The notes under the pieces were generated by a model. That model saw nothing but the letters and a program-made list of their open reading frames with translations, was not told where the DNA came from and did not search any database. A stretch of DNA of 64,000 nucleotides from Methanolobus profundi (GTDB lineage: Archaea > Halobacteriota > Methanosarcinia > Methanosarcinales > Methanosarcinaceae): the NCBI RefSeq assembly GCF_900114835.1, contig NZ_FOUJ01000003.1, forward strand, positions 124,001 through 188,000, written 5' to 3'. A program made the position numbers and the translations under genes. Below are positions 1 to 64,000 of this stretch, in pieces. Each line of letters starts with the position of its first letter. The stretch's first letter is position 1.

Positions 1-55
1 TAGGTGTCTTAATTATATCTAAACTAAACATATTTCACTTAAAGAGGTACATACA

Positions 56-1063
56 ATGGCACAGATGTATTATGATAACGATGCTGATCTTGACTTACTC
101 AAAGGTAAAAAGATCGCTGTAATGGGTTACGGAAGCCAGGGACATGCACAGGCACAGAACCTGCATGACTCAGGACTTGATGTAACAGTCGGTCTTAGAG
201 AAGGCAGCAGACGCTGGAAGCAGGCAGAAGAAGATGGCCTTAAGGTCATGACAGTTGCTGATGCAGCAAAGATGGCAGACGTCATCCAGATCCTCCTTCC
301 TGACGAGACACAGGCACAGGTATACTACGAAGCTATCGAGCCAGGACTTGAAGCTGGTAACGCGATCGTATTCTCACACGGATTCAACATCCACTACAAC
401 CAGATCATCCCACAGAAGGACATCGATGTCTACATGGTAGCTCCAAAGAGCCCGGGTCACCTTGTCAGAAGGACCTACGTAGAGGGTGCAGGAGTTCCAG
501 GTCTTGTAGCAGTCTACCAGGATGCAACAGGTAAGGCAATGGAATTGGCACTTGCACACGCAAAAGGTGTCGGATGTACCCGCGCAGGAGTATACAAGAC
601 ATCTTTCCGTGAGGAGACCGAGACAGATCTCTTTGGTGAACAGGTAGACCTTTGTGGTGGTGTCGCTTCACTCATCAAGACTTCATTCGAAGTACTTGTA
701 GAGGCAGGATACCAGCCAGAGATGGCATACTTCGAGACATGCCACGAGCTTAAGCTCATCGTCGACCTTATCCACGAGGGTGGCCTTGACAAGATGTGGT
801 ACTCAGTATCCAACACAGCAGAATACGGCGGAATGACCGTTGGACCTAAGGTCATCAACGAGCTTTCCAGAGAAGCTATGTACGAAGCACTTGAGAGGAT
901 ACAGAACGGAGAGTTCGCACGTGAGTTCGTACTCGAAGGCAAGGCAAACAGGCCGGTCCTTACCGCAATGGAGAGACAGGACAGAGAACATCCTCTGGAA
1001 GTCATCGGTAAAGAGATCAGGGCCAAGATGCCATGGCTCAACAGTGAACTTAATGAAAAGTAG
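56..1063 (+). CDS. ilvC: Ketol-acid reductoisomerase
   Basis: Cytosolic enzyme of valine, leucine and isoleucine synthesis: it isomerises and reduces 2-acetolactate or 2-aceto-2-hydroxybutyrate with NAD(P)H and Mg2+. The 335-aa product has the length of the short class I family. The Rossmann glycine motif GYGSQGHAQ lies at residues 24-32, the SHGFNIHY region near 108-115, and the acidic metal-binding segment TETDLFGEQ near 190. The ATG at 56 has a ribosome binding site AAGAGGT at 42-48, spacing 7. The gene ends in TAG inside a hairpin that looks like its terminator. Upstream genes (ilvB/ilvN would be usual partners) lie outside the window. Identification is secure. Confidence 0.97.
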
Positions 1064-1090
1064 ACCAATTGGTCTACACAATCTTTTTTT
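1061..1090 (+). terminator. ilvC terminator hairpin
   Basis: A perfect 16-base palindrome at 1061-1076 (stem TAGACC, loop AATT) starts at the ilvC stop codon and is followed by seven T residues at 1084-1090. It is a typical stem plus U-tract. Confidence 0.7.
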
Positions 1091-1146
1091 ATTCCCGATT
1101 AGAATTGTTTTCTTACAGACCATTCCCTTTAACCGGAGGTATCGAT

Positions 1147-1668
1147 ATGCCAGAAGTAATTGACACTATCCTTTCAAGAAGAAGTATCAGAAAATACACA
1201 GAAGAGCCAGTTGAAGATAATGACATAAGAACCATACTTGATGCAGGAAGATGGGCACCATCAGGACTGAACAACCAGCCATGGAAATTCGTTGTCATAA
1301 AAGACAAAGGAACTATGGAAGAACTGGCAGGTTGCACACACTATTCCCAAATAGTCAGGAGTGCACCACTGCTGGTCGCTGTGTACCTTGATACCGAAAC
1401 TATGTACAACAAGACAAAAGATATACAGGCCATAGGTGCATCCATCCAGAATATGCTCCTTGCATGCTGTGACCTTGATCTCGGAGCAGTCTGGCTGGGC
1501 GAGATCCTCAACAATGCAAATAAAGTTAACTTGATTCTTAATTGTCCGGACTCACTTGAGCTAATGGCAGTGCTTGCGATCGGCAAACCTGCAGAAAGTG
1601 GGAAAGATGCTTCCAGAAAGGACATTAAAGACATAACATACAGTGAGAAGTACGGAATAGAATATTGA
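1147..1668 (+). CDS. Nitroreductase family protein (FMN)
   Basis: Nitroreductase-fold flavoprotein of 173 aa, probably cytosolic and NAD(P)H dependent; the physiological substrate cannot be read from sequence. The N-terminal FMN-phosphate motif RRSIRKY is at residues 10-16 and WAPSGLNNQPW at about 37-47; the C-terminal half has the family pattern ending in a GKP segment. The ATG at 1147 is chosen because GGAGG lies just upstream (about 1135-1139); a reading frame extends further back to a TTG at 1069, but that would run through the ilvC terminator. Short nitroreductases with two ferredoxin-like Cys clusters exist in methanogens, but this one has none. Function remains generic. Confidence 0.85.
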   Translation: MPEVIDTILSRRSIRKYTEEPVEDNDIRTILDAGRWAPSGLNNQPWKFVVIKDKGTMEELAGCTHYSQIVRSAPLLVAVYLDTETMYNKTKDIQAIGASIQNMLLACCDLDLGAVWLGEILNNANKVNLILNCPDSLELMAVLAIGKPAESGKDASRKDIKDITYSEKYGIEY

Positions 1669-1683
1669 GAAAAGAAGGAGGCT

Positions 1684-1784
1684 GAGACGAATTGTAATGA
1701 TTTGAAGGTTTGTTGGAGGTAGTAGATCGGCTTGACCCATTTTTTAGTAGACAAAGATCATTAAACAGGTCGACAATTCGTCTC
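1684..1784. other. 101-bp inverted-repeat element, possible structured RNA
   Basis: Between two convergent genes, GAGACGAATTGT at 1684-1695 is perfectly complementary to 1773-1784. A second inner pair, AATGAT at 1696-1701 with ATCATT at 1757-1762, continues the helix after an asymmetric bulge. The central part is GT-rich and carries no reading frame of note. It could be the 3' UTR of the nitroreductase mRNA, a small RNA or a decayed miniature mobile element; sequence alone does not decide. Confidence 0.45.
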
Positions 1785-1839
1785 TAAATCCTAAAATAGA
1801 GTTTATCATATATAAACGTTTGTCAAAATTAGCACTAAA

Positions 1840-1869
1840 TCAAGAAAAACTGATTTACTATGAAATCAG
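1840..1869 (-). terminator. topA terminator hairpin
   Basis: CTGATTT at 1850-1856 pairs with AAATCAG at 1863-1869 across a six-base loop. Read on the minus strand, the stem is followed by five T residues (1845-1849) and lies just after the topA stop, so it fits termination of topA. Confidence 0.65.
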
Positions 1870-1889
1870 ATTTGGTTGATTCAGTAATG

Positions 1890-4208
1890 TTACCTCTTTT
1901 TACCAGCACATTTCCGGTTAGCACAAAACTCCACAGCATCCTGTTTTTGCTCTTTCACGCGTATTAAGTGCCATCCACAGTGTTCACACATCTTATCCAG
2001 AACAGTAAGTCTACCTGATTTGGGTATAGATTGTGTATGTCCACATCTGTTAGTACAACCAAGGAAACGGGAATCCTTTGTAGTTATGAGGAACATAGAT
2101 CCGTCGCACACAGGACATGGTCCAACTACCTCAGGCGGGAAACATTTCTTTTCAAGATCACATGTGAAACATGGACCTATCCCTACTGCCCAATTGTATT
2201 TAGTTCCAACTTTAAGGACTGCAACCCCATCCTTTTCACACTGATGTGAACGCAGAACAGTAAGTGCTCCTGCTTTTGGGAGAGGATACGTATTTTTACA
2301 TTCAGGATAACCAGTACAACCAACGAACCTGCCTTTATCGGTCTTGATCATGTGAAGCATTCTTCCACATTCAGGACAGGTACCAACGAAGTTCTTCTTA
2401 TCCGTAGCTACCTGTTCATCCACAATTGTGCCTGCCATTCTTGCAGCAATGGCATCCTTGCTTGATGTGAGCTGAGAGTACATGGTCTTGATAAGTGTCG
2501 TTCCTTCAGAAAGAGCACCTTCAAGTGATTTCTTACCATCCTCCACATCCTGGATAAGCGATTCTATACGTGCCCTTATCTCAGGCTGTACCAGTATGGG
2601 AACCGTGGCATCCAGCGTATCCATCAGGGTGAAACCAGTGTCAAGAATAGCAATGGTCTTACCCTTTGTTTCAAAGTACCCTCTTTTCTTGTTGGTCTCG
2701 ATATGACTCGGAGCTGTAGCCTTGGTACCGATGCCATGTTTATCCATCAAAGTAAGGAGCTCCGCCTCAGTAAGCCTTTTTGGAGGTTTGGTCTCAGATT
2801 TGATATTCGTTATCTTCTTAACACCGAGCTGATCCTTTTCCTCGACCAAAGGCAATAGCTTATCGTTCTTGGTCTCGAATGGATAGACATCAAGCCAGCC
2901 TGCATTCTTGAGAATAGAACCTGTGACATCGAATATCTCTCCACCCACAAGAATCTCCATTCGTGTTTTCTCAAAGATGGCAGGCTGCATAAGATTTGCA
3001 AGGAAATGCCTTGATATAAGATCATAGACCTTCCATGCATTCGGCATCCTGATACTTCTCTCAATATCATCCTTTGATGCCGCTTTAATGGGATGGATAG
3101 GAGGATGGTCATGTCCGTCTTTAGTACCATTCCTGCATTTGATCTCACCGGCAGAGATTATCGAAAGAGCATATTTCTGGTAGATCCCCGATGAGAAAGC
3201 CACTACTTTGGACCTGAAATCAAAATCATCAGCATATTTATTCGTCTCTGTCCTCGGATAACTGGTAAATCCTGAAAGATATAACTGCTCTGCCGTTTCA
3301 AGTGCCTCCTCCGGACTCACACCCAGGAACTTGGAAGCACGCTTCAGGAACTCAGTGGTGTTCAATGGATATGGAGGATTTGTAAGAGCCTCTTTCACAC
3401 TTTTCTTGTCCACGATACCGGTATTACAGTCCTTTATCCGGGCGAATATCTCATCAGCTTTCTCTTTTTCATGGATATTACCTGCCCTGTGAACCCCGGT
3501 GAATTCCGCACCATCCGTAGTGAAAAGAGCCTCTATCTTCCAGAAATCCTTAGGTTTGAAGTTCTTTATCAGTTTCTCCCTCTCATAGACAAAACCACAT
3601 GTAGGGGTCTGGCAGGGACCAATGGAAATGACACCTTTGGTACGAGCCCTCTCCCTAACTGAAAGCGTCATGAAGCGTGTAAAAGCCGCACCCATCTTCA
3701 GATCAAGTATCTGACGGGCTTCTGCGGACATTGCCATATTATAGTCGGGCTCAACAAGATTAGAAAATGCCTTTTTTATCTCACTGGCAGACAATGATGA
3801 GAAACGTGCCCTTTTGACCGGAAATGAAGCAACCCTTTCAGCAATTTCCTTTGCCTCAAAACCAATATTCTCCCCTTCCCTGTCAAAGTCACATGCAAGG
3901 ACTACTTCAGTAGCGCCGCTGGCAAGAAGTGAAATAGCAGCAGCATAAGGTTTTTTGGTAACGTTCTTTACAGGAGGAGTATCCAGAAGGACCGCAGGAT
4001 CGCATTCACGCCAGTTGTTGAACTGCTCAGGAAAATCATATCCCATGATATGTCCGGCAAGACCCATGACCCGCCACTCTTTCCCGTTGATCTTAAAGTC
4101 GTATACAGGAAGACCTGCCACCGAAGCGCGGTTGTAGTGTCCGTCACTTAAGATCCCTGCTATCTGGGAAGCTGCCTTGTTCTTTTCCGTGAATACGACT
4201 ATAGACAT
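1890..4208 (-). CDS. topA: DNA topoisomerase I (type IA)
   Basis: Type IA topoisomerase of 772 aa that relaxes negatively supercoiled DNA through a 5'-phosphotyrosyl intermediate. The N-terminal Toprim domain is visible from its start SIVVFTEKNKAAS and the acidic motif DFDREGENIG near residues 106-115. The catalytic motif SYPRTET places the active tyrosine at residue 317. The C-terminal 170 residues carry at least two four-cysteine zinc ribbons (CPECGRM...GYPEC and CPVCDGS...NRCG) plus a last CEHC...CANRKC pair. Length and layout match euryarchaeal TopA. The ATG at 4208 is preceded on the minus strand by GGGGTG. It is divergent from the unknown gene starting at 4370. Confidence 0.96.
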   Translation of the reverse strand: MSIVVFTEKNKAASQIAGILSDGHYNRASVAGLPVYDFKINGKEWRVMGLAGHIMGYDFPEQFNNWRECDPAVLLDTPPVKNVTKKPYAAAISLLASGATEVVLACDFDREGENIGFEAKEIAERVASFPVKRARFSSLSASEIKKAFSNLVEPDYNMAMSAEARQILDLKMGAAFTRFMTLSVRERARTKGVISIGPCQTPTCGFVYEREKLIKNFKPKDFWKIEALFTTDGAEFTGVHRAGNIHEKEKADEIFARIKDCNTGIVDKKSVKEALTNPPYPLNTTEFLKRASKFLGVSPEEALETAEQLYLSGFTSYPRTETNKYADDFDFRSKVVAFSSGIYQKYALSIISAGEIKCRNGTKDGHDHPPIHPIKAASKDDIERSIRMPNAWKVYDLISRHFLANLMQPAIFEKTRMEILVGGEIFDVTGSILKNAGWLDVYPFETKNDKLLPLVEEKDQLGVKKITNIKSETKPPKRLTEAELLTLMDKHGIGTKATAPSHIETNKKRGYFETKGKTIAILDTGFTLMDTLDATVPILVQPEIRARIESLIQDVEDGKKSLEGALSEGTTLIKTMYSQLTSSKDAIAARMAGTIVDEQVATDKKNFVGTCPECGRMLHMIKTDKGRFVGCTGYPECKNTYPLPKAGALTVLRSHQCEKDGVAVLKVGTKYNWAVGIGPCFTCDLEKKCFPPEVVGPCPVCDGSMFLITTKDSRFLGCTNRCGHTQSIPKSGRLTVLDKMCEHCGWHLIRVKEQKQDAVEFCANRKCAGKKR

Positions 4209-4316
4209 GCTGCACCCCTATGTCCTGATAATAGATAAGAATTAAGCTTGCAGGGTGAAAGTAATGATCCTAACCTTAATTTGTGTAATAACAGTTTACA
4301 TATTTGTACTCAATTA

Positions 4317-4330
4317 TTTATATATTTTAA
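4317..4330 (+). promoter_or_regulatory. TATA-box promoter for 4370 operon
   Basis: TTTATATATTTTAA is a strong archaeal box A about 40-50 bases upstream of the start at 4370, leaving room for a short leader with a GGAGG ribosome binding site at about 4358. Confidence 0.55.
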
Positions 4331-4369
4331 AGTAATATCTGAAATATTAAGAATATTGGAGGCCAGTGC

Positions 4370-5230
4370 ATGAACCTAAAGATGGATTACAAGTTTAAAT
4401 TGAGAATTGTTGTGATAATTTCTATTTTACTTGTAGCAATGGTTTATGCCATCTCCGACCACCACATGATTCTCGGCTACAATAACGAGCCTCCGGTCAG
4501 ACCATGGAATATAATAGATCCACAGTCAGAATATGGAATTGAGCTGATATCCATAGCAGAGAAAGCAATTGAGAAAGAAGGTATTGATACTAATTATATT
4601 GCTATCCAGAACATTGCTCAGATATATCCGGATAATATCAGGCTGAGATCCCAGGGTGCAAATATCTTTTCCAGTGCTGTGATCTACTCATATGGTGACC
4701 TTGCTGATGAAGGAACTATCAAATTCTTTGAACCTGATCTTGACATATATAATGTCTATAATTATCATCTGGGCATCTACGGTAATCACTTGCCGGAAAA
4801 CAGGGGAAAGTATAGTAAAAACGTTGCAAGCATACCTCAAACATCAGGATGGGGAAAGGACTACAATTACAGGATAAATGGAGATTCCATAGAACTGACC
4901 GACCCTGTGACAAACAATATAATATTCATACTGTCTGATCACAAAATCGTTCAGGACGAGAGCAGGACAGGTACAATTACAGAGAAGGTCAATTCAGAAT
5001 ATGCTTTTGCCCGGCAACTGCTTCCCATAGATAAAGAGAAGCCGTACATGGTAATAGACATAACAGGTGAAACAAAAGAAAACTGGTCAACGATGGATGT
5101 TTATTTTCATGAAGGCCAACTTTACTCATTATACATAGAAGAAGGAACACGGGACATTTACAATGTAGCGATATCTCACACTGTAATATATTATGATGAA
5201 GAAGGGAACCCGATTGGGGAAGATCTCTAA
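4370..5230 (+). CDS. Membrane-anchored exported protein, unknown, paralog 1
   Basis: Not recognised. The 286-aa product has a positively charged start, one hydrophobic segment at about residues 12-27 without an obvious cleavage site or lipobox, and a long hydrophilic remainder, so it is probably an N-terminally anchored extracytoplasmic protein. It is a clear paralog of the next gene: both share IIDPQSEYG near the start of the outer domain, AEKAIE.EGIDT, a central GKDYNY segment, LPI.KEKPY, and a C-terminal YYDEEG. The ATG at 4370 follows GGAGG with good spacing. A 21-base gap to the second copy indicates an operon. No catalytic motif is visible. Confidence 0.7.
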   Translation: MNLKMDYKFKLRIVVIISILLVAMVYAISDHHMILGYNNEPPVRPWNIIDPQSEYGIELISIAEKAIEKEGIDTNYIAIQNIAQIYPDNIRLRSQGANIFSSAVIYSYGDLADEGTIKFFEPDLDIYNVYNYHLGIYGNHLPENRGKYSKNVASIPQTSGWGKDYNYRINGDSIELTDPVTNNIIFILSDHKIVQDESRTGTITEKVNSEYAFARQLLPIDKEKPYMVIDITGETKENWSTMDVYFHEGQLYSLYIEEGTRDIYNVAISHTVIYYDEEGNPIGEDL

Positions 5231-5251
5231 TAGCTATACTGAGGCTGATGT

Positions 5252-6037
5252 ATGAACCTTAAAGAAAATTACAAGATCATATTCATTGGTATTGCAATTA
5301 TCTCTGTTTCTTTTGTTACAGTGATCTATGAGATGTCAGAATCCCACAGACATACCATAATTGATCCCCAGTCAGAATATGGAAGGGAACTGACAGCTAT
5401 AGCTGAGAAAGCCATTGAGGGAGAAGGCATTGATACAAGATATCTACATTCTGGAAACCTTGTTCAGAAGTCATCAGGAACCATAACATTAACGTTTAGT
5501 GGTTCCAAGAGCTATTCCAGTGGTGTGGTCTACACCCATGCTAACTTTAGTGAAGATGAAACAGTTACTTTTTTTGCAGCAGACCTTGACAGATATGATT
5601 TACGCATTCAAACAGGTAAAAAGGGCGTAACCTTGTCTGAAATATATGGATATGGAAAAGATTACAACTATACCATTTATGATAACTCCATTGAACTAAT
5701 AAATCCCACAACAAACAAGGTCATGTTCGTTCTATCGAACTATACAGTCGATCAGGATGATAATAAAGCAGATATAATTGCAGATGAGATCAACTCCAAA
5801 TATGCCTCTGTGCAGCAACCTCTTCCTATCAACAAAGAGAAACCTTACATCATAATGGATGTAAATATGAATAATAAAAATGGTCATTTGATGATAGAAA
5901 CAGCATTCTATAAAGGTGAACTTTACTCAATGCACATACAAGAGAGTACAAAAAAAGAGGATGCAAAAAAAGGACTCTATACTACGACAATATCCCATGG
6001 AGTAAGATATTACGATGAAGAAGGAGAAGCAGCATAG
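5252..6037 (+). CDS. Membrane-anchored exported protein, unknown, paralog 2
   Basis: Not recognised. The 261-aa tandem paralog of 4370-5230 has the same topology: basic start, hydrophobic segment at about residues 8-27, then an outer domain. It is shorter, mainly because a Pro/Asn-rich stretch just after the anchor and part of the middle are missing. Shared blocks include IIDPQSEYG, AEKAIEGEGIDT, GYGKDYNY, LPINKEKPYI and GELYS. Many Asn-Xaa-Ser/Thr sequons fit a surface protein. The start ATG follows a weak GAGGCTG. Sequence divergence is high enough that the duplication is not recent. Confidence 0.7.
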   Translation: MNLKENYKIIFIGIAIISVSFVTVIYEMSESHRHTIIDPQSEYGRELTAIAEKAIEGEGIDTRYLHSGNLVQKSSGTITLTFSGSKSYSSGVVYTHANFSEDETVTFFAADLDRYDLRIQTGKKGVTLSEIYGYGKDYNYTIYDNSIELINPTTNKVMFVLSNYTVDQDDNKADIIADEINSKYASVQQPLPINKEKPYIIMDVNMNNKNGHLMIETAFYKGELYSMHIQESTKKEDAKKGLYTTTISHGVRYYDEEGEAA

Positions 6038-6296
6038 GATAATCTCGATCTTATCCATAGTAGAGTCTGTAAACGAAAGTGATTCTAAACAATTAATTAT
6101 TTCACAGGGATCCAGAGTTCCACAGTAGTGTTCTGTGCAAGGGACATCTGCCTGTGCATACCGATGAGTTTTGTTAGATGGAGTTCTTCAATTCGCAATA
6201 GCATCATAATTTCCTTTACATTTGTTCAATATCACTTTAACTTGAATCATAATAGAGTATCTTCTGGCCACTCTGAGGAAACAGATACAAAACAAC
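6038..6296. other. Intergenic region before thiC
   Basis: About 340 bases separate the paralog pair from the thiC start. They contain a short minus-strand frame (6097-6207) and the thiC promoter. I see no thiamin riboswitch (THI box) elements. Confidence 0.5.
6097..6207 (-). CDS. Possible 36-aa small protein or gene remnant
   Basis: A short open frame on the minus strand begins with two ATG codons at 6207 and 6204, preceded by AAAGGAAATT. The predicted peptide is amphipathic and ends in TTVELWIPVK. This looks protein-like rather than random, but I do not recognise it. It may be a small gene or the surviving 3' end of a degraded larger gene. Evidence is weak. Confidence 0.25.
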   Translation of the reverse strand: MMLLRIEELHLTKLIGMHRQMSLAQNTTVELWIPVK

Positions 6297-6297
6297 C

Positions 6298-6307
6298 CTA
6301 AATATTC
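6298..6307 (+). promoter_or_regulatory. Candidate thiC promoter
   Basis: CTAAATATTC resembles an archaeal TATA box about 75-80 bases before the thiC start. A palindrome ACATATATATGT follows near 6325-6336 and could be an operator or a second TATA. Confidence 0.4.
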
Positions 6308-6380
6308 AATAAGTGCTGTGAAACATATATATGTTGCAAGAATGTATCTGCACCTAAAGACACTGCATACCGGAGTTACA

Positions 6381-7664
6381 ATGACACTAATGGAAGATGC
6401 TAAGAAGGGCAAGATCACACCCCAGATGGAAGCCGTTGCAAGGGACGAAGGCATTGATGCAAAGACCATCTGTTCATGTGTTGCCAATGGGACCATAAGT
6501 ATCCCGAACAACCCTGTCAGGGACTGCAGGGTCGTGGGTATTGGAAGATACCTCAGTACAAAGATAAACGCTAATATCGGAACCTCACGGGACTACATCG
6601 ATATAGATGCAGAAATTGAGAAGGCAAAGACAGCGGAGACCTTCGGTGCAGATGCACTCATGGATCTTTCCACAGGAGGGGACCTTGACCTTATCAGGAA
6701 GAAGATAATGGATGCTGTGAACATCCCGATAGGTTCCGTGCCAATATACCAGGCAGCAGCCTCCCAGAAAACTGTTGTTGACATGACCTCTGACGACATG
6801 TTCAATGCAGTACGCAAACATGCAAAGGATGGTATCGATTTTATCACGATACATGCAGCTGTGAACCAGGATGCTTTGAAAAGGATCAAGCAGGGCAACA
6901 GGATAACTGATATAGTCAGCCGTGGAGGATCGTTCACCCTCGCATGGATGATGCATAATGGCGAAGATAATCCATTCTATTCAGAATACGATTACCTGAT
7001 GGAAATAGCATACGAGTACGACATGGCGATCAGTCTCGGTGATGGTATGAGACCGGGATGCATACATGATGCTTCAGACGGACCATCGTTCATGGAATTC
7101 ATAACCCTTGGAGAGCTCGTAAAGAGAACAAGGGAAGCAAATATCCAGTGTTTTGTAGAAGGACCCGGACATGTCCCTATTGATGAGATAGAGCTCAGCG
7201 TAAAGGGAATGAAGAACCTTTGTGATAATGCTCCACTATATCTTCTTGGTCCCCTTGTCACTGATATCGCACCAGGATATGACCATATCACCGGAGCCAT
7301 CGGAGGAACATTTGCAGGCATGTGCGGAGCGGATTTCCTGTGCATGACCACACCGGCAGAGCATCTTGCACTCCCGACAAATGATGATATCCGTGAAGGT
7401 ACCATTGTCACAAGGATAGCAGCCCATGCAGCTGATCTTGCAAAAGAAGGACAGAAAGAACGTGCAAGAGCAGTTGATAACAAAATGGCACATGCACGTA
7501 AGAACCTTGACTGGGACACACAGTTCGAACTTGCCATTGACGGTGAGAAGGCTAAGAACATAAGGGACAGCAGGAACACCGGAAGTGAAGCATGTTCCAT
7601 GTGCGGTGACCTCTGTGCTATGAAAATAGTCAGCAAGGCACTTGAAGATGAGAAGAAGAAATAA
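6381..7664 (+). CDS. thiC: Phosphomethylpyrimidine synthase ThiC
   Basis: Radical-SAM enzyme that converts aminoimidazole ribotide to hydroxymethylpyrimidine phosphate for thiamin. The 427-aa protein is colinear with the archaeal family: conserved [28 protein letters not shown] and [16 protein letters not shown] blocks. The C-terminal cluster motif reads [11 protein letters not shown] near residues 407-417, i.e. Cys-X2-Cys-X3-Cys; the well-known bacterial motif is CX2CX4C, so the spacing is one residue shorter here. The start at 6381 is preferred because GGAG lies at 6372-6375 and the upstream in-frame extension is not family-like. It stands alone, without other thi genes nearby. Confidence 0.93.
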
Positions 7665-7688
7665 TTCTCTATTTTATCTTAATTAAAA

Positions 7689-7710
7689 AAAAGGACTGGA
7701 AAGTCCTTTT
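7689..7710. terminator. Bidirectional terminator thiC / peroxiredoxin
   Basis: AAAAGGACT (7689-7697) and AGTCCTTTT (7702-7710) form a 9-bp stem with loop GGAA, flanked by A-tract and T-tract on opposite sides. It suits both convergent genes. Confidence 0.75.
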
Positions 7711-7744
7711 CTATTAATTTTAAATTTGTTCTTGACTATCTGCT

Positions 7745-8602
7745 TTATCCCTGTTTCTTAAAGCACATGAACCAGTCAAGACAGTACTTACCCTCTTCTT
7801 CTGATTCGACCCTTTGCTTAGCAGTCCCACAAGAACCAGGAGGTGGAATTATCACATCATCGCCTGGCTGCCAGTTTGCAGGTGTTGCAACATTCTCAGC
7901 ATCAGACTTCTGCATCGCAAGCAAAAGCCTCTTGATCTCATCCATATTCCTTCCGTTAGAAAGAGGATAATAGACAATAGCCCTTATCTTTGCCTTCGGG
8001 TCGATCATGAACACTGCCCTTACAGCCTGTGTATCCGAGGCATTTGGCTGTACCATTCCGAACTTCTTTGCAACATCCATCTTAAGATCTGCGATCACAG
8101 GGAAGGTGATCTCTACATCCTTCATTCCCTTGTACTCTATCTTTTCCTTGATGGTACGCAGCCATGCAATATGGGCATAGATACTGTCAATGGACAGACC
8201 CAGTAACTCAGCATTGAGTGCTTTGAACTCATCCTGCATGCTTGCAAAGGTCATGAACTCAGTAGTACAGACCGGAGTAAAGTCAGCAGGATGACTGAAA
8301 AGTATGACCCACTTACCTTTGTAGTCCTTTGGGAAATTTATCTCGCCTGCTGTTGTCACTGCTGTGAATGAAGGAGCACTGTCACCTATTAAAGGCATTG
8401 TTACAGGTTCTCCGGGAGAGATCTCACCCATACCTGCTTTTAACTTCTTCATACTGGTGTCAAGATATTCATTGATATCCTTTACCTGTTTATCAAATTC
8501 CTTTTCCAGTTCCAGATCCTTTATGTTCCTGGAAATGTATTTCCTCATATCTTTAAATTGCTCTTCCAGATACTTCTTTGTGTCTTTTTTCTCATCCATC
8601 AT
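7745..8602 (-). CDS. Peroxiredoxin (Prx6-like) with N-terminal helical extension
   Basis: Thiol peroxidase reducing H2O2 and organic peroxides. The thioredoxin-fold domain begins near residue 70 and has the active-site block HPADFTPVC, giving peroxidatic Cys112. The C-terminal arm contains PPPGSCG (Cys258) and YCLDWFMC (Cys274, Cys280), like archaeal 1-Cys-type enzymes that resolve through C-terminal cysteines. The first 70 residues are unusual: a Lys/Glu-rich, probably coiled-coil segment that most family members of about 215-250 aa lack, making this protein 285 aa. Two ATG codons (8602, 8599) are possible starts. It is transcribed alone and is convergent with thiC. Confidence 0.9.
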   Translation of the reverse strand: MMDEKKDTKKYLEEQFKDMRKYISRNIKDLELEKEFDKQVKDINEYLDTSMKKLKAGMGEISPGEPVTMPLIGDSAPSFTAVTTAGEINFPKDYKGKWVILFSHPADFTPVCTTEFMTFASMQDEFKALNAELLGLSIDSIYAHIAWLRTIKEKIEYKGMKDVEITFPVIADLKMDVAKKFGMVQPNASDTQAVRAVFMIDPKAKIRAIVYYPLSNGRNMDEIKRLLLAMQKSDAENVATPANWQPGDDVIIPPPGSCGTAKQRVESEEEGKYCLDWFMCFKKQG

Positions 8603-8761
8603 ATCACATCATTCTTTGGTAGTATGAACTACAGGAACAGATAATAGATCAATGAATATCTGCCCGCACTCCAATGAATATAAAGAAGTCCAAACATAAG
8701 AAGTTGGTTGTTGTCCAATCAATATTTATACTGTTGAACACGAAATATAACATTGCGTAAC

Positions 8762-8773
8762 AAAATATAAATA
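8762..8773 (+). promoter_or_regulatory. Candidate promoter for 8847 sensor kinase
   Basis: AAAATATAAATA is a good box A about 75 bases upstream of the kinase start. The 17 bases AAAATATAAATACAGCA recur exactly at 12712-12728, upstream of the marC-like gene. Confidence 0.45.
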
Positions 8774-8846
8774 CAGCACTATACAAGTTGGTAATGATAA
8801 CTATCAAAATCTCTAGCCTCCTGAATTGGAGACCTAGCCCAAAAAA

Positions 8847-11800
8847 ATGACAGATAAAGATAATAAGGACCCAAGCAGACCTGATGTGTCCAAAAACTGT
8901 CACGATGGTTTTGAGAACCTCGTTGATGAATTGCCTCTTGGCATACTTTCGTGTGACAGGGAAGGTAACATTACTGCTGTAAATGATTTTCTACTGCATA
9001 TAATGGATTCCCCTTCAGCATATGATACAAAGAATATCAATATGCTAAAATTTCCGCCTCTGGTACGATCAGGTATCTCTGCAGTTGTAGAAGAGGTCAT
9101 TATCACTGGAATGAACGCATCCATAGAAACACCCTATCACTCTAAATGGGGCAAGGAAATGTTCCTGAGCTTCCGGGCATTTCCCCGAAAAGATGAAAGT
9201 GGGAATACCTACGGATGTTATGCCATAATAGAGGACCTTACCAATAAAAAGAAAGTAAATGATAGTATCGAGAACAACAAACGCAAGGACATGCTTATAT
9301 CTCACATCTCGGACCGCTTTATCAACAGTAGTCATAAGGAGATAGATGAGGATATAAATAAGACCCTCAAAGACCTTGCAGGATTTGTAGATGCTGATCG
9401 CGCAGTTATTTTCTCTTCTGACAGAAGTACAGATCATGTTATAAAAACCCATGAATGGCATAGAAATGACATTGTATCTGAAATTCCATTAAATGAAAAC
9501 TGGGATACAAAGAAACTTGTTTTTAAGAAATTGAGGTCACTGGAGATCGTGAATATTCCTGATGTGAATGTCATGTCTCTGGAAAGTGATAATTTAAGAA
9601 CATTGCTTCAGGATCTTGGTATCATGTCCATTGCAATGATACCGCTCTCATATAACGGTGTTTTCAAAGGATTCATTACTGCTGATTCTAAGAGAAAGAA
9701 GAATAAACTGGATGAGAATCAGCTTTATGTGCTAAAGATAGCAGGAGATATGATAGCTGCTCTCCTGGAACGCAAGAATACAGAGCTGCTGCTACTTAAA
9801 AGAGAACAGGAATTTGAAGAGGTCATCCATTCTCTGGACTCGGTCATATGGAAAGCTACTTTTGATAAAGAAGGAAATGCACTGACCACTTATATTTCCA
9901 AACCCATGGACAGGATGATAGGATTTCCTGAGGGAACGATCGGAAATGACTGGAACCGTTTTTTTGCACGGATACACCCTGATGATATAGACAAAGTAAC
10001 TGACTCATTAAAACAATCCTTTAAACAACCTGATACTCCTATAGATGTAGATTACAGGATATTATCCGATAAAGGAGAAGCTGTGTGGATGAGTTCCCTT
10101 GGTTCTTCACACCCACAAGATGATGGCACTTTCCTGATGTTTGGAACAACATCGAATATTACGAAGCGCAAAGAAACTGAAAACAAATTGCGTGAAAGTG
10201 AAGCTCTGCTGAATGAAGTTGGCAGGCTCAGCAAAATAGGAGGCTGGGACCTGGACATAGGCACTGGAATCGGAAAATGGACAACTGAAGTTATAAAGAT
10301 CCATGAACTTGATTCTTTTGATCATGCTGATGTTGATACAGGATTACGATATTATCCTCCAGATACCAGAAAAATAATTGAAAAGGCAGTTAATGATGCT
10401 GTTGAAAAAGCTGAACCTTATGATCTGGAACTGGAATTGATCTCAGCAAAAGGTAACCATAAATGGGTCAGAACGATCGCCCGTCCAATAACTGAAGATG
10501 GAAAAGTTGTAAGATTGTTCGGTACAATGCAGGATATAACCGAACGTAAAAGAACGGAGAACAAACTGCGTGAAAGTGAAGCACTGCTAAATGAAGTTGG
10601 CAGGATCGGCCAGATCGGCGGATGGAATCTAGATGTTGCAAGTAGTGTGATCAACTGGACACCTGAAGTTGCAAGGATACATGAAACTGAAGACCTTGAC
10701 ACTTTGGAGAAAGCACTAAGTTGTTATCCTCCTGACTCGCGAACGATAATTGAGAAGGCATTGAAAAGTACTATCAAAAAAGCCAGGTCGTTCGATGTTG
10801 AAGTAGAATTGTTCACAGCAAAGAATAAACATAAATGGATAAGACTAATTGGCCGGCCCGAGACCGTAGCTGGAAAGGTAGTAAAAATAATCGGTGTACT
10901 GCAGGATATCACGAAAAGCAAAATGGCTGAAAATAAGCTGCTGGAAAGTGAAGAAAGATTAAGAGTTTTCATAGAGCATGCACCGGCATCATTGGCCATG
11001 TTCGACCGTGATATGCGATATATAGCAGTCAGCCGTCGTTGGAAAAAAGACTATTTCCTGGATGACAAAGATATTATCGGGATATCCCATTACGAAATAT
11101 TCCCTGAGATACCCGATGAATGGAAGGAAATGCACCGGGTAGCCATGAAGGGAGAGGTGATCCCTGTTGAAGAGACCCGTTTTGAGAGAGTTGACGGAAA
11201 GGTTCAGTGGGTACGCGGAGTGGTCAGACCATGGAATGCAGCAGACGGAACTGTTGGCGGCATCATACTGTTCTCAGAAGATGTAACTGAACGTAAAATA
11301 GCCGAGAATGAATTGCGGGCTAATGAAGAAAGATACAGGTCCCTTTTTGAGCAGTCAAATGATGCCATAATGATCCATGATGTTAATGGACAGATACTTG
11401 AAGTGAATGAAAGGACCTGCGAAATGTTCGGCTACAGTGAAGCAGAGCTAAAACAAAGAACGATCGTTGATCTGACATTACCAGAGGACAGAGATGAGAT
11501 CGGCTCGAAGATGGACAAACTTAAAGACGAAGGGCACTACCGTCAGGAGAACAGGATGCTGCGATCAAATGGAAGCATAGTATATGTGGACATTAGTGCG
11601 TCGTTCCTCAAAACACAGAATGGTCTGGTCCAGACGGTCGGAAGGGATATTACAGACAGGGTCCGGGCGGAAGCAGTGATGCTCAATGCAAAGATAGAAG
11701 CTGAGACCGCAAGCCGTACAAAGAGCGAGTTCCTTGCCAACATGAGCCATGAACTACGCACACCTTTGAACTCTATAATCGGTTTTTCAGATGTAATGCT

Positions 11801-12413
11801 GGATGGGATCGCCGGAGAACTTGTACCCAAACAGGAACATTACATGAAACACATCTCAAAAAGTGGCCGCCATCTTTTGAGCCTGATCAACGATATACTC
11901 GACCTATCCAAAGTAGAAGCAGGAAAGATGGAACTCCATTACGAGATAATAGATGTAAAGCCAGTGGTCGATGAGATAGTCACTATGACACAGACACTTA
12001 CATTAAAAAAGAATATAGTTGTTGATGTGGACATGCCTGACGATCTTCCAAAGGTCGAAGCAGACAGATCAAAGATAAAGCAGATACTCTACAATCTCAT
12101 GGGAAATTCTATCAAGTTCACAACTGATAATGGAAAGATCACTTTCCGTTCTGCAATAAAAGGTCATGAATTACAGATATCTGTGATCGATACAGGAATA
12201 GGGATATCTCCGGATGACCAGAAGAAGATCTTTAAACCTTTCAGCCAGATAGACTCTTCCACATCCCGTAAATATTCAGGAACGGGACTCGGACTTGCTC
12301 TTGTCAAAGAACTTGTGGAGCTACATAAAGGAAGGATATGGGTGGAAAGCGAGATAGGAAAGGGAAGCGTCTTCACCTTTGGATTACCGATCATTGAGGA
12401 AGGGACAAACTGA
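8847..12413 (+). CDS. Multi-PAS/GAF sensor histidine kinase
   Basis: Cytosolic sensor kinase of 1188 aa with no transmembrane segment. Domains in order: PAS (about 20-138), GAF (155-315), PAS (320-440), two near-duplicate PAS units (about 455-575 and 580-700), PAS (705-820), PAS (825-945), a HisKA dimerisation domain with NMSHELRTPL giving phospho-acceptor His968, and a HATPase domain with N, G1 (DTGIGI) and G2 (GTGLGL) boxes. The repeated units share the linker KLRESEALLNEVGR, also nearly identical in DNA, so one PAS was duplicated relatively recently. No receiver domain or partner regulator is adjacent. The ATG at 8847 lies 11 bases after GGAG. The ligand is unknown; PAS/GAF redox or heme sensing would be a guess. 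Confidence 0.92.
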   Translation: MTDKDNKDPSRPDVSKNCHDGFENLVDELPLGILSCDREGNITAVNDFLLHIMDSPSAYDTKNINMLKFPPLVRSGISAVVEEVIITGMNASIETPYHSKWGKEMFLSFRAFPRKDESGNTYGCYAIIEDLTNKKKVNDSIENNKRKDMLISHISDRFINSSHKEIDEDINKTLKDLAGFVDADRAVIFSSDRSTDHVIKTHEWHRNDIVSEIPLNENWDTKKLVFKKLRSLEIVNIPDVNVMSLESDNLRTLLQDLGIMSIAMIPLSYNGVFKGFITADSKRKKNKLDENQLYVLKIAGDMIAALLERKNTELLLLKREQEFEEVIHSLDSVIWKATFDKEGNALTTYISKPMDRMIGFPEGTIGNDWNRFFARIHPDDIDKVTDSLKQSFKQPDTPIDVDYRILSDKGEAVWMSSLGSSHPQDDGTFLMFGTTSNITKRKETENKLRESEALLNEVGRLSKIGGWDLDIGTGIGKWTTEVIKIHELDSFDHADVDTGLRYYPPDTRKIIEKAVNDAVEKAEPYDLELELISAKGNHKWVRTIARPITEDGKVVRLFGTMQDITERKRTENKLRESEALLNEVGRIGQIGGWNLDVASSVINWTPEVARIHETEDLDTLEKALSCYPPDSRTIIEKALKSTIKKARSFDVEVELFTAKNKHKWIRLIGRPETVAGKVVKIIGVLQDITKSKMAENKLLESEERLRVFIEHAPASLAMFDRDMRYIAVSRRWKKDYFLDDKDIIGISHYEIFPEIPDEWKEMHRVAMKGEVIPVEETRFERVDGKVQWVRGVVRPWNAADGTVGGIILFSEDVTERKIAENELRANEERYRSLFEQSNDAIMIHDVNGQILEVNERTCEMFGYSEAELKQRTIVDLTLPEDRDEIGSKMDKLKDEGHYRQENRMLRSNGSIVYVDISASFLKTQNGLVQTVGRDITDRVRAEAVMLNAKIEAETASRTKSEFLANMSHELRTPLNSIIGFSDVMLDGIAGELVPKQEHYMKHISKSGRHLLSLINDILDLSKVEAGKMELHYEIIDVKPVVDEIVTMTQTLTLKKNIVVDVDMPDDLPKVEADRSKIKQILYNLMGNSIKFTTDNGKITFRSAIKGHELQISVIDTGIGISPDDQKKIFKPFSQIDSSTSRKYSGTGLGLALVKELVELHKGRIWVESEIGKGSVFTFGLPIIEEGTN

Positions 12414-12423
12414 ACCTTTGTTC

Positions 12424-12458
12424 CTGAGATAGTTCCAGAATGCTCAGCATCTTTTTTT
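12424..12458 (+). terminator. Weak terminator after sensor kinase
   Basis: CTGAG (12424-12428) can pair with CTCAG (12443-12447), followed by seven T residues at 12452-12458. The stem is short, but the U-tract is clear. Confidence 0.4.
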
Positions 12459-12559
12459 AACCAGGTCAACTACTTCTTTTGTAAACCAACAATTTTCCAG
12501 CACCTTGTATAAATGGAAAGAATATAGGACCTATAAGAAATAAATATAAGAGGAAGTGA

Positions 12560-12579
12560 CCCTGGTATATAAACCAGGG
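12560..12579 (+). promoter_or_regulatory. TATA box inside an inverted repeat (candidate promoter/operator)
   Basis: CCCTGG (12560-12565) and CCAGGG (12574-12579) flank exactly the 8-base TATATAAA. A palindrome around box A is the geometry expected of a repressor site that blocks TBP. It would drive a transcript starting near 12600 that carries the 12-codon frame at 12620. Confidence 0.5.
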
Positions 12580-12619
12580 CAACTCTAGAAGGGGATGTGG
12601 TATTGAAGGAGGTAGTTTG

Positions 12620-12658
12620 ATGGATTTTCAAATGACCCACACCCATGAGTCAGAGTAA
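12620..12658 (+). CDS. 12-residue leader-like peptide
   Basis: A frame MDFQMTHTHESE starts at an ATG preceded six bases earlier by AAGGAGGT (12606-12613), one of the strongest ribosome binding sites in the window. The peptide contains two His and two Thr residues in an alternating THTH run. Its stop codon lies inside a hairpin (12649-12670). It may be a leader peptide or short regulatory transcript; no target gene follows immediately, as the marC-like gene starts 270 bases later. Confidence 0.35.
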   Translation: MDFQMTHTHESE

Positions 12659-12670
12659 TAATCCTCTGAC
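12649..12670 (+). terminator. Hairpin overlapping the leader-peptide stop
   Basis: GTCAGAG (12649-12655) pairs perfectly with CTCTGAC (12664-12670) across an 8-base loop that begins with the TAA stop codon. Only a weak AT-rich tract follows, so it may be an attenuator or a processing signal rather than a full terminator. Confidence 0.4.
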
Positions 12671-12931
12671 AAATTATAGTTTTGTAATTACTCATATATA
12701 AGTGTACCGTAAAAATATAAATACAGCAAGCAATATTTACAATTGTGCAACAAAATAGACACATATATTGTAAACCAGTATATAAAGAATAGTTGACATA
12801 CCATGAATAATGATGCTAATTGTAAACCTCAAGCAAGTTACGCACACTCTCAAAATATAAAATAAGATCAAAATAACCACAACTCTTATGTATTTATGAA
12901 CAAGAGGTAGCTCGTATAGGGAGGAACAAAG
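12671..12931. other. AT-rich intergenic region upstream of marC
   Basis: This stretch contains a TATA-like AAAATATAAATA (12712-12723), a repeated ATTGTAAACC (12767-12776 and 12819-12828), and no convincing gene. A 20-codon frame near 12803 lacks a ribosome binding site. Confidence 0.4.
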
Positions 12932-13564
12932 ACGGAAAATACTGCTTTTCTAATTTACGCATTTAGTAGCCTGTTCGCCATAGTAAGTCCTGTGGGTGGC
13001 GTTGTCACGTTCGTGTCACTGACCAGTGATATGACACTTGAGGAGAAGAACAGCCTTGCTACAAGGTCCGTACTTTTGGCCTTTGTTATAGCAATATTCT
13101 TTGCAATATCAGGAAAAATGATATTGAACTTCTTCGGAGTGAGTATAGATTCACTTAGAGTTGCCGGTGGTGTGTTGCTTTTTGTCGTTGCCTTTGATAT
13201 GATACTTGCAAAGGTGTCCCGTGAGAGCATCACAGAAAAAGAGATACACAAATCAATGGACCGTAGCGATATATGGATATTCCCTATCGCACTGCCACTA
13301 TTAACAGGTCCGGGTACCATTACCACAATAATAGTCCTCATGGGAAGTGCAGCTTCAATAATTCAGAACATAGAGGTCATGATCGCCATTGCCCTCACAT
13401 TTGCAATAACATGGGTTTTCTTCCATTTCTCAAGAAGGATATACAAATTCCTGGGATACACCGGAATGCTTGTTTTCACAAGGCTCATGGGACTACTGCT
13501 GGCAGCAATGGCCGTCAATTTCATTGCCGTAGGTATATGGAATATCTACCTTTCGTTCCAGTGA
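12932..13564 (+). CDS. MarC family membrane protein, apparent ACG start
   Basis: Integral membrane protein of the MarC/UPF0056 family with about six transmembrane helices; molecular function is not established. Recognisable blocks are AFSSLFAIVSPVGG at the N-terminus, PLLTGPGTITTII in the middle, and RLMGLLLAAMAVNFI near the end. The first canonical start (GTG at 12992) would cut away half of the first helix. Reading upstream in frame, the family N-terminus continues to an ACG at 12932 placed seven bases after GGGAGG (12919-12924), with no ATG, GTG or TTG before the in-frame TAG at 12917. I therefore annotate ACG as the start (210 aa); an ATG-to-ACG change in this strain or a sequencing error is also possible. 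Confidence 0.8.
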   Translation, partial: TENTAFLIYAFSSLFAIVSPVGGVVTFVSLTSDMTLEEKNSLATRSVLLAFVIAIFFAISGKMILNFFGVSIDSLRVAGGVLLFVVAFDMILAKVSRESITEKEIHKSMDRSDIWIFPIALPLLTGPGTITTIIVLMGSAASIIQNIEVMIAIALTFAITWVFFHFSRRIYKFLGYTGMLVFTRLMGLLLAAMAVNFIAVGIWNIYLSFQ

Positions 13565-13641
13565 CGATCCATCAAAAACCAGAACAAACATAACTTTATT
13601 ATCTAATACCCCCATAGATCTAATAGAGTGTTGGTGAGTTT

Positions 13642-16356
13642 TTGTCACAAATAGAGGACTTTCAGTGCAGGTCCAGTGGTGATGAACATAACATATCGCT
13701 GGAACAGATGTTTGAAAGACTGAACGGATCAGCCGAAGGTCTTTCATCTGAAGAGGCGAACAAAAGGGGCGATCTCTGTGGAAGGAACGTCTTCGAAGAG
13801 ACTAGAAAGGATAGCCTCCTTATCAGATATCTCAAACAATACAAGAACTTCTTCTCACTGCTACTTCTATTCGGTTCCATACTTTCGTTCATTGCTGAAT
13901 GGCTTGACCCGGGACAGGGTAATATCTTCATTGCCATAGCACTGCTTGGGGTCGTGATACTTAACGGTACCTTCACGTTCATCCAGGAGTATCAGGCCGA
14001 AAGGATCATGGCAAGTTTCAAGAACCTCATTCCGCCAAAGGCAAGGGTGATGCGTGATGGTAAGATCACAGAGATCCTTGCTACTGATATAGTGGTCGGT
14101 GACGTTATCTATCTTGAGGAAGGGGACAAGATACCTGCAGATGGCAGACTTATCGAAGAGAACTCCCTGAAAGTGGACAACTCACCCATAACAGGAGAGG
14201 CTGAACCACAATTGCGTTCACTTGAATGCACACATCCCAATATACTTGAATGCAGGAATATGGTGTTCTCAGGAACACTTGTACAGACAGGAAATGGAAA
14301 AGCCATAATCTTTGGGATCGGTTCAGATACGCAAATAGGAAAGCTTGCAGCTCTGACCGAGCAGACCATCTCTGTAGACACTCCGATCCGCAGGGAGCTT
14401 AATGATTTCATCAAGATCATCTCCGCAATAGCCATTTTTCTCGGAGTTTCCTTCTTTATAGTAGGTTTCCTTATACAGGACACCTTCCTTGCAAACCTCA
14501 TATTTGCAATAGGCATAATCGTTGCTAACGTACCGGAAGGTCTTCTTCCGACCGTTACCCTTGCCCTTAGTCTCGCATCAAAGAGAATGGCAAAGAGAAA
14601 TGCACTTATCAAGCAACTTGAATCCGTAGAGACGTTGGGCTCTACAACTGTTATATGTACTGATAAGACCGGGACCCTCACACAGAACAAGATGGCAATA
14701 CATTCCGTCTACACAGGTTCAGGACATCTGGATGTAGAGAACAAGGCAACCCCATCTGATGTATTGCTGCGTGTGGCCACTGTCTGTAATAACTCCAGAT
14801 TAACAGAAGAGGCTCCTGGTTACAAAGGTGACCCGACCGAGGGATCACTGCTCGTTTACTCAAGCGGTTTCACTGACATAGAGAAATTGAAGGAAGACTA
14901 TCCAAGGATGCAGGAGTATCCTTTCGATTCCAGAAAACAGAGAATGCAGGTTATCTCTAAGACACCTTCCGGCGAGCTGGAGGCGTATCTTAAAGGAGCG
15001 CCAGAGGTGATCCTTGACATGTGTAGCCATGTACTGGTTGAAGGAAAAGAGGAAAAACTTGACGAAAAGGAAAAACAGCTCCTTGAAAAAGAACATCTTG
15101 AAATGGCAAAGAGAGGGGAAAGGGTACTTGCCTTTGCATACAGGAAAGCTGAAAGTGCAAAGGAATACCAAGATGGGTTCATCTTCCTCGGATTTGCAGG
15201 TGCTGTGGACCCTCCAAGACCTGAAGCTAAAGAAGCCATCATAAAATGTCACATGGCTGGTATCAAAGTGGTGATGATAACAGGAGACCATCCGGTAACA
15301 GCACGTTCAATTGCTGCAACTGTTGGTCTTACTGATGATCATAAAGAACCCGTACTTATCACTGGTGCAGAGCTTGAAGAACTGTCAACTGATGAACTTA
15401 CACAAAAGCTGAAAGCTCCAAGCATTGTTTTTGCACGTACTTCCCCTGTTCAGAAACTGAAGATCGTTCAGGCATTCCAGGCTGCTGGTGAGATAGTGAC
15501 AATGACAGGAGATGGTGTCAACGATGCTCCTGCCATGAAGAATGCGGACATGGGAGTTGCCATGGGAAGTGGTACCGACGTTGCAAAGGAAGCAGCAGAT
15601 ATGGTCCTTCTTGATGATAATTTTGCCACCATTGTCAATGCCATCGAAGAAGGAAGGACGGTATTTGATAACATCAAGAAGTTCATAGCCTATATCCTCA
15701 CAAGCAATATACCTGAGATACTTCCATTCATAGCATTTGTACTCCTGGCACTTCCACTGCCAATGAACGTGCAGCTTATTCTCGCCATCGACCTTGGTAC
15801 AGACATACTGCCTGCGCTGTCCCTTGCTGTTGAAAAAGGAGAGGGAGATATTATGAAGCGACCACCACGTAAAAGGGATGAGAAGCTTCTGACACCACAG
15901 GTACTGCTTACATCCTATGGTGTCAAAGGACCTATTGAGGCAGCTGCCGGATTCGCCTGTTACTTCGCAGTAATGTTCGACGGAGGATGGACCTGGGGAC
16001 AGCAGCTCCCATTCTCAGACCCACTCTACATGCAGGCCATAACAGCATTCTTCGCAGCTGTAATTATCTGTCAGATCGCAAATGTCTTTACATCGAGGAC
16101 AAGAAGGCAGTCCGTACTGACAAAAGGATTCTTCAGTAACCGTATGGTGCTGCTCGGTATAGCAAGCGAGCTGCTCATACTGTCTTTCATCATATTCAAC
16201 CCGTTCGTGAACATGATATTCAACACAGCAGCAATATCAATGAAATACATACTCATCGCAGTTCCATTTGCACTGCTGTTGCTGGGTATCGATGAACTAA
16301 GAAAATATGCCATAAGAAAGGATTCAGCATTTGCTATCCGTTTCTTCAAATGGTAA
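13642..16356 (+). CDS. P-type cation ATPase, P2 type with Na,K-ATPase-like features
   Basis: Membrane ATPase of 904 aa. Order: cytosolic N-terminus (cation ATPase N domain), two helices, actuator domain with TGE (SPITGEAEP), helices 3-4 with NVPEGLLPTVT, phosphorylation motif DKTGTLT (Asp341), nucleotide-binding domain with KGAPE, hinge TGDGVNDAP, and a C-terminal set of about six helices. PEGLLPTVT in helix 4 and DLGTDILPALSLAVE in helix 6 followed by DIMKRPPR resemble P2C (Na,K-ATPase alpha) rather than SERCA, so Na+ or K+ transport is plausible, but no beta subunit is adjacent. A TTG start at 13642 follows GGTGAG. Promoter-like TTTATTATC lies near 13595. Confidence 0.9.
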   Translation: MSQIEDFQCRSSGDEHNISLEQMFERLNGSAEGLSSEEANKRGDLCGRNVFEETRKDSLLIRYLKQYKNFFSLLLLFGSILSFIAEWLDPGQGNIFIAIALLGVVILNGTFTFIQEYQAERIMASFKNLIPPKARVMRDGKITEILATDIVVGDVIYLEEGDKIPADGRLIEENSLKVDNSPITGEAEPQLRSLECTHPNILECRNMVFSGTLVQTGNGKAIIFGIGSDTQIGKLAALTEQTISVDTPIRRELNDFIKIISAIAIFLGVSFFIVGFLIQDTFLANLIFAIGIIVANVPEGLLPTVTLALSLASKRMAKRNALIKQLESVETLGSTTVICTDKTGTLTQNKMAIHSVYTGSGHLDVENKATPSDVLLRVATVCNNSRLTEEAPGYKGDPTEGSLLVYSSGFTDIEKLKEDYPRMQEYPFDSRKQRMQVISKTPSGELEAYLKGAPEVILDMCSHVLVEGKEEKLDEKEKQLLEKEHLEMAKRGERVLAFAYRKAESAKEYQDGFIFLGFAGAVDPPRPEAKEAIIKCHMAGIKVVMITGDHPVTARSIAATVGLTDDHKEPVLITGAELEELSTDELTQKLKAPSIVFARTSPVQKLKIVQAFQAAGEIVTMTGDGVNDAPAMKNADMGVAMGSGTDVAKEAADMVLLDDNFATIVNAIEEGRTVFDNIKKFIAYILTSNIPEILPFIAFVLLALPLPMNVQLILAIDLGTDILPALSLAVEKGEGDIMKRPPRKRDEKLLTPQVLLTSYGVKGPIEAAAGFACYFAVMFDGGWTWGQQLPFSDPLYMQAITAFFAAVIICQIANVFTSRTRRQSVLTKGFFSNRMVLLGIASELLILSFIIFNPFVNMIFNTAAISMKYILIAVPFALLLLGIDELRKYAIRKDSAFAIRFFKW

Positions 16357-16383
16357 AATGTAACATGGACAATTCCCTGCCCA

Positions 16384-17244
16384 TCACTCTTTCTTTTTTC
16401 TGAATACGACCTCTGTATGCGGATAGGCTATCTCCACGTCGTCGCTTGCCCTTACCCTGTCAAAGATCTCTTTTGTTATCTTTGAGGAATACTCATGCAA
16501 CTGTCTGGAAGGACAGAAATACTTCACCTGTACATCTATGCCACTTGCCTGGAAATCAACTCTGATATGAGGACTTCCCGGACTTGTGCTGATAAGACCT
16601 GCAAGGAACTTCCTCGCCGAAAGGTCAGCTATCTCCATAGCCTTATCGAGGTTGCTCTCATAGGTCACATTGACAATGACACTGTGAAGCACAAAGTCAT
16701 TGTTAGATGTATAATTGATGATGTTCTTCTCAAAGAGAAGCCAGTTAGGGACCATGACGACCCTGCCTGAATTCTCCTCATCGCCTATCAGGCCGCCTAT
16801 TTCCATGACATGGACATGTGTGAGGTTGATATCCACAACATCACCCTTCACATCACCTACTATTATCCTGTCACCGATATCGAAAGGTCTCTTTGTAACG
16901 ACCATTATCCAGGCAGCAATACCGGTCATAGGTTTCTGGAGTGCAAAACCGATCGCTGCTGATAGCAGACCAAGGAATACACCGAACTCCGACCATGCAC
17001 CTGAAAAAGAAAGAGTTACAAATAATATGACCAGCAGATATAGTGAATAACGGAAAAGCTGGCTCATCAGCTTGATATTCGAGGTCTGTTTTTTCGTCTT
17101 TGCCTTGCTTAGAAGATTTTTCTTCAAAGCATCGATGAAGATACTTATCAGGATCAGAAGAATAACAACGACAAAAAGACCTTTACCAATTTCCAGTAAT
17201 GTAGGCAAAAAAGTAGTAATCAGATCCTGCAGGTCCAGTACCAT
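16384..17244 (-). CDS. Mechanosensitive channel, MscS family
   Basis: Small-conductance mechanosensitive ion channel of 286 aa. There are three predicted helices at about residues 17-37, 68-85 and 88-115, the last being the Gly/Ala-rich pore helix, then the MscS beta domain starting at PFDIGDRIIVGDVKG and the C-terminal alpha/beta domain. It releases ions and osmolytes on hypo-osmotic shock. It ends convergently with the P-type ATPase. A second MscS (24978-25832) in the window is a distant paralog. Confidence 0.9.
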   Translation of the reverse strand: MVLDLQDLITTFLPTLLEIGKGLFVVVILLILISIFIDALKKNLLSKAKTKKQTSNIKLMSQLFRYSLYLLVILFVTLSFSGAWSEFGVFLGLLSAAIGFALQKPMTGIAAWIMVVTKRPFDIGDRIIVGDVKGDVVDINLTHVHVMEIGGLIGDEENSGRVVMVPNWLLFEKNIINYTSNNDFVLHSVIVNVTYESNLDKAMEIADLSARKFLAGLISTSPGSPHIRVDFQASGIDVQVKYFCPSRQLHEYSSKITKEIFDRVRASDDVEIAYPHTEVVFRKKKE

Positions 17245-17292
17245 GTTATCATTCTTCTCACTAGTATAATAGTAAAATAAGAAAGAGAGATA

Positions 17293-17814
17293 TCACTCTT
17301 TCTTTTTAATATCACTTATCTTTTCTTTAATGTCAGATGCTATTTCCTCAGCTTCCTTGCCGGTAGCCTGTGCCAGTTCTTTGATCTTCTCTGATATCTC
17401 CTCTACCTCTTCTTTAAGATCAACTGATCTTACAGAAGCTGCTATCTTTTTGAGAAGGTCCATTACATCTTCAGTGATCTTTGCAGCTTCATCACCTGTT
17501 GAATCAACAAGAGAATCTATTCCTGCATTTATCTTATCATAGTTCTTTCCAAGGTTTATCCTTTCAGCGAGGACATCAAGTTTTTTGCCGATCTCCGAAG
17601 CAAGGTGTTTTGCCTTTTCCCCTGACCTTTCGGCAAGTTCATCAATATCTCCATAGATATGTTCCATATCCTCTTGAAGATCGATACTTTTTATTTCTCC
17701 CACGATAGCCTTTACAGATACCTTCACATTTTCTGCGATGATCTCCGCTTCATTACCCGTTTTATCAATGAGCTGATCGATCTCAGCTCTTATCTTAAGG
17801 ATATTTTCTTTCAT
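17293..17814 (-). CDS. Helical protein with four repeated TG-x-EA motifs
   Basis: I do not recognise a named family. The 173-aa protein is highly charged, has no signal peptide or membrane segment and is predicted almost entirely helical. A repeat recurs four times: IDQLIDKTGNEAEIIAENV, IDELAERSGEKAKHLASEI, IDSLVDSTGDEAAKITEDV and IKELAQATGKEAEEIASDI. Such amphipathic repeats resemble apolipoprotein- or LEA-like stress proteins that bind membranes or coat proteins. It sits 48 bases upstream of MscS on the same strand, so the two may be co-transcribed. Function is inferred only. Confidence 0.75.
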   Translation of the reverse strand: MKENILKIRAEIDQLIDKTGNEAEIIAENVKVSVKAIVGEIKSIDLQEDMEHIYGDIDELAERSGEKAKHLASEIGKKLDVLAERINLGKNYDKINAGIDSLVDSTGDEAAKITEDVMDLLKKIAASVRSVDLKEEVEEISEKIKELAQATGKEAEEIASDIKEKISDIKKKE

Positions 17815-17891
17815 AAAGACCCTCCCCGAGCCCTAAATATATTTGTATTTTTTAAGTAATTAAACATATCGTAAAAAAGGAGAAAAATGAT

Positions 17892-18917
17892 CTACTCTAC
17901 CCTTACAACTATTCCCCTTAAGAGACGACCAAGTATGTCAGATCCTGTTATGATCATCTTTTCAGAGTCATCCCTGTTCCAGTAGAGTATAAGATCATCA
18001 TCTATGACATCATCCTCTGCATTCACAGGATAGACCTTCAGACGATGAAGTACATTGCCGATCTTCTCTTCCGGATCACGTATGATGATAGGATGATGAC
18101 AGTAACGATATGGATTGAACTCCAACTTCCCATAGATAGCATCCCTCAGGAAAGAACCGGAATCTATTGCAAGTACAGGCTCATCGGTCTCATCTACCAC
18201 TATGGCCCACTTCTTTGAACTGGAAGCCACTTTTTCAAGTAATTGAGCAAATTCCGGGTCCTCTTTAGAAGGGAACATGACCAGACCATTATAAGTTGGA
18301 AGTGAAACGATACTCAATGGATCAATGACCGAACCTTCCTGCTTTATGTGAAGATCATCTATTGAAAGGAAGTTCAGAGCACCAAGTCCCTCAAGATGAT
18401 CAATGTCGCTGCTCTCTGAGATTATATGCTTTTTGAGCATAATTCCAAGGGAACGTTCTTTGAAGAATTCCATCTTCTCCTTTCCAAGCCACATATCCAG
18501 AAGCATTGCAGATGGTTTTGCCACCGGGTACAACAATGCCATGTAGAATTTCACAAGTGGTGAAAGTGCGGCACCAAGTCTTAAGGAATTACGTGTGAAA
18601 TACGCCTGAGGAGCGATCTCTCCGAAAATAGTGATCAACACTGTGGAGAAGATGAAAGCTGAAGAACCTGCCATAACTGAATCTGTCAGCAATGTCAAAA
18701 GGACATTTATACCTACATTACCCCACAAAAGTGTTGAAAGCAGCAGGTGAGAATTGTGCCTGAGTTCCAGGACCTTCCTTGCATTCTCACTTTTAGCCTC
18801 CGCTTCAATTTCAAGACGAAGGCGGCTAAGCCCGAACATACCTATCGTCAGACCGGAGAACACACCGGACTGAAGCAGACAGAGAATTATTAAGAACCAT
18901 GTTATTAGATCATTCAT
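17892..18917 (-). CDS. CNNM/DUF21-type transport or sensor protein
   Basis: Membrane protein of 341 aa with an N-terminal DUF21 (CNNM transmembrane) domain covering about residues 1-150, with typical SGLTIGMFGLSRLRLE and TIFGEIAPQAYF blocks, followed by a cytosolic domain at the place of a CBS pair that keeps only weak CBS features (VVDETDEPVLAID). Characterised relatives (CorB, CNNM) handle Mg2+ efflux or Mg-ATP sensing. The window also encodes CorA, so Mg2+ homeostasis is a fair guess. The start ATG at 18917 lies downstream of a TATA-like element near 18960-18980. Confidence 0.8.
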   Translation of the reverse strand: MNDLITWFLIILCLLQSGVFSGLTIGMFGLSRLRLEIEAEAKSENARKVLELRHNSHLLLSTLLWGNVGINVLLTLLTDSVMAGSSAFIFSTVLITIFGEIAPQAYFTRNSLRLGAALSPLVKFYMALLYPVAKPSAMLLDMWLGKEKMEFFKERSLGIMLKKHIISESSDIDHLEGLGALNFLSIDDLHIKQEGSVIDPLSIVSLPTYNGLVMFPSKEDPEFAQLLEKVASSSKKWAIVVDETDEPVLAIDSGSFLRDAIYGKLEFNPYRYCHHPIIIRDPEEKIGNVLHRLKVYPVNAEDDVIDDDLILYWNRDDSEKMIITGSDILGRLLRGIVVRVE

Positions 18918-19090
18918 GTATTATTCCGCTGGGATTATAATAAAACCCATCTCCCTTATGCGTATAAAGGTAATAAATACTTTCTGAGGAACGACTTTGA
19001 GATATATCTGAAAGGCCATACACAGACTTCCCTCTCCCAATAGGTCACCTTGTATATTTACGGATCATCAAACCTAGTGAGATATTTTCA

Positions 19091-19098
19091 TATATAAT
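19091..19098 (+). promoter_or_regulatory. Promoter of the alpha-glucan cluster
   Basis: TATATAAT lies 43 bases before the glycogen synthase ATG, with the SD-like GGGAGAAAGG directly before the start. Genes downstream follow closely to about 34.5 kb, so this is the likely main promoter; weaker internal promoters may lie in the 93-base gap before corA and the 83-base gap before 33047. Confidence 0.5.
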
Positions 19099-19140
19099 TG
19101 AGCCCCTATAAGAATAGAAGATAATTCAGGGAGAAAGGGA

Positions 19141-20943
19141 ATGACTTTAGAAAGCAAGTGTATAATAATCGCAGGCGAGGAAGCTGGCCCCAGGTCCAAT
19201 AAGATGGGGGGTATCTGGAATGTTATCGATGCAGAAGCAAAGAGTCTCGCCAGTCTGATCAGCAAAGGTATTATCGACAAGGAGACAGCACCCAGTATCA
19301 TCGTTGCCGGACCGTACTATGGACACAGCGGTTCTGACTGGAACAAAGGCCTTAACCGTATCACCGATATGAGCGCTTTTGAGGAGATGGAACCGGAAGG
19401 AGAGTTCTTTGAGACAATGGAAGAGCTGAAGAGAAGAGGTATAGAATCCTTCGTGGGGATCGAGATGATCAAAGGTGTTAAAGTGATACACCTTATGTTC
19501 AAGACCGATGATTTCTGCAGGGTCAGCAGGGAATACAAAGGTCAGGAAATGTGTCTTGCCAGCATGATCAAAGCAGAGGCATTCGACCTTATAGGTCTTG
19601 ACTCCATGACCTATGAGAGTATGGGTAACGGCATGGAATACTCGCATTACCTGAACCTGTCATATGCATTATCGGAATTTATAAGGGCACTTGTTACTGC
19701 CAGGGAGAAAAGTTCGGAAGAGTATCATGATCAGGCCATCTCAGAGTTTGCAGCATCCCTCATGCCAGCTGTCCATGTATCACTTCACTGTCATGAGTTC
19801 GGTGTTTTCTATGCACTCGCACGCCTGAAGAAACTTGGCATAAGCGTCAAGACCGTTGCAACATACCATGCAACCCTTCCCGGAAGATCATCAGGACATT
19901 ATTCCATCCAGAAAATAAGAGATAACGATAGTTCGTGGGACAGCGGCGTTCCCATCAACCATGCAAAACTGGAATCCCTTTCTGCCTACGCGGACGTGGT
20001 TACAGCGGTCGGTGACTCTACACGAAAAGAAATTAAGCTTTTCTATGGGATAGATTCCATTATTGTTCGCAATGGAATAGATAAGGAAGATGAAGAGATA
20101 GACTGGGACAAGAAGAACGCCTCCAGGAAAAAGATACAGGAATTCCTCTCTGAGAAGATATACAATGTTTTCGATAGCAAGGTAATTCCACCGGATAGGA
20201 TCATACCGATATTCTCGATCTCACGTATAGAAATAGAGAACAAGGGTTATCCTGACCTGCTGGATTCCCTCCTCATACTTGACCGGATGGTCAAGACCGA
20301 GATCGATGCCGGACATCTTGATGAGAACTATCGTGTCATATGTTTCATTATTGCAGCTCAGGGTCCAAAGACAAATCTCCCTGAGAACTTCCCGGTCAAT
20401 TTACCGGAAGAGGTCCTTGTAGGTGAGGAGATACGCCTTCAGCAAATGATACAGTCCAGAGGACTTGGATGTTCAAAGATACCTGATGGTACCCGTCATG
20501 TTTCAGCGGTCCTGTATCCGCAGTGGATATCAGACCATGATGGCGGACTTAACATGAACCCTGATGAGTTCATGGCCGGATGTATAGCCGGTGTTTTCCC
20601 CTCCAAATATGAACCGTTCCTGCTCACCGGACTGGAGGCCGGAAAGGAATCCACACCAAGTATCGTAAGCAAGGTATGTGGCTTCAGTGATGCGCTCAAG
20701 ACCCTGAAAAGACTGGTCATGGGAATGGGAGGAGTGATCGTTGTGGACAACATCTCCATACCCTATCTTGAATCGATCGCAGACTATGCACTTGCCATGG
20801 ACTACTTCATCGACACTTTCACAGATGACAAGGTCAAGTATAACCTCCTCTGTCAGGAAGCGAACCTGCTGGCAAGGGACATGAACTGGGAAGAACCTAT
20901 CAAAACGTATTATGAACTTCTTACAGGAACGATACTGGAGTGA
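19141..20943 (+). CDS. Glycogen synthase, eukaryotic-type (GT3-like)
   Basis: Glycosyltransferase of 600 aa that should extend alpha-1,4-glucan from a sugar nucleotide. It is not the bacterial GlgA (GT5) type: the N-terminus SNKMGGIWNVIDAEA and the C-terminal SKYEPFLLTGLEAG (retaining GT E-x7-E region) resemble glycogen_syn/GT3 of animals and fungi. A SLHCHEFG segment and an ATYHATLPGRS segment fit the N-terminal GT-B domain. It is the first gene of a long cluster. Spacing of 3 bases to galT suggests translational coupling. The donor (UDP- or ADP-glucose) is undetermined. Confidence 0.85.
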   Translation: MTLESKCIIIAGEEAGPRSNKMGGIWNVIDAEAKSLASLISKGIIDKETAPSIIVAGPYYGHSGSDWNKGLNRITDMSAFEEMEPEGEFFETMEELKRRGIESFVGIEMIKGVKVIHLMFKTDDFCRVSREYKGQEMCLASMIKAEAFDLIGLDSMTYESMGNGMEYSHYLNLSYALSEFIRALVTAREKSSEEYHDQAISEFAASLMPAVHVSLHCHEFGVFYALARLKKLGISVKTVATYHATLPGRSSGHYSIQKIRDNDSSWDSGVPINHAKLESLSAYADVVTAVGDSTRKEIKLFYGIDSIIVRNGIDKEDEEIDWDKKNASRKKIQEFLSEKIYNVFDSKVIPPDRIIPIFSISRIEIENKGYPDLLDSLLILDRMVKTEIDAGHLDENYRVICFIIAAQGPKTNLPENFPVNLPEEVLVGEEIRLQQMIQSRGLGCSKIPDGTRHVSAVLYPQWISDHDGGLNMNPDEFMAGCIAGVFPSKYEPFLLTGLEAGKESTPSIVSKVCGFSDALKTLKRLVMGMGGVIVVDNISIPYLESIADYALAMDYFIDTFTDDKVKYNLLCQEANLLARDMNWEEPIKTYYELLTGTILE

Positions 20944-20946
20944 AAC

Positions 20947-21924
20947 ATGTCAGAGATACGCAAACACTATTTCCTTGATGAGCACTGCATAATAGCTTTT
21001 GGAAGAAGTAAAAGGCCATCTGCCCCAAAAGCATGTGGTGATGATACACCATCCACAAGTTGTGTTTTCTGCAAAGGACATGAGCATCAGACACCACCTG
21101 GAACTGCTGTTTATAAGAATGGGGATATCCTGAAGGACACCGATGAAGAACTGGTCACCGGTTGGGATATCAGATGCATACCAAACCTCTATCCGGCATT
21201 ATCACCGGATGCAGATGAAGTTGAAAATACATCATTTTCTGTCATGAAAGGTTTTGGTTTCCACGAAGTGATCATAGAGAACCCCATACATGAGAGCAGG
21301 CTCCATCTCTTTTCAGATGAGCAGATATTGCTGCTGATGAAAGCATACCGGGACAGAGTGGTTCATTACCAGTCCCAGAAAGGGATAAAATATGTCTCGC
21401 TTTTCAAGAATTGGGGGAAGAAGGCAGGAGCCTCACTTGAACACACTCATTCACAACTGATCGCCTTACCCATTGTACCCTCTTCTATCATCAAAGAGAA
21501 AAAGGCAATGGACGAACTGGAGAAATGTCCATACTGCAGAATAGTGGAGAAGGAGAGTGGAAGCGAAAGACAGGTTTACGAGAACAGTGACTTCATTCTT
21601 ATAGCTCCATACTACTCAAGATCGCCTTATGAGATGTGGATGCTGCCAAAAGAACACGTGAACCATCTGTCATCTTTCAGTGATGAACTGTTAATGTCCC
21701 TTGGTGACTGTATAAGGAAAGCTGTCGAGTTGCTTGAGGGAACGATACCTGAACTTGCGTACAATTACATGTTCTTCCAGGTGGAACACGACCTTAGCTA
21801 TCATTTCAATGTCCGTATAGCACCTATCACATCAATTGCTGCTGGTTTTGAGAAGAACACGGACATATACATCAACACCATGCCACCTGAAACGGCTGTA
21901 GAACATCTTCTTGGAAAAGAGTGA
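20947..21924 (+). CDS. galT: GalT-like sugar-1-phosphate nucleotidyltransferase
   Basis: HIT-superfamily protein of 325 aa related to galactose-1-phosphate uridylyltransferase. The N-terminal zinc pair CVFC (about residues 38-41), the active-site motif HTHSQ in place of HPHGQ with the second His as nucleophile, a second CPYC pair, and HDLSYHFNVRIAP near the end are visible. Family members either exchange UMP between UDP-glucose and galactose-1-P or act as ADP-glucose phosphorylases; the neighbouring glycogen synthase makes supply or recovery of NDP-glucose a likely job. The start ATG follows the previous stop by three bases. Confidence 0.82.
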   Translation: MSEIRKHYFLDEHCIIAFGRSKRPSAPKACGDDTPSTSCVFCKGHEHQTPPGTAVYKNGDILKDTDEELVTGWDIRCIPNLYPALSPDADEVENTSFSVMKGFGFHEVIIENPIHESRLHLFSDEQILLLMKAYRDRVVHYQSQKGIKYVSLFKNWGKKAGASLEHTHSQLIALPIVPSSIIKEKKAMDELEKCPYCRIVEKESGSERQVYENSDFILIAPYYSRSPYEMWMLPKEHVNHLSSFSDELLMSLGDCIRKAVELLEGTIPELAYNYMFFQVEHDLSYHFNVRIAPITSIAAGFEKNTDIYINTMPPETAVEHLLGKE

Positions 21925-21943
21925 GCATATTCAGGAGTGGAAA

Positions 21944-23110
21944 ATGAAAGAGATGTTACGGATCGCCATGTTCTCCTGGGAGAGCCTTCATTCCGTGAAG
22001 GTCGGAGGACTGGCACCCCATGTGACCGAGCTTTCAGAGGCTCTAGCCGCTATGGGTCATGAGGTCCATATATTCACAAGGAACAGGGACATGCTTCCCT
22101 ATGAGATAGTCAACGGGGTTCATTACCACCGTATATTCCATGCCCTTTACGGCGGGATAGTGCAGCAGATGGACAGTATGTGTGATTCCATGTACGCTGC
22201 TTTTATCGAGGCTACACAGGATTTTGGTGAGTTTGACCTCACACACGTACATGACTGGCATCCTGTCAACCTTGTATGCAGGCTCAAAGATGAGTTCGGA
22301 CTCCCATTTGCCATCACCTACCATAGTACAGAATGGGGCAGGAACGGTAACCAGCATGGTAACTGGTGGGAAGCCATAGAGATAAGCCATCGTGAATGGA
22401 GAGGAGGATATGAATCCGCATGTGTCATATCCACATCAACGATCCTGACAGATGAGATCCAGCATCTCTATCAGATACCCGATAACAAGATATCCATAGT
22501 GCCCAACGGCATACATGAGAACAAGATGCAGATGGGTGTTGACCCTGGTAAGGTCAAGGAAGAGTATGGGATACATCCATACGCACCGGTCGTTCTCTTT
22601 GTAGGAAGGATGAACTACCAGAAAGGTCCTGACCTTTTCATAAGGGCAATACCTGATGTGCTTGCAAGACGATGGGATGCAAAGTTCGTAATTATAGGTG
22701 AAGGAGAGATGCGTGCTGAATGTGAGCACATATCCTATGAACTGAACATCCGGGATAGCTGTCATTTCCTGGGTTATGTTGATGAATCGGTCAAGAAGAA
22801 ATGGATGAATGCCTGCAACCTTATATGTGTTCCAAGCCGTAACGAGCCCTTTGGCATCATATTATTAGAGGCATGGGATGTCAGTAAGAACATCGTGGCA
22901 ACAAATGCGATCTCACTTATCGATAACTTCAGGGACGGGGTTATAGTCTACCAGAACCCCGAGTCCATTGCATGGGGAATAAACCATGTACTGGATAACT
23001 ATGATGACGATGAGCTTGGGAAAGTAGGAAAAAAGCTCATTGGGACCAGGTACAACTGGAACAACATAGCAGAAATGACAGTGGATGTTTACAGAAAAAT
23101 GCTTTCATGA
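21944..23110 (+). CDS. GT4 glycosyltransferase, paralog A
   Basis: GT-B fold glycosyltransferase of 388 aa. The N-terminal glycine-rich donor/acceptor loop MFSWESLHSVKVGGLAPHV, the C-domain start GRMNYQKGPDLF, and the phosphate/hexose motif RNEPFGIILLEAWD (E-x7-E) are typical. The start at 21944 is chosen over an overlapping TTG at 21911 because GGAG lies ten bases upstream and the paralog at 33047 starts at the matching point; both then have 388 residues. It likely adds alpha-glucosyl units (glucan priming or synthesis), but sugar and acceptor are unknown. Confidence 0.88.
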   Translation: MKEMLRIAMFSWESLHSVKVGGLAPHVTELSEALAAMGHEVHIFTRNRDMLPYEIVNGVHYHRIFHALYGGIVQQMDSMCDSMYAAFIEATQDFGEFDLTHVHDWHPVNLVCRLKDEFGLPFAITYHSTEWGRNGNQHGNWWEAIEISHREWRGGYESACVISTSTILTDEIQHLYQIPDNKISIVPNGIHENKMQMGVDPGKVKEEYGIHPYAPVVLFVGRMNYQKGPDLFIRAIPDVLARRWDAKFVIIGEGEMRAECEHISYELNIRDSCHFLGYVDESVKKKWMNACNLICVPSRNEPFGIILLEAWDVSKNIVATNAISLIDNFRDGVIVYQNPESIAWGINHVLDNYDDDELGKVGKKLIGTRYNWNNIAEMTVDVYRKMLS

Positions 23111-23203
23111 ACTTTTTATCTGCATTTTATCTATGAAGATAAAAACCAGCATTGGGGTGTTACTATAAGAAATATCACAAATCGTGTCTCACGGAAGGCA
23201 GGA

Positions 23204-24229
23204 ATGATGCCCGGAAGTCTGGTCCATGTGGGAGAAAAAAGGACCGAGAAACCAAAGATAACCATTATAGACTACGACAGGACAAATTATCACGAAAAGA
23301 CCGTTGATGATGTAGAGGAATGTTTCCCTTTCAAAGATTCCTCTACAGTATCATGGATCAATATCGATGGTATCCACCAGGTAGATATTATTGAGAAACT
23401 TGGAAAGCACTTTGGTCTGCATCCACTTGTAATGGAAGATATCGTCCACACAAGCCAGCGACCGAAGATGGAGGACTATGATCACTACATATATGTTGTT
23501 CTCAAGATGCTCTGGTTCTCAGAAGAAGATGCTGATGTGAAAGCGGAACAGGTCAGCATAATACTTGGAAAGGGCTTTGTGATATCATTCCAGGAAATAG
23601 AAGGCGATACTTTCAATTCTGTAAGAGAGCGCATCAGGAACTCAAAAGGAAGGATCCGTACAATGGGTGCTGATTATCTTGCATACGCGCTCATTGACTC
23701 CATAGTCGACAATTATTTCATAATCATTGAGAGATTCGGGGATATCATAGAGGAACTGGAGAACAAGTTGATAGATGACCCAAATCCTGAAACCCTGCAA
23801 AGCATACACGACATGAAAAAAGAGATGATATACCTGCGAAAGTCAGTATGGCCTCTCAGGGAAGTTATAAACGGGATGGAAAGAACGGAGTCGGCTCTTT
23901 TTCAGGACACGACCTTTGTATTTCTGAAAGATGTCTATGATCACACCATCCAGATCTCGGAGACGATCGAAACGTACCGCGACATACTCTCCGGCATACT
24001 GGATGTCTATCTGTCAAGCGTCAGCAATAAAATGAACGAAGTTATGAAAACGCTTACTATCATAGCCACCATCTTCATACCACTGACATTCCTTGCAGGG
24101 ATGTATGGAATGAACTTCTCCTATATGCCGGAACTTGGATGGAAATGGGGATATCCTGCCGTATGGATCATCAATATAACGATATTCCTGTCAATGTATA
24201 TATATTTCAGAAAGAAGAACTGGCTTTGA
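23204..24229 (+). CDS. corA: CorA family Mg2+ transporter
   Basis: Divalent-cation channel of about 341 aa. A large N-terminal cytosolic alpha/beta domain is followed by long stalk helices and two C-terminal transmembrane helices joined by the signature YGMNF (GMN motif) near residue 305. The annotated ATG follows GGAAGG. In-frame sequence upstream (reading NRVSRKAG before the ATG) resembles the usual CorA N-terminus and reaches an ATA at 23165 after GGGGTG, so the true start may lie upstream at a non-standard codon. It sits inside the glucan cluster with the channel gene at 24978. Confidence 0.92.
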   Translation: MMPGSLVHVGEKRTEKPKITIIDYDRTNYHEKTVDDVEECFPFKDSSTVSWINIDGIHQVDIIEKLGKHFGLHPLVMEDIVHTSQRPKMEDYDHYIYVVLKMLWFSEEDADVKAEQVSIILGKGFVISFQEIEGDTFNSVRERIRNSKGRIRTMGADYLAYALIDSIVDNYFIIIERFGDIIEELENKLIDDPNPETLQSIHDMKKEMIYLRKSVWPLREVINGMERTESALFQDTTFVFLKDVYDHTIQISETIETYRDILSGILDVYLSSVSNKMNEVMKTLTIIATIFIPLTFLAGMYGMNFSYMPELGWKWGYPAVWIINITIFLSMYIYFRKKNWL

Positions 24230-24258
24230 TCACAAAGAATAACGGATGCCGATAGAAA

Positions 24259-24981
24259 ATGTATGAGATATATCATCCACCATTCACTACAGAACTAACA
24301 GATTTCGAAGATACTGTAATTACAGTTGAAAAACAAGGTAGCGACCTTGTATACAAGCGTACATTCCAGGGAAAAGAAGAAACAGAGCTTGTGCTGCTGA
24401 ACAATGACGGTGACATTCTCATAAATCCTATAGAACCGGTGAATCTGCCAAGAAAACTTACATCGTTCCTCCTTATAGAGTTCAAACGTCCGGCTTTGAT
24501 ACGCCCCGGTGATAGAAAGAAGATATATCTTACATTCCCCGTGGAAATAGGCGTCTTCGTCACTGACAGGTCAGGGAACCATGAGGTCATCGATACTTTC
24601 ACCTTTTCCAGAGTGAAGTTCACCCTTTATGGAAGCCATAATCATGGACTTATCTGCAGACACTGGGAGAGTGACGTGTACTCTGAAGAACCAAAGACCG
24701 ATCTGATGCATGAAGGGTACATCGAGCTTGAGATCATCAATGATTCTAATCACATGATGGAGGTCACACAGGCTGTATTCAATGCCTACGGCATGAAGAT
24801 CTACTATGGTGACAGTAGAATTGGCATGAAGGCATCCATGCGGATCATAAACAAGCTTCTGGCTGAAACTGATTTCAGCACATATCCTACAACCTCACGG
24901 TTCAAGAGGTCAATGGAGCTCTATACCTCACGTAAGCTGATCATAAACGGAACAAAGGGAATAATGGAGTTCGGCCTATGA
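24259..24981 (+). CDS. DUF432 family protein
   Basis: The 240-aa protein is of the conserved archaeal DUF432 type. It has no membrane segment or signal peptide. Its middle is beta-rich with VEIGVFVTDRSG and a GLICRHWESDVY segment. Function is unknown; members commonly lie next to MscS channel genes. Here its stop overlaps the start of MscS by four bases (ATGA), so the two proteins are translationally coupled and may form a complex or a channel-regulatory pair. The ATG at 24259 has no strong Shine-Dalgarno; GATAG lies just before it. Confidence 0.78.
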   Translation: MYEIYHPPFTTELTDFEDTVITVEKQGSDLVYKRTFQGKEETELVLLNNDGDILINPIEPVNLPRKLTSFLLIEFKRPALIRPGDRKKIYLTFPVEIGVFVTDRSGNHEVIDTFTFSRVKFTLYGSHNHGLICRHWESDVYSEEPKTDLMHEGYIELEIINDSNHMMEVTQAVFNAYGMKIYYGDSRIGMKASMRIINKLLAETDFSTYPTTSRFKRSMELYTSRKLIINGTKGIMEFGL

Positions 24982-25832
24982 CCAACAGCACCATTATCAC
25001 ACAATACATCCCACCGCTCTCTGATCCTTTCCTGCAGATAATTACCGTTGTACTGATACTCTTTTTCACCGTTGTATTAGGCAAAGGTATCACAATATAT
25101 CTTCAGAGAACGCTAAAGGACAAGATGGACAAAGAGCACCTTAACATCCTGCTCAAGACCATTTACTACGGACTGATAGTGCTTGTAATTCTCGGAGTGA
25201 TATTCCCGGTACTTGACATTGATACTTCCGGTCTTCTTGTGGCTGGTGGTGTTGTGGGTATCGTCATTGGTTTTGCCAGTCAGAGCATCGTAGGTAATTT
25301 CATATCAGGGATATTCCTGATGGTCGAGCGTCCTATAAAGATCGGAGATCAGGTAAATATCGATAACAAACTAGGATATGTAGAGGACATCAAGATAATA
25401 TCCACTATCATTCGAACATATGAAGGGCTCTACATCAGGTTACCGAATGAGACCGTTTTTACAACAAGTATCACGAACTACGTGGCAAACCTGGTAAGGA
25501 GGTTCGAGTATGTTGTGGGTATACGTTATGAAGATGATGCGGATAAGGCCATAGCGATCATCAAGGACCTTATAGATGAGCAGCCCTATGCACTTGTAAA
25601 TCCGTCTCCAAGCGTATTTGTAGACAATCTTGGAGATAATGCTGTGAATATCACTGTCAGGGTATGGGCACCTGCTGTTGAATGGTATGACACTAAGACA
25701 AAGCTCCTCTGGATCATCAAGAAGACGCTTGAAGAGAATGGAATAGAGATAGCCTTCCCACAGAGAACTGTATGGTTCGCAAACGGGCTTGATACAAGGA
25801 ACATGGACGGGAATGGGATCCATGAAGACTAA
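24978..25832 (+). CDS. Mechanosensitive channel, MscS family (coupled to DUF432)
   Basis: MscS-type channel of 284 aa: helices at about residues 19-38, 58-80 and 85-113, the last being the Gly/Ala pore helix (GGVVGIVIGFASQSIVGNF), the beta domain beginning PIKIGDQVNIDNKLGYVEDI, and a C-terminal domain ending near AFPQRTVWF. It overlaps DUF432 by ATGA and is followed 18 bases later by the first GH57 gene. It shares family but not close identity with 16384-17244. Placement inside a glucan cluster is the noteworthy point. Confidence 0.9.
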   Translation: MTNSTIITQYIPPLSDPFLQIITVVLILFFTVVLGKGITIYLQRTLKDKMDKEHLNILLKTIYYGLIVLVILGVIFPVLDIDTSGLLVAGGVVGIVIGFASQSIVGNFISGIFLMVERPIKIGDQVNIDNKLGYVEDIKIISTIIRTYEGLYIRLPNETVFTTSITNYVANLVRRFEYVVGIRYEDDADKAIAIIKDLIDEQPYALVNPSPSVFVDNLGDNAVNITVRVWAPAVEWYDTKTKLLWIIKKTLEENGIEIAFPQRTVWFANGLDTRNMDGNGIHED

Positions 25833-25850
25833 TTCAGGAATCGATCTATC

Positions 25851-26981
25851 ATGAAAGCAGTATGTGTTTGTTTCGAGGTACACCTGCCTTTACCAGTTCG
25901 CTGGTACTGGCCACAGGAAGGCTACGGGGAAGTCCATATAGAGAAATACTTCGACATGGAGAAGGCATTCCATAATTTCACAAAACTTTCAGAGAATCTG
26001 GAAACCCTCAACGATACCCTCGCAGAGTCCATAGATAACGGAGGAAAATATACACTGGATGTATCCGGTGTCTTCCTTGAGCAATGTAAATGGGCACCTG
26101 AGGTGATCGAAGGCTTCAAAGGTCTTGACAGGAAGAGTGTCTCATTTGCTGCTTCACCATATTATCACTCGGTATGTTCGATGTTCCCTGATATGAAAGA
26201 GTTCAGGGAACAGGTAGAGATGGACCTTAAAATAATAAAGGAACTCTTTGGCAGAGAGGCAACGACATTCGTTAATACTGAACTCCTTTTTGAGAGAAAG
26301 ACACTGAAAGTGCTCAAAGAGATGGGGTTCAAGTGCATTATCTCGGAAGGTTCCCATAATATCACGAACGGTTACGACCCCATGCATGTTTACAATAATG
26401 ATATCCCCACGCTCCTGAGACACATAAACCTGAGCGAGGACCTTGAGATCAAGTTCTCTGACAAAGCATGGTCAGGGTATCCACTTATCGCCGACAAGTT
26501 CGCATCATGGATAGCAAGCATGGAAGGGGACGTTATCACGCTCTACATAAAATATGATGCTATAAACACACATCTTCAGAACAACAAGGAGATACTCAGG
26601 TTCCTGAAAGAGATACCGCTGAGCTTCAAAAAACAAGGGATCAGAATGGTACTGGCAGAAGAGGCTGTAGAGATGTTCAAAAGCACAGAGCTTTCCTCCC
26701 TTGGATCAAAGACAACAGCACGTTACGGTATGCATAACCTGCTTGGGAACCATGCACAACATCTTTTCATGCACGAGCTTGTGGATATAGGAGAACAGAT
26801 AGGATCAGTAAAGGATCCTGAGAAGAGAAAGGAATTGCTCCGGATCTATCGTTACCTGCAGCAGAGCGAGGTTTTCCTGGAGATGAACTCTGAAGAGAGA
26901 CGCCTTGGATATGAAAGGGCTGTGAACGACCTCTCTATACTCTCTGATATAGAACGTGCTGTCATGGAGGAACAAAGATGA
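25851..26981 (+). CDS. GH57-like protein, probably catalytically impaired
   Basis: The 376-aa protein has the fold signature of glycoside hydrolase family 57 (alpha-amylase/4-alpha-glucanotransferase type) and is a paralog of the next gene. The nucleophile block NTELLF is kept (Glu144). The acid/base block, MDYETFGEH in the neighbour, reads IKYDAINTH here, so the catalytic Asp is replaced by Lys234. The N-terminal HQPYR block is HLPLP. It is therefore likely a non-catalytic or altered enzyme, perhaps a glucan-binding or regulatory partner. It overlaps the active paralog by four bases (ATGA), suggesting equimolar expression. Confidence 0.82.
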   Translation: MKAVCVCFEVHLPLPVRWYWPQEGYGEVHIEKYFDMEKAFHNFTKLSENLETLNDTLAESIDNGGKYTLDVSGVFLEQCKWAPEVIEGFKGLDRKSVSFAASPYYHSVCSMFPDMKEFREQVEMDLKIIKELFGREATTFVNTELLFERKTLKVLKEMGFKCIISEGSHNITNGYDPMHVYNNDIPTLLRHINLSEDLEIKFSDKAWSGYPLIADKFASWIASMEGDVITLYIKYDAINTHLQNNKEILRFLKEIPLSFKKQGIRMVLAEEAVEMFKSTELSSLGSKTTARYGMHNLLGNHAQHLFMHELVDIGEQIGSVKDPEKRKELLRIYRYLQQSEVFLEMNSEERRLGYERAVNDLSILSDIERAVMEEQR

Positions 26982-28174
26982 ACTCTATCTGCCCTTTTTT
27001 CGAGGTTCATCAGCCATACAGGCTCAGATGGTTCTGGCCTGACAACAAACAGGGATTTGACAGGTATTTCGATGAAAAGGTGAACAAAGAGATATTCCTG
27101 AAGGTGGCAGGTAAATGCTATCTTCCGGCCAACCGGACACTCCTGGAACTTACAGACAGTACGAATGGAAATTTCAAGGCAAGCATGTCGGTTACAGGCA
27201 CACTGCTGGAACAATGTCTGGAGTGGGGAGAGGACGTACTTGATTCATTCCGTGACCTTGCCGAAACCGGCTGTATCGAGTTTGTGGATGAGACATGTTA
27301 TCATTCCCTGGCATCTTTATTCGGCTCGAAGGAAGAGTTCATGGACGAGGTAAAGGAGCATCAGAGACTCGTATCTGAGCTACTGGGGGTAACCCCACGA
27401 ATATTCAGGAACACTGAGATGCTCTACAATAACAGCATTGCACATTTTGCAGACCAGATGGGATACAAGGCCATTATGAGCGAAGGGATCGAACGCGTAC
27501 TCAGCGGCAGGTCCCCTGACCATGTATACAAGGCAAAATATGCAGATATAGCAGTTCTTCTCCGCAATTACAAGCTAAGTGATGATATCGGTTATCGTTT
27601 CTCATCCCGATGGTGGGAGGAATACCCGCTGACTGCAAACAAGTGGGCAGACTGGGCTTTCTGGAACAAAGGTGAGACACTGAACATATTCATGGATTAC
27701 GAGACCTTCGGTGAACACCAATGGGAAGATACCGGTATCTTTGATTTCCTGAAGGCACTTCCGGGAGAGGTAATGGACAGAGGGATGAGATTCCTGACAC
27801 CATCACAGACGATCGAGGCCTACAAACCTGCAGGTGATATCGATGTTGGTGATTTCTCCACGATATCATGGGCAGATGTTGAAAGAGATACGAGCGCCTG
27901 GCTAGGAAATGATATGCAGAGACGTTGCTTTGAAGAGATGAAGATACTTGGGGATTACGTCAAAAAGACAGAAGATGCAGAGCTGCTGAGAATATGGAAA
28001 CATATGCTCACATCGGACCACTATTACTACATGAGCACAAAGTGGCTGGGAGATGGGGATGTACACTCCTATTTCAGCATACATAATAGCCCATATGATG
28101 CAGCGGTTAACTTCATGGCAGCACTGACGGACTTCAAGGCACATGTATTCAGGACCCTGACATCAACAGAATGA
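26978..28174 (+). CDS. GH57 alpha-amylase/glucanotransferase, active-type
   Basis: Glycoside hydrolase family 57 protein of 398 aa, cytosolic (no signal peptide), expected to hydrolyse or rearrange alpha-1,4-glucan. The five-block pattern is present: HQPYR at the N-terminus, a middle CYHSL block, RNTEMLY with nucleophile Glu147, MDYETFGEH with acid/base Asp240, and the later helical region. Its length is typical for short archaeal GH57 amylases and too short for GH57 branching enzymes. Its start overlaps the stop of the impaired paralog. Confidence 0.88.
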   Translation: MNSICPFFEVHQPYRLRWFWPDNKQGFDRYFDEKVNKEIFLKVAGKCYLPANRTLLELTDSTNGNFKASMSVTGTLLEQCLEWGEDVLDSFRDLAETGCIEFVDETCYHSLASLFGSKEEFMDEVKEHQRLVSELLGVTPRIFRNTEMLYNNSIAHFADQMGYKAIMSEGIERVLSGRSPDHVYKAKYADIAVLLRNYKLSDDIGYRFSSRWWEEYPLTANKWADWAFWNKGETLNIFMDYETFGEHQWEDTGIFDFLKALPGEVMDRGMRFLTPSQTIEAYKPAGDIDVGDFSTISWADVERDTSAWLGNDMQRRCFEEMKILGDYVKKTEDAELLRIWKHMLTSDHYYYMSTKWLGDGDVHSYFSIHNSPYDAAVNFMAALTDFKAHVFRTLTSTE

Positions 28175-28217
28175 ATATATTACTTAAAGTTCTATTTACC
28201 TACGGGAGTTATTGTTC

Positions 28218-29027
28218 ATGGTGAGAGATCTTTACATGTTCTCCAAAGTGGATCCGGAAGCAGACGTTGTCTGGTTCAAGATCAACTATGAGAACACATT
28301 GCATTCTGAAGCTGATATCACAGCATTTTTCGCAGACAAGGACCTTGATATCAGATTTGCATACCTTGATAGTTCAGAGGACCCTAGTAAAGGGAAGTAC
28401 GTGATGTTCACTGAAGCAAAAAAAGGCAGAGACATCAAAAGTATAGCTGAAGAACTTGAAAAAAAGGACATAGTCCTTGGTCTTGACTGGGGATATTCGA
28501 AGAACAGGGTCATCCAGTCAGTAGATTTCCCACTACATATCCTGGGAGACAGGGCTGTCATGATCAGGGCCAAGACCTTTGTGAATTTCCTCAATGTACT
28601 GAACGAACATGTACCACAATCTGAAGGTCTGTTGACAATTGTAGGGCTGAGGAACGGTGAAGGCGCTGCAAGGTATCTCCGGGGAGTTACCGAAATGGAT
28701 GATAGTAATTTCCTTGAATTGCTCAAAGAACTGCTTATGGCAGCCGGCTGGGGCATTCTCGATTATGATATGGACGTTGATGAACTGAAAGGAAGTGCAA
28801 GGATAAGAGAATCCTTCATTGCAGGGGAATACGAGGACAGTGATACTCCTGTTTGTGGATATATCAGCGGTTTCCTTGCAGGTTATATTTCCGAGTCATT
28901 GGGAAAAGTTGTGCAGGTCCGTGAGACCAGATGTGAATCCATGGGTGATGTTCTTTGTGAACATATCATCTCTCCCGTTCCGGAAGGGGCAAAGATCGAA
29001 CACCTTCTCAGGGGAGGATCGAATTGA
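28218..29027 (+). CDS. V4R-domain protein with N-terminal ACT-like region
   Basis: Protein of 269 aa, no signal peptide. The C-terminal 150 residues match the V4R (4-vinyl reductase) small-molecule-binding fold: RNGEGAARYL, a GWG near residue 176, VCGYISGFLAGYISE and the Cys-containing end ETRCESMGDVLCEHI. The N-terminal 110 residues look like a small alpha/beta domain. V4R domains often act as sensors in archaeal regulators. Its place between the amylases and glucoamylase suggests it senses a metabolite of the pathway, which is inference. The ATG at 28218 is preferred to the TTG at 28212 given GGGAG at 28204-28208. Confidence 0.78.
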   Translation: MVRDLYMFSKVDPEADVVWFKINYENTLHSEADITAFFADKDLDIRFAYLDSSEDPSKGKYVMFTEAKKGRDIKSIAEELEKKDIVLGLDWGYSKNRVIQSVDFPLHILGDRAVMIRAKTFVNFLNVLNEHVPQSEGLLTIVGLRNGEGAARYLRGVTEMDDSNFLELLKELLMAAGWGILDYDMDVDELKGSARIRESFIAGEYEDSDTPVCGYISGFLAGYISESLGKVVQVRETRCESMGDVLCEHIISPVPEGAKIEHLLRGGSN

Positions 29028-30982
29028 TCAGACAACCCAATTCCATCCTTGGGAATGAACGACTTCTGGTAACCATGGGAAAGAAAGGGGAGATCTTCGG
29101 TTATTATTACCCGGGAAAGGATTTCGCACAGCATGTTGAAGAATCTCAGGCCTGTATCCATGATGGAAAAGGGCTCATCTGGTCCAATGCCCGTGAATGG
29201 GTAGCCGACCAGAAATATATCGATAATACAAATATAGTGAGCACAGAGCTCACCCATCCTTCCGGACTTAAGATGGAGATACTGGACTTTGTCCACCCAA
29301 CCCTTCCGGTACTTGTACGCAAATACAAGTTAAGTTCCACCCACAGCTTCCATGGAAAGTTCTTCTATTTCTCGAACCTCCAGGTTGGAGAGATGAAGAA
29401 AAAGAACTCCGGGTTCTGCGATTACGATTCAGGTCTTCTGGCACAATACTGGAAGAACTACTATGTAGGGATCACCTCAACACCACTGTTCGAGGAATGG
29501 CAGGTAGGCAAATCAATGGACACTATCTGGTGGACAAATGCCAAATTCGACATGGAAGATGGCGAACTTCAGCGAAACAATGAGGATATAGGCAACCTTA
29601 ACTGCGCTGTTGGATGGAAACTTGATCTTGAACCATCAAAACCTGTTGAGATCACTGTTTTTATAGGAGCTGCCTCAAGAAGACCGGCACTTTACAGAAG
29701 GATGCGAGAGGTACTGAAAGAACCTGTTGAGAGAATATATAATGATACACAGGAGAAGTGGATCAAATGGCTCTCGAAAAAAAAGCTTCTCGAATTACCT
29801 GATTACCTGGGTTTTCAGGAATTCCGCCTGGAACTTATGAAGGCTTTCAACAGGTCCATACTTGCACTGAGCATACTCAATGATCCGGGAAAAGGATCAT
29901 TTCTTGCTGCTCCAGAGTTCGACCATGAATTCGAGATGAGCGGGGGATACGGCTATTGCTGGCACAGGGATTCTGCCGAGATCGTCACGTCACTTATGGA
30001 AGCTGGTTATCCTGATTATTGCTCCCGTTTCTTCAAATGGTGCAAAGGCACGCAGCTTCAGGACGGATCATGGTTCCAGCGTTACTGGCTTGATGGGAAT
30101 ACTGCTCCTTCATGGGGAAATTTCAGCTATTCCACACAGATCGATGAAACGGGTTCAACGATATTTGCAATGAACAGCTATTATCAGACCCTTGACCAGC
30201 CTGTAAAAGCGGAATTCCTTGACAATATGTGGGCAACGGTCCTGTGTGCAGCAGAATATCTCATGAGAAGAACCAGCAGCGGAATACATGAAACATGCCT
30301 GTGCCTCTGGGAAACACATTCCGGTATATTCACCTACACCAATGCCGCCATATATGCAGGACTCATCGGAGCCGCGAACATGGCTATCGATTATAATGAA
30401 AAGGGACTTGCAGACAGATGGACCGAGAGGGCCGAGTTTATCAAGAGGACCACTATCGAGAAATTCTGGCTTGATGAAGGATACTTTGCCAGGGGAATGA
30501 AAGATGGGGCGTATGATAATGCTATTGATGCTAGTATAATCGGTGTATTTGTTCCTTTCAACATGCTCTCTCCAACAGACAAGAAAGAGAGAGAGATGAT
30601 CAAGTCTATCATACGTAATATCGAAAAGTATCTCAGAGTACCTGTCAATGGCCATTTTGGTATCAAACGATATGTAGATGATACATACATCGATGGAAAT
30701 CCATGGGTTGTAACCACCCTCTGGCTTTCAAAGGCATTGCTCGAACTGGCATTGACCAGCGATGATACCGACAGGGAAGAATTGAGTGCACTTACCCATG
30801 ATGCGCTAAAATACATCCAATGGTCACTTAAGGGTGCAACCGGAGCGGGAATGTTACCGGAACAGGTGAATAAATACACAGGAAGACCTGCATGGGCAAT
30901 ACCGCTCAGCTGGAGTTGTGCACTCATGCTTGACAACATCATGCTTCTGGACGATCTCCAGAAGAAACTGGACAGGGACTGA
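29024..30982 (+). CDS. Glucoamylase, GH15
   Basis: Glucan-1,4-alpha-glucosidase type enzyme of 652 aa releasing glucose from non-reducing ends, cytosolic. An N-terminal beta-sandwich domain (about 1-250) precedes the (alpha/alpha)6 barrel with GYCWHRDSAEI, the QDGSWFQRYWLDG block, the catalytic-acid region QIDETGS, and the base-containing MLPEQVNKYTGRPAWAIPLSW near 615-635. The TTG start overlaps the V4R stop (TTGA) and is preceded by GGGGAGGATC, a near-perfect anti-16S match, so the rare start codon is credible. Confidence 0.9.
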   Translation: MIRQPNSILGNERLLVTMGKKGEIFGYYYPGKDFAQHVEESQACIHDGKGLIWSNAREWVADQKYIDNTNIVSTELTHPSGLKMEILDFVHPTLPVLVRKYKLSSTHSFHGKFFYFSNLQVGEMKKKNSGFCDYDSGLLAQYWKNYYVGITSTPLFEEWQVGKSMDTIWWTNAKFDMEDGELQRNNEDIGNLNCAVGWKLDLEPSKPVEITVFIGAASRRPALYRRMREVLKEPVERIYNDTQEKWIKWLSKKKLLELPDYLGFQEFRLELMKAFNRSILALSILNDPGKGSFLAAPEFDHEFEMSGGYGYCWHRDSAEIVTSLMEAGYPDYCSRFFKWCKGTQLQDGSWFQRYWLDGNTAPSWGNFSYSTQIDETGSTIFAMNSYYQTLDQPVKAEFLDNMWATVLCAAEYLMRRTSSGIHETCLCLWETHSGIFTYTNAAIYAGLIGAANMAIDYNEKGLADRWTERAEFIKRTTIEKFWLDEGYFARGMKDGAYDNAIDASIIGVFVPFNMLSPTDKKEREMIKSIIRNIEKYLRVPVNGHFGIKRYVDDTYIDGNPWVVTTLWLSKALLELALTSDDTDREELSALTHDALKYIQWSLKGATGAGMLPEQVNKYTGRPAWAIPLSWSCALMLDNIMLLDDLQKKLDRD

Positions 30983-31013
30983 ACGAACAGGATCACGTGC
31001 TGCGACGTAATTC

Positions 31014-32963
31014 ATGAACAATGCTGAACACTTTGGAACAGAGAAGGAATGGATCATAACCAATGGTCTTGGTGGATATGCATCTTCCACGATAGTTGGT
31101 ATGAACACACGAAAGTATCACGGATTGCTGATAGCCTCGCTGGCCCCGCCTGTTGAGAGGAAACTCCTGCTATCATCCCTCGATGAAGAGCTTATTATAG
31201 GTACTGAATTCCACAAACTCGCTGTACACAGATACCCGGGACAGGTTCATCCACATGGATATGAGTTTCTTGAGAACTTCACTGCTCACCCATTTCCAAC
31301 GTTCGAATACAGAGTAAATGGAATAAAGATCACTAAACAGATCACGATGGTGCATGGAGAGAACACCACTATTGTACGATATGATATCAAAGGTCCACCT
31401 GAAGAAAAATGTGTTCTCAGAATATTACCACTGGTCAATAACAGGTCCATACACCATCTTAGCAGTTCTGCCGGACTGTCCATCGCACAGGAAGCTATGG
31501 AAACAGGAACTGAACTTCAAAGCAATGGGACCGATCTCAGACTTTGTTCCGATATGCAATACAGAGCTGATGAACACTGGTATTATAATTTTGAATATGA
31601 ACTTGAGCTTGAAAGAGGATACCCATACAGAGAAGATAACCTGGATCCAGGATACTTTGAACTGGAGATCGAAGGAAAGGATACTTCCTGTTTTATCGTT
31701 GCATCCACTGAACCCGGCAAGAAATGGGACATGCAGAAGGTTCAGGAACTATTTGAAGACGAGATCATACGCCAGAGATCTCTGCCAGGTAAGGAAGGAA
31801 GAGAGGACACTTTCCTTGAGAAACTTATACTCGCCGGTGACACATTCATAGTTAACAGACGGTCCACTACCTCAAGATCGATAATTGCTGGCTATCACTG
31901 GTTCGGGGACTGGGGACGTGATACAATGATCTCGCTTCCGGGACTCACCCTTGTGACCGGAAGGTTCGATGATGCCAGGTCCATACTTTCCACTTTTGCT
32001 GCTAACTGTAAGGATGGACTGATACCTAATAACTTCCCGGAAAGTGCAGAAGAGACACCGATCTACAACACAGTGGACGCATCGCTCTGGTTCATACATG
32101 CCCTGGGAAAATATCTGGAATATACAGATGATATTGAATTCGTCAGTACTCTCTGGCCTACGGTTGAGAGCATACTTGACAACTACAGAGAAGGAACTTC
32201 ATTCGGTATTCGAATGGATGATGATGGTCTCATAGAACATGCTGGTCAGCTTACGTGGATGGATGCTAAGATCGGGGACTGGGAAGTCACTCCAAGAAGT
32301 GGAAAAGCATGTGAGATAAATGCACTGTGGTACAATGCACTGATGTATGCGGTGATCATAGGAGAGCGCATTGGATCGGATAATTTGAATCATCGGGATG
32401 TCGCTGAACTTGCAGGTAACAGTTTCAGAGAGAAGTTCTGGAATGAGGAAAATGGTTGTCTGTATGATCTGATATCAGGATCATCGGGGGATGAATGGAA
32501 GGATAGTGCCATAAGACCTAATCAGATATTTGCAGTATCCCTGCCTCATACAATGCTAACTGAAGAAATGGCAGGAGGGATAGTTGATACTGTGGGCCGG
32601 GAACTGCTGACACCTTATGGACTAAGGACACTCTCGTCCCATGACAGCCAATATGTAGGACGATACAGAGGCAACACGGAACAGAGGGACAGTGCGTATC
32701 ATAACGGTACTGTCTGGCCCTGGTTACTTGGACCTTACATAACGGCTTGCAGTAAAGTGAACAAAGATATGCCAGCTCTTGAAGATAAGCTTCGAGCCTT
32801 GCTTCAAGGTATAGGAGAGCATATCGATGACGCCGGTATCGGTACCATATCCGAAGTCTTCGACGGCGACAGTCCTCATGCCCCGGGAGGCTGCATATCT
32901 CAGGCATGGAGTGTGGCCGAGATAATGAGATGTTATGTGGAAGATATACTGTCTATAAGATAA
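31014..32963 (+). CDS. Glycogen debranching enzyme (amylo-alpha-1,6-glucosidase type)
   Basis: Protein of 649 aa with an N-terminal GDE_N domain (NGLGGYASSTIVGMNTRKYHGLLIA near the start) and a C-terminal alpha/alpha barrel GDE_C domain with GYHWFGDWGRDTMISLPGL, LTWMDAKIGDWEVTPR and NGTVWPWLLGPY blocks. It should remove alpha-1,6 branches from glycogen so that the GH57 and GH15 enzymes can proceed. An in-frame TAA lies six bases upstream of the ATG at 31014, fixing the start; its ribosome binding site is weak. Confidence 0.9.
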   Translation: MNNAEHFGTEKEWIITNGLGGYASSTIVGMNTRKYHGLLIASLAPPVERKLLLSSLDEELIIGTEFHKLAVHRYPGQVHPHGYEFLENFTAHPFPTFEYRVNGIKITKQITMVHGENTTIVRYDIKGPPEEKCVLRILPLVNNRSIHHLSSSAGLSIAQEAMETGTELQSNGTDLRLCSDMQYRADEHWYYNFEYELELERGYPYREDNLDPGYFELEIEGKDTSCFIVASTEPGKKWDMQKVQELFEDEIIRQRSLPGKEGREDTFLEKLILAGDTFIVNRRSTTSRSIIAGYHWFGDWGRDTMISLPGLTLVTGRFDDARSILSTFAANCKDGLIPNNFPESAEETPIYNTVDASLWFIHALGKYLEYTDDIEFVSTLWPTVESILDNYREGTSFGIRMDDDGLIEHAGQLTWMDAKIGDWEVTPRSGKACEINALWYNALMYAVIIGERIGSDNLNHRDVAELAGNSFREKFWNEENGCLYDLISGSSGDEWKDSAIRPNQIFAVSLPHTMLTEEMAGGIVDTVGRELLTPYGLRTLSSHDSQYVGRYRGNTEQRDSAYHNGTVWPWLLGPYITACSKVNKDMPALEDKLRALLQGIGEHIDDAGIGTISEVFDGDSPHAPGGCISQAWSVAEIMRCYVEDILSIR

Positions 32964-33046
32964 TAGTTCATTCGCAACATTTATGATATTTTGTGCATAT
33001 GTTACTATGATATTTATGGGTTTTAATTATCATTGAGTGTGGGAAA

Positions 33047-34213
33047 ATGGAAACATTGAGAATTGCAATGTTCTCATGGGAGAGCCTCCATTCTGCAAAG
33101 GTGGGAGGACTGGCTCCTCATGTGACAGAATTATCTGAACAACTTGTAAAGCTGGGACACGAAGTACACATATTCACCCGTAGTGGGTGGTATCGTGACT
33201 ACGATAAGATAAAAGGAGTACATTATCAGAGGTGTAACTTTGACGAGTCGGGAGATATAATCGATCAGATGAACAAGATGTGTGATGCGATGTACTCCAG
33301 GTTCATTCAGGTATCAAAGGAATTTGGAAGTTTTGATATTATACATGGACATGACTGGCATCCTGTGAACGCATTGAATAAGATCAAGTACAAATGTGGG
33401 AAACCTTACGTAATGACCTACCACAGTACTGAATGGGGTCGCAACGGTAATGTTCACCTGAACTCTCCTACGTCAACTGAAGTATCTCACAGGGAATGGC
33501 TCGGCGGGTATGAGAGTTCTGAAGTGATAATAACATCTGATAATTTTAAAAGAGAAGTGCAGAACATCTACAGCATTCCTGATCATAAGATATCAGTGAT
33601 ACCTAACGGTATATCTCCGGGAAAGATGGAGAAGGATATTGACCCTGGGTCTATAAAGCAAGATTATGGTATCCATCCTTTCGCTCCTGTGGTGCTTTTC
33701 ACAGGTAGAATGCATTATCAGAAAGGACCTGATCTTCTTGTTAAAGCGATACAAAAGGTACTCGATGGTAACTGGGGAGCACATTTTGTATTTATAGGTG
33801 AAGGGGAAATGAGGCAATATTGCCAGGATCTTGCCAATGACCTGAACGTAGGCCAATCATGCCATTTCTTAGGTTACTCACCTGATGAGGTTCTTAAAGA
33901 CTGGACCAATGCATGTGACATGACATGCGTCCCAAGCAGGAACGAACCTTTTGGGATAGTTGTTCTCGAATCATGGGATGCTAACAAAGCAGTTGTTGCA
34001 ACCGATGCAGTGAATATAGTTGATAATTTCCAGAATGGGGTTTTGAGTTACAGGAATCCGGAATCCATAGCATGGGGTCTTAACTATGCCATGGATGGAC
34101 TGGATTCAGGTACACCTGTTATGGGAAATAACGGTAAGCATCTGGTCAGGACAAAGTTCTCATGGGACACCATTGCCAAAAGTACGATCCAGGCGTATAA
34201 AAGAACTACATAG
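33047..34213 (+). CDS. GT4 glycosyltransferase, paralog B
   Basis: GT4 enzyme of 388 aa, same length and motif set as paralog A (21944-23110): MFSWESLHSAKVGGLAPHV, GRMHYQKGPDLL and RNEPFGIVVLESWD. The two keep identical DWHPVN and YHSTEWGRNGN blocks, so they arose by duplication and now flank the hydrolase genes. The 83-base upstream gap contains a TATA-like TATGATATTTAT, so it may have its own promoter. GTGTGGG precedes the ATG. Confidence 0.88.
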   Translation: METLRIAMFSWESLHSAKVGGLAPHVTELSEQLVKLGHEVHIFTRSGWYRDYDKIKGVHYQRCNFDESGDIIDQMNKMCDAMYSRFIQVSKEFGSFDIIHGHDWHPVNALNKIKYKCGKPYVMTYHSTEWGRNGNVHLNSPTSTEVSHREWLGGYESSEVIITSDNFKREVQNIYSIPDHKISVIPNGISPGKMEKDIDPGSIKQDYGIHPFAPVVLFTGRMHYQKGPDLLVKAIQKVLDGNWGAHFVFIGEGEMRQYCQDLANDLNVGQSCHFLGYSPDEVLKDWTNACDMTCVPSRNEPFGIVVLESWDANKAVVATDAVNIVDNFQNGVLSYRNPESIAWGLNYAMDGLDSGTPVMGNNGKHLVRTKFSWDTIAKSTIQAYKRTT

Positions 34214-34267
34214 AATGAACGGTCATCATAAAGAGAAAAGCTAAGTGATAGATACAGAGTGATCAAT

Positions 34268-34480
34268 ATGGATGAAATGTGTTTGAACATTGGAGAAGCA
34301 GCCGGTTATGTTTACAGGATGCTTGAAAGCGGGGAGTCGAATATGGCAAAGCTCAAGAACCATCTCAAAGAGAATGGTTTTGATCAGCAGGCAACTTTTA
34401 TGGCTATTGGATGGCTTGCAAGAGAGGACAAGATATGTATGGAGAAAAATGGCAATTCCTGGTCCTTAAAGCTCAAGTAG
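34268..34480 (+). CDS. Small winged-helix protein (DUF2582-like)
   Basis: A 70-aa protein matching the archaeal winged helix-turn-helix family DUF2582: three short helices with GEAAGYVYRML, a recognition-like segment FMAIGWLAREDKI, and a C-terminal beta hairpin NGNSWSLKLK. It may bind DNA and regulate the cluster it closes, but that is inference. The ATG at 34268 follows GAGTGATC, matching the end of 16S rRNA; a GTG at 34259 is an alternative. Confidence 0.75.
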   Translation: MDEMCLNIGEAAGYVYRMLESGESNMAKLKNHLKENGFDQQATFMAIGWLAREDKICMEKNGNSWSLKLK

Positions 34481-34604
34481 GTCAAAAATACACCTTACGT
34501 CAGCATGTCTGTTCAATAATTCATCAGTAACAGTTTGCTGCCACTATTTTTAACATTTCTACATTAATTTATAATTTTATATGATAGAGTAATATATCAT
34601 GTTA

Positions 34605-34615
34605 CTTAAATATTC
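34605..34615 (+). promoter_or_regulatory. Candidate promoter of S-layer-like gene
   Basis: CTTAAATATTC is a TATA-like element 50 bases before the ATG at 34665. An imperfect palindrome ATGATA...TATCAT just upstream (about 34581-34600) could be an operator. Confidence 0.4.
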
Positions 34616-34664
34616 AAATACTTTTGTCATTAACAAAAGGATCTAAAATATAGGGGATGATAAT

Positions 34665-37268
34665 ATGGAAAATAGATCGAAATATTATTTACCTGTTATT
34701 GCAGCAATGGTCCTGATGCTACTATCAGGCACTACCATGGCTGCGAATAACAGCACAGGAAATCGTATATGGGACGCAGATGAGAATATGTCCCTTGAAT
34801 ATACATGGACAGCACTTAGCTACTCCGGTTTTTACTTCGACCTTGATTCAGGAGAAGGCTCAGAAACACTGACCATCAGCCTTGACAGTGACAGTGACAG
34901 GAATATAGGTGATGGCGACCTTGAGTATTCCACAACACCTATAGACACTGATTTTGAGCAGGGTGACTGGGGATCATATCAGGTCATCGGATTCATGGCA
35001 GAGAGATACTTTGCAGGTTACACCGATGATACGGAATTTGCAGATGATGATGTAAGCCTGATATCTGATGGGATCCTTACAAAGGTCCTTCAGGATGATG
35101 ATGAAGAGATCTCTTTCTACTCAGGTTCTTCCCTTGTACTTGAAGAAGGTTACGAACTGAACCTGGAAGAAGTAGATGTGAACGGAAACAGTGTCCTTGT
35201 GACCCTCGAGAAAGATGGAGATCAGGTAGACACAGATATTGTGTCTTCTGATGATGACTACATCTATGAGATCGAACTTGGGGAAGAAGATGTTCCTATC
35301 ATAGTAGTTCATTTCAACAACATATTCCAGGGAACTGAGACGAATGCAGTATTCGTTGAAGGTATATTCCAGATATCAGAGGATTATATCGAGATCGAAG
35401 CCGGTGACACATTTGGAAAGATGGAAGTAGACGCACTTGGCTCGGACATGATCACAATGGAGAACTCAGACTCCATCAGCCTTGGCAGAGGAGACTCCGT
35501 CACGATCATGGGTAAATTGAAGTTCATAGTTGCTGATGACAACACCCTGAGATTCGGACCTATAGTCGACATGTCAGACCCTGGTACCTATGAACTAAGA
35601 GGTACTGTTGCTGAAGATGAAGAACTTGAATGGACACCTCTTAACTTTGAAGGATTCTATTACAACATTGATGAAGGTGTAGGAACCGAGTCACTTGAAG
35701 TGAAGGACCTCAGTGGAAGAACTATCGACGATGGGGACCTTGTATATAGAAGTGTACCACTGGATGTCAGCTTTGAACACGATGACTGGGGAGAGTTCCA
35801 GGTTATCGGATTTATGGCAGAGAAGTACTTCGCAGGATATCCTGACAACGAGTTCACCGATGATGTAAGCCTGCTTTCCGATGGTCAGCTCTCAGAAGTA
35901 CTGATCGACGAGGACAGCAAGAGATCACTTTACTCAGGTTCTTCACTTGTACTAGAGGATGGCTATGAACTTTATGTTGTCGAGGTAGACCTTGACGGTA
36001 GCAGTGTAATGGTGAACCTGGTCAAAGACGGAGACGATGTAGATACAGGAATTGTTTCTTCAGATGATGATTACGTGTATGAGAAAGACATGGGATCAAC
36101 CGATGATGTACCTATCATTGTAGTGCACTTCGATGAGATATTCCAGGGAACCGAGACAAATGCGGTATTCGTCGAAGGTATATTCCAGATATCAGAAGAT
36201 GTCGTTGAGATCTCCGATGATGAGAAGTTCGGTGAGATGGAAGTGAAGAGCTTTGACTCTGATCAGATAGTTCTTGAGAACGAGGATTCAATATCACTTT
36301 CAAGAGGAAAGATCATCGAGATCATGGGAGATATAGCATTCAACGTTGCAGATGATGGTGATGTACGTTATTATCCATTCGTGGAAGTATCCACAGTGCC
36401 TTCACAGTCACTCTCTATTGATGTAAACTCTGTCATAGAGGAAGATGAGAAGGTAGAGATCACAGTAACATCCAGAGGTGCTGCAGTGGAAGATGCACTT
36501 GTCATGTTCGGCGATGAAGAGGTAGGAGAGACATCAACAGAAGGTATTGTGACATTCAGACCTGGTTCTGCCGGCACCTTCACTGTCACAGCTGAGAAGG
36601 AAGGTTATGTTTCAGCAAGTGAGAAGGTCGAGGTCGTATCCTCTGATGATGCAAGCAGGACCCTTGTGATCGAAGTCGCCCCTGATACCGTTGTAGAGGA
36701 GGACACTATCACGATCACTGTCATGACAGCCATTGGTGGCGACCTTGTGGAGGATGCACAGGTCTACTATGACAGCAAGGATATAGGAACCACAAATGCA
36801 AACGGAATGGTCACCTATACTGTGAAAGAAACAGGATTGCACAAACTGACAAGCTCTGCAGACGGTTATCTTGAGGCTGAACTGAACCTTGAGGTGCTCG
36901 CACTTGAAGCAAAGTTCACCTATTCCAACCTGCAGGCTTCACCTATCCTTGTGAAGACAGGAGAAGAGGTCACCATAACTGTCAATGTTGCAAACACCGG
37001 TACAGCTGAAGGAGACAAGGATGTTGACCTGAAGATCAACGGAACTGTTGTGGATACTCAGAGTGTTACACTCGATGCAGGCGAGGAAACGAATCTGGCT
37101 TTCACTGTATCACAGGAAGAAGCAGGCACCTATGAAGCACAGGTAGGAGATGCCACCGTAACCTTCGATGTTGAGAAAAGTTCGATCCCCGGACCTGGTA
37201 TAATTGTTTCAATGGTCGCATTGGTAGCTGTTGCAATGCTGATACGCAGGAATGAAAGAAAGGACTGA
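34665..37268 (+). CDS. S-layer-type surface protein with duplicated S-layer domain
   Basis: Exported protein of 867 aa. A signal peptide covers residues 1-26 (cut after SGTTMA). Two tandem copies of the Methanosarcinales S-layer domain (DUF1608) follow, about 35-300 and 310-575; both contain GFMAE.YFAGY and GTETNAVFVEGIFQISED. Then come two Ig-like/PEGA-like beta domains (about 585-750), a CARDB-like domain and a C-terminal IPGPGIIVSMVALVAVAML segment with basic tail, similar to archaeosortase sorting signals of the PGF-CTERM type. The whole is very acidic. It should be a major or alternative sheath subunit. GGGGATGAT precedes the ATG. Confidence 0.9.
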   Translation: MENRSKYYLPVIAAMVLMLLSGTTMAANNSTGNRIWDADENMSLEYTWTALSYSGFYFDLDSGEGSETLTISLDSDSDRNIGDGDLEYSTTPIDTDFEQGDWGSYQVIGFMAERYFAGYTDDTEFADDDVSLISDGILTKVLQDDDEEISFYSGSSLVLEEGYELNLEEVDVNGNSVLVTLEKDGDQVDTDIVSSDDDYIYEIELGEEDVPIIVVHFNNIFQGTETNAVFVEGIFQISEDYIEIEAGDTFGKMEVDALGSDMITMENSDSISLGRGDSVTIMGKLKFIVADDNTLRFGPIVDMSDPGTYELRGTVAEDEELEWTPLNFEGFYYNIDEGVGTESLEVKDLSGRTIDDGDLVYRSVPLDVSFEHDDWGEFQVIGFMAEKYFAGYPDNEFTDDVSLLSDGQLSEVLIDEDSKRSLYSGSSLVLEDGYELYVVEVDLDGSSVMVNLVKDGDDVDTGIVSSDDDYVYEKDMGSTDDVPIIVVHFDEIFQGTETNAVFVEGIFQISEDVVEISDDEKFGEMEVKSFDSDQIVLENEDSISLSRGKIIEIMGDIAFNVADDGDVRYYPFVEVSTVPSQSLSIDVNSVIEEDEKVEITVTSRGAAVEDALVMFGDEEVGETSTEGIVTFRPGSAGTFTVTAEKEGYVSASEKVEVVSSDDASRTLVIEVAPDTVVEEDTITITVMTAIGGDLVEDAQVYYDSKDIGTTNANGMVTYTVKETGLHKLTSSADGYLEAELNLEVLALEAKFTYSNLQASPILVKTGEEVTITVNVANTGTAEGDKDVDLKINGTVVDTQSVTLDAGEETNLAFTVSQEEAGTYEAQVGDATVTFDVEKSSIPGPGIIVSMVALVAVAMLIRRNERKD

Positions 37269-37290
37269 AGAACAGTGAACGAATAATATG

Positions 37291-37327
37291 ATTACCTGCA
37301 TCTTGCAGGTAATTATTCTTTTTTAAC
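37291..37327 (+). terminator. Terminator after S-layer-like gene
   Basis: ATTACCTGCA (37291-37300) and TGCAGGTAAT (37304-37313) form a perfect 10-bp stem with a three-base loop, followed by T-rich sequence to 37327. It is one of the best hairpin terminators in the window. Confidence 0.8.
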
Positions 37328-37385
37328 ATTTTTTTTCATACATTGAATTGTATCATTTATTGATACATGGCCATCGATCATAATA

Positions 37386-37398
37386 TTTTTATAAAATA
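37386..37398 (+). promoter_or_regulatory. Candidate promoter for ExbB/DUF2149 pair
   Basis: TTTTTATAAAATA is a strong TATA box about 80 bases upstream of the ATG at 37477; GAGGGG precedes that start. Confidence 0.45.
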
Positions 37399-37476
37399 GA
37401 GAAACTTAAGTAATTTAGTTCTAATATACTCCTATCACCGGCAGTTCTCATACCTGCTATTAATAGAGGGGACAAA

Positions 37477-38100
37477 ATGGACACCACATCTTACATATTT
37501 GATATTCTGTACACATTCTCATCCACATTACTGTATCCGGTAGTTATCACACTGATACTTCTGGCCATTTACTCCCTGATACTTATAGGGGAATTCGTTT
37601 CAGAACTGGTAAAAAGACGCCGCAATGTAGAGAACCTTGAGCTTTGCTGCAACAGTACCCGTGAACACATACTGAACAATGAGCACGAACAGGCTGCAAG
37701 CTCACTGAGACTTTTAAAACAGAATTTCCTGGTGAGAGCCTTTGCAATGGATGCTGCAGAGCATATTAAAAATAACAACCTTTCTTCACTTGAGTGGCTT
37801 GCACAGGACTACGAGATAAGGATGGCAAAAAGACTGGAACAGACCAGGATAGTTGCCACCATCTCACCAATGGTAGGACTTATGGGAACACTCATCCCCC
37901 TGGGACCTGCGCTCATCGGACTTTCGCAGGGAGATATAGAACAGCTTGCCAATAATCTGATGATAGCTTTTGCTACAACTGTAATAGGACTTTTTGCAGG
38001 AAGTATCGGTTATGTGCTCACACAGATAAGAAAAAGATGGTACTGGCAGGATATGGCTGATATCGATCATATCCTTGACACCCTGGAGGAAAAGGAGTGA
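37477..38100 (+). CDS. MotA/TolQ/ExbB-type proton channel protein
   Basis: Membrane protein of 207 aa with three helices: about residues 18-40, 130-155 and 160-185, with a cytosolic loop between the first two. The TISPMVGLMGTLIPLGPALIGL segment and the later FATTVIGLFAGSIGYV segment are the family's pore helices. ExbB/TolQ/MotA proteins form pentameric stators with ExbD/TolR/MotB partners and couple ion flow to mechanical work. The next gene overlaps by four bases (GTGA) and has ExbD-like topology. Confidence 0.85.
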   Translation: MDTTSYIFDILYTFSSTLLYPVVITLILLAIYSLILIGEFVSELVKRRRNVENLELCCNSTREHILNNEHEQAASSLRLLKQNFLVRAFAMDAAEHIKNNNLSSLEWLAQDYEIRMAKRLEQTRIVATISPMVGLMGTLIPLGPALIGLSQGDIEQLANNLMIAFATTVIGLFAGSIGYVLTQIRKRWYWQDMADIDHILDTLEEKE

Positions 38101-38462
38101 CAAGGAGAAGAAGGTCCAGACGAAGAAGACTGCTAGACCACGAAGAGGAACAGAACCCTTTAACAGGGGTTGCAAATCTCTTCGATATTGCCATGGTCTT
38201 CTCAGTGGCACTGCTTGTTGCGCTTGTTATGTCATACCAGCTTCCTGAACTGCTTAGTCCCACCGATGACATCACCATAGTCAAGAACCCCGGACAGAAG
38301 GACATGCAGATGATCATCAAGGAAGAAGGGGAACCTGTGAAAGTGCTGAACATGAGCGAGGAACTTGGCACAGGGACCGGAGAAGCCCTTGGAACAGCAT
38401 ACAGGCTAGCCGATGGCAGTATAATCTATGTACCATTTGACAATAGTAGCGGATCAACATAA
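38097..38462 (+). CDS. DUF2149 protein, ExbD-like topology
   Basis: Protein of 121 aa with an Arg-rich cytosolic start, one membrane helix at about 28-48 and an extracytoplasmic tail. The helix opens with NPLTGVANLFDIAMVF, whose Asp30 sits where ExbD/TolR carry their essential membrane Asp (motif N.TPFID.M.V). This makes it a good ExbD-equivalent for the preceding channel gene, with which it overlaps by GTGA. It belongs to DUF2149, which in methanogens usually accompanies MotA/TolQ-type genes. The GTG start is fixed by coupling and GGAG just upstream. Confidence 0.8.
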   Translation: MTRRRRSRRRRLLDHEEEQNPLTGVANLFDIAMVFSVALLVALVMSYQLPELLSPTDDITIVKNPGQKDMQMIIKEEGEPVKVLNMSEELGTGTGEALGTAYRLADGSIIYVPFDNSSGST

Positions 38463-38515
38463 ATTAAGGATAATTGATATCCCATATGGCACTTTTCTTT
38501 TCAAAAATAATCAAT

Positions 38516-38538
38516 AAAAGGGATCTTTAACCCTTTTT
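38516..38538. terminator. Convergent terminator DUF2149 / amylase
   Basis: AAAAGGG (38516-38522) pairs with CCCTTTT (38531-38537) across an 8-base loop; the A- and T-tracts serve both strands. It overlaps the amylase stop codon. Confidence 0.55.
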
Positions 38539-40257
38539 GAGTATTGATATACCATAGGCGTCAAGTGGGACCTTTACTACCATTCTTGAACCTGATGTTT
38601 CTGCAAAGAACTCCTTCTCAGGGTCAAGAAGATCGATCATCCTCTGGCCCTCACTGTTCAGGCTCTTATCTATTACTACGTAGTCATTTCTTGGTTCCTG
38701 ATCCAGGTTCATGGCAATAATTATCTCAGTTGTATCAAGTATCCTTGAATATGCAAGGGTACATTTTCCGCTGCAGGGATGAGAATAATCATTTCCATTG
38801 GCCGAGGTTTGCCGGAAATACTGTCTTCCGTACCTCAGGGCCTTTTCCATTTTCCTGACCTTTGCCACATCGGATATACCTGCATATATTGGGTGCCACG
38901 GATCGAAGAAATGATGGCCTGTTGTGTTGAAGGCTCCCCAGTTCCCTCCGAACATGCATTCCCTTATGTACGCATCATCATGCCCCCCACCATCAAAACC
39001 CTGTTCTGTGCCGTAATAGATGCATGGGATACCCTGTGTTGTCAGAAGATAGGACATGGCAAGGACGGCCTGCTCATGGATCATGTTCCCATGCATGAAG
39101 CGTCTGTATGGACGTATCATCTGGTCATGATTGTCCACAAAGGTCACAAAATAGCGGCCTGCTTCCCCATGATCTGTATAAAGGTCCCTGAAGGCATCAT
39201 AGCGATCCCGCAGGGCAGAAGGGTCACTGAAACCCTTGATCACCTCTTCCAATACAAAATAGAGAGGGAAGTCCAGTGCTGCATCAAGGGAAGGGAAGCG
39301 TTCGTTTGTTCCTGGAATACGACTGTTGCGCCCTATATAGTTCTGTATGGTAGTATCATCACCAACTATCTCTCCGAATATGAAGAAATTGTGTTTACCG
39401 ATATAACGTGCATATTCCTTTATAGCATTACAGAAAATGGCCGTGGAGCTGGATTCCAGATGTTTGACCGTGTCCATTCTGAAGCCATCGATATCAGCCT
39501 TCCTTATCCAGTACTTGTAGACCTTGATCAGTGTATCAAGGACAGAGGACTGCCTTACATCAAGTTCTTTCAGGGTGAAGAAATCACCGTTTACCGCCTG
39601 ATCGTGATCATTCCAGTCCCTGATCTGCCCTCTTCGTTTATAGCATGCAGGATCCTGTAGCTCCTCAGGCCATACGGCATCATTGGCCAGGAAAGGATCG
39701 CTATCTTTTCTTTTGCCTGAAGTCCTCCAGTATCCAAAGTCAAAAGGACCCGGCGCATCCTTCCAGTAATAATATGGATGATCTGCCGGATAGGCCCAGT
39801 TGTCCCCTGTGTGATTGATGATGATGTCAAGGATCACATACATATCACGAATGTGGGCTTCGCGTACCAGTTCCTGAAGATCTTCCAGTGTTCCGAACCG
39901 TTCATCCACTTTCAGGAAATCCTGTATGCCATAACCATGATAACTGTCATCCATTTCCTGCCGGTTCCTGAATACCGGACTTAACCATATGGCATTGGCA
40001 CCAAGACCTTTGATATAATCCAGTCTTCTGGTAATACCTTTAATATTTCCGCCCTGGAACCTCTTCCCCTGTGATATATCTGGTTCCTGCGCTTTTACGG
40101 ATGAGTCATATAACTCCAGATCATCCTCATTGTTATCGAACCTGTCCACCAGTAAAAAATAGATGAAAACATCCCTCCAGTCAAGCGGAGAAGGAAAAAC
40201 GTCATCATTAGGTGTAAAATCTATATCGTTAACTGATCGTACATCATTCTGTCCCAT
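38527..40257 (-). CDS. Alpha-amylase family protein, GH13
   Basis: Cytosolic GH13 enzyme of 576 aa (no signal peptide). The (beta/alpha)8 barrel shows region I ILDIIINHTGD, region II DGFRMDTVKH with the nucleophile Asp, region III FIFGEIVGD with the acid Glu, and region IV FVDNHDQM. A C-terminal beta domain follows. The start FIYFLLVDRFDNN is common in neopullulanase/maltogenic-type amylases. Together with the 19-34 kb cluster it adds another alpha-glucan hydrolase. Its own promoter lies near 40325 (TATA-like ATATAATTTATT on the minus strand). Confidence 0.9.
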   Translation of the reverse strand: MGQNDVRSVNDIDFTPNDDVFPSPLDWRDVFIYFLLVDRFDNNEDDLELYDSSVKAQEPDISQGKRFQGGNIKGITRRLDYIKGLGANAIWLSPVFRNRQEMDDSYHGYGIQDFLKVDERFGTLEDLQELVREAHIRDMYVILDIIINHTGDNWAYPADHPYYYWKDAPGPFDFGYWRTSGKRKDSDPFLANDAVWPEELQDPACYKRRGQIRDWNDHDQAVNGDFFTLKELDVRQSSVLDTLIKVYKYWIRKADIDGFRMDTVKHLESSSTAIFCNAIKEYARYIGKHNFFIFGEIVGDDTTIQNYIGRNSRIPGTNERFPSLDAALDFPLYFVLEEVIKGFSDPSALRDRYDAFRDLYTDHGEAGRYFVTFVDNHDQMIRPYRRFMHGNMIHEQAVLAMSYLLTTQGIPCIYYGTEQGFDGGGHDDAYIRECMFGGNWGAFNTTGHHFFDPWHPIYAGISDVAKVRKMEKALRYGRQYFRQTSANGNDYSHPCSGKCTLAYSRILDTTEIIIAMNLDQEPRNDYVVIDKSLNSEGQRMIDLLDPEKEFFAETSGSRMVVKVPLDAYGISILKKG

Positions 40258-40414
40258 ATAAACCCCAAATTGATTATTCGTTCCTGAGGGATATAAGGGT
40301 TTTTGCAGTTGCTTAAATAAATTATATGTGTTGATATTGAATGCTGTTCAAATATGAATATACAAAAAATGGTAAAGGTTCATTACGCAAATATCCAATA
40401 ACATCACCAACCCC

Positions 40415-40639
40415 TTATTTTCTTGCTGTGCTGAAACCTATCAGAGAATATGGCGTACAGTGACGTAGAATTGATGAAAAGAGTCCCACAAAAGCAACAA
40501 TAGCAACTACCCATTGCCAGATTCCCGGAGCTATCAGGTCCATTGCCAGAGCAATTATAGCAACTGTTCCAAAAAGTGCCCTGAGGATCAGATCAAAACC
40601 GCCAACATTTTCCTGAAATAAAAGTTCATTCATATCCAT
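40415..40639 (-). CDS. Small two-helix membrane protein (DUF2892-like)
   Basis: A 74-aa protein with two hydrophobic segments and a short C-terminal tail containing RHCTPYSLIG, the pattern of the YgaP-like/DUF2892 inner-membrane family (often linked with rhodanese or sulfur chemistry). The ATG at 40639 is chosen because GGGAG lies seven bases upstream; a longer frame to 40726 lacks such support. It is monocistronic. Confidence 0.7.
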   Translation of the reverse strand: MDMNELLFQENVGGFDLILRALFGTVAIIALAMDLIAPGIWQWVVAIVAFVGLFSSILRHCTPYSLIGFSTARK

Positions 40640-40741
40640 ATTTTTACTCCCAGTATTGTTTTGGATAGAAACTATAAAAATCAATGTGTCGCAACTAGTG
40701 CGAATTTCAAAGGAACAACTTAGCAACTTTCGGTTTCAGCC

Positions 40742-42106
40742 TTATTCCTGAGTTGTTGGCACCACGAGTTTATTGACTTCCTTTTTCATAAGGATCACAG
40801 CTACAACGAATCCAAGGAAGTCGGATATCGGAAATGATACCCATATACCGGTCAGACCCATGAACAATGGAAGTATGAATACAAGTGGTGGCAGGAAGAA
40901 TATCTGTCTTGAGAGTGTGATCATCAGTGATCCTTTTGATTTGCCAAGGGACTGGAGCAGGGCCATTGCAACTACCTGACTGCCTATGAATGGCATCATC
41001 AGAAAGCTTATTTTTATTGCCGGTACTCCCATATCGATCAATCCGGCATCACTGCTGAATACACGGAATATCTGTTCAGGGATCAGAAAAACAGCAATAA
41101 CACTCAGTGTACACATGCCAAACACGATATAGTTCGAGATGGAAACGGTTTCCCTGACCCTCTCGAAATTGCTGGCACCATAGTTGAAACCAATTATCGG
41201 CTGTATGCCGTGTTTTATTCCTATTATGGGCATAAGGGTGAGCATGAAGACCTTGATGATTATTCCGAATACAGCGATCGCCATATCCCCACCGTAGACC
41301 AGAAGGCTCTGGTTCAGGAGAATGAATACCAGACTTTCAACTGAATTGAAAATGAACTCAGACATACCTATGCTTAAGGTCTCATAGGACAGAGCAAGGT
41401 CAGGCATCATATATTGCGGTTTGAATGATAGCATACTGATATTGCTGGAATAGTAGTGAACTACCATTACACAACCAATTACCTGAGATATGACAGTTGC
41501 AACAGCGGCTCCCATTATTCCCATGTTGAACTCAAAGATGAAGAGTGGATCCAGTATGATGTTCACTATACTTGAGAACAACATGATGAACATCGCGTAT
41601 TTTGCATGTCCTTCTGCTCTTATGGTATTGCTCAATGCTGCTGAAAATGCAAAGAATATGGTTCCCATGAGGATATATTTCGTATATTCCCTTGCAAATG
41701 GAAGTATACTCTCCGATGCTCCGAACACTTTCAGTATGGGATCGATGAATACAAGACCCAGGATAGTGAAAATGATACTTGATATCACGACAAGAGTGAC
41801 CATATTGCCAAGTGTCCTCTCGGCCTTATGATGATCGTTCATCCCAAGGGACCTTGATATGATGGATGCACCACCAATACCTACACCCATGGCTATTCCC
41901 ATCATGAGCATCTGTACAGGAAATGCAACTGAGATACCTGCGATCCCAAGTGCACTATCAGCACCCAGTCCCCTTCCTACAAAAATGGTATCCACAAGAT
42001 TATAGAATGCCTGTACGAGCAACCCTACAATCGCAGGGGATGACATCTTGAAGATCAGCTTTTTAATGTCCTCACTGGCAAGCATCTCATATCTTTCATT
42101 TATCAT
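40742..42106 (-). CDS. MATE family efflux transporter
   Basis: Membrane protein of 454 aa with twelve predicted helices in two similar halves, the layout of MATE Na+/H+-coupled multidrug exporters. Family blocks include SSPAIVGLLVQAFYNLVDTIFVGRGLG at the start, GIGGASIISRSLG, and GIKHGIQPIIGFNYGA in the second half. The substrate is unknown. No regulator is adjacent. Confidence 0.9.
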   Translation of the reverse strand: MINERYEMLASEDIKKLIFKMSSPAIVGLLVQAFYNLVDTIFVGRGLGADSALGIAGISVAFPVQMLMMGIAMGVGIGGASIISRSLGMNDHHKAERTLGNMVTLVVISSIIFTILGLVFIDPILKVFGASESILPFAREYTKYILMGTIFFAFSAALSNTIRAEGHAKYAMFIMLFSSIVNIILDPLFIFEFNMGIMGAAVATVISQVIGCVMVVHYYSSNISMLSFKPQYMMPDLALSYETLSIGMSEFIFNSVESLVFILLNQSLLVYGGDMAIAVFGIIIKVFMLTLMPIIGIKHGIQPIIGFNYGASNFERVRETVSISNYIVFGMCTLSVIAVFLIPEQIFRVFSSDAGLIDMGVPAIKISFLMMPFIGSQVVAMALLQSLGKSKGSLMITLSRQIFFLPPLVFILPLFMGLTGIWVSFPISDFLGFVVAVILMKKEVNKLVVPTTQE

Positions 42107-42168
42107 ACAGAGGACAACCTGATCACAAAGTATTCAGAAGAGAACGATCTAAAAAATAAAAGATGGGG

Positions 42169-42297
42169 TCATTGGACAAAATACCAGATAAGACCGACCA
42201 TGACACCTATGAGCACCCATACCTTGAACATACCGGTACCACAGGAACAACCGCAGCCACATGAACTGCTCTTTTCATTACATTTTTCTTTTGACAT
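42169..42297 (-). CDS. 42-aa cysteine-rich small membrane protein
   Basis: A small gene with a near-perfect ribosome binding site (AAAGGTGAT, six bases before the ATG at 42297). The peptide has a hydrophilic Cys-rich head CNEKSSSCGCGCSCG (five Cys in 14 residues) followed by one hydrophobic helix FKVWVLIGVMVGLIWYF. A TATA-like TAGTAATTATTAATA lies upstream near 42340-42354 and a T-rich tract follows the stop. The Cys cluster could bind a metal or Fe-S cluster at the membrane face. I know no named family; the codon-level quality and signals make it credible. Confidence 0.65.
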   Translation of the reverse strand: MSKEKCNEKSSSCGCGCSCGTGMFKVWVLIGVMVGLIWYFVQ

Positions 42298-42422
42298 TGT
42301 ATATCACCTTTGATCATATAATGACGTTCTTCCCCTATTAATAATTACTAAGCAGGAAGAAATTGCCGAATAATGAGTAATAGCAGTATAACTTTAAAGA
42401 AACAAATTAAAAAGAAGAGAAG

Positions 42423-42494
42423 TACACCAGCCGGGATTCGAACCCGGGTTCGAGCGTTGGCAACGCCCGGTGATAACCGCTACACTACTGGTGT
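42423..42494 (-). tRNA. tRNA-Gly (GCC)
   Basis: On the minus strand the acceptor ACACCAG pairs with CTGGTGT, the anticodon loop is TTGCCAA (anticodon GCC) on stem GGGCG/CGCTC, and the T arm CCGGG-TTCGAAT-CCCGG is canonical. The CCA end is not encoded. A T-rich tract follows downstream. Confidence 0.93.
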
Positions 42495-42506
42495 GCTTTG
42501 CTTAGG

Positions 42507-42580
42507 TGCCCAGACCCGGACTCGAACCGGGGACAACTGCCTCTTCAGGGCAGCGCTCTCCCAAACTGAGCTACCTGGGC
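42507..42580 (-). tRNA. tRNA-Phe (GAA)
   Basis: The acceptor GCCCAGG pairs with TCTGGGC, the anticodon loop is CTGAAGA (anticodon GAA) on stem CTGCC/GGCAG, and the T loop TTCGAGT is canonical. It lies 12 bases upstream of tRNA-Gly and is probably co-transcribed with it. Confidence 0.94.
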
Positions 42581-42647
42581 ATCATGACCCGAAGCACCTA
42601 AATGTTGCTTTTGCATTTAAACTTAACTGTTGGATAACTGTTTGTGG

Positions 42648-42721
42648 TGGGCCCGCGGAGAGTCGAACTCCGGACCTCCGCCATGTCAAGGCGACGTCAT
42701 AACCAGCTAGACCACGAGCCC
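42648..42721 (-). tRNA. tRNA-Val (GAC)
   Basis: The acceptor GGGCTCG pairs with CGGGCCC, the anticodon loop is TTGACAT (anticodon GAC) on stem TCGCC/GGCGG, and the T arm is complete. It is the first tRNA of the three-tRNA unit. Confidence 0.94.
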
Positions 42722-43077
42722 ATTGAACAGTTAGCGAATATCTGTAAACACCTTGCTGCTTAACGACACTTCAGTGCCATTATCGCATGCCTTGGCGCTT
42801 ACCAGCACCCCTCATAATGCATAATAGATAATAAACCTTTTGGGTAAACAGATGCAACATGGTCATTTGCATATAAAGGAGCGCGATCATGACAGTTATC
42901 TGACATATTTTCCCACCTATTACTATTCTCACTGGTCCACTATACGCGGCAAATGATGCGGGCAAGTCATCATAATGAGGCCTGTTGGTCAATGTTGAGC
43001 AGTGTTTTTAGCGCAACATAAGTTTCAGACCTGTTTCATAGAGGAATAACAACAGATGGTCTGGAGACGCTTGTGGA
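42722..43077. other. Leader and intergenic region upstream of the tRNAs
   Basis: About 350 bases between tRNA-Val and the exported-protein gene. It holds the probable tRNA promoter (minus-strand TTTATTATCTATT near 42825-42837, followed by a TGC start point near 42805) and no convincing gene. Confidence 0.5.
42825..42837 (-). promoter_or_regulatory. Candidate box A of the tRNA unit
   Basis: Read on the minus strand, GGTTTATTATCT is followed 20-25 bases later by a pyrimidine-purine TGC. This spacing is usual for archaeal stable-RNA promoters. An 80-base leader would then precede tRNA-Val. Confidence 0.4.
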
Positions 43078-43524
43078 TCATTCCGTGTAGAATGTAGCCT
43101 CTATAGCACTTGCTCCTAAAAATGTCTGAGTGGAGCCATCCGGATAGACCGTGGTGATAAGACGGGCCGTACCTCCAAGTTCATTGGAATCATAGAGATA
43201 GAACTCATCGTTCCTACGTGATACGTTCTTCGCAAAGATAACAGCCCGGTCCTTACTGATACTGACTATCTCAATATCATCGAAATCAAAAAAGAACCCA
43301 TTTATCGCAGGTTCCAGATTATGGGCACCAAGAAGCAGCACATACATACTTGAGAACATATCCAGGCCGTAAGAGATAGAGATGACCGCATCTGTGCCCT
43401 GGAACCTCATAGTGACCTGGTCCACTTTCATATATGACTCATCTGTTGAAATAACATCATAACTGGCTGAATAAGATAAAAGAGATATGATCAGTGCTAT
43501 GATCAGAAAGGCTGTCAGCTTCAT
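43078..43524 (-). CDS. Exported protein of unknown function
   Basis: Not recognised. The 148-aa product has a clear signal peptide (MKLTAFLIIALIISLLSYS) followed by a beta-rich domain with alternating hydrophobic residues, no Cys, and one Asn-glycosylation sequon. There is no lipobox or C-terminal anchor, so it may be released or bound to the surface. It is divergent from lonB and they share a 175-base AT-rich promoter region. Confidence 0.65.
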   Translation of the reverse strand: MKLTAFLIIALIISLLSYSASYDVISTDESYMKVDQVTMRFQGTDAVISISYGLDMFSSMYVLLLGAHNLEPAINGFFFDFDDIEIVSISKDRAVIFAKNVSRRNDEFYLYDSNELGGTARLITTVYPDGSTQTFLGASAIEATFYTE

Positions 43525-43647
43525 TTTATCATTTCCGGGGCTAAAGGATGCATAGTTTCTTATATTCTGATGCCACTATAATCATATTAACTTTACTCAC
43601 AAGTTAAATATAATAAATTAGAGCTACATAATTATAAAAACCGTCAA

Positions 43648-43658
43648 GTATATATTTT
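43648..43658 (+). promoter_or_regulatory. Promoter of lonB
   Basis: GTATATATTTT is a strong TATA box; transcription would start near 43680, leaving a short leader to the ATG at 43701. Confidence 0.5.
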
Positions 43659-43700
43659 GTACGTACAACTGTGAACAACCACAAACCTTGTGAGAAGACT

Positions 43701-45602
43701 ATGGAAAAAGAGATTACTACTCCTAGCGAAGAGATTGAACTATACGAGGACAATTTCGACACCACAGACTCCATAGATGTTCCTGAGCTTCTGATAGATC
43801 AGATAATCGGACAGGAACATGCAGTGGAAGTGGTCAAAAAAGCAGCAAGCCAGAGGCGTCACGTCATGATGATAGGCAGCCCTGGTACTGGAAAGTCCCT
43901 GCTTGCCAAGGCCATGGCCGAACTTCTTCCAAAGGAAGAGTTACAGGATATCATGGCATATCCTAATCCTGAGGATAATAACAATCCTAAGATACGTTCT
44001 GTACCTGCCGGAAAGGGCAGGGAGATCGTCATGGCCCACAAGATGGAAGCCCAGAAGAAGGCACAGTCACGTAATATGCTGATGATGATACTTGTATTTG
44101 GTATCATAGTCTATTCATTCTACGTAGGCCAGCTCCTCTGGGGTATCATAGCTGCAATTATGATCTTGCTCCTGACAAGACAGTTCATGCCAAAAGATGA
44201 AATGATGATACCGAAACTTATCGTTTCGAACTACCAGAAGGAACATGCACCATTCCTGGATGCCACAGGTACCCACGCAGGTGCGCTTCTTGGTGATGTA
44301 AGGCATGACCCGTTCCAGTCAGGAGGACTCGAGACCCCTGCACATGACAGGGTAGAGAGCGGTGACATACACAAGTCGCACAAGGGTGTTCTCTTCTTAG
44401 ATGAGATCAACACCTTGAGCCTTGAATCCCAGCAGAGTATGCTGACAGCGCTTCAGGAAAAGGAATATCCTATCACCGGTCAATCAGAAAGAAGTTCCGG
44501 TGCACTGGTAAAGACAGAACCTGTACCTTGTGACTTCATCATGGTAGCTGCAGGTAACCTGGATGCTGTGGAAAAGATGCACCCTGCACTCAGATCCCGT
44601 ATAAAGGGTTACGGATACGAACTGTTCATGAGAGAATCCATGGAAGACACTCCTGAAAATCGTAAGAACCTTGTCAGGTTCGTGGCACAGGAGGTCATGA
44701 GAGATGGCCACCTCCCACCATTTGACAAGGAAGCGGTAGATGAGGTTATCCGTGAAGCCCAGAGAAGAGCAGGACGAAAAGGACACCTGACACTGAAACT
44801 TCGTGATCTTGGTGGTCTTGTAAGAGTAGCTGGTGATATTGCCCACTCAGAAGATGCAGCAGTAACTACTGCAAAACATGTTCTTGCGGCAAAGAAAATG
44901 GCAAGGTCCATAGAACAACAGCTTGCTGACAGTTACCTTGAGCGGAAGAACGACTACCAGCTCTTTAAAAAGACCGGCAGTGCCGTTGGCAGGGTCAATG
45001 GTCTTGCGGTCATGGGAGGAGACTCAGGTATCGTACTGCCGATCATGGCAGGTGTGGCACCATCACTCTCCAATTCAGAAGCGAAGGTGATCGCTACAGG
45101 TATGCTTAAAGATATAGCAAAGGAAGCTGTCCAGAATGTGTCCGCTGTTATCAAGAATGTAACAGGTAAGGACATAACCAACCACGATATCCACATCCAG
45201 TTCATTGGAACATATGAGGGAGTGGAAGGTGACAGTGCATCCATATCAATAGCAACTGCAGTGATATCAGCTCTTGAGAACATACCAATTGATCAGTCTG
45301 TAGCAATGACAGGTTCACTATCCGTAAGAGGAGATGTACTTCCTATCGGAGGAGCGACCTATAAGATAGAAGCTGCAGCCAGAGCAGGCATCAAGAAGGT
45401 CATCATCCCAAAATCCAATGAGGATGATGTACTTATCGAGGAAGCTTACCAGGATCTCATAGAGATAGTTCCGGTAACCAATATCATTGAAGTTATCGAA
45501 CACAGTCTTGTAGGTCCTCAGAAGAACAGGATCGTTGAGAAGCTCAAGAACCTGAGCAACCTCAAGGTCAATCCTGACATGCCTGAAATAGTCCCTGCAT
45601 AA
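43701..45602 (+). CDS. lonB: Membrane-bound ATP-dependent protease LonB
   Basis: Archaeal Lon of 633 aa, anchored in the membrane with AAA+ and protease domains in the cytosol. Walker A is GSPGTGKS, Walker B is VLFLDEI, and a two-helix membrane insertion (MLMMILVFGIIVYSFYVG and LLWGIIAAIMILLL) splits the AAA+ domain, as is typical of LonB. The protease dyad is Ser512 in EGDSASISIA and Lys555 in GATYKIEAAARAG. The ATG at 43701 is preferred because the GTG at 43671 would lie at or upstream of the expected transcript start. It is the main quality-control protease of these organisms. Confidence 0.96.
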   Translation: MEKEITTPSEEIELYEDNFDTTDSIDVPELLIDQIIGQEHAVEVVKKAASQRRHVMMIGSPGTGKSLLAKAMAELLPKEELQDIMAYPNPEDNNNPKIRSVPAGKGREIVMAHKMEAQKKAQSRNMLMMILVFGIIVYSFYVGQLLWGIIAAIMILLLTRQFMPKDEMMIPKLIVSNYQKEHAPFLDATGTHAGALLGDVRHDPFQSGGLETPAHDRVESGDIHKSHKGVLFLDEINTLSLESQQSMLTALQEKEYPITGQSERSSGALVKTEPVPCDFIMVAAGNLDAVEKMHPALRSRIKGYGYELFMRESMEDTPENRKNLVRFVAQEVMRDGHLPPFDKEAVDEVIREAQRRAGRKGHLTLKLRDLGGLVRVAGDIAHSEDAAVTTAKHVLAAKKMARSIEQQLADSYLERKNDYQLFKKTGSAVGRVNGLAVMGGDSGIVLPIMAGVAPSLSNSEAKVIATGMLKDIAKEAVQNVSAVIKNVTGKDITNHDIHIQFIGTYEGVEGDSASISIATAVISALENIPIDQSVAMTGSLSVRGDVLPIGGATYKIEAAARAGIKKVIIPKSNEDDVLIEEAYQDLIEIVPVTNIIEVIEHSLVGPQKNRIVEKLKNLSNLKVNPDMPEIVPA

Positions 45603-45677
45603 GCAGGTGACTTTTATTTATTTCTTAAACTATTTATTTAAACTTGTATTTCGTTTATACAGGGAGGAGTTTTAATA

Positions 45678-47009
45678 ATGCATAGTGTAGACTTTTTTGA
45701 TACGAGGATCATTGAGGGTACCACTACCTCCATTGTCCTTGATAATGGTAAAATAGAACAGATATCTGTCAATTTTACAAAAGGCGCTGCCGTACGTGCG
45801 CTCAAAGGTGGATCATGGGGTTTTACATCTGCTGACGGGGACTTCGATGTAGAAAAAGCTGTAAGGGCAGCATCAGAGCTTGCCATCAGCATGAACGAGA
45901 AGTCACCAAAGGAAAAAGTGCAGATGAAAGATATCCCAAACCCGGTGGTCAGCAATCTCCCTAAGGTTAAAAAGGATCCTCTTGACATATCCCTTGAAGA
46001 GAAGGTGCAGAACCTCAAAGAATTCGGAAAGCATGCAAAGATGGATGAGATCAGCAGCACAAGTGCCGTATACAGTGAATCATCCTACAAGATAATGTAT
46101 TCTGACTCCACCGGGATAGAAGGAGAATATGACATTGTGAGAAGCGGTTTCGCGATCAGTGCCGTGGCATCGAGGAACGGACTCTACCAGGCAGGAAGAG
46201 AGAGCCGTTTTGGTGTAACAGGCTATGAGATATTCGACAAGTACAACGCAGCAGAACTTGCAGAGAAGGCAGCAAAGAGCGCCATACAACTCCTTGATGC
46301 AAAACCTGCAAAAGGTGGTAATCTTCCAGTCATACTTGACCCTGAGCTAGCAGGAGTCTTCGCTCACGAAGCTGTGGGACACGCATCAGAAGCAGACCTT
46401 GTGATAGAGGGAAGTTCGGTCCTTGAGAACCGCATAGGTGAAAATATAGCATCCCCACTTGTAACTATAATCGATGATCCTACACTACATGAATATGGCT
46501 ATTTCCCATTTGATGATGAAGGAGCACAGTCCGAAAAGACAACACTCATAGAGAACGGAACACTCAAGTCATACCTCCATTCAAGAGAAACCGCGGCAAA
46601 GATCGGAGGAACGCCCGGACATTGCCGTGCACAGGGTCATGCAAGACCTATAATCCGCATGAGTAACACCTATATTGATAACGGTAACTCCAAATTCGAG
46701 GAGATGCTCGAAGAGATAGGCGATGGAATATACCTTATTGGTTCCAGAGGAGGACAGGTCAACACCGGAGAAGGTGTTTTCCAGTTCAATGCAGAAAAAG
46801 GATACATGATCGAGAATGGAGAGCTCACGACACTCCTAAGGGATGTTTCACTTTCCGGGAAGATACTTGAGATATTGAACAACGTCAAAATGGTTGGTAA
46901 CGATCTGGAAATGAACTCAGGAAGATGTGGCAAAGGTGGACAACTTGTCCCTGTGACGGACGGATCCCCGCACCTGTTCATCTCAAAGGCCATGGTAGGA
47001 GGTGCATAA
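45678..47009 (+). CDS. tldD: TldD metalloprotease subunit
   Basis: TldD subunit of 443 aa of the heterodimeric TldD/TldE protease, which degrades unfolded or leader peptides. The metal site motif HEAVGHASEAD (HExxxH) lies near residues 231-241. Other blocks are GHCRAQGHARPIIRMSN and GGQVNTGEGVFQFNAE. GGGAGGAG precedes the ATG. tldE begins immediately after the stop. Confidence 0.93.
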   Translation: MHSVDFFDTRIIEGTTTSIVLDNGKIEQISVNFTKGAAVRALKGGSWGFTSADGDFDVEKAVRAASELAISMNEKSPKEKVQMKDIPNPVVSNLPKVKKDPLDISLEEKVQNLKEFGKHAKMDEISSTSAVYSESSYKIMYSDSTGIEGEYDIVRSGFAISAVASRNGLYQAGRESRFGVTGYEIFDKYNAAELAEKAAKSAIQLLDAKPAKGGNLPVILDPELAGVFAHEAVGHASEADLVIEGSSVLENRIGENIASPLVTIIDDPTLHEYGYFPFDDEGAQSEKTTLIENGTLKSYLHSRETAAKIGGTPGHCRAQGHARPIIRMSNTYIDNGNSKFEEMLEEIGDGIYLIGSRGGQVNTGEGVFQFNAEKGYMIENGELTTLLRDVSLSGKILEILNNVKMVGNDLEMNSGRCGKGGQLVPVTDGSPHLFISKAMVGGA

Positions 47010-47010
47010 A

Positions 47011-48321
47011 ATGTACGACCTTGCTGAAAAGGCCCTCAAAGCAGCTACAAAATACGGTGCCAAAGAGGCTGAAATTTACATAATGGAAAGTCAGAAGACA
47101 TCGGTCAATATCCAGAAGGACCTGATAGAAGGTGCAAAGGAGAACATCACAACAGGCATCGGTATCCGTGCCGTTGTGGATGGTGCCATCGGATTTGCAA
47201 GTACCAATATCATGAGCCATATTGACGAGGCTGCAAAGAATGCTGTCATCTCTGCAAAGACACAGGACCCTGATAAGGAATGGAATGCACTGCCATCAAA
47301 CCAGAAATATCCTGCTGTTTCAGGTATCTTTGACAAGAATATCCATAACATGGAGCTTGATGATTGTATTGCACACACCATGGAAATGATAGAAGGTGCT
47401 AAGACAGTATCCGGCATAATTGTCACCTCAGGCAGCTTTGGACGCAGTCACGGAAAAAGAGTGATCATCAACACCAATGGTGTCGAGATCGAAGAGGAAG
47501 GAACTGCAGTATCAGGATTTGTAGATGTTATCACAGATTCCGGAGAGACATCAACAGCTTATGATTTTGCAATATCCCGTCAGAATGACATCGATTTCGA
47601 ACTCATAGGAAAGAATGCAGCAGAGCTTGCTAAGCGCTCACAGGATACAATAGCAATAGAGCCTCACAAGACAGATGTTATCCTGCATCCGTTCGCATTC
47701 TCAGACCTTATAGAAAATGCATTCATGCCTTCCATTGATTCGGATAATGTCCAGAAGGGAAGGTCCAACCTGATAGGAAGGAGGGACGAAATAATAGCGA
47801 ACGAGAAGCTTTCCATCTATGATGACGGCCTTCTTGAAGGTGGTATTGAGACAGGCATGGCCGATGACGAAGGTGTTGCATCACAGAAGACCACAGTAAT
47901 AGAGAAAGGAACATTCAGGTCCTACCTCTATGACACCTATACAGCAGGAAAAGATGATGTTGAAAGTACTGGGAATGCATCCCGAAACTCATATCTTTCC
48001 ACACCTTCAGTTGGTCCAAGGAACTTTATCATAGATTTCCCGCAATGTGACATTGTAGCCGATACAGGATCCGGTGTCTATGTGAACACTGTGATAGGTG
48101 CCCATACTGCTAACAGCATCTCAGGTGACTTCTCAGTAGAGGCCAGGAATGCATTCACAATAAAGGATGGGAAACTCGACAAACCTATCAAGTCCCTCAT
48201 GATATCAGGCAATATATTCGATATGCTAAAGAATATAAATGGAGCCGGGACCGATGTCAGAAAGGTCGGAGGTACCATAACCCCTTCAATACGAGTTTCT
48301 GATATGAGCGTGGTAGGTTAA
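47011..48321 (+). CDS. pmbA: TldE/PmbA subunit
   Basis: TldE (PmbA) partner of 436 aa, homologous to TldD but without the HExxxH metal site. Blocks GIGIRAVVDGAIGFAST, TDVILHPFAFSDL and NSYLSTPSVGPRNF are family-like. The ATG at 47011 is used: GGAGGTG spans the end of tldD, and the two genes are separated by one base. Together they form the cytosolic protease. Confidence 0.92.
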   Translation: MYDLAEKALKAATKYGAKEAEIYIMESQKTSVNIQKDLIEGAKENITTGIGIRAVVDGAIGFASTNIMSHIDEAAKNAVISAKTQDPDKEWNALPSNQKYPAVSGIFDKNIHNMELDDCIAHTMEMIEGAKTVSGIIVTSGSFGRSHGKRVIINTNGVEIEEEGTAVSGFVDVITDSGETSTAYDFAISRQNDIDFELIGKNAAELAKRSQDTIAIEPHKTDVILHPFAFSDLIENAFMPSIDSDNVQKGRSNLIGRRDEIIANEKLSIYDDGLLEGGIETGMADDEGVASQKTTVIEKGTFRSYLYDTYTAGKDDVESTGNASRNSYLSTPSVGPRNFIIDFPQCDIVADTGSGVYVNTVIGAHTANSISGDFSVEARNAFTIKDGKLDKPIKSLMISGNIFDMLKNINGAGTDVRKVGGTITPSIRVSDMSVVG

Positions 48322-48335
48322 TTACACAAGCTATC

Positions 48336-48373
48336 GTGGGAACTTATTTTTCCCACATATTTTTCTTTTTTGT
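48336..48373 (+). terminator. tldD-tldE terminator
   Basis: GTGGGAA (48336-48342) pairs with TTCCCAC (48350-48356), loop of seven, followed by ATATTTTTCTTTTTT. It is a clear end of the operon. Confidence 0.75.
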
Positions 48374-48576
48374 ACAAGAGAAGTTTATACGCTCAAATGT
48401 GCATTCGTACGACAATTGACGAATCATCAGCGTTAACTGAATGCGTTTTTTGAATACTTTGCCCGCAAATGTGCGTTTTTTTTAGAAAGAATTATATATG
48501 GACATTAATTATAAGGGAGTTATATTAACATTAAAAACAATGACAGATAGGTCATTCAATATTCTAAGGCGAACAG

Positions 48577-50607
48577 ATGGCAACGTTACATAAAAAAACA
48601 TTGAGCATCATTGGTGCTACTCTTATCGGAATGATCATATTCATATATCTGAGTTCGCATTTAATAATACTCGACAGCTTTGACAGACTGGAAGAACAGG
48701 ACGCAATAAAGAATGCCATCTGCGTTGAGAATATACTTTTATCCGAATCAAAAGAACTGGAGAACAAAGCTGCAGACTGGTCCGTATGGGACGAGACATA
48801 TAACTTCGTTCAGGGAAATGATGATCGATTCGTTGAAAAATACCTTATGGACTACACGTTCCTTAATCAGGAACTTGACTTCATGCTTTTCTACAACGAT
48901 ACGGGAACACAGGTGTTCAGAAAAGTACTGGCGAACGGGAATGATAACCAGCCGTACATAACAGAACTTGAAGAACATATCGCAAAGAATGAGTTTCTTC
49001 TGGAACACCCCAATACAACAAGCAGGAAAACAGGCTTTCTTGTCTTTAGCGATAAACCGATCCTTCTGACATCACAACCGGTAGTGAGAAGTGATCTTAC
49101 AGGACCTATCGCAGGTACAGTGATAATGGGACGCATCATCGATGATGGAGAGATCTCAGAATTACATGAACTGACAGATATGGAACTGAACATCGAGAAT
49201 ATCAGAAACTACAACATAACTGATAATTCACTTGATCAGAGAGATACTGGTCATCATATCGATGTGATCGATGAAGGGGTCCATATATACTCATATGCCA
49301 GTTTCAATGACATCTATGACAACAAAGCATTTTCAATAAAGGTAGGCATGTTGAGAAGCATCCACCAGCAAGGTGTCAACACCATCAACTATTTCCTGAT
49401 AATACTGTTACTTACCGGGATCATCTTTGGGACCTCTGTTACAGCTCTTCTTGAAAGGTCACATATATCCCGTCTCAAGCGCCTCCAGAACGAAATAAAG
49501 GATATTGGGGAGAAAGGCGATTTCTCAAAAAGAGTAAGGTCGCAGGGAAATGATGAGGTTGCCAGCCTTGGAGGATCGATAAATAAGATGCTTGAGTCGC
49601 TCGAAAGTTCACAGGATCTCATCGTTAAAAGGGACACTACAATAAATGCGATCCTACAGGCAATGCCCGACATGATGTTCCTTATCAAGAAGGACGGAAG
49701 CATCCGGAACTATAAACTCTCAACAGACAAATGCATCTATGAGTCCCCGGAGGAAGAACTTGACATTCGTCTTGATGACATACTCCCTGCACATATTGCA
49801 GAGAAGGAGCGTGAAATAATAGAACAGGCACTCAGGACGAATAAGATGCAGATCATGCAATACACAATGCCTGTAAAAGGAGAGATGAGGGACTTTGAAC
49901 TTAGACTGGTGGTCAGTGGTGAGGACGAGGTCATGGCTGTCATCAAGGACATAACCGAGATAAAGCAGGCAGAGGAAATGCGCCGTAAGGACCTGCTCCT
50001 AAAAGAGATACACCACCGCGTAAAGAACAATCTTCAGATCATATCAAGTCTGTTAAGGCTCCAGTCAAGAAAGTTCACTGATAAAGAGACTGTTGAGGCT
50101 TTCCGCAAAAGCCAGAACCGTGCTAAATCCATGGCTATAGCCCATGAGAAAATGTACCAGTCAAGTGATCTTGAGAACATAGAACTTGAGAACTATGTGG
50201 AAACCCTTACCAGATATCTGCTCAATAACTATGGTTGTGACCCTGAGAACATCAAAATTGATTTAAAGATTAAAAACCTAACACAGGGCATTGATACAGC
50301 CATTCCACTGGGACTTATCATAACTGAGATCGTGTCAAATGCTCTGAAACACGCATTCAAAGACCACAAAGGGAATATAACCATTGAGATCTCCCCCCAG
50401 GATAATGGATACTATCTGCTTGTCATCAGGGATAACGGAGTTGGATTCCCTGAGGATATAGATTTCATGAATACTGATTCACTTGGGATGAGGCTTGTTA
50501 TCTCACTTGTAGATCAAATAGAAGGAACTATAGAACTCGTGAGAGATAACGGAACAGAATTCAGGATAAGATTTAAAGAAATATCCTATAAGAGAAGGGA
50601 CTACTAA
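48577..50607 (+). CDS. Membrane sensor histidine kinase (CHASE4-HAMP-PAS-HisKA_2)
   Basis: Kinase of 676 aa. A first membrane helix at about residues 9-28 is followed by an extracytoplasmic CHASE4-type domain ([11 protein letters not shown], about 45-260), a second helix at about 272-293, HAMP, PAS (about 350-465), a HisKA_2 domain with [11 protein letters not shown] (His479/His480, the latter most likely phosphorylated), and a HATPase domain with DNGVGFP. This is a common methanogen sensor layout for extracellular signals. The response regulator gene overlaps its stop by one base (TAATG), so the pair is cognate. A TATA-like ATTATATATGG lies near 48491. Confidence 0.93.
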
Positions 50608-51416
50608 TGACTAAAGAAAAGATAATGATAGTCGAAGACGAACAAATAGTAGCCCTGGATATCAAAGATAGCCTGGAACATTTCGGATATTCTGTCCCAT
50701 GTATGGCCTCCAGCGGAGAAGAAGCCATAAGGTCCATAGATAAGTGTGCTCCTGACCTAATATTGATGGATATAGTCCTTAAAGGAAAGATCGATGGTGT
50801 GGAAGCAGCAAAAGCGATCCATGAGAAACACGATATACCGGTCATATACCTTACAGCATATTCTGATGAGAAGACACTGCAAAGAGCAAAGCTCACAGAA
50901 CCCTTTGGACACATACTGAAGCCTTTTGATGAAAGAGAGCTTAGAACTAATATAGAGATCGCGCTCTACAAGAGGGAAAAAGAGAAGGAGAAGCTCTTTG
51001 ACCATGAGAAATGGATCAACTCGCTCCTCAACAACTTTGCTGATGCCATAATATCCACTGATAAAGATGGCATCATCAAATACATGAACCCCCTTGCTCA
51101 GGCGCTCACCGGATACAGCAAAGAGGAAGCACTTGGATCAGATATCAGCAGCATATTCAAGGTCATCTGTGAGGATAGTGGCAAATGTGCCCGAGATCCC
51201 TCAAAAAAAGTACTTCAGGAAGGCGCTTTCTTTGGTCTTGATGAGAACACCATACTGATCTCAAGAGATAATACACGCATACCACTCGATGTTATCGGCT
51301 CCCCGATCACCAATCAAAGGAATGAGATCATCGGTACTGTAATAGTCTTTTATGATATCACCGACAGGAAGAAGGTCGAAAGATCATTCCATAATTATGA
51401 TATAGCCTATAGCTGA
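50607..51416 (+). CDS. Response regulator with PAS output domain
   Basis: Protein of 269 aa: a receiver domain (about 1-125) with the acidic pair VEDEQ, phospho-acceptor Asp55 in LMDIVL, Thr in YLTAYS and Lys in ILKPFD, followed by a PAS domain (about 135-260). There is no DNA-binding or enzymatic output, so signal passes to another protein through PAS, as is frequent in methanogens. It starts within the kinase stop codon. Confidence 0.92.
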   Translation: MTKEKIMIVEDEQIVALDIKDSLEHFGYSVPCMASSGEEAIRSIDKCAPDLILMDIVLKGKIDGVEAAKAIHEKHDIPVIYLTAYSDEKTLQRAKLTEPFGHILKPFDERELRTNIEIALYKREKEKEKLFDHEKWINSLLNNFADAIISTDKDGIIKYMNPLAQALTGYSKEEALGSDISSIFKVICEDSGKCARDPSKKVLQEGAFFGLDENTILISRDNTRIPLDVIGSPITNQRNEIIGTVIVFYDITDRKKVERSFHNYDIAYS

Positions 51417-51422
51417 TCACAA

Positions 51423-52637
51423 CTAACTGTTCTTAGAGCTCACAGGTTCTTTTATACCACCCATCACAAGCAGTAATGATACCAACAACATGACTGCACA
51501 TAGATAGAAAGGGGTCTCGAATGATATATATCCTGCAAGCAGTCCACCCATAATGGGACCAAGGGCCATACCTGCTGCCTGGGATGCAGTTATAGAACTT
51601 ACTTTTGAACTTACTGATATACCTGCCAGATCTACTGCCAGGGCCATGACAGGAGTTTCCACAGCAGCCATTGATATTCCCTGCAATGCACGAAGAATTA
51701 TCAATTGCTCCACGTTCATAACATAACCAAGGCCTATAACAATGGGTATGTTCAGTAGAAGACCAAGTATTATTATCTTTTTTCTTCCCAGCCTGTCCGA
51801 TAAGAGACCCATAGGTGCCTGGAAAAGTACCCTAATGATCACATAGGCAGAAACAGCAATGCTTAGAGATATCTCCCCAGTATCGAGCCTTGTACCATAT
51901 TCCGGCAAAAAAGCGAATATTATCATGATACCGAACATCATCATGAACATTGCAACTGACAGAATGAAGAACTGTAAACCCTGCCCGGGTTCTGATGTCT
52001 TTTTCTTACCAGTGGTACCATCGTGGGTCTCGGTAACAAAGAAAGATATCAGTATGAAGCTTGCAAGACCGAGAAAAGAACATACATAGAACGCTGTGAC
52101 AAAACCGTAGTAACTGGCAATGATACCTCCAAGGATCGAACCTGAACCAAAACCGAAACCCCTCACTGTAGAATAGATACCTATGGCAACTCCTCGTGTG
52201 CTGGTCGTTGAAAGGTGGGTCACCATTGCAACGATCGCAGGCACGGTTGCACCTACAGTCAGTCCCTGCAATACACGCAGGATGACCAGATACTCAAAAC
52301 TATCGGTATTTGCATAGATGAAAGATATGATCGTAAAGCCAGCCATGCCTATGACCACAAAGGGTTTTCTCCTGTTCAGGGAATCCGAGAGCCTGCCAAG
52401 GAATGGTTGTGACAGGGCATTGGACAGACCGAATACAGTAGCAATAATACCTGCCCTGACAACAATAGGAGTAGCAGCGAACATACCCCCATCCAGACCT
52501 ACAATGTAAAGAGGGAGCAGGAATGCCAGCATCCCCGTACCAAGGTCTTTGAACAATTTGGATATGGAGAGCACATATAGTGCAGGGTCGAGTTCTTTTT
52601 TACTATTGCCAGGTACGCTGGGTTCTGATCTCATCAT
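51423..52637 (-). CDS. Major facilitator superfamily transporter
   Basis: Twelve-helix MFS protein of 404 aa. The loop 2-3 signature reads GRLSDSLNRRKPF and its counterpart between helices 8 and 9 is GLLSDRLGRKKI, the usual pair for drug or small-solute exporters. The substrate is unknown. Two ATG codons start the frame. It converges with the response regulator within six bases. Confidence 0.87.
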   Translation of the reverse strand: MMRSEPSVPGNSKKELDPALYVLSISKLFKDLGTGMLAFLLPLYIVGLDGGMFAATPIVVRAGIIATVFGLSNALSQPFLGRLSDSLNRRKPFVVIGMAGFTIISFIYANTDSFEYLVILRVLQGLTVGATVPAIVAMVTHLSTTSTRGVAIGIYSTVRGFGFGSGSILGGIIASYYGFVTAFYVCSFLGLASFILISFFVTETHDGTTGKKKTSEPGQGLQFFILSVAMFMMMFGIMIIFAFLPEYGTRLDTGEISLSIAVSAYVIIRVLFQAPMGLLSDRLGRKKIIILGLLLNIPIVIGLGYVMNVEQLIILRALQGISMAAVETPVMALAVDLAGISVSSKVSSITASQAAGMALGPIMGGLLAGYISFETPFYLCAVMLLVSLLLVMGGIKEPVSSKNS

Positions 52638-52708
52638 ATGACCTGTGTAGATGATTATTGTTCAAAGTATAAAATATAGAAAGGAATCTTGAAGCCTTAT
52701 TTCCGGAT

Positions 52709-53557
52709 TCAGTATTCATCGTCCCTGTCAGATGAAGCATGAAGTTTCCGAACTATAGGATCATGATACCTTGTAGCCACATAGTAACTGATAATGGCAA
52801 GCACGATGCCACCTATAAGATCGGTTATCCAGTGTATCCCCAGATAAAATATGGTGAACTGGATGGCCAGTGTCATGAATACTGCAACTACTTTGAACCT
52901 TCTGATGTCTGTCCTGAATATGATTATCAACATAGCAAGAAAAGAAAGTGCTGCATGAAGGCTCGGGAAGCAGTTATCAAAGAAAGGATCAACGGTCCTC
53001 AGGCCATTGCTGATGATCGGGCTCAGTTCGTACAACAATGGTACAACATCCGGAAGTGTATACCCGGTTACTTTTACAGGAGTGAACAAGTAGAAAGGAA
53101 AGGCGACTGCATAGATAACAACAACTGCTATGGCATATTCCTGTAATGCTTTAATGTGTCTTGTGAATATGAGTGCTACAAATGTGAACACCAGCAGGAA
53201 AGAGAAGCCAAAAAGGTAGATGAATGAACTTACATAGGTGAGCAGTGGATCGGTGAAGCTCTGGAATATGCTCACTGTGTTGCCTTCTATATGAAAGATG
53301 TAGCTTGCAAGGGCATAATCCGGAGAGATATCGAGCATAGTAGCGATCGAACCCTGTGATTTGACTACAAGATAGATGACAGAGACCAACAGTATGTACG
53401 GCATGATCTCCTTTGTGAATGAATATGCTTCGTTCTTCTCTGATATCAACTTTTTATGTTCTATCCAGTATTGCCTCGGTATGAACACAAAATAAGCGAT
53501 GATATTCATCATCAGGACCACAGGAATGAATATTGCCATTAGTTCAAGATCTGCCAT
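52709..53557 (-). CDS. PAP2-family membrane phosphatase/transferase
   Basis: Membrane protein of 282 aa with six or more helices. The PAP2 acid-phosphatase motifs are visible: CFPSLHAALS (PSxHA) at about residue 200 and LGIHWITDLIGG (H-x3-D) near 245. This layout, including a VTGY segment before the active site, resembles inositol-phosphorylceramide-synthase-like PAP2 proteins, suggesting a lipid headgroup or polyprenyl-phosphate substrate. The promoter is likely the TTTATTTATCATATC element on the minus strand near 53595. Confidence 0.82.
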   Translation of the reverse strand: MADLELMAIFIPVVLMMNIIAYFVFIPRQYWIEHKKLISEKNEAYSFTKEIMPYILLVSVIYLVVKSQGSIATMLDISPDYALASYIFHIEGNTVSIFQSFTDPLLTYVSSFIYLFGFSFLLVFTFVALIFTRHIKALQEYAIAVVVIYAVAFPFYLFTPVKVTGYTLPDVVPLLYELSPIISNGLRTVDPFFDNCFPSLHAALSFLAMLIIIFRTDIRRFKVVAVFMTLAIQFTIFYLGIHWITDLIGGIVLAIISYYVATRYHDPIVRKLHASSDRDDEY

Positions 53558-53739
53558 TTTACCATCTTATAAGCTCTTATCTCACTTCATAAAGATATGA
53601 TAAATAAATTTACTTCCAATGATAAAGATTGTGCCTGACAACTTGTAGATCAATAGTTATCTGATGAAAATGGAACATATCTTACTTCGAGGTCAGAGAT
53701 AGTGCAGAAAAGACAAGGTTCCTTTGTAGAAACAAATTC

Positions 53740-53795
53740 AAAAAAGAAAGATATAAAAAGGAAAAGGATCCGGGACCGAAAGAAGTTCCCCGGAT
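53740..53795 (-). terminator. Terminator of cupredoxin-like gene
   Basis: ATCCGGG (53768-53774) pairs with CCCGGAT (53789-53795). On the minus strand the stem follows the gene's stop and is succeeded by long T-rich sequence. Confidence 0.65.
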
Positions 53796-53817
53796 ATGAA
53801 CGATTATTCAATTAACG

Positions 53818-54210
53818 TTATTCTACAACGATCTGACCACCCTTGGTCCATGGGTGTGTCACAAGTTCGTATTTGTAGGTTCCTGTATCTTCGAAGGTAT
53901 AGACGAACGTGTCACCTTTCCTGAGCGTAGGGGACTGGAAACTGTCACCACCTACAAGGTTTCCTTTTATTACGAAAGCCACAGAATCATTGTTGATCCA
54001 CTGAATGGTATCTCCTGGCGAGATGGTAGTGATGTAAGGATGGAACTCATACTCTGATATATAGATGATCGCATCGGCATCGATCGGTTGTGATCCTGCA
54101 ACAGTGCCATTTGAATCTGTTTCCTGGACCTGCTCATCAACACAACCTGAAAGTGACAATGCCAATATAGATATCAGCATGGTCAAAAGAACAAGTTCTT
54201 TAAGTCTCAT
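53818..54210 (-). CDS. Cupredoxin-fold lipoprotein lacking copper ligands
   Basis: Exported protein of 130 aa. The signal ends in a lipobox (LSLSGC, Cys at about residue 23). The remainder fits a plastocyanin/azurin-like fold: YEFHPYITTISPGDTIQWINND, then KGDTFVYTFEDTGTYKYEL and a THPWTKGGQIVVE end. In copper proteins these segments carry His, Cys, His and Met. Here the first His position is within SVAFV, the Cys site is Leu (YKYELVTHP) and the Met site is Thr (HPWTKG), leaving only one His. Type-1 copper binding is therefore unlikely; a structural or other ligand role is more plausible. Confidence 0.8.
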   Translation of the reverse strand: MRLKELVLLTMLISILALSLSGCVDEQVQETDSNGTVAGSQPIDADAIIYISEYEFHPYITTISPGDTIQWINNDSVAFVIKGNLVGGDSFQSPTLRKGDTFVYTFEDTGTYKYELVTHPWTKGGQIVVE

Positions 54211-54255
54211 ATCTTAGAAGATCTACTATTCATTAATAACACTTTTGATGCCGGT

Positions 54256-55947
54256 TCAGTTCCTTTCACGCTGCACCAGATACATTTCCTCAAGACGTCC
54301 GATGGTCTCTACATCCTCCACGGATTTATCAGACCTTACATTGACAAGCCTTGGGAAACGAAGTGCATAGCCGGATTCATAATTGACGCTCTTCTGGATC
54401 TCCTCAAAGGCAACCTCAAAGATGACCTCAGGTTTTATCTCAACCTCTGTACCTGATTCCACAACTATGAGATCAGAGAACAGTTCCGTGAGCTCGGCAA
54501 GCTGCTCATCTGAGAAACCTGTTGCAACACGTCCAACCGGCAGGAACCTGCCTGTATCAGGATCATGACATGCAAGTGCATAGGAACCAAGGAAACTGGT
54601 ACGTCTTCCATATCCCCATTCTGCTCCGATGACAACAAGGTCCAGTGTCTCCATGACAGGCTTCTTCTTGAGCCAGTTCTTCCCCCTCTTTCCGGGAGAA
54701 TATGGAGATTCAGGATTCTTTATCATAACACCCTCATGACCTGCCTTGAGAGCATCATTATAGATCTCAAGTATCTTCTCAGGATCATCTGTCAGGTACT
54801 GCGTATCAACATTTATGCTGTCCCCGTTCTTTACACAACCCTCAAGCTTAGCTCTTCTTTGTAAAAGGGGGAGGTCAAGCAGTTCCTCACCGTTCAGGTA
54901 CATTATATCAAAGAGATTGAGTATGAGAGGGATCTCGCGTGCTGTTGACTGGACATCGTACTTTCTTCTGAAACGTTTCAGTATATCCTGGAAAGCCCTT
55001 GGCCTTCCATTGGCATCGATAGCAACCGCCTCTCCATCGAGTATTGCGGACTCCGCATCTACATTTTCCCTTACAGCTTCTACGATATCAGGAAGAGACT
55101 CGGTTATGTTCTCAAGCCTGCGGGAGAAAAGTGTGATATTGTCCCCTTCTTTATGGATCTGCACCCTGGCACCATCGAACTTCCACTCTATAGCGGCAGT
55201 ACCCAGGTCAGATACAGCAGCATCAAGACTTGGAGTGATCTGTGCCAGCATCATCCTTATTGGACGATTGAGCTCAAGTCCCAGAGAAAGAACTGCATCC
55301 CTGCCACCTTCCCTTGCTGTGACAGCAACAAGCCCGAGGTCATTTGTCAGCATGAAAGCACGCTCGACCTCCTCTGATGGAACATCAAAGGCCAGAGATA
55401 TCGCATCTCTCACTATACCTTCGCCAACACCGATCCTCAGTTCCTCTACAGCAAGACGGGCAATGTAGCTCACTTCTTCAGGTGAAGCAGAATTGAAAAG
55501 ATATTGAAGATGCTTGATCTTGGATGACTGAGAACCCTTCCCGGATGAACGGGAGATATCCCTGAACCTTTCAAAGACCTCAAGTATGGAAATATCATTG
55601 GACTCATCCATGAAGGCTGAGAACGTAGCCTGACCACTGGATACTTTCTTCAATGCACTCGCAGCGGTCTTACCGATATCACCGGTCTCCCTTACAAGTT
55701 CCTTTATATCAGACACAGATATGCCTGCTGACTTTGCAAGCGCATTGTAAAGTATACCCGCACCTACGCCGATCTCCTCACTGCTCCATGCAGGAAATAT
55801 CTCACCCATCACGAAATGAGTTACAACAGGAAGTTCTTCAGGGGTTACTTTCCCAAGCAGCTCTGCCACCAGAGCGGTCATATCAAGCGAACCGGAAGTG
55901 CCTTCAATGACCTCGCAGGTCTGAGCGAATTCTCTGAAACTTGTCAT
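54256..55947 (-). CDS. lig: ATP-dependent DNA ligase
   Basis: Replicative DNA ligase of 563 aa. An N-terminal DNA-binding domain (about 1-210) precedes the adenylation domain with [13 protein letters not shown], nucleophile Lys256, motif [13 protein letters not shown] region and FDIMYLNGE, then motif IV EGVMIK and motif V NWLKKK, and the OB-fold domain ending [15 protein letters not shown]. Length is standard for euryarchaea. It seals nicks using ATP. The upstream cupredoxin gene is probably separate. Confidence 0.95.
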
Positions 55948-55984
55948 AATGTTCCTTTCCAGAAAAATATAGGAAAATACAGGG

Positions 55985-56980
55985 TCATTCCCTGTAAATG
56001 GATATCATATCACTGAGTATCGCACTTGCCGTTTCGACAGATCCTGCTCCACGTCCTGTGACCGTGATCGGACCTGCGAGATCGGTCTGCACGGATGCGA
56101 CATTGAGTGAACCGCCTACTGCAAGCGGATGGTCTATAGGAACAAGCTTTGGAGCTACATTGATCCTGCTGTCGTTGACCTCACCGATCAGTTTGATGAC
56201 ATATCCGTCATTCTGAGCCAGCATCAATGCTTCAGGTGTGATCTTTGTTATACCTGTGACAGTGACATCCTCATGTGTAGCGTTCATTCCGAACACACAG
56301 TTCGCGAGAATGACCAGCTTACATGCAGTGTCGATACCTTCCACATCATATGTAGGGTCCGTCTCAGCATATCCGAGTTCCTGTGCCTCTGCAAGCATCT
56401 GCTCGTATGGAGCCTGCTCTTCCATCATACGGGTCAGAATGTAATTACATGTACCGTTGAATATACCTTCAACATTGGTGATCGTGTTACCTGCAAGTAC
56501 ATCCCTCGCAAGATTGAGAACAGGCATTGCACCACCTACGGTAGCCTCGAACCTGAATTTAGAACCACTAGCGTCAGCAGCCTCGATAAGCTCACCATAT
56601 TTCATCGCAAGAGGACCTTTGTTGGATGTTACCAGATCCCTTCCCTTTTTGAAGGCCATGAGCATGTTATGAAGACCAGCTCCACCTGTGACTATATTAG
56701 TAGGTGTGGTCTCAACGACGACCTCATGGTCAATGGTCTCGATTATCTCAAGTCCTGTGAGCTTATCGTCACCAACTGTTCCCTCGGTCTTCTTTCTGTT
56801 GACCACAGAAACAAGGTCCACTCCATCAGGATCGATAACAGCGGTCCTTGAGTCGGCAATAGCCACTACCTTGAACTCAAGACCTATATCTTCGAGGTAC
56901 TTTTTCTTGTCAATAAGAACATTCGCAACTCCCTGACCTACAGCTCCGAACCCTATAATAGAAACACGTACAGTTCTCAT
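55985..56980 (-). CDS. hom: Homoserine dehydrogenase
   Basis: NAD(P)-dependent reduction of aspartate semialdehyde to homoserine for threonine, methionine and isoleucine. The 331-aa protein is the short form without its own ACT domain: Rossmann motif GFGAVGQG near residues 11-18, [11 protein letters not shown], the [14 protein letters not shown] block and the catalytic-Lys region [14 protein letters not shown]. The start codon overlaps the stop of the preceding ACT-domain gene (TGATG), so that protein is very likely the detached regulatory subunit. Confidence 0.94.
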
Positions 56981-57492
56981 CAGATCGCCCCCAGCTCGCT
57001 CTTAATAGGTTCAATGACCAGGAGATCCTTCTTTTTAGCGATATCTTTCAGTATATCAATAGCCTGTGCCAGATGCTCCTTGCTCACTGCATCTATCTTC
57101 AATGATGCAGAGGATGGCATATTGATCTTTGGCATAGAAAGATTAAGGTCAACTATCTCCGCATAACCTGTATTGTCAATGGAATCGATAGTATCCTGTA
57201 TATCTGTGTGGACTATATGTCCGATAAGTATGACAGCACCGTGCTCGAAATATCTCTTCTCATCGATACGTACGATACTGATATCACTTTCTTCAAGACT
57301 TGCAATAATATCATTAAGCTTGTCCGGTTTTGTCTCAAACACTACCTGAACCGGAATTGTACCACGAGGAGTTCTCTTTTCGTGGTGATGCACCACGGAG
57401 ATCAGATTGCCTTTGAACTCGGAGACCGGCCTTAAGGCAAGAAGTAACTGCCCGGGGATATCTTTTAACTCAATGTCCATGGAAACTCGCAT
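56980..57492 (-). CDS. ACT-domain regulatory protein coupled to hom
   Basis: Protein of 170 aa. It begins with an ACT-type segment MRVSMDIELKDIPGQLLLAL, continues with VVHHHEKRTPRGTIPVQVVF and has a second alpha/beta half. ACT domains bind amino acids, and translational coupling to homoserine dehydrogenase suggests feedback regulation by threonine or a related amino acid. I choose the ATG at 57492; an ATG at 57504 adds four residues but leaves less room for the GAGGG that lies before the second ATG. Confidence 0.82.
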   Translation of the reverse strand: MRVSMDIELKDIPGQLLLALRPVSEFKGNLISVVHHHEKRTPRGTIPVQVVFETKPDKLNDIIASLEESDISIVRIDEKRYFEHGAVILIGHIVHTDIQDTIDSIDNTGYAEIVDLNLSMPKINMPSSASLKIDAVSKEHLAQAIDILKDIAKKKDLLVIEPIKSELGAI

Positions 57493-57570
57493 GTATACCC
57501 TCATTAAATATCATGAATATGTAAATAGAACTATTTGTCAATGCGTTTCTCCCATACACATTGAACCCAG

Positions 57571-58404
57571 TTATATATTTTGGTTTGGTTCGTCCGCATC
57601 GGTACTGTCTTCAAGAATTATGACATTCCCACGCCCTTTCTTGAATTTCCTGACAATGCCACGACTTTCAAGGTCTGATATCATAAGGCTGACCTTCGCT
57701 TCTGAGTGCTTTACCTTTGTACGCAGGTCCTTCTGGGTGATACGACCATCGTTCCTTTCAATGATACCCACTACCTGACGAAGGTCCTCAGGAAGATCAT
57801 CCCATTTACCTCCTGCCATCATCATCTCAGTATCATCATCCTGCATATGATCATCGTCATCAGGTGATGATATGGAATTACGCTGCTTTACAAAATAGTA
57901 CGCACCTGCAGAGACCACAACCACAATAAAAAGAATGACCAATATCATACCTGTAGATAAAGATGAGCCTTCCTCTTCCTCTGAGAAACTGGCGATCTCA
58001 TCAAGTTCCGCGAACTCGCTTTCATTAAAGGAAGTTTCATAATAAACAGGGACTAGGATAAGATCCATAACATAATCACCATCGTCAGTGATCGTGACCT
58101 CTTCCTCAGTATAAGATACCAGATCATTACCCCTGTAATAACTGGCGAGTATCGTGTAATTCCCCGGTGCCAGATCAAACGAATAAAGGCCATACCTGGC
58201 AAGCATGGACTGAGGTGGTGTTGAATCAACCTCTACGATGACATTCTCCAGTGGATCGAATGAGTCCCACTCATATACTGCACCATGTATGGTTGCTACT
58301 TCTGCGGCATTTGATAGTGGCACACATGCAAGTAGAAATATGCAGACCGAGCATAGCAGGAGGATCTTTTTCTTCAACACAGGATGTATATTTACATAGT
58401 ACAC
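57571..58404 (-). CDS. Membrane-tethered winged-helix regulator with outer beta domain
   Basis: Protein of 277 aa with an unusual order: signal/anchor at about 11-33, an extracytoplasmic carboxypeptidase-regulatory-like beta domain (HGAVYEWDSFDPLENVIVEV), an acidic linker, a membrane helix at about 150-173 (MILVILFIVVVVSAGAYYFV), then a cytosolic acidic spacer and a C-terminal winged helix (RNDGRITQKDLRTKVKHSEAKVSLMISDLESRGIV, MarR/IclR-like). It may sense outside and bind DNA from the membrane as a one-component regulator. It stands divergently upstream of the secreted-protein island, a natural target. Confidence 0.78.
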   Translation of the reverse strand: MYYVNIHPVLKKKILLLCSVCIFLLACVPLSNAAEVATIHGAVYEWDSFDPLENVIVEVDSTPPQSMLARYGLYSFDLAPGNYTILASYYRGNDLVSYTEEEVTITDDGDYVMDLILVPVYYETSFNESEFAELDEIASFSEEEEGSSLSTGMILVILFIVVVVSAGAYYFVKQRNSISSPDDDDHMQDDDTEMMMAGGKWDDLPEDLRQVVGIIERNDGRITQKDLRTKVKHSEAKVSLMISDLESRGIVRKFKKGRGNVIILEDSTDADEPNQNI

Positions 58405-58510
58405 CCATATAATTGTTACTGGAAATTCGATCTAAAGCTAATTGAAGTATTATCAAGAGATCAAAGGATACATAATGCTTTAAACACCTGGAAAGATCCC
58501 CGGACAGCTG

Positions 58511-58532
58511 ATGAAGTAAAGTATGCTTATAT
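58511..58532 (+). repeat. 22-bp exact promoter-region repeat, copy 1
   Basis: A 22-base sequence ending in AAGTATGCTTATAT is identical at 58511-58532 and 61044-61065. It contains a TATA-like GCTTATAT and lies 134 bases before the gene at 58667. Flanks differ, so it looks like a conserved promoter element. Confidence 0.75.
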
Positions 58533-58552
58533 GCGCATCTGTTAAACAAGGA

Positions 58553-58624
58553 ATTGCAGATGCAGACAGTTGACCAAAAAACTATGGACCATATTTTTGG
58601 TACTGTGGAACTGTGATCTGCAAT
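58553..58624 (+). promoter_or_regulatory. Foldable 5' leader of 58667 gene
   Basis: ATTGCAGAT (58553-58561) pairs with ATCTGCAAT (58616-58624), and the inner ACAGTT (58566-58571) pairs with AACTGT (58609-58614). The long hairpin ends about 40 bases before the start codon, suggesting a regulatory leader RNA. Confidence 0.55.
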
Positions 58625-58666
58625 ATAACACTGATAACTAAGATCGATATCACAGAGGTATAAAAA

Positions 58667-59848
58667 ATGAAAGACACAGGAATGAGAATATTTGCATACA
58701 TTACCATTGTGCTCATGCTTGCAGGCATAGCTCCTGCGGCGGCAATTGCAGATGCAGATAGTCTGCAGGACAGAATACAGGACAGAGAAAGAGTCAATGC
58801 TACTATGGATATTTCAGGTAATGAGATCGCAAACCAGTTCAGACAGAATATGACTGTCAGAGAAAGGTATGGAGAAGCAACTGATAACTTCCTGCGTATC
58901 AAAGCAAACAATTCTGCCCTGAATACAGAAGAGGCAATGGAAGCTGCGAAGGAATATCTCAACAGTACTATTGACATTATGATAGACACCCTTGGCGATG
59001 AAGAATATACAGAGGAACTGACCGCTATAAAGGATGATGTAGCTGAAGCAACTACAAGAGCTGAACTTGCTGAAGCAGCCCAGGAAGTCAGGGATATCTG
59101 GAGAGAAGCACGTGAAGAAAGAGACAACTCAGCAGTTAATTCCATCAATAACAAGATGACTGCAGTGATAAGAACCTCCGAAGCAATGGCACTTCGTCTG
59201 GAGAACGAGCTTATGCGCCTGGAGGCCAGAGGCGAAGATGTGGCTGAGCTTGAAGGACTTCTTGAACAATATAATGCACACATTGCTGAAGCAGAGCAGT
59301 ATCAGGAACAGGCAAGAAATGGAAGTGGACAAGGACAGATGCAGTCTGTTCAGAATATGAGACAGGCTGGCATAAGCATCAGACAGGCAAACGGCGTGCT
59401 TGAAGAGATGCTGATAGAACTCAAGCAATATCGTGAAGGACTTGTGACTCTGACAGGAGAGGGAACACTATATGCTGAAGGAGAGGGAATTGCAGTTATC
59501 TCAGGTAATTTCACAATGAGCTTCAGTGCAGACAATGCCACACTTGTTATCAAGGACATGGCAGGGGATGCAGAGGTGGACACCGAGGATGCTACATATG
59601 TATATTCAAACATCGATGCAGGTAACAGTGATGTTGACAACAGGGCATATGTCTACCATAACCTCTCAGGAGATGTTGTGATAGAAGGTACCCGACTTAC
59701 GGTCACACTGCGTGGAACTGATATTACTCTTGATGCAGAAGGAAGCGGAAATGTGGTCCTCACAGGAGAAGGCACTTATGAAGTTGAAGGTGTGGAAAAA
59801 GACTGGGCTGCACCTGAAGTGGATGATGCCGAAGATGCAGATGCATAG
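58667..59848 (+). CDS. Secreted coiled-coil plus beta-repeat protein, module 1
   Basis: No named family recognised. The 393-aa exported protein has a signal peptide (about 1-30), a long charged helical region (about 35-260) likely forming coiled coils, and a C-terminal beta-rich domain of about 120 residues with repeated GEGTLYAEGEGIAVISG-like strands ending LTGEGTYEVEG. It is a paralog of 61748-63238: helix blocks such as ALRLENELMRLEARGEDV match there. No anchor is present, so it is released or held by a partner. The lipoprotein gene 63 bases downstream is likewise duplicated, so the two form a module. AGAGGT precedes the ATG. Confidence 0.78.
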   Translation: MKDTGMRIFAYITIVLMLAGIAPAAAIADADSLQDRIQDRERVNATMDISGNEIANQFRQNMTVRERYGEATDNFLRIKANNSALNTEEAMEAAKEYLNSTIDIMIDTLGDEEYTEELTAIKDDVAEATTRAELAEAAQEVRDIWREAREERDNSAVNSINNKMTAVIRTSEAMALRLENELMRLEARGEDVAELEGLLEQYNAHIAEAEQYQEQARNGSGQGQMQSVQNMRQAGISIRQANGVLEEMLIELKQYREGLVTLTGEGTLYAEGEGIAVISGNFTMSFSADNATLVIKDMAGDAEVDTEDATYVYSNIDAGNSDVDNRAYVYHNLSGDVVIEGTRLTVTLRGTDITLDAEGSGNVVLTGEGTYEVEGVEKDWAAPEVDDAEDADA

Positions 59849-59911
59849 AACAATACATGACTAAAAACATCTGGAATATAAGACAGATATATAACTTACA
59901 GAAGGAGATGA

Positions 59912-60190
59912 ATGTTCATGTTGAAGAAAAAATACCTTGTCATAATGGTTGTTCTGTTCTTTGGACTTGTAGTATCGGGCTGTACGGACAATACACCAAT
60001 AGCAGACGAGCAGACATCCGGTGATGTAGAAGATACAGATACATCCATTGCTGAGGAAGCGCTTAATGAGGAAATGGTAGGTGTCACTGATACTGAGGTA
60101 AGTGATATTGAAGAAGAGATCGCCGAGATAGACGCCCTTATCAATGAAACAAATGGAACTGAAGAAGAGATCATAGTTCAAGAGATATGA
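59912..60190 (+). CDS. Small acidic lipoprotein, module 1
   Basis: A 92-aa lipoprotein: short basic start, hydrophobic helix, lipobox VVSGC, then a very acidic helical domain. It shares ALNEEMVGVTDTEV and the following EEEIAEIDALINE with 63276-63542. Several ATGs lie together: 59912 is used, 59918 is equally possible; AAGGAG is at 59902-59907. It probably anchors or co-assembles with the secreted protein encoded just upstream. Confidence 0.75.
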   Translation: MFMLKKKYLVIMVVLFFGLVVSGCTDNTPIADEQTSGDVEDTDTSIAEEALNEEMVGVTDTEVSDIEEEIAEIDALINETNGTEEEIIVQEI

Positions 60191-61043
60191 ATTATCCCAT
60201 TCTTATCTCCATTTTTAATTTTTATTTCTTTTGGCCCTGTAGAGATCCTCATTTGAATATAGAGGTAAAGTTCAGTAGATCAATTATTTTCATCTTTTCG
60301 GACCGTGCCGGCTTCGCCGACCCTTCGGGTTGGTTTATTTATTCATGATCTCTTGTTAGCAAAACTATTCTCGTTGCATCTTTGTATTTATTAAAATTAT
60401 GCAAAGAACCAATTGGAAAAAAAGAGCATTACATCCATCCACCGCAGGCGGCATGTTCCATTACCACTGATCGAAAACAATTGACTTTATTCGGCAATTG
60501 ATAGTTGTTGACTTTGAAGCTGGAATTTACAGGATCTCTACAGAGCCTTTCTTTTAGCTCCTGTTGAAAATAAGGAACATTCTTTTTTCCCTGAATAGAC
60601 AGGTTTGGCCATTCTACACCTGACCACACCAGTTCTGCCCATTATATAACAACTACTGTGTGGAACCATACATTAACCGACATCTCATTGAAACGGTTGA
60701 TAAGCAGTTACCATAATGATGCTGTAACGATACCACAACGATGCACATAACGATGCCTGTGCTCACGTAGTGCCAGAATAAACAAAAGGTCAATAGACAA
60801 CACATACAAAAATATAAATTATCTTATCTACACCCTAAAGAAGTACTTTGTTCTAGATGGCTTTGTCAAATATGATCCAGAAGTAGATCTGGAAATAGGA
60901 TGCTCTTTTTACAATATATGAAGAGAAAATAGCGTATCGTACCCAACATGAGTAGTAGGCAATCTGAAGCATAATAAAGGGTTATCAAGTAAAATAAACC
61001 ATTATAAGTCTTATTTTAACATGGATGCATGCTTAAAGTTTCT
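60191..61043. other. Gene-poor region between the two modules
   Basis: Nearly 1 kb without a convincing gene. It holds GC-rich stem-loops at 60309-60330, a TATA-like AAAAATATAAATTATC near 60809, a short hairpin TCCAGA/TCTGGA at 60876-60893 and scattered short frames. A minus-strand frame of 66 codons at 60429-60629 ends in CGGWM but has no ribosome binding site; it may be the remains of a decayed gene. Confidence 0.4.
60309..60345 (+). terminator. Paired stem-loops with T-rich tail
   Basis: CGGC/GCCG (60309-60312, 60316-60319) and ACCC/GGGT (60320-60323, 60327-60330), each with a TTC loop, are followed by GGTTTATTTATT. This resembles a terminator or a processed small RNA end. Confidence 0.45.
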
Positions 61044-61065
61044 ATGAAGTAAAGTATGCTTATAT
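61044..61065 (+). repeat. 22-bp exact promoter-region repeat, copy 2
   Basis: Identical to 58511-58532, lying 117 bases before the Ca-binding-type gene at 61183. Both copies are followed by long leaders able to form a hairpin. Confidence 0.75.
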
Positions 61066-61088
61066 CCAGCTCAGCAAATGTGAGAATT

Positions 61089-61147
61089 GTAAGTGTAGGT
61101 TTGTATCGGATCAACCACCAAGCTATCTCGTTTAAACTTACACTTAC
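61089..61147 (+). promoter_or_regulatory. 14-bp stem in 5' leader of 61183 gene
   Basis: GTAAGTGTAGGTTT (61089-61102) pairs with AAACTTACACTTAC (61134-61147), 13 Watson-Crick pairs and one G-U, with a 31-base loop. It lies between the repeat and the ribosome binding site, so it should be part of the mRNA leader. Confidence 0.6.
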
Positions 61148-61182
61148 GCTATTCAAATAAATATACGCAGAGGGAGAATTAA

Positions 61183-61545
61183 ATGAAAATAAGAATGTTT
61201 ACATTAGTGGCTGTAGCTATCATGTTACTCAGTATATTCACCATAACAGCAATGGCTTCTGACCAGGATAGGGACAGAGACAGAGATGAAGACTGTACAG
61301 GAGTACCTGAGTTCGCACCGAGAAATCAGACAAGAGCAGGCATTGGAGCTGGTGACAGTACAACAGAGCTTACAACAAGCACCTATGGTGACTGTGACAA
61401 CTTCATCGATGAGGATGGAGATGGCGTATGTGACAACTGCCTTGGTGACGGAGTATGTGACGGAGACGGCGATGGAAGAAACTCTAAGGGAGATGGAGAC
61501 CGCGACGGAACCGGACCAAAGAGAGATGGATCCTGTCAGAATTAA
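61183..61545 (+). CDS. Secreted Ca2+-binding-type protein, thrombospondin-3-like
   Basis: A 120-aa exported protein with signal peptide (about 1-25). The mature part starts with an Asp/Arg-rich run DQDRDRDRDED and ends with Asp/Gly loops: DEDGDGVCDNC, then GDGVCDGDGDGR and GDGDRDGTG, like thrombospondin type-3 or dockerin Ca2+ loops, with five or six Cys. It shares the 22-bp promoter-region repeat with module 1, so it may belong to the same surface system. GAGGGAGAA precedes the ATG. No anchor is visible. Confidence 0.72.
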   Translation: MKIRMFTLVAVAIMLLSIFTITAMASDQDRDRDRDEDCTGVPEFAPRNQTRAGIGAGDSTTELTTSTYGDCDNFIDEDGDGVCDNCLGDGVCDGDGDGRNSKGDGDRDGTGPKRDGSCQN

Positions 61546-61609
61546 TGATGAATCAGGGGATATTATTAAAGTGCGGAGTGAAACCCTGGATAGGGTGGTA
61601 TCTTAGAAC

Positions 61610-61648
61610 GCAGGTCCGGCCGACAGGTCGGATCTGCTTATTTATTTA
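61610..61648 (+). terminator. Terminator after 61183 gene
   Basis: GCAG/CTGC (61610-61613, 61634-61637) encloses CCGA/TCGG (61620-61623, 61628-61631), followed by TTATTTATTTA. A T-rich tail directly follows. Confidence 0.5.
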
Positions 61649-61747
61649 TAAAAAACATCATAATCTTTATCATACTCATATATAATTATACATTATAGAA
61701 AAAAATAGACATTATCTGGAAAACGGAAAAGAACTGGAGGGAAATCA

Positions 61748-63238
61748 ATGAAAAAACTAGGAATGAGAATATTTGCATGCTTTGTTGTACTGGTGATGCT
61801 CATGAGCATCTTGCCTACAGGAGCACTTGCAGTCTCAGATAACTCAAAGAACTATGGTGAAAAGACCATAAGCGGAAGCAATGGAAATGGCAATATAGCC
61901 GATGATGATCAGGATGATGACAGTAGTGACGAAGAAGAAGAAGATTATGAGGATGATGACACTACTGCTGACAAAATACGTGACAGAGACAGAGATATGC
62001 TCAATGCCACTGGGGACGCAACAAGAAAAAGAAGCGAGAGCAGGAATTCAGAATCAGATTATCAGACGGTCAAGACAAATTTTGCTAATATAAAGTCAAA
62101 GAACCCTAACCTGGATACTGAGGAAGCCATCAATAGTACCAAAGATTATCTTATTGGCACCATTGACTACATGATCGATCTGCTCGATGAAGACAATGAG
62201 TATATCGATGACCTTGAAGATGAAAGGGACAATGTAGAGGATGCCACTACAAGGGAAGAGCTTGCGGACTCTGCAAAGAACATCAAAGAGATATGGAACG
62301 ATGCACGTAAGGACCGTGTAACAGCTTCAAGTAAAGCTATCGATAACAAGATCAATGCTGTCCTCAAGACATCTGAGAACCTGGTGGTACGCCTTGAAAA
62401 TGAGATAGCCACCATGAAGGAAAATGGTGAGGATGTGGAAGACCTCGAAGAGATGCTTGATGAATATAAAGAGCTTATTGATGATGCAAAGGAAAACCAG
62501 GAGCAGGCCAGAAATACATACATGAATGGCAATGGAAACAATGGTGAGAACATCCGTGAAGCTAATCGATATATCGTTAAAGCCGGAGAGGACATCAAGG
62601 ACGCTAATGCCATTCTCAGGAAAATGCTCCAGGAGCTCAAGCAAGAGAGAGAAGGTGTAGTAGTACTTACAGGCGCCGGGACACTTAATGCAGAAGGAAA
62701 CGGTACAGCTGTGATATCAGGTAATGTTTCCATAGAAATAGAAACCGATGAATATGCAAAACTTGTCATCAAGGACCTTGCAGGTGATGCGGTCATTGAT
62801 ACCGACGATGCTGACTATGAGACATCTAACATCGATTCGGGCAATAGCACGGACAACAACAGGGCATTCGTCTTCATAAACCTGACAGGTGAGGTATATA
62901 TTGAAGGCAGCAGGCTTACCGTGATGGTCAGAGGAACTGACATAGAGCTCACAGCTGAAGGAACAGGCACTGCAGTGCTTTCAGGTGTCGGGGACTACGA
63001 GATCGACGGAGAGGAAGGCGAATGGGCCAGCCGCTACGTAGATGATGACGATGAGTCTGATGAAGAGGTTGATGACGACACCGTTGAAGCTGAAGAAGAA
63101 GAAGAAGAGGAGGAGGAAGAAGAAGACACCTCCGATGATGATGACGAAGACAGCGATGATGATACCTCTGATGATGATGAAGAGGACGACGAAGAGGATG
63201 ACGGGAACACGACCGAAGTGAACGATACAGAGGTCTGA
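61748..63238 (+). CDS. Secreted coiled-coil plus beta-repeat protein with acidic tails, module 2
   Basis: A 496-aa paralog of 58667-59848. A signal peptide (about 1-29) is followed by a very acidic insert (about 50-75), a coiled-coil region (about 85-300), the same C-terminal beta domain (GAGTLNAEGNGTAVISGN to GVGDYEIDGEEGEW), and an extra tail of about 65 residues made mostly of Asp and Glu, ending in VNDTEV. Acidic tails of this kind can bind Ca2+ or coat a cell surface. The lipoprotein paralog begins 37 bases later. GGAGGG precedes the ATG; TATA-like CATATATAATTA lies near 61677. It has no copy of the 22-bp repeat. Confidence 0.78.
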   Translation: MKKLGMRIFACFVVLVMLMSILPTGALAVSDNSKNYGEKTISGSNGNGNIADDDQDDDSSDEEEEDYEDDDTTADKIRDRDRDMLNATGDATRKRSESRNSESDYQTVKTNFANIKSKNPNLDTEEAINSTKDYLIGTIDYMIDLLDEDNEYIDDLEDERDNVEDATTREELADSAKNIKEIWNDARKDRVTASSKAIDNKINAVLKTSENLVVRLENEIATMKENGEDVEDLEEMLDEYKELIDDAKENQEQARNTYMNGNGNNGENIREANRYIVKAGEDIKDANAILRKMLQELKQEREGVVVLTGAGTLNAEGNGTAVISGNVSIEIETDEYAKLVIKDLAGDAVIDTDDADYETSNIDSGNSTDNNRAFVFINLTGEVYIEGSRLTVMVRGTDIELTAEGTGTAVLSGVGDYEIDGEEGEWASRYVDDDDESDEEVDDDTVEAEEEEEEEEEEEDTSDDDDEDSDDDTSDDDEEDDEEDDGNTTEVNDTEV

Positions 63239-63275
63239 GAACTAAAATGAGAAACGATATAGGAGTTGAGAAGAA

Positions 63276-63542
63276 ATGACCAAATTTAGAAATATCGCCA
63301 TCATTGCAGTTCTGCTGTGTGCTCTTGTCATATCTGGTTGTACTGATAAAGGTACAACTGAAGATGATATCCAGATTGCTGAAGAAGAACAGAACCTCAG
63401 TGTTGCAGATGAGGCCCTCAATGAAGAAATGGTAGGCATCACAGACACTGAGATACAGGATCTGGAAGCAGAGCTTGCAGAACTTGAAGCTCTCATCAAC
63501 GAGATGGAGCTTGAAGAAGAGATCGTTGTCGAAGAAATATGA
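63276..63542 (+). CDS. Small acidic lipoprotein, module 2
   Basis: An 88-aa lipoprotein with lipobox VISGC and an acidic helical rest; it shares EALNEEMVGITDTEI and a following EAELAELEALINE with 59912-60190. The stop codon lies in the 5' arm of its terminator hairpin. AGGAGTTGAGAAG precedes the ATG. The gene order secreted protein-lipoprotein is kept in both modules, which argues for a functional pair. Confidence 0.77.
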   Translation: MTKFRNIAIIAVLLCALVISGCTDKGTTEDDIQIAEEEQNLSVADEALNEEMVGITDTEIQDLEAELAELEALINEMELEEEIVVEEI

Positions 63543-63567
63543 ATGGCTCCCATTCATATTCTTTTTT
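63537..63567 (+). terminator. Terminator of module 2
   Basis: ATATGAATGG (63537-63546) and CCATTCATAT (63550-63559) form a perfect 10-bp stem with loop CTC followed by six T residues. Module 1 has a degenerate version at about 60185-60206. Confidence 0.8.
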
Positions 63568-63769
63568 AATTTACCTATTTTTATTACATTGCTATTGGTC
63601 CATTACTACCAGGTCCTTATTTTCACCCTGAAGTTCCATCCATGGAATTCTATTTTGAATGTTTTGTCATGCATGCCAGAATGATCGATACACTTACCTG
63701 AAATCTTTTTATAATAAAAATAATATATGTAGTATGACATAATTTATTTTTGATCCCTGCGGAGAGGAT

Positions 63770-63786
63770 CCTGAGATAATATCAGG
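63770..63786 (+). promoter_or_regulatory. Short inverted repeat before last gene
   Basis: CCTGA (63770-63774) pairs with TCAGG (63782-63786). A TATA-like TTTTTATAATAAAAATAATATATG lies further upstream near 63708-63729. Either could serve control of the gene starting at 63841. Confidence 0.3.
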
Positions 63787-63840
63787 AAGCAGGTTCAATG
63801 GCTAAAATGGCCAGAATACATTGATATTAGGGTGAAAAAG

Positions 63841-64000
63841 ATGTTTGGTAATAATAAAGTGATAAAAGAGATCCCGGAAGTATTGAATTCAGTAATGAAT
63901 GGGGATACCGGAGCAAGGATAGGTCTTAATGGTAAAGGAGCTGATAACGAAGCTGCAAATGCGCTCAATATATTCATTGAGACGGCACTCCAGTGGCAGC
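63841..64000 (+). CDS. N-terminal part of a protein, possibly chemoreceptor-like (cut by window end)
   Basis: An open frame starts at ATG 63841 after GGGTGA and runs off the window after 53 codons. The pattern of a short helix, NGDTGARI, then an Asn-rich second helix with NALNIFIE resembles HAMP-like or signalling-helix segments at the start of methanogen methyl-accepting chemotaxis proteins. Too short to be sure. Confidence 0.35.
   Translation, partial: MFGNNKVIKEIPEVLNSVMNGDTGARIGLNGKGADNEAANALNIFIETALQWQ

Follow-up and report, generated by a model that had tools for sequence, protein, structure and literature searches.

A putative GH57 pseudo-enzyme encoded in tandem with an active-type paralogue in the glycogen locus of Methanolobus profundi

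Why does the glycogen locus of Methanolobus profundi encode two overlapping GH57 proteins, one of which lacks the catalytic aspartate? The two genes lie in a 64,000-nucleotide stretch of DNA that was analysed as a whole (hereafter, the window) and that belongs to a genome of 3.1 Mb in 18 contigs. ORF A (376 aa; 25851..26981, + strand) and ORF B (398 aa; 26978..28174, + strand) share the start/stop sequence ATGA (26978..26981, + strand). Both products match PF03065 (Glyco_hydro_57) far above the Pfam cut-off (184 bits for A and 268 bits for B, in which no other Pfam domain was found) and are 30% identical to each other (BLASTP, E 3e-59). A and B are GH57 paralogues.

The predicted structures agree with this assignment. 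AF2 models of A and B reached pLDDT values of 89.1 and 90.2, respectively, and their best PDB matches in Foldseek were GH57 transferases, branching enzymes and amylopullulanases, with TM values of ~0.6–0.7 against 3P0B, 5WU7 and 3N8T. Single-sequence searches of the PDB with A and B returned no match, and a profile of A retrieved noise and one sub-threshold GH57 match. With a profile of B, Glu147 aligned with Glu123 of the 4-alpha-glucanotransferase of Thermococcus litoralis (1K1W). By Pfam domain and barrel fold, both proteins therefore belong to GH57.

The paralogues differ in their active sites. B carries Glu147 in the motif FRNTEML and Asp240 (codon 27695..27697, + strand) in IFMDYETFGEH, and neither residue varies among the 54 B orthologues. 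In A, the corresponding motifs are FVNTELL, with Glu144 (26280..26282, + strand), and LYIKYDAINTH, with Lys234 (26550..26552, + strand). Pairwise alignment and an alignment with 127 relatives both place Glu144 of A on Glu147 of B and Lys234 of A on Asp240 of B; the HQPYR block of B reads HLPLP in A in the pairwise alignment. The catalytic positions are separated by 90 residues in A and 93 in B, close to the spacing in the Aquifex amylopullulanase as given by the mutants E256/D352 in PDB titles. A thus possesses the Glu nucleophile of GH57 on strand 4 and is without the Asp acid/base on strand 7 that marks an active enzyme of the family. These alignments bear out what the first-pass annotation had read from the letters, namely paralogues overlapping by ATGA, the second with an intact Glu147 and Asp240 and the first with Glu144, a lysine at the Asp site and an altered HQPYR block.

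Loss of the acid/base residue extends to most A proteins. Across 56 of them, the acid/base column holds Lys in 33, Asn in 14, Arg in 4, Asp in 4 and Ser in 1, such that Asp is replaced in 52 of 56; it is Asp in all 54 B orthologues and all 19 single-copy homologues. The nucleophile column is less variable (Glu in 53 of the A proteins, Gln in two and Asp in one). Among the four A proteins with Asp at the acid/base site, one (L052) has Gln and another (L067) Asp at the nucleophile site, so that Glu and Asp occur together exclusively in L049 and L050, Methanomethylovorans-type A proteins from genus g11. Both catalytic residues are hence kept in the A protein of one of the 12 genera sampled. In these two proteins, which sit on a long internal branch, the Asp is followed by GSVSWN or GTIPWN instead of ETFGEH; the catalytic residues may have been retained or regained there, possibly along with residual activity. 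As the varying catalytic residues differ between A lineages, the simplest reading of the alignment is an early loss of activity followed by drift at these positions. Asp236 of A, considered as a substitute acid/base, aligns with Glu242 of B, and its column is variable in the 56 A orthologues (Asp 33, Ser 10, Gly 4, Thr 3, Glu 2); the finding that could have overturned the pseudo-enzyme proposal, an acid/base role for this residue, thus did not materialize.

The differences between the paralogues extend well beyond the catalytic pair. A lacks Gln12 and Arg15 (both in the HQPYR block), Glu242, Glu246 and Trp249, the CSR-5 residues His348, Tyr350 and Tyr351, and, through a deletion, the loop with SWADxE; B and the single-copy homologues vary little or not at all at these positions, Tyr350 being nearly invariant and Tyr351 invariant. 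The GEH motif is likewise absent from A. Common to both proteins are His11, Trp220, His241 and Glu166-Gly167 (the SEG motif), and their conservation in A fits a retained sugar cleft.

Despite these losses, A is kept for a purpose: the substitution pattern indicates strong purifying selection. Over 18 pairs, omega was 0.03–0.14 for A and 0.02–0.08 for B, the evolutionary rate of A is ~1.5 times that of B, and the A reading frames are open throughout the family. Phylogenetically, A forms a single clade (support 100/100) and B another (100/99), and a topology joining A and B as one clade, which bears on the age of the duplication, was neither preferred nor rejected (p-AU 0.36), long branches limiting the resolution. 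The A clade was found almost exclusively in Methanosarcinaceae, with one pair (that of L067) from another family of the order, and nearly all of its nearest relatives in named genomes are Methanosarcinaceae, the closest being Methanolobus. Distances of A and B correlate with an r of 0.95, which mostly reflects a shared species history.

The arrangement of the two genes is as conserved as the proteins. The overlap is exactly 4 bp in 53 of 54 pairs, well beyond what chance would give, and the remaining pair is separated by a gap of 2. A GGAGG sequence within the 3′ end of A (26966..26970, + strand) is the likely ribosome-binding site for B; 48 of 54 pairs have a motif of this kind inside A, no more than 18 nt ahead of the B start. 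Both genes were found in 79 of 86 genomes of good quality and neither was found in the other seven, so that, together with the constant overlap, A and B look like one inherited unit. In three drafts of 60–83% completeness that were counted as pair-positive (G001, G101 and G111), one partner is partial or absent. Conserved ATGA overlap, GGAGG-like site and strict co-inheritance strongly support the earlier suggestion that the first protein is translated together with its partner.

What, then, is A for? The reading we consider probable is that A is an inactive GH57 paralogue, born from an old duplication, translated in tandem with the active B and kept as its partner in one heteromeric glycogen enzyme. 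A decaying duplicate devoid of function would account for the faster evolution of A and its lost catalytic residues, but it is irreconcilable with the low dN/dS (omega 0.03–0.14), open frames, family-wide retention and constant overlap; we give it next to no credence, and random decay is ruled out by omega and conservation. It is also quite improbable that A is active by way of a modified mechanism, in which Glu144 would work with some other acid (Asp236, or the Lys/Asn at the acid/base site) or on another substrate. Such an enzyme would explain why the nucleophile is Glu in 53 of 56 proteins, why A retains the cleft residues His11, Trp220 and His241 as well as the SEG motif and why a few A proteins carry the acid/base Asp. 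However, with K/N/R/D/S at the acid/base site and D/S/G/T/E at position 236, no single replacement acid is conserved, three A proteins have Gln or Asp for the nucleophile, and many other active-site positions are gone. The pseudo-enzyme interpretation of the first-pass annotation is accordingly well supported, given several lost active-site positions, a conserved fold, strong selection and variability at either catalytic position.

A non-catalytic A could still act apart from B. As a free glucan-binding protein, i.e. a lectin or glycogen anchor made beside B but not in complex with it, A would be expected to conserve several cleft residues and to reside within the glycogen gene cluster, as it does. 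Yet a stoichiometric partner better explains the exact 4-bp coupling seen throughout the family and the finding that no good genome encodes A without B, which makes a free lectin unlikely. More broadly, co-inheritance would also fit two independent functions within one glycogen island, as an alternative to a coupled enzyme. In the heteromer that we favour, B would do the chemistry, and A, with its barrel and some of its cleft preserved, would bind glucan, stabilise B or steer it; a regulatory or glucan-binding subunit, as first suggested, is thus a plausible role for A. The reaction may be 1,6-branching, or branching and hydrolysis, rather than plain amylase activity.

There is a eukaryotic counterpart for such an arrangement. 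Plant ISA2 is itself catalytically inactive. The ISA1/ISA2 heteromer resembles the proposed A–B enzyme, by analogy only, in combining a catalytic subunit with a related non-active one in a storage-glucan enzyme (PMC3958451, PMC12510319), and differs in being a GH13 debranching enzyme of eukaryotes encoded by unlinked genes. For Arabidopsis, PMC3958451, and Sundberg 2013 as cited in PMC12510319, describe both ISA1 and ISA2 as necessary for a stable, active complex. The best reading by this analogy is that A may work as ISA2 does in its pair; if true, prokaryotes too would offer an example of a storage-glucan enzyme dependent on an inactive sister subunit.

The gene neighborhood connects the pair to glycogen. 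The locus comprises a GT3-type glycogen synthase (19141..20943, + strand; PF05693, 64.6 bits), a GalT-like protein recognised by eye, two GT4 glycosyltransferases, A, B, a V4R protein, a GH15 protein and a debranching enzyme. The V4R gene adjoining B (28218..29027, + strand; Pfam, with a weak ACT match) is followed by the GH15 glucoamylase-like gene, or oligosaccharide amylase (29024..30982, + strand; Pfam; TIGR01577 at 751 bits, under the cut-off of 821), and by the archaeal glycogen debranching enzyme (31014..32963, + strand; GDE_N and GDE_C in Pfam; TIGR01561 at 612 bits, over the cut-off). The GH15 gene is a neighbour of B in nearly every relative for which enough flanking sequence was available. 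The V4R gene adjoins B in most relatives and is apparently absent from Methanococcoides and some Methanolobus.

Across the family, the pair is linked most closely with the debranching enzyme. A and B occur in 94 of 112 genomes, all 94 of which encode this enzyme. Of the 18 genomes without the pair, 16 also lack it, the other two being G105, with a fragment only, and G002, which is 75% complete. Joint losses of pair and debranching enzyme are found within genera g10 and g14 and in g6/g8, and this scatter over several genera speaks for several separate loss events. For instance, the pair is absent from G031 and G035–G038 and present in G032–G034, all of genus g10, where genomes without the pair also lack the GT3 synthase. 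The g10 pattern recalls Methanohalophilus, in which glycogen synthase, alpha-amylase and debranching enzyme are reported from only a subset of the species (PMC6491703). Family-wide, the link with GT3 is looser, as some pair-positive genomes have no GT3 match.

A debranching enzyme implies branches, which something must make. A CBM48 domain is the mark of GlgB and GlgX/TreX. A CBM48 protein was found in five of the 112 family genomes, and 89 of the 94 pair-positive ones have no CBM48-type branching enzyme; no CBM48 domain was found in the M. profundi genome analysed here. GH13 proteins occur in 31 of 112 genomes and are absent from 64 of the 94 with A and B. Nearly every genome of the family has just two GH57 genes, namely this pair. 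The window does contain a GH13 gene near the locus (38527-40257, − strand), whose product falls below all NCBIfam cut-offs; given the GH13 and CBM48 counts, it is unlikely to be the family's branching enzyme. By elimination, B together with A is the main branching candidate left in most genomes. We tentatively propose, as a possibility short of a probable assignment, that A and B together supply the glycogen-branching activity for which Methanosarcinaceae otherwise seem to have no enzyme, B cleaving 1,4-linkages and the inactive barrel of A holding and presenting the acceptor chain, so that B would be diverted from hydrolysis towards 1,6-transfer. As a counterpoint, B resembles GH57 alpha-amylases in the Tyr-Tyr ending of CSR-5 and is shorter than characterised GH57 branching enzymes.

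This motif is a published specificity criterion, with Tyr-Tyr denoting GH57 alpha-amylases and Phe plus a non-aromatic residue denoting branching enzymes (PMC6037648). With both catalytic residues and the two tyrosines, B matches the alpha-amylases, and at 398 aa and with YY it falls outside the longer-chained branching enzymes. The alpha-amylase specificity is represented by one characterised enzyme, that of Methanocaldococcus jannaschii (PMC6037648); B shares the catalytic pair and CSR-5 Tyr-Tyr of this type, a likeness drawn from the class description. The GH57 branching enzymes of Thermus, Thermococcus and Pyrococcus match A and B in fold and in the step of glycogen synthesis proposed here, but each consist of one longer chain and show a distinct CSR-5 pattern, and by motif A and B stand outside that group. 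Single-copy archaeal homologues are mostly ~490 aa long and have no pseudo-partner, in contrast to the paired B of ~400 aa.

A itself has a known counterpart class. The name alpha-amylase-like dates from 2011 (Janecek & Blesak 2011) and covers GH57 proteins that are related to alpha-amylases but have lost one catalytic residue or both; in the set analysed in 2018, 60 of 126 were archaeal (PMC6037648). A fits this definition, and its orthologues may well be among the 126. The 2018 text describes sequence groups and mentions neither tandem genes nor Methanosarcina (PMC6037648). Unlike the groups described there, A comes with an active partner, to which a conserved overlap and co-inheritance bind it. 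Inactive GH57 alpha-amylase-like proteins are hence an established class, and the coupling to an active partner would be the new aspect: no description of an obligate coupled A–B pair was found in the openly accessible literature searched, nor did we find papers naming presumed M. acetivorans locus tags. Glycogen is stored by many archaea in which no branching enzyme can be recognised; whether GH57 'amylases' fill this gap is asked in a 2024 review, which cites a Sulfolobus GH57 mutant that loses most of its glycogen (PMC11046441). In Methanosarcinaceae, where the pair represents the only GH57 genes nearly everywhere, its co-inheritance with the debranching enzyme makes most sense if the glucan is branched, and the question is reducible to two genes in the genetically tractable Methanosarcina.

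Several other features of the window deserve mention. The V4R protein (28218-29027) weakly resembles the C-terminal part of MsvR, a regulator, and is possibly a regulator or ligand sensor for the glycogen operon. Two similar GT4 glycosyltransferases (21944-23110 and 33047-34213) flank the glycogen locus. Between the first of these and A lies a CorA-DUF432-MscS ion-channel cassette (23204-25832), in which DUF432 and MscS overlap by 4 bp; it is found in most Methanolobus, and Methanococcoides has a similar glycogen set without it. Further downstream, an 867 aa protein (34665-37268) that opens with a signal-like segment, consists of two similar halves and ends in a PGF-CTERM-like sequence looks, by eye, like a Methanosarcinales S-layer protein. 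Inspection by eye also revealed two related, secreted-looking proteins (58667-59848 and 61748-63238) with similar C-terminal regions, the second of which bears a long acidic tail.
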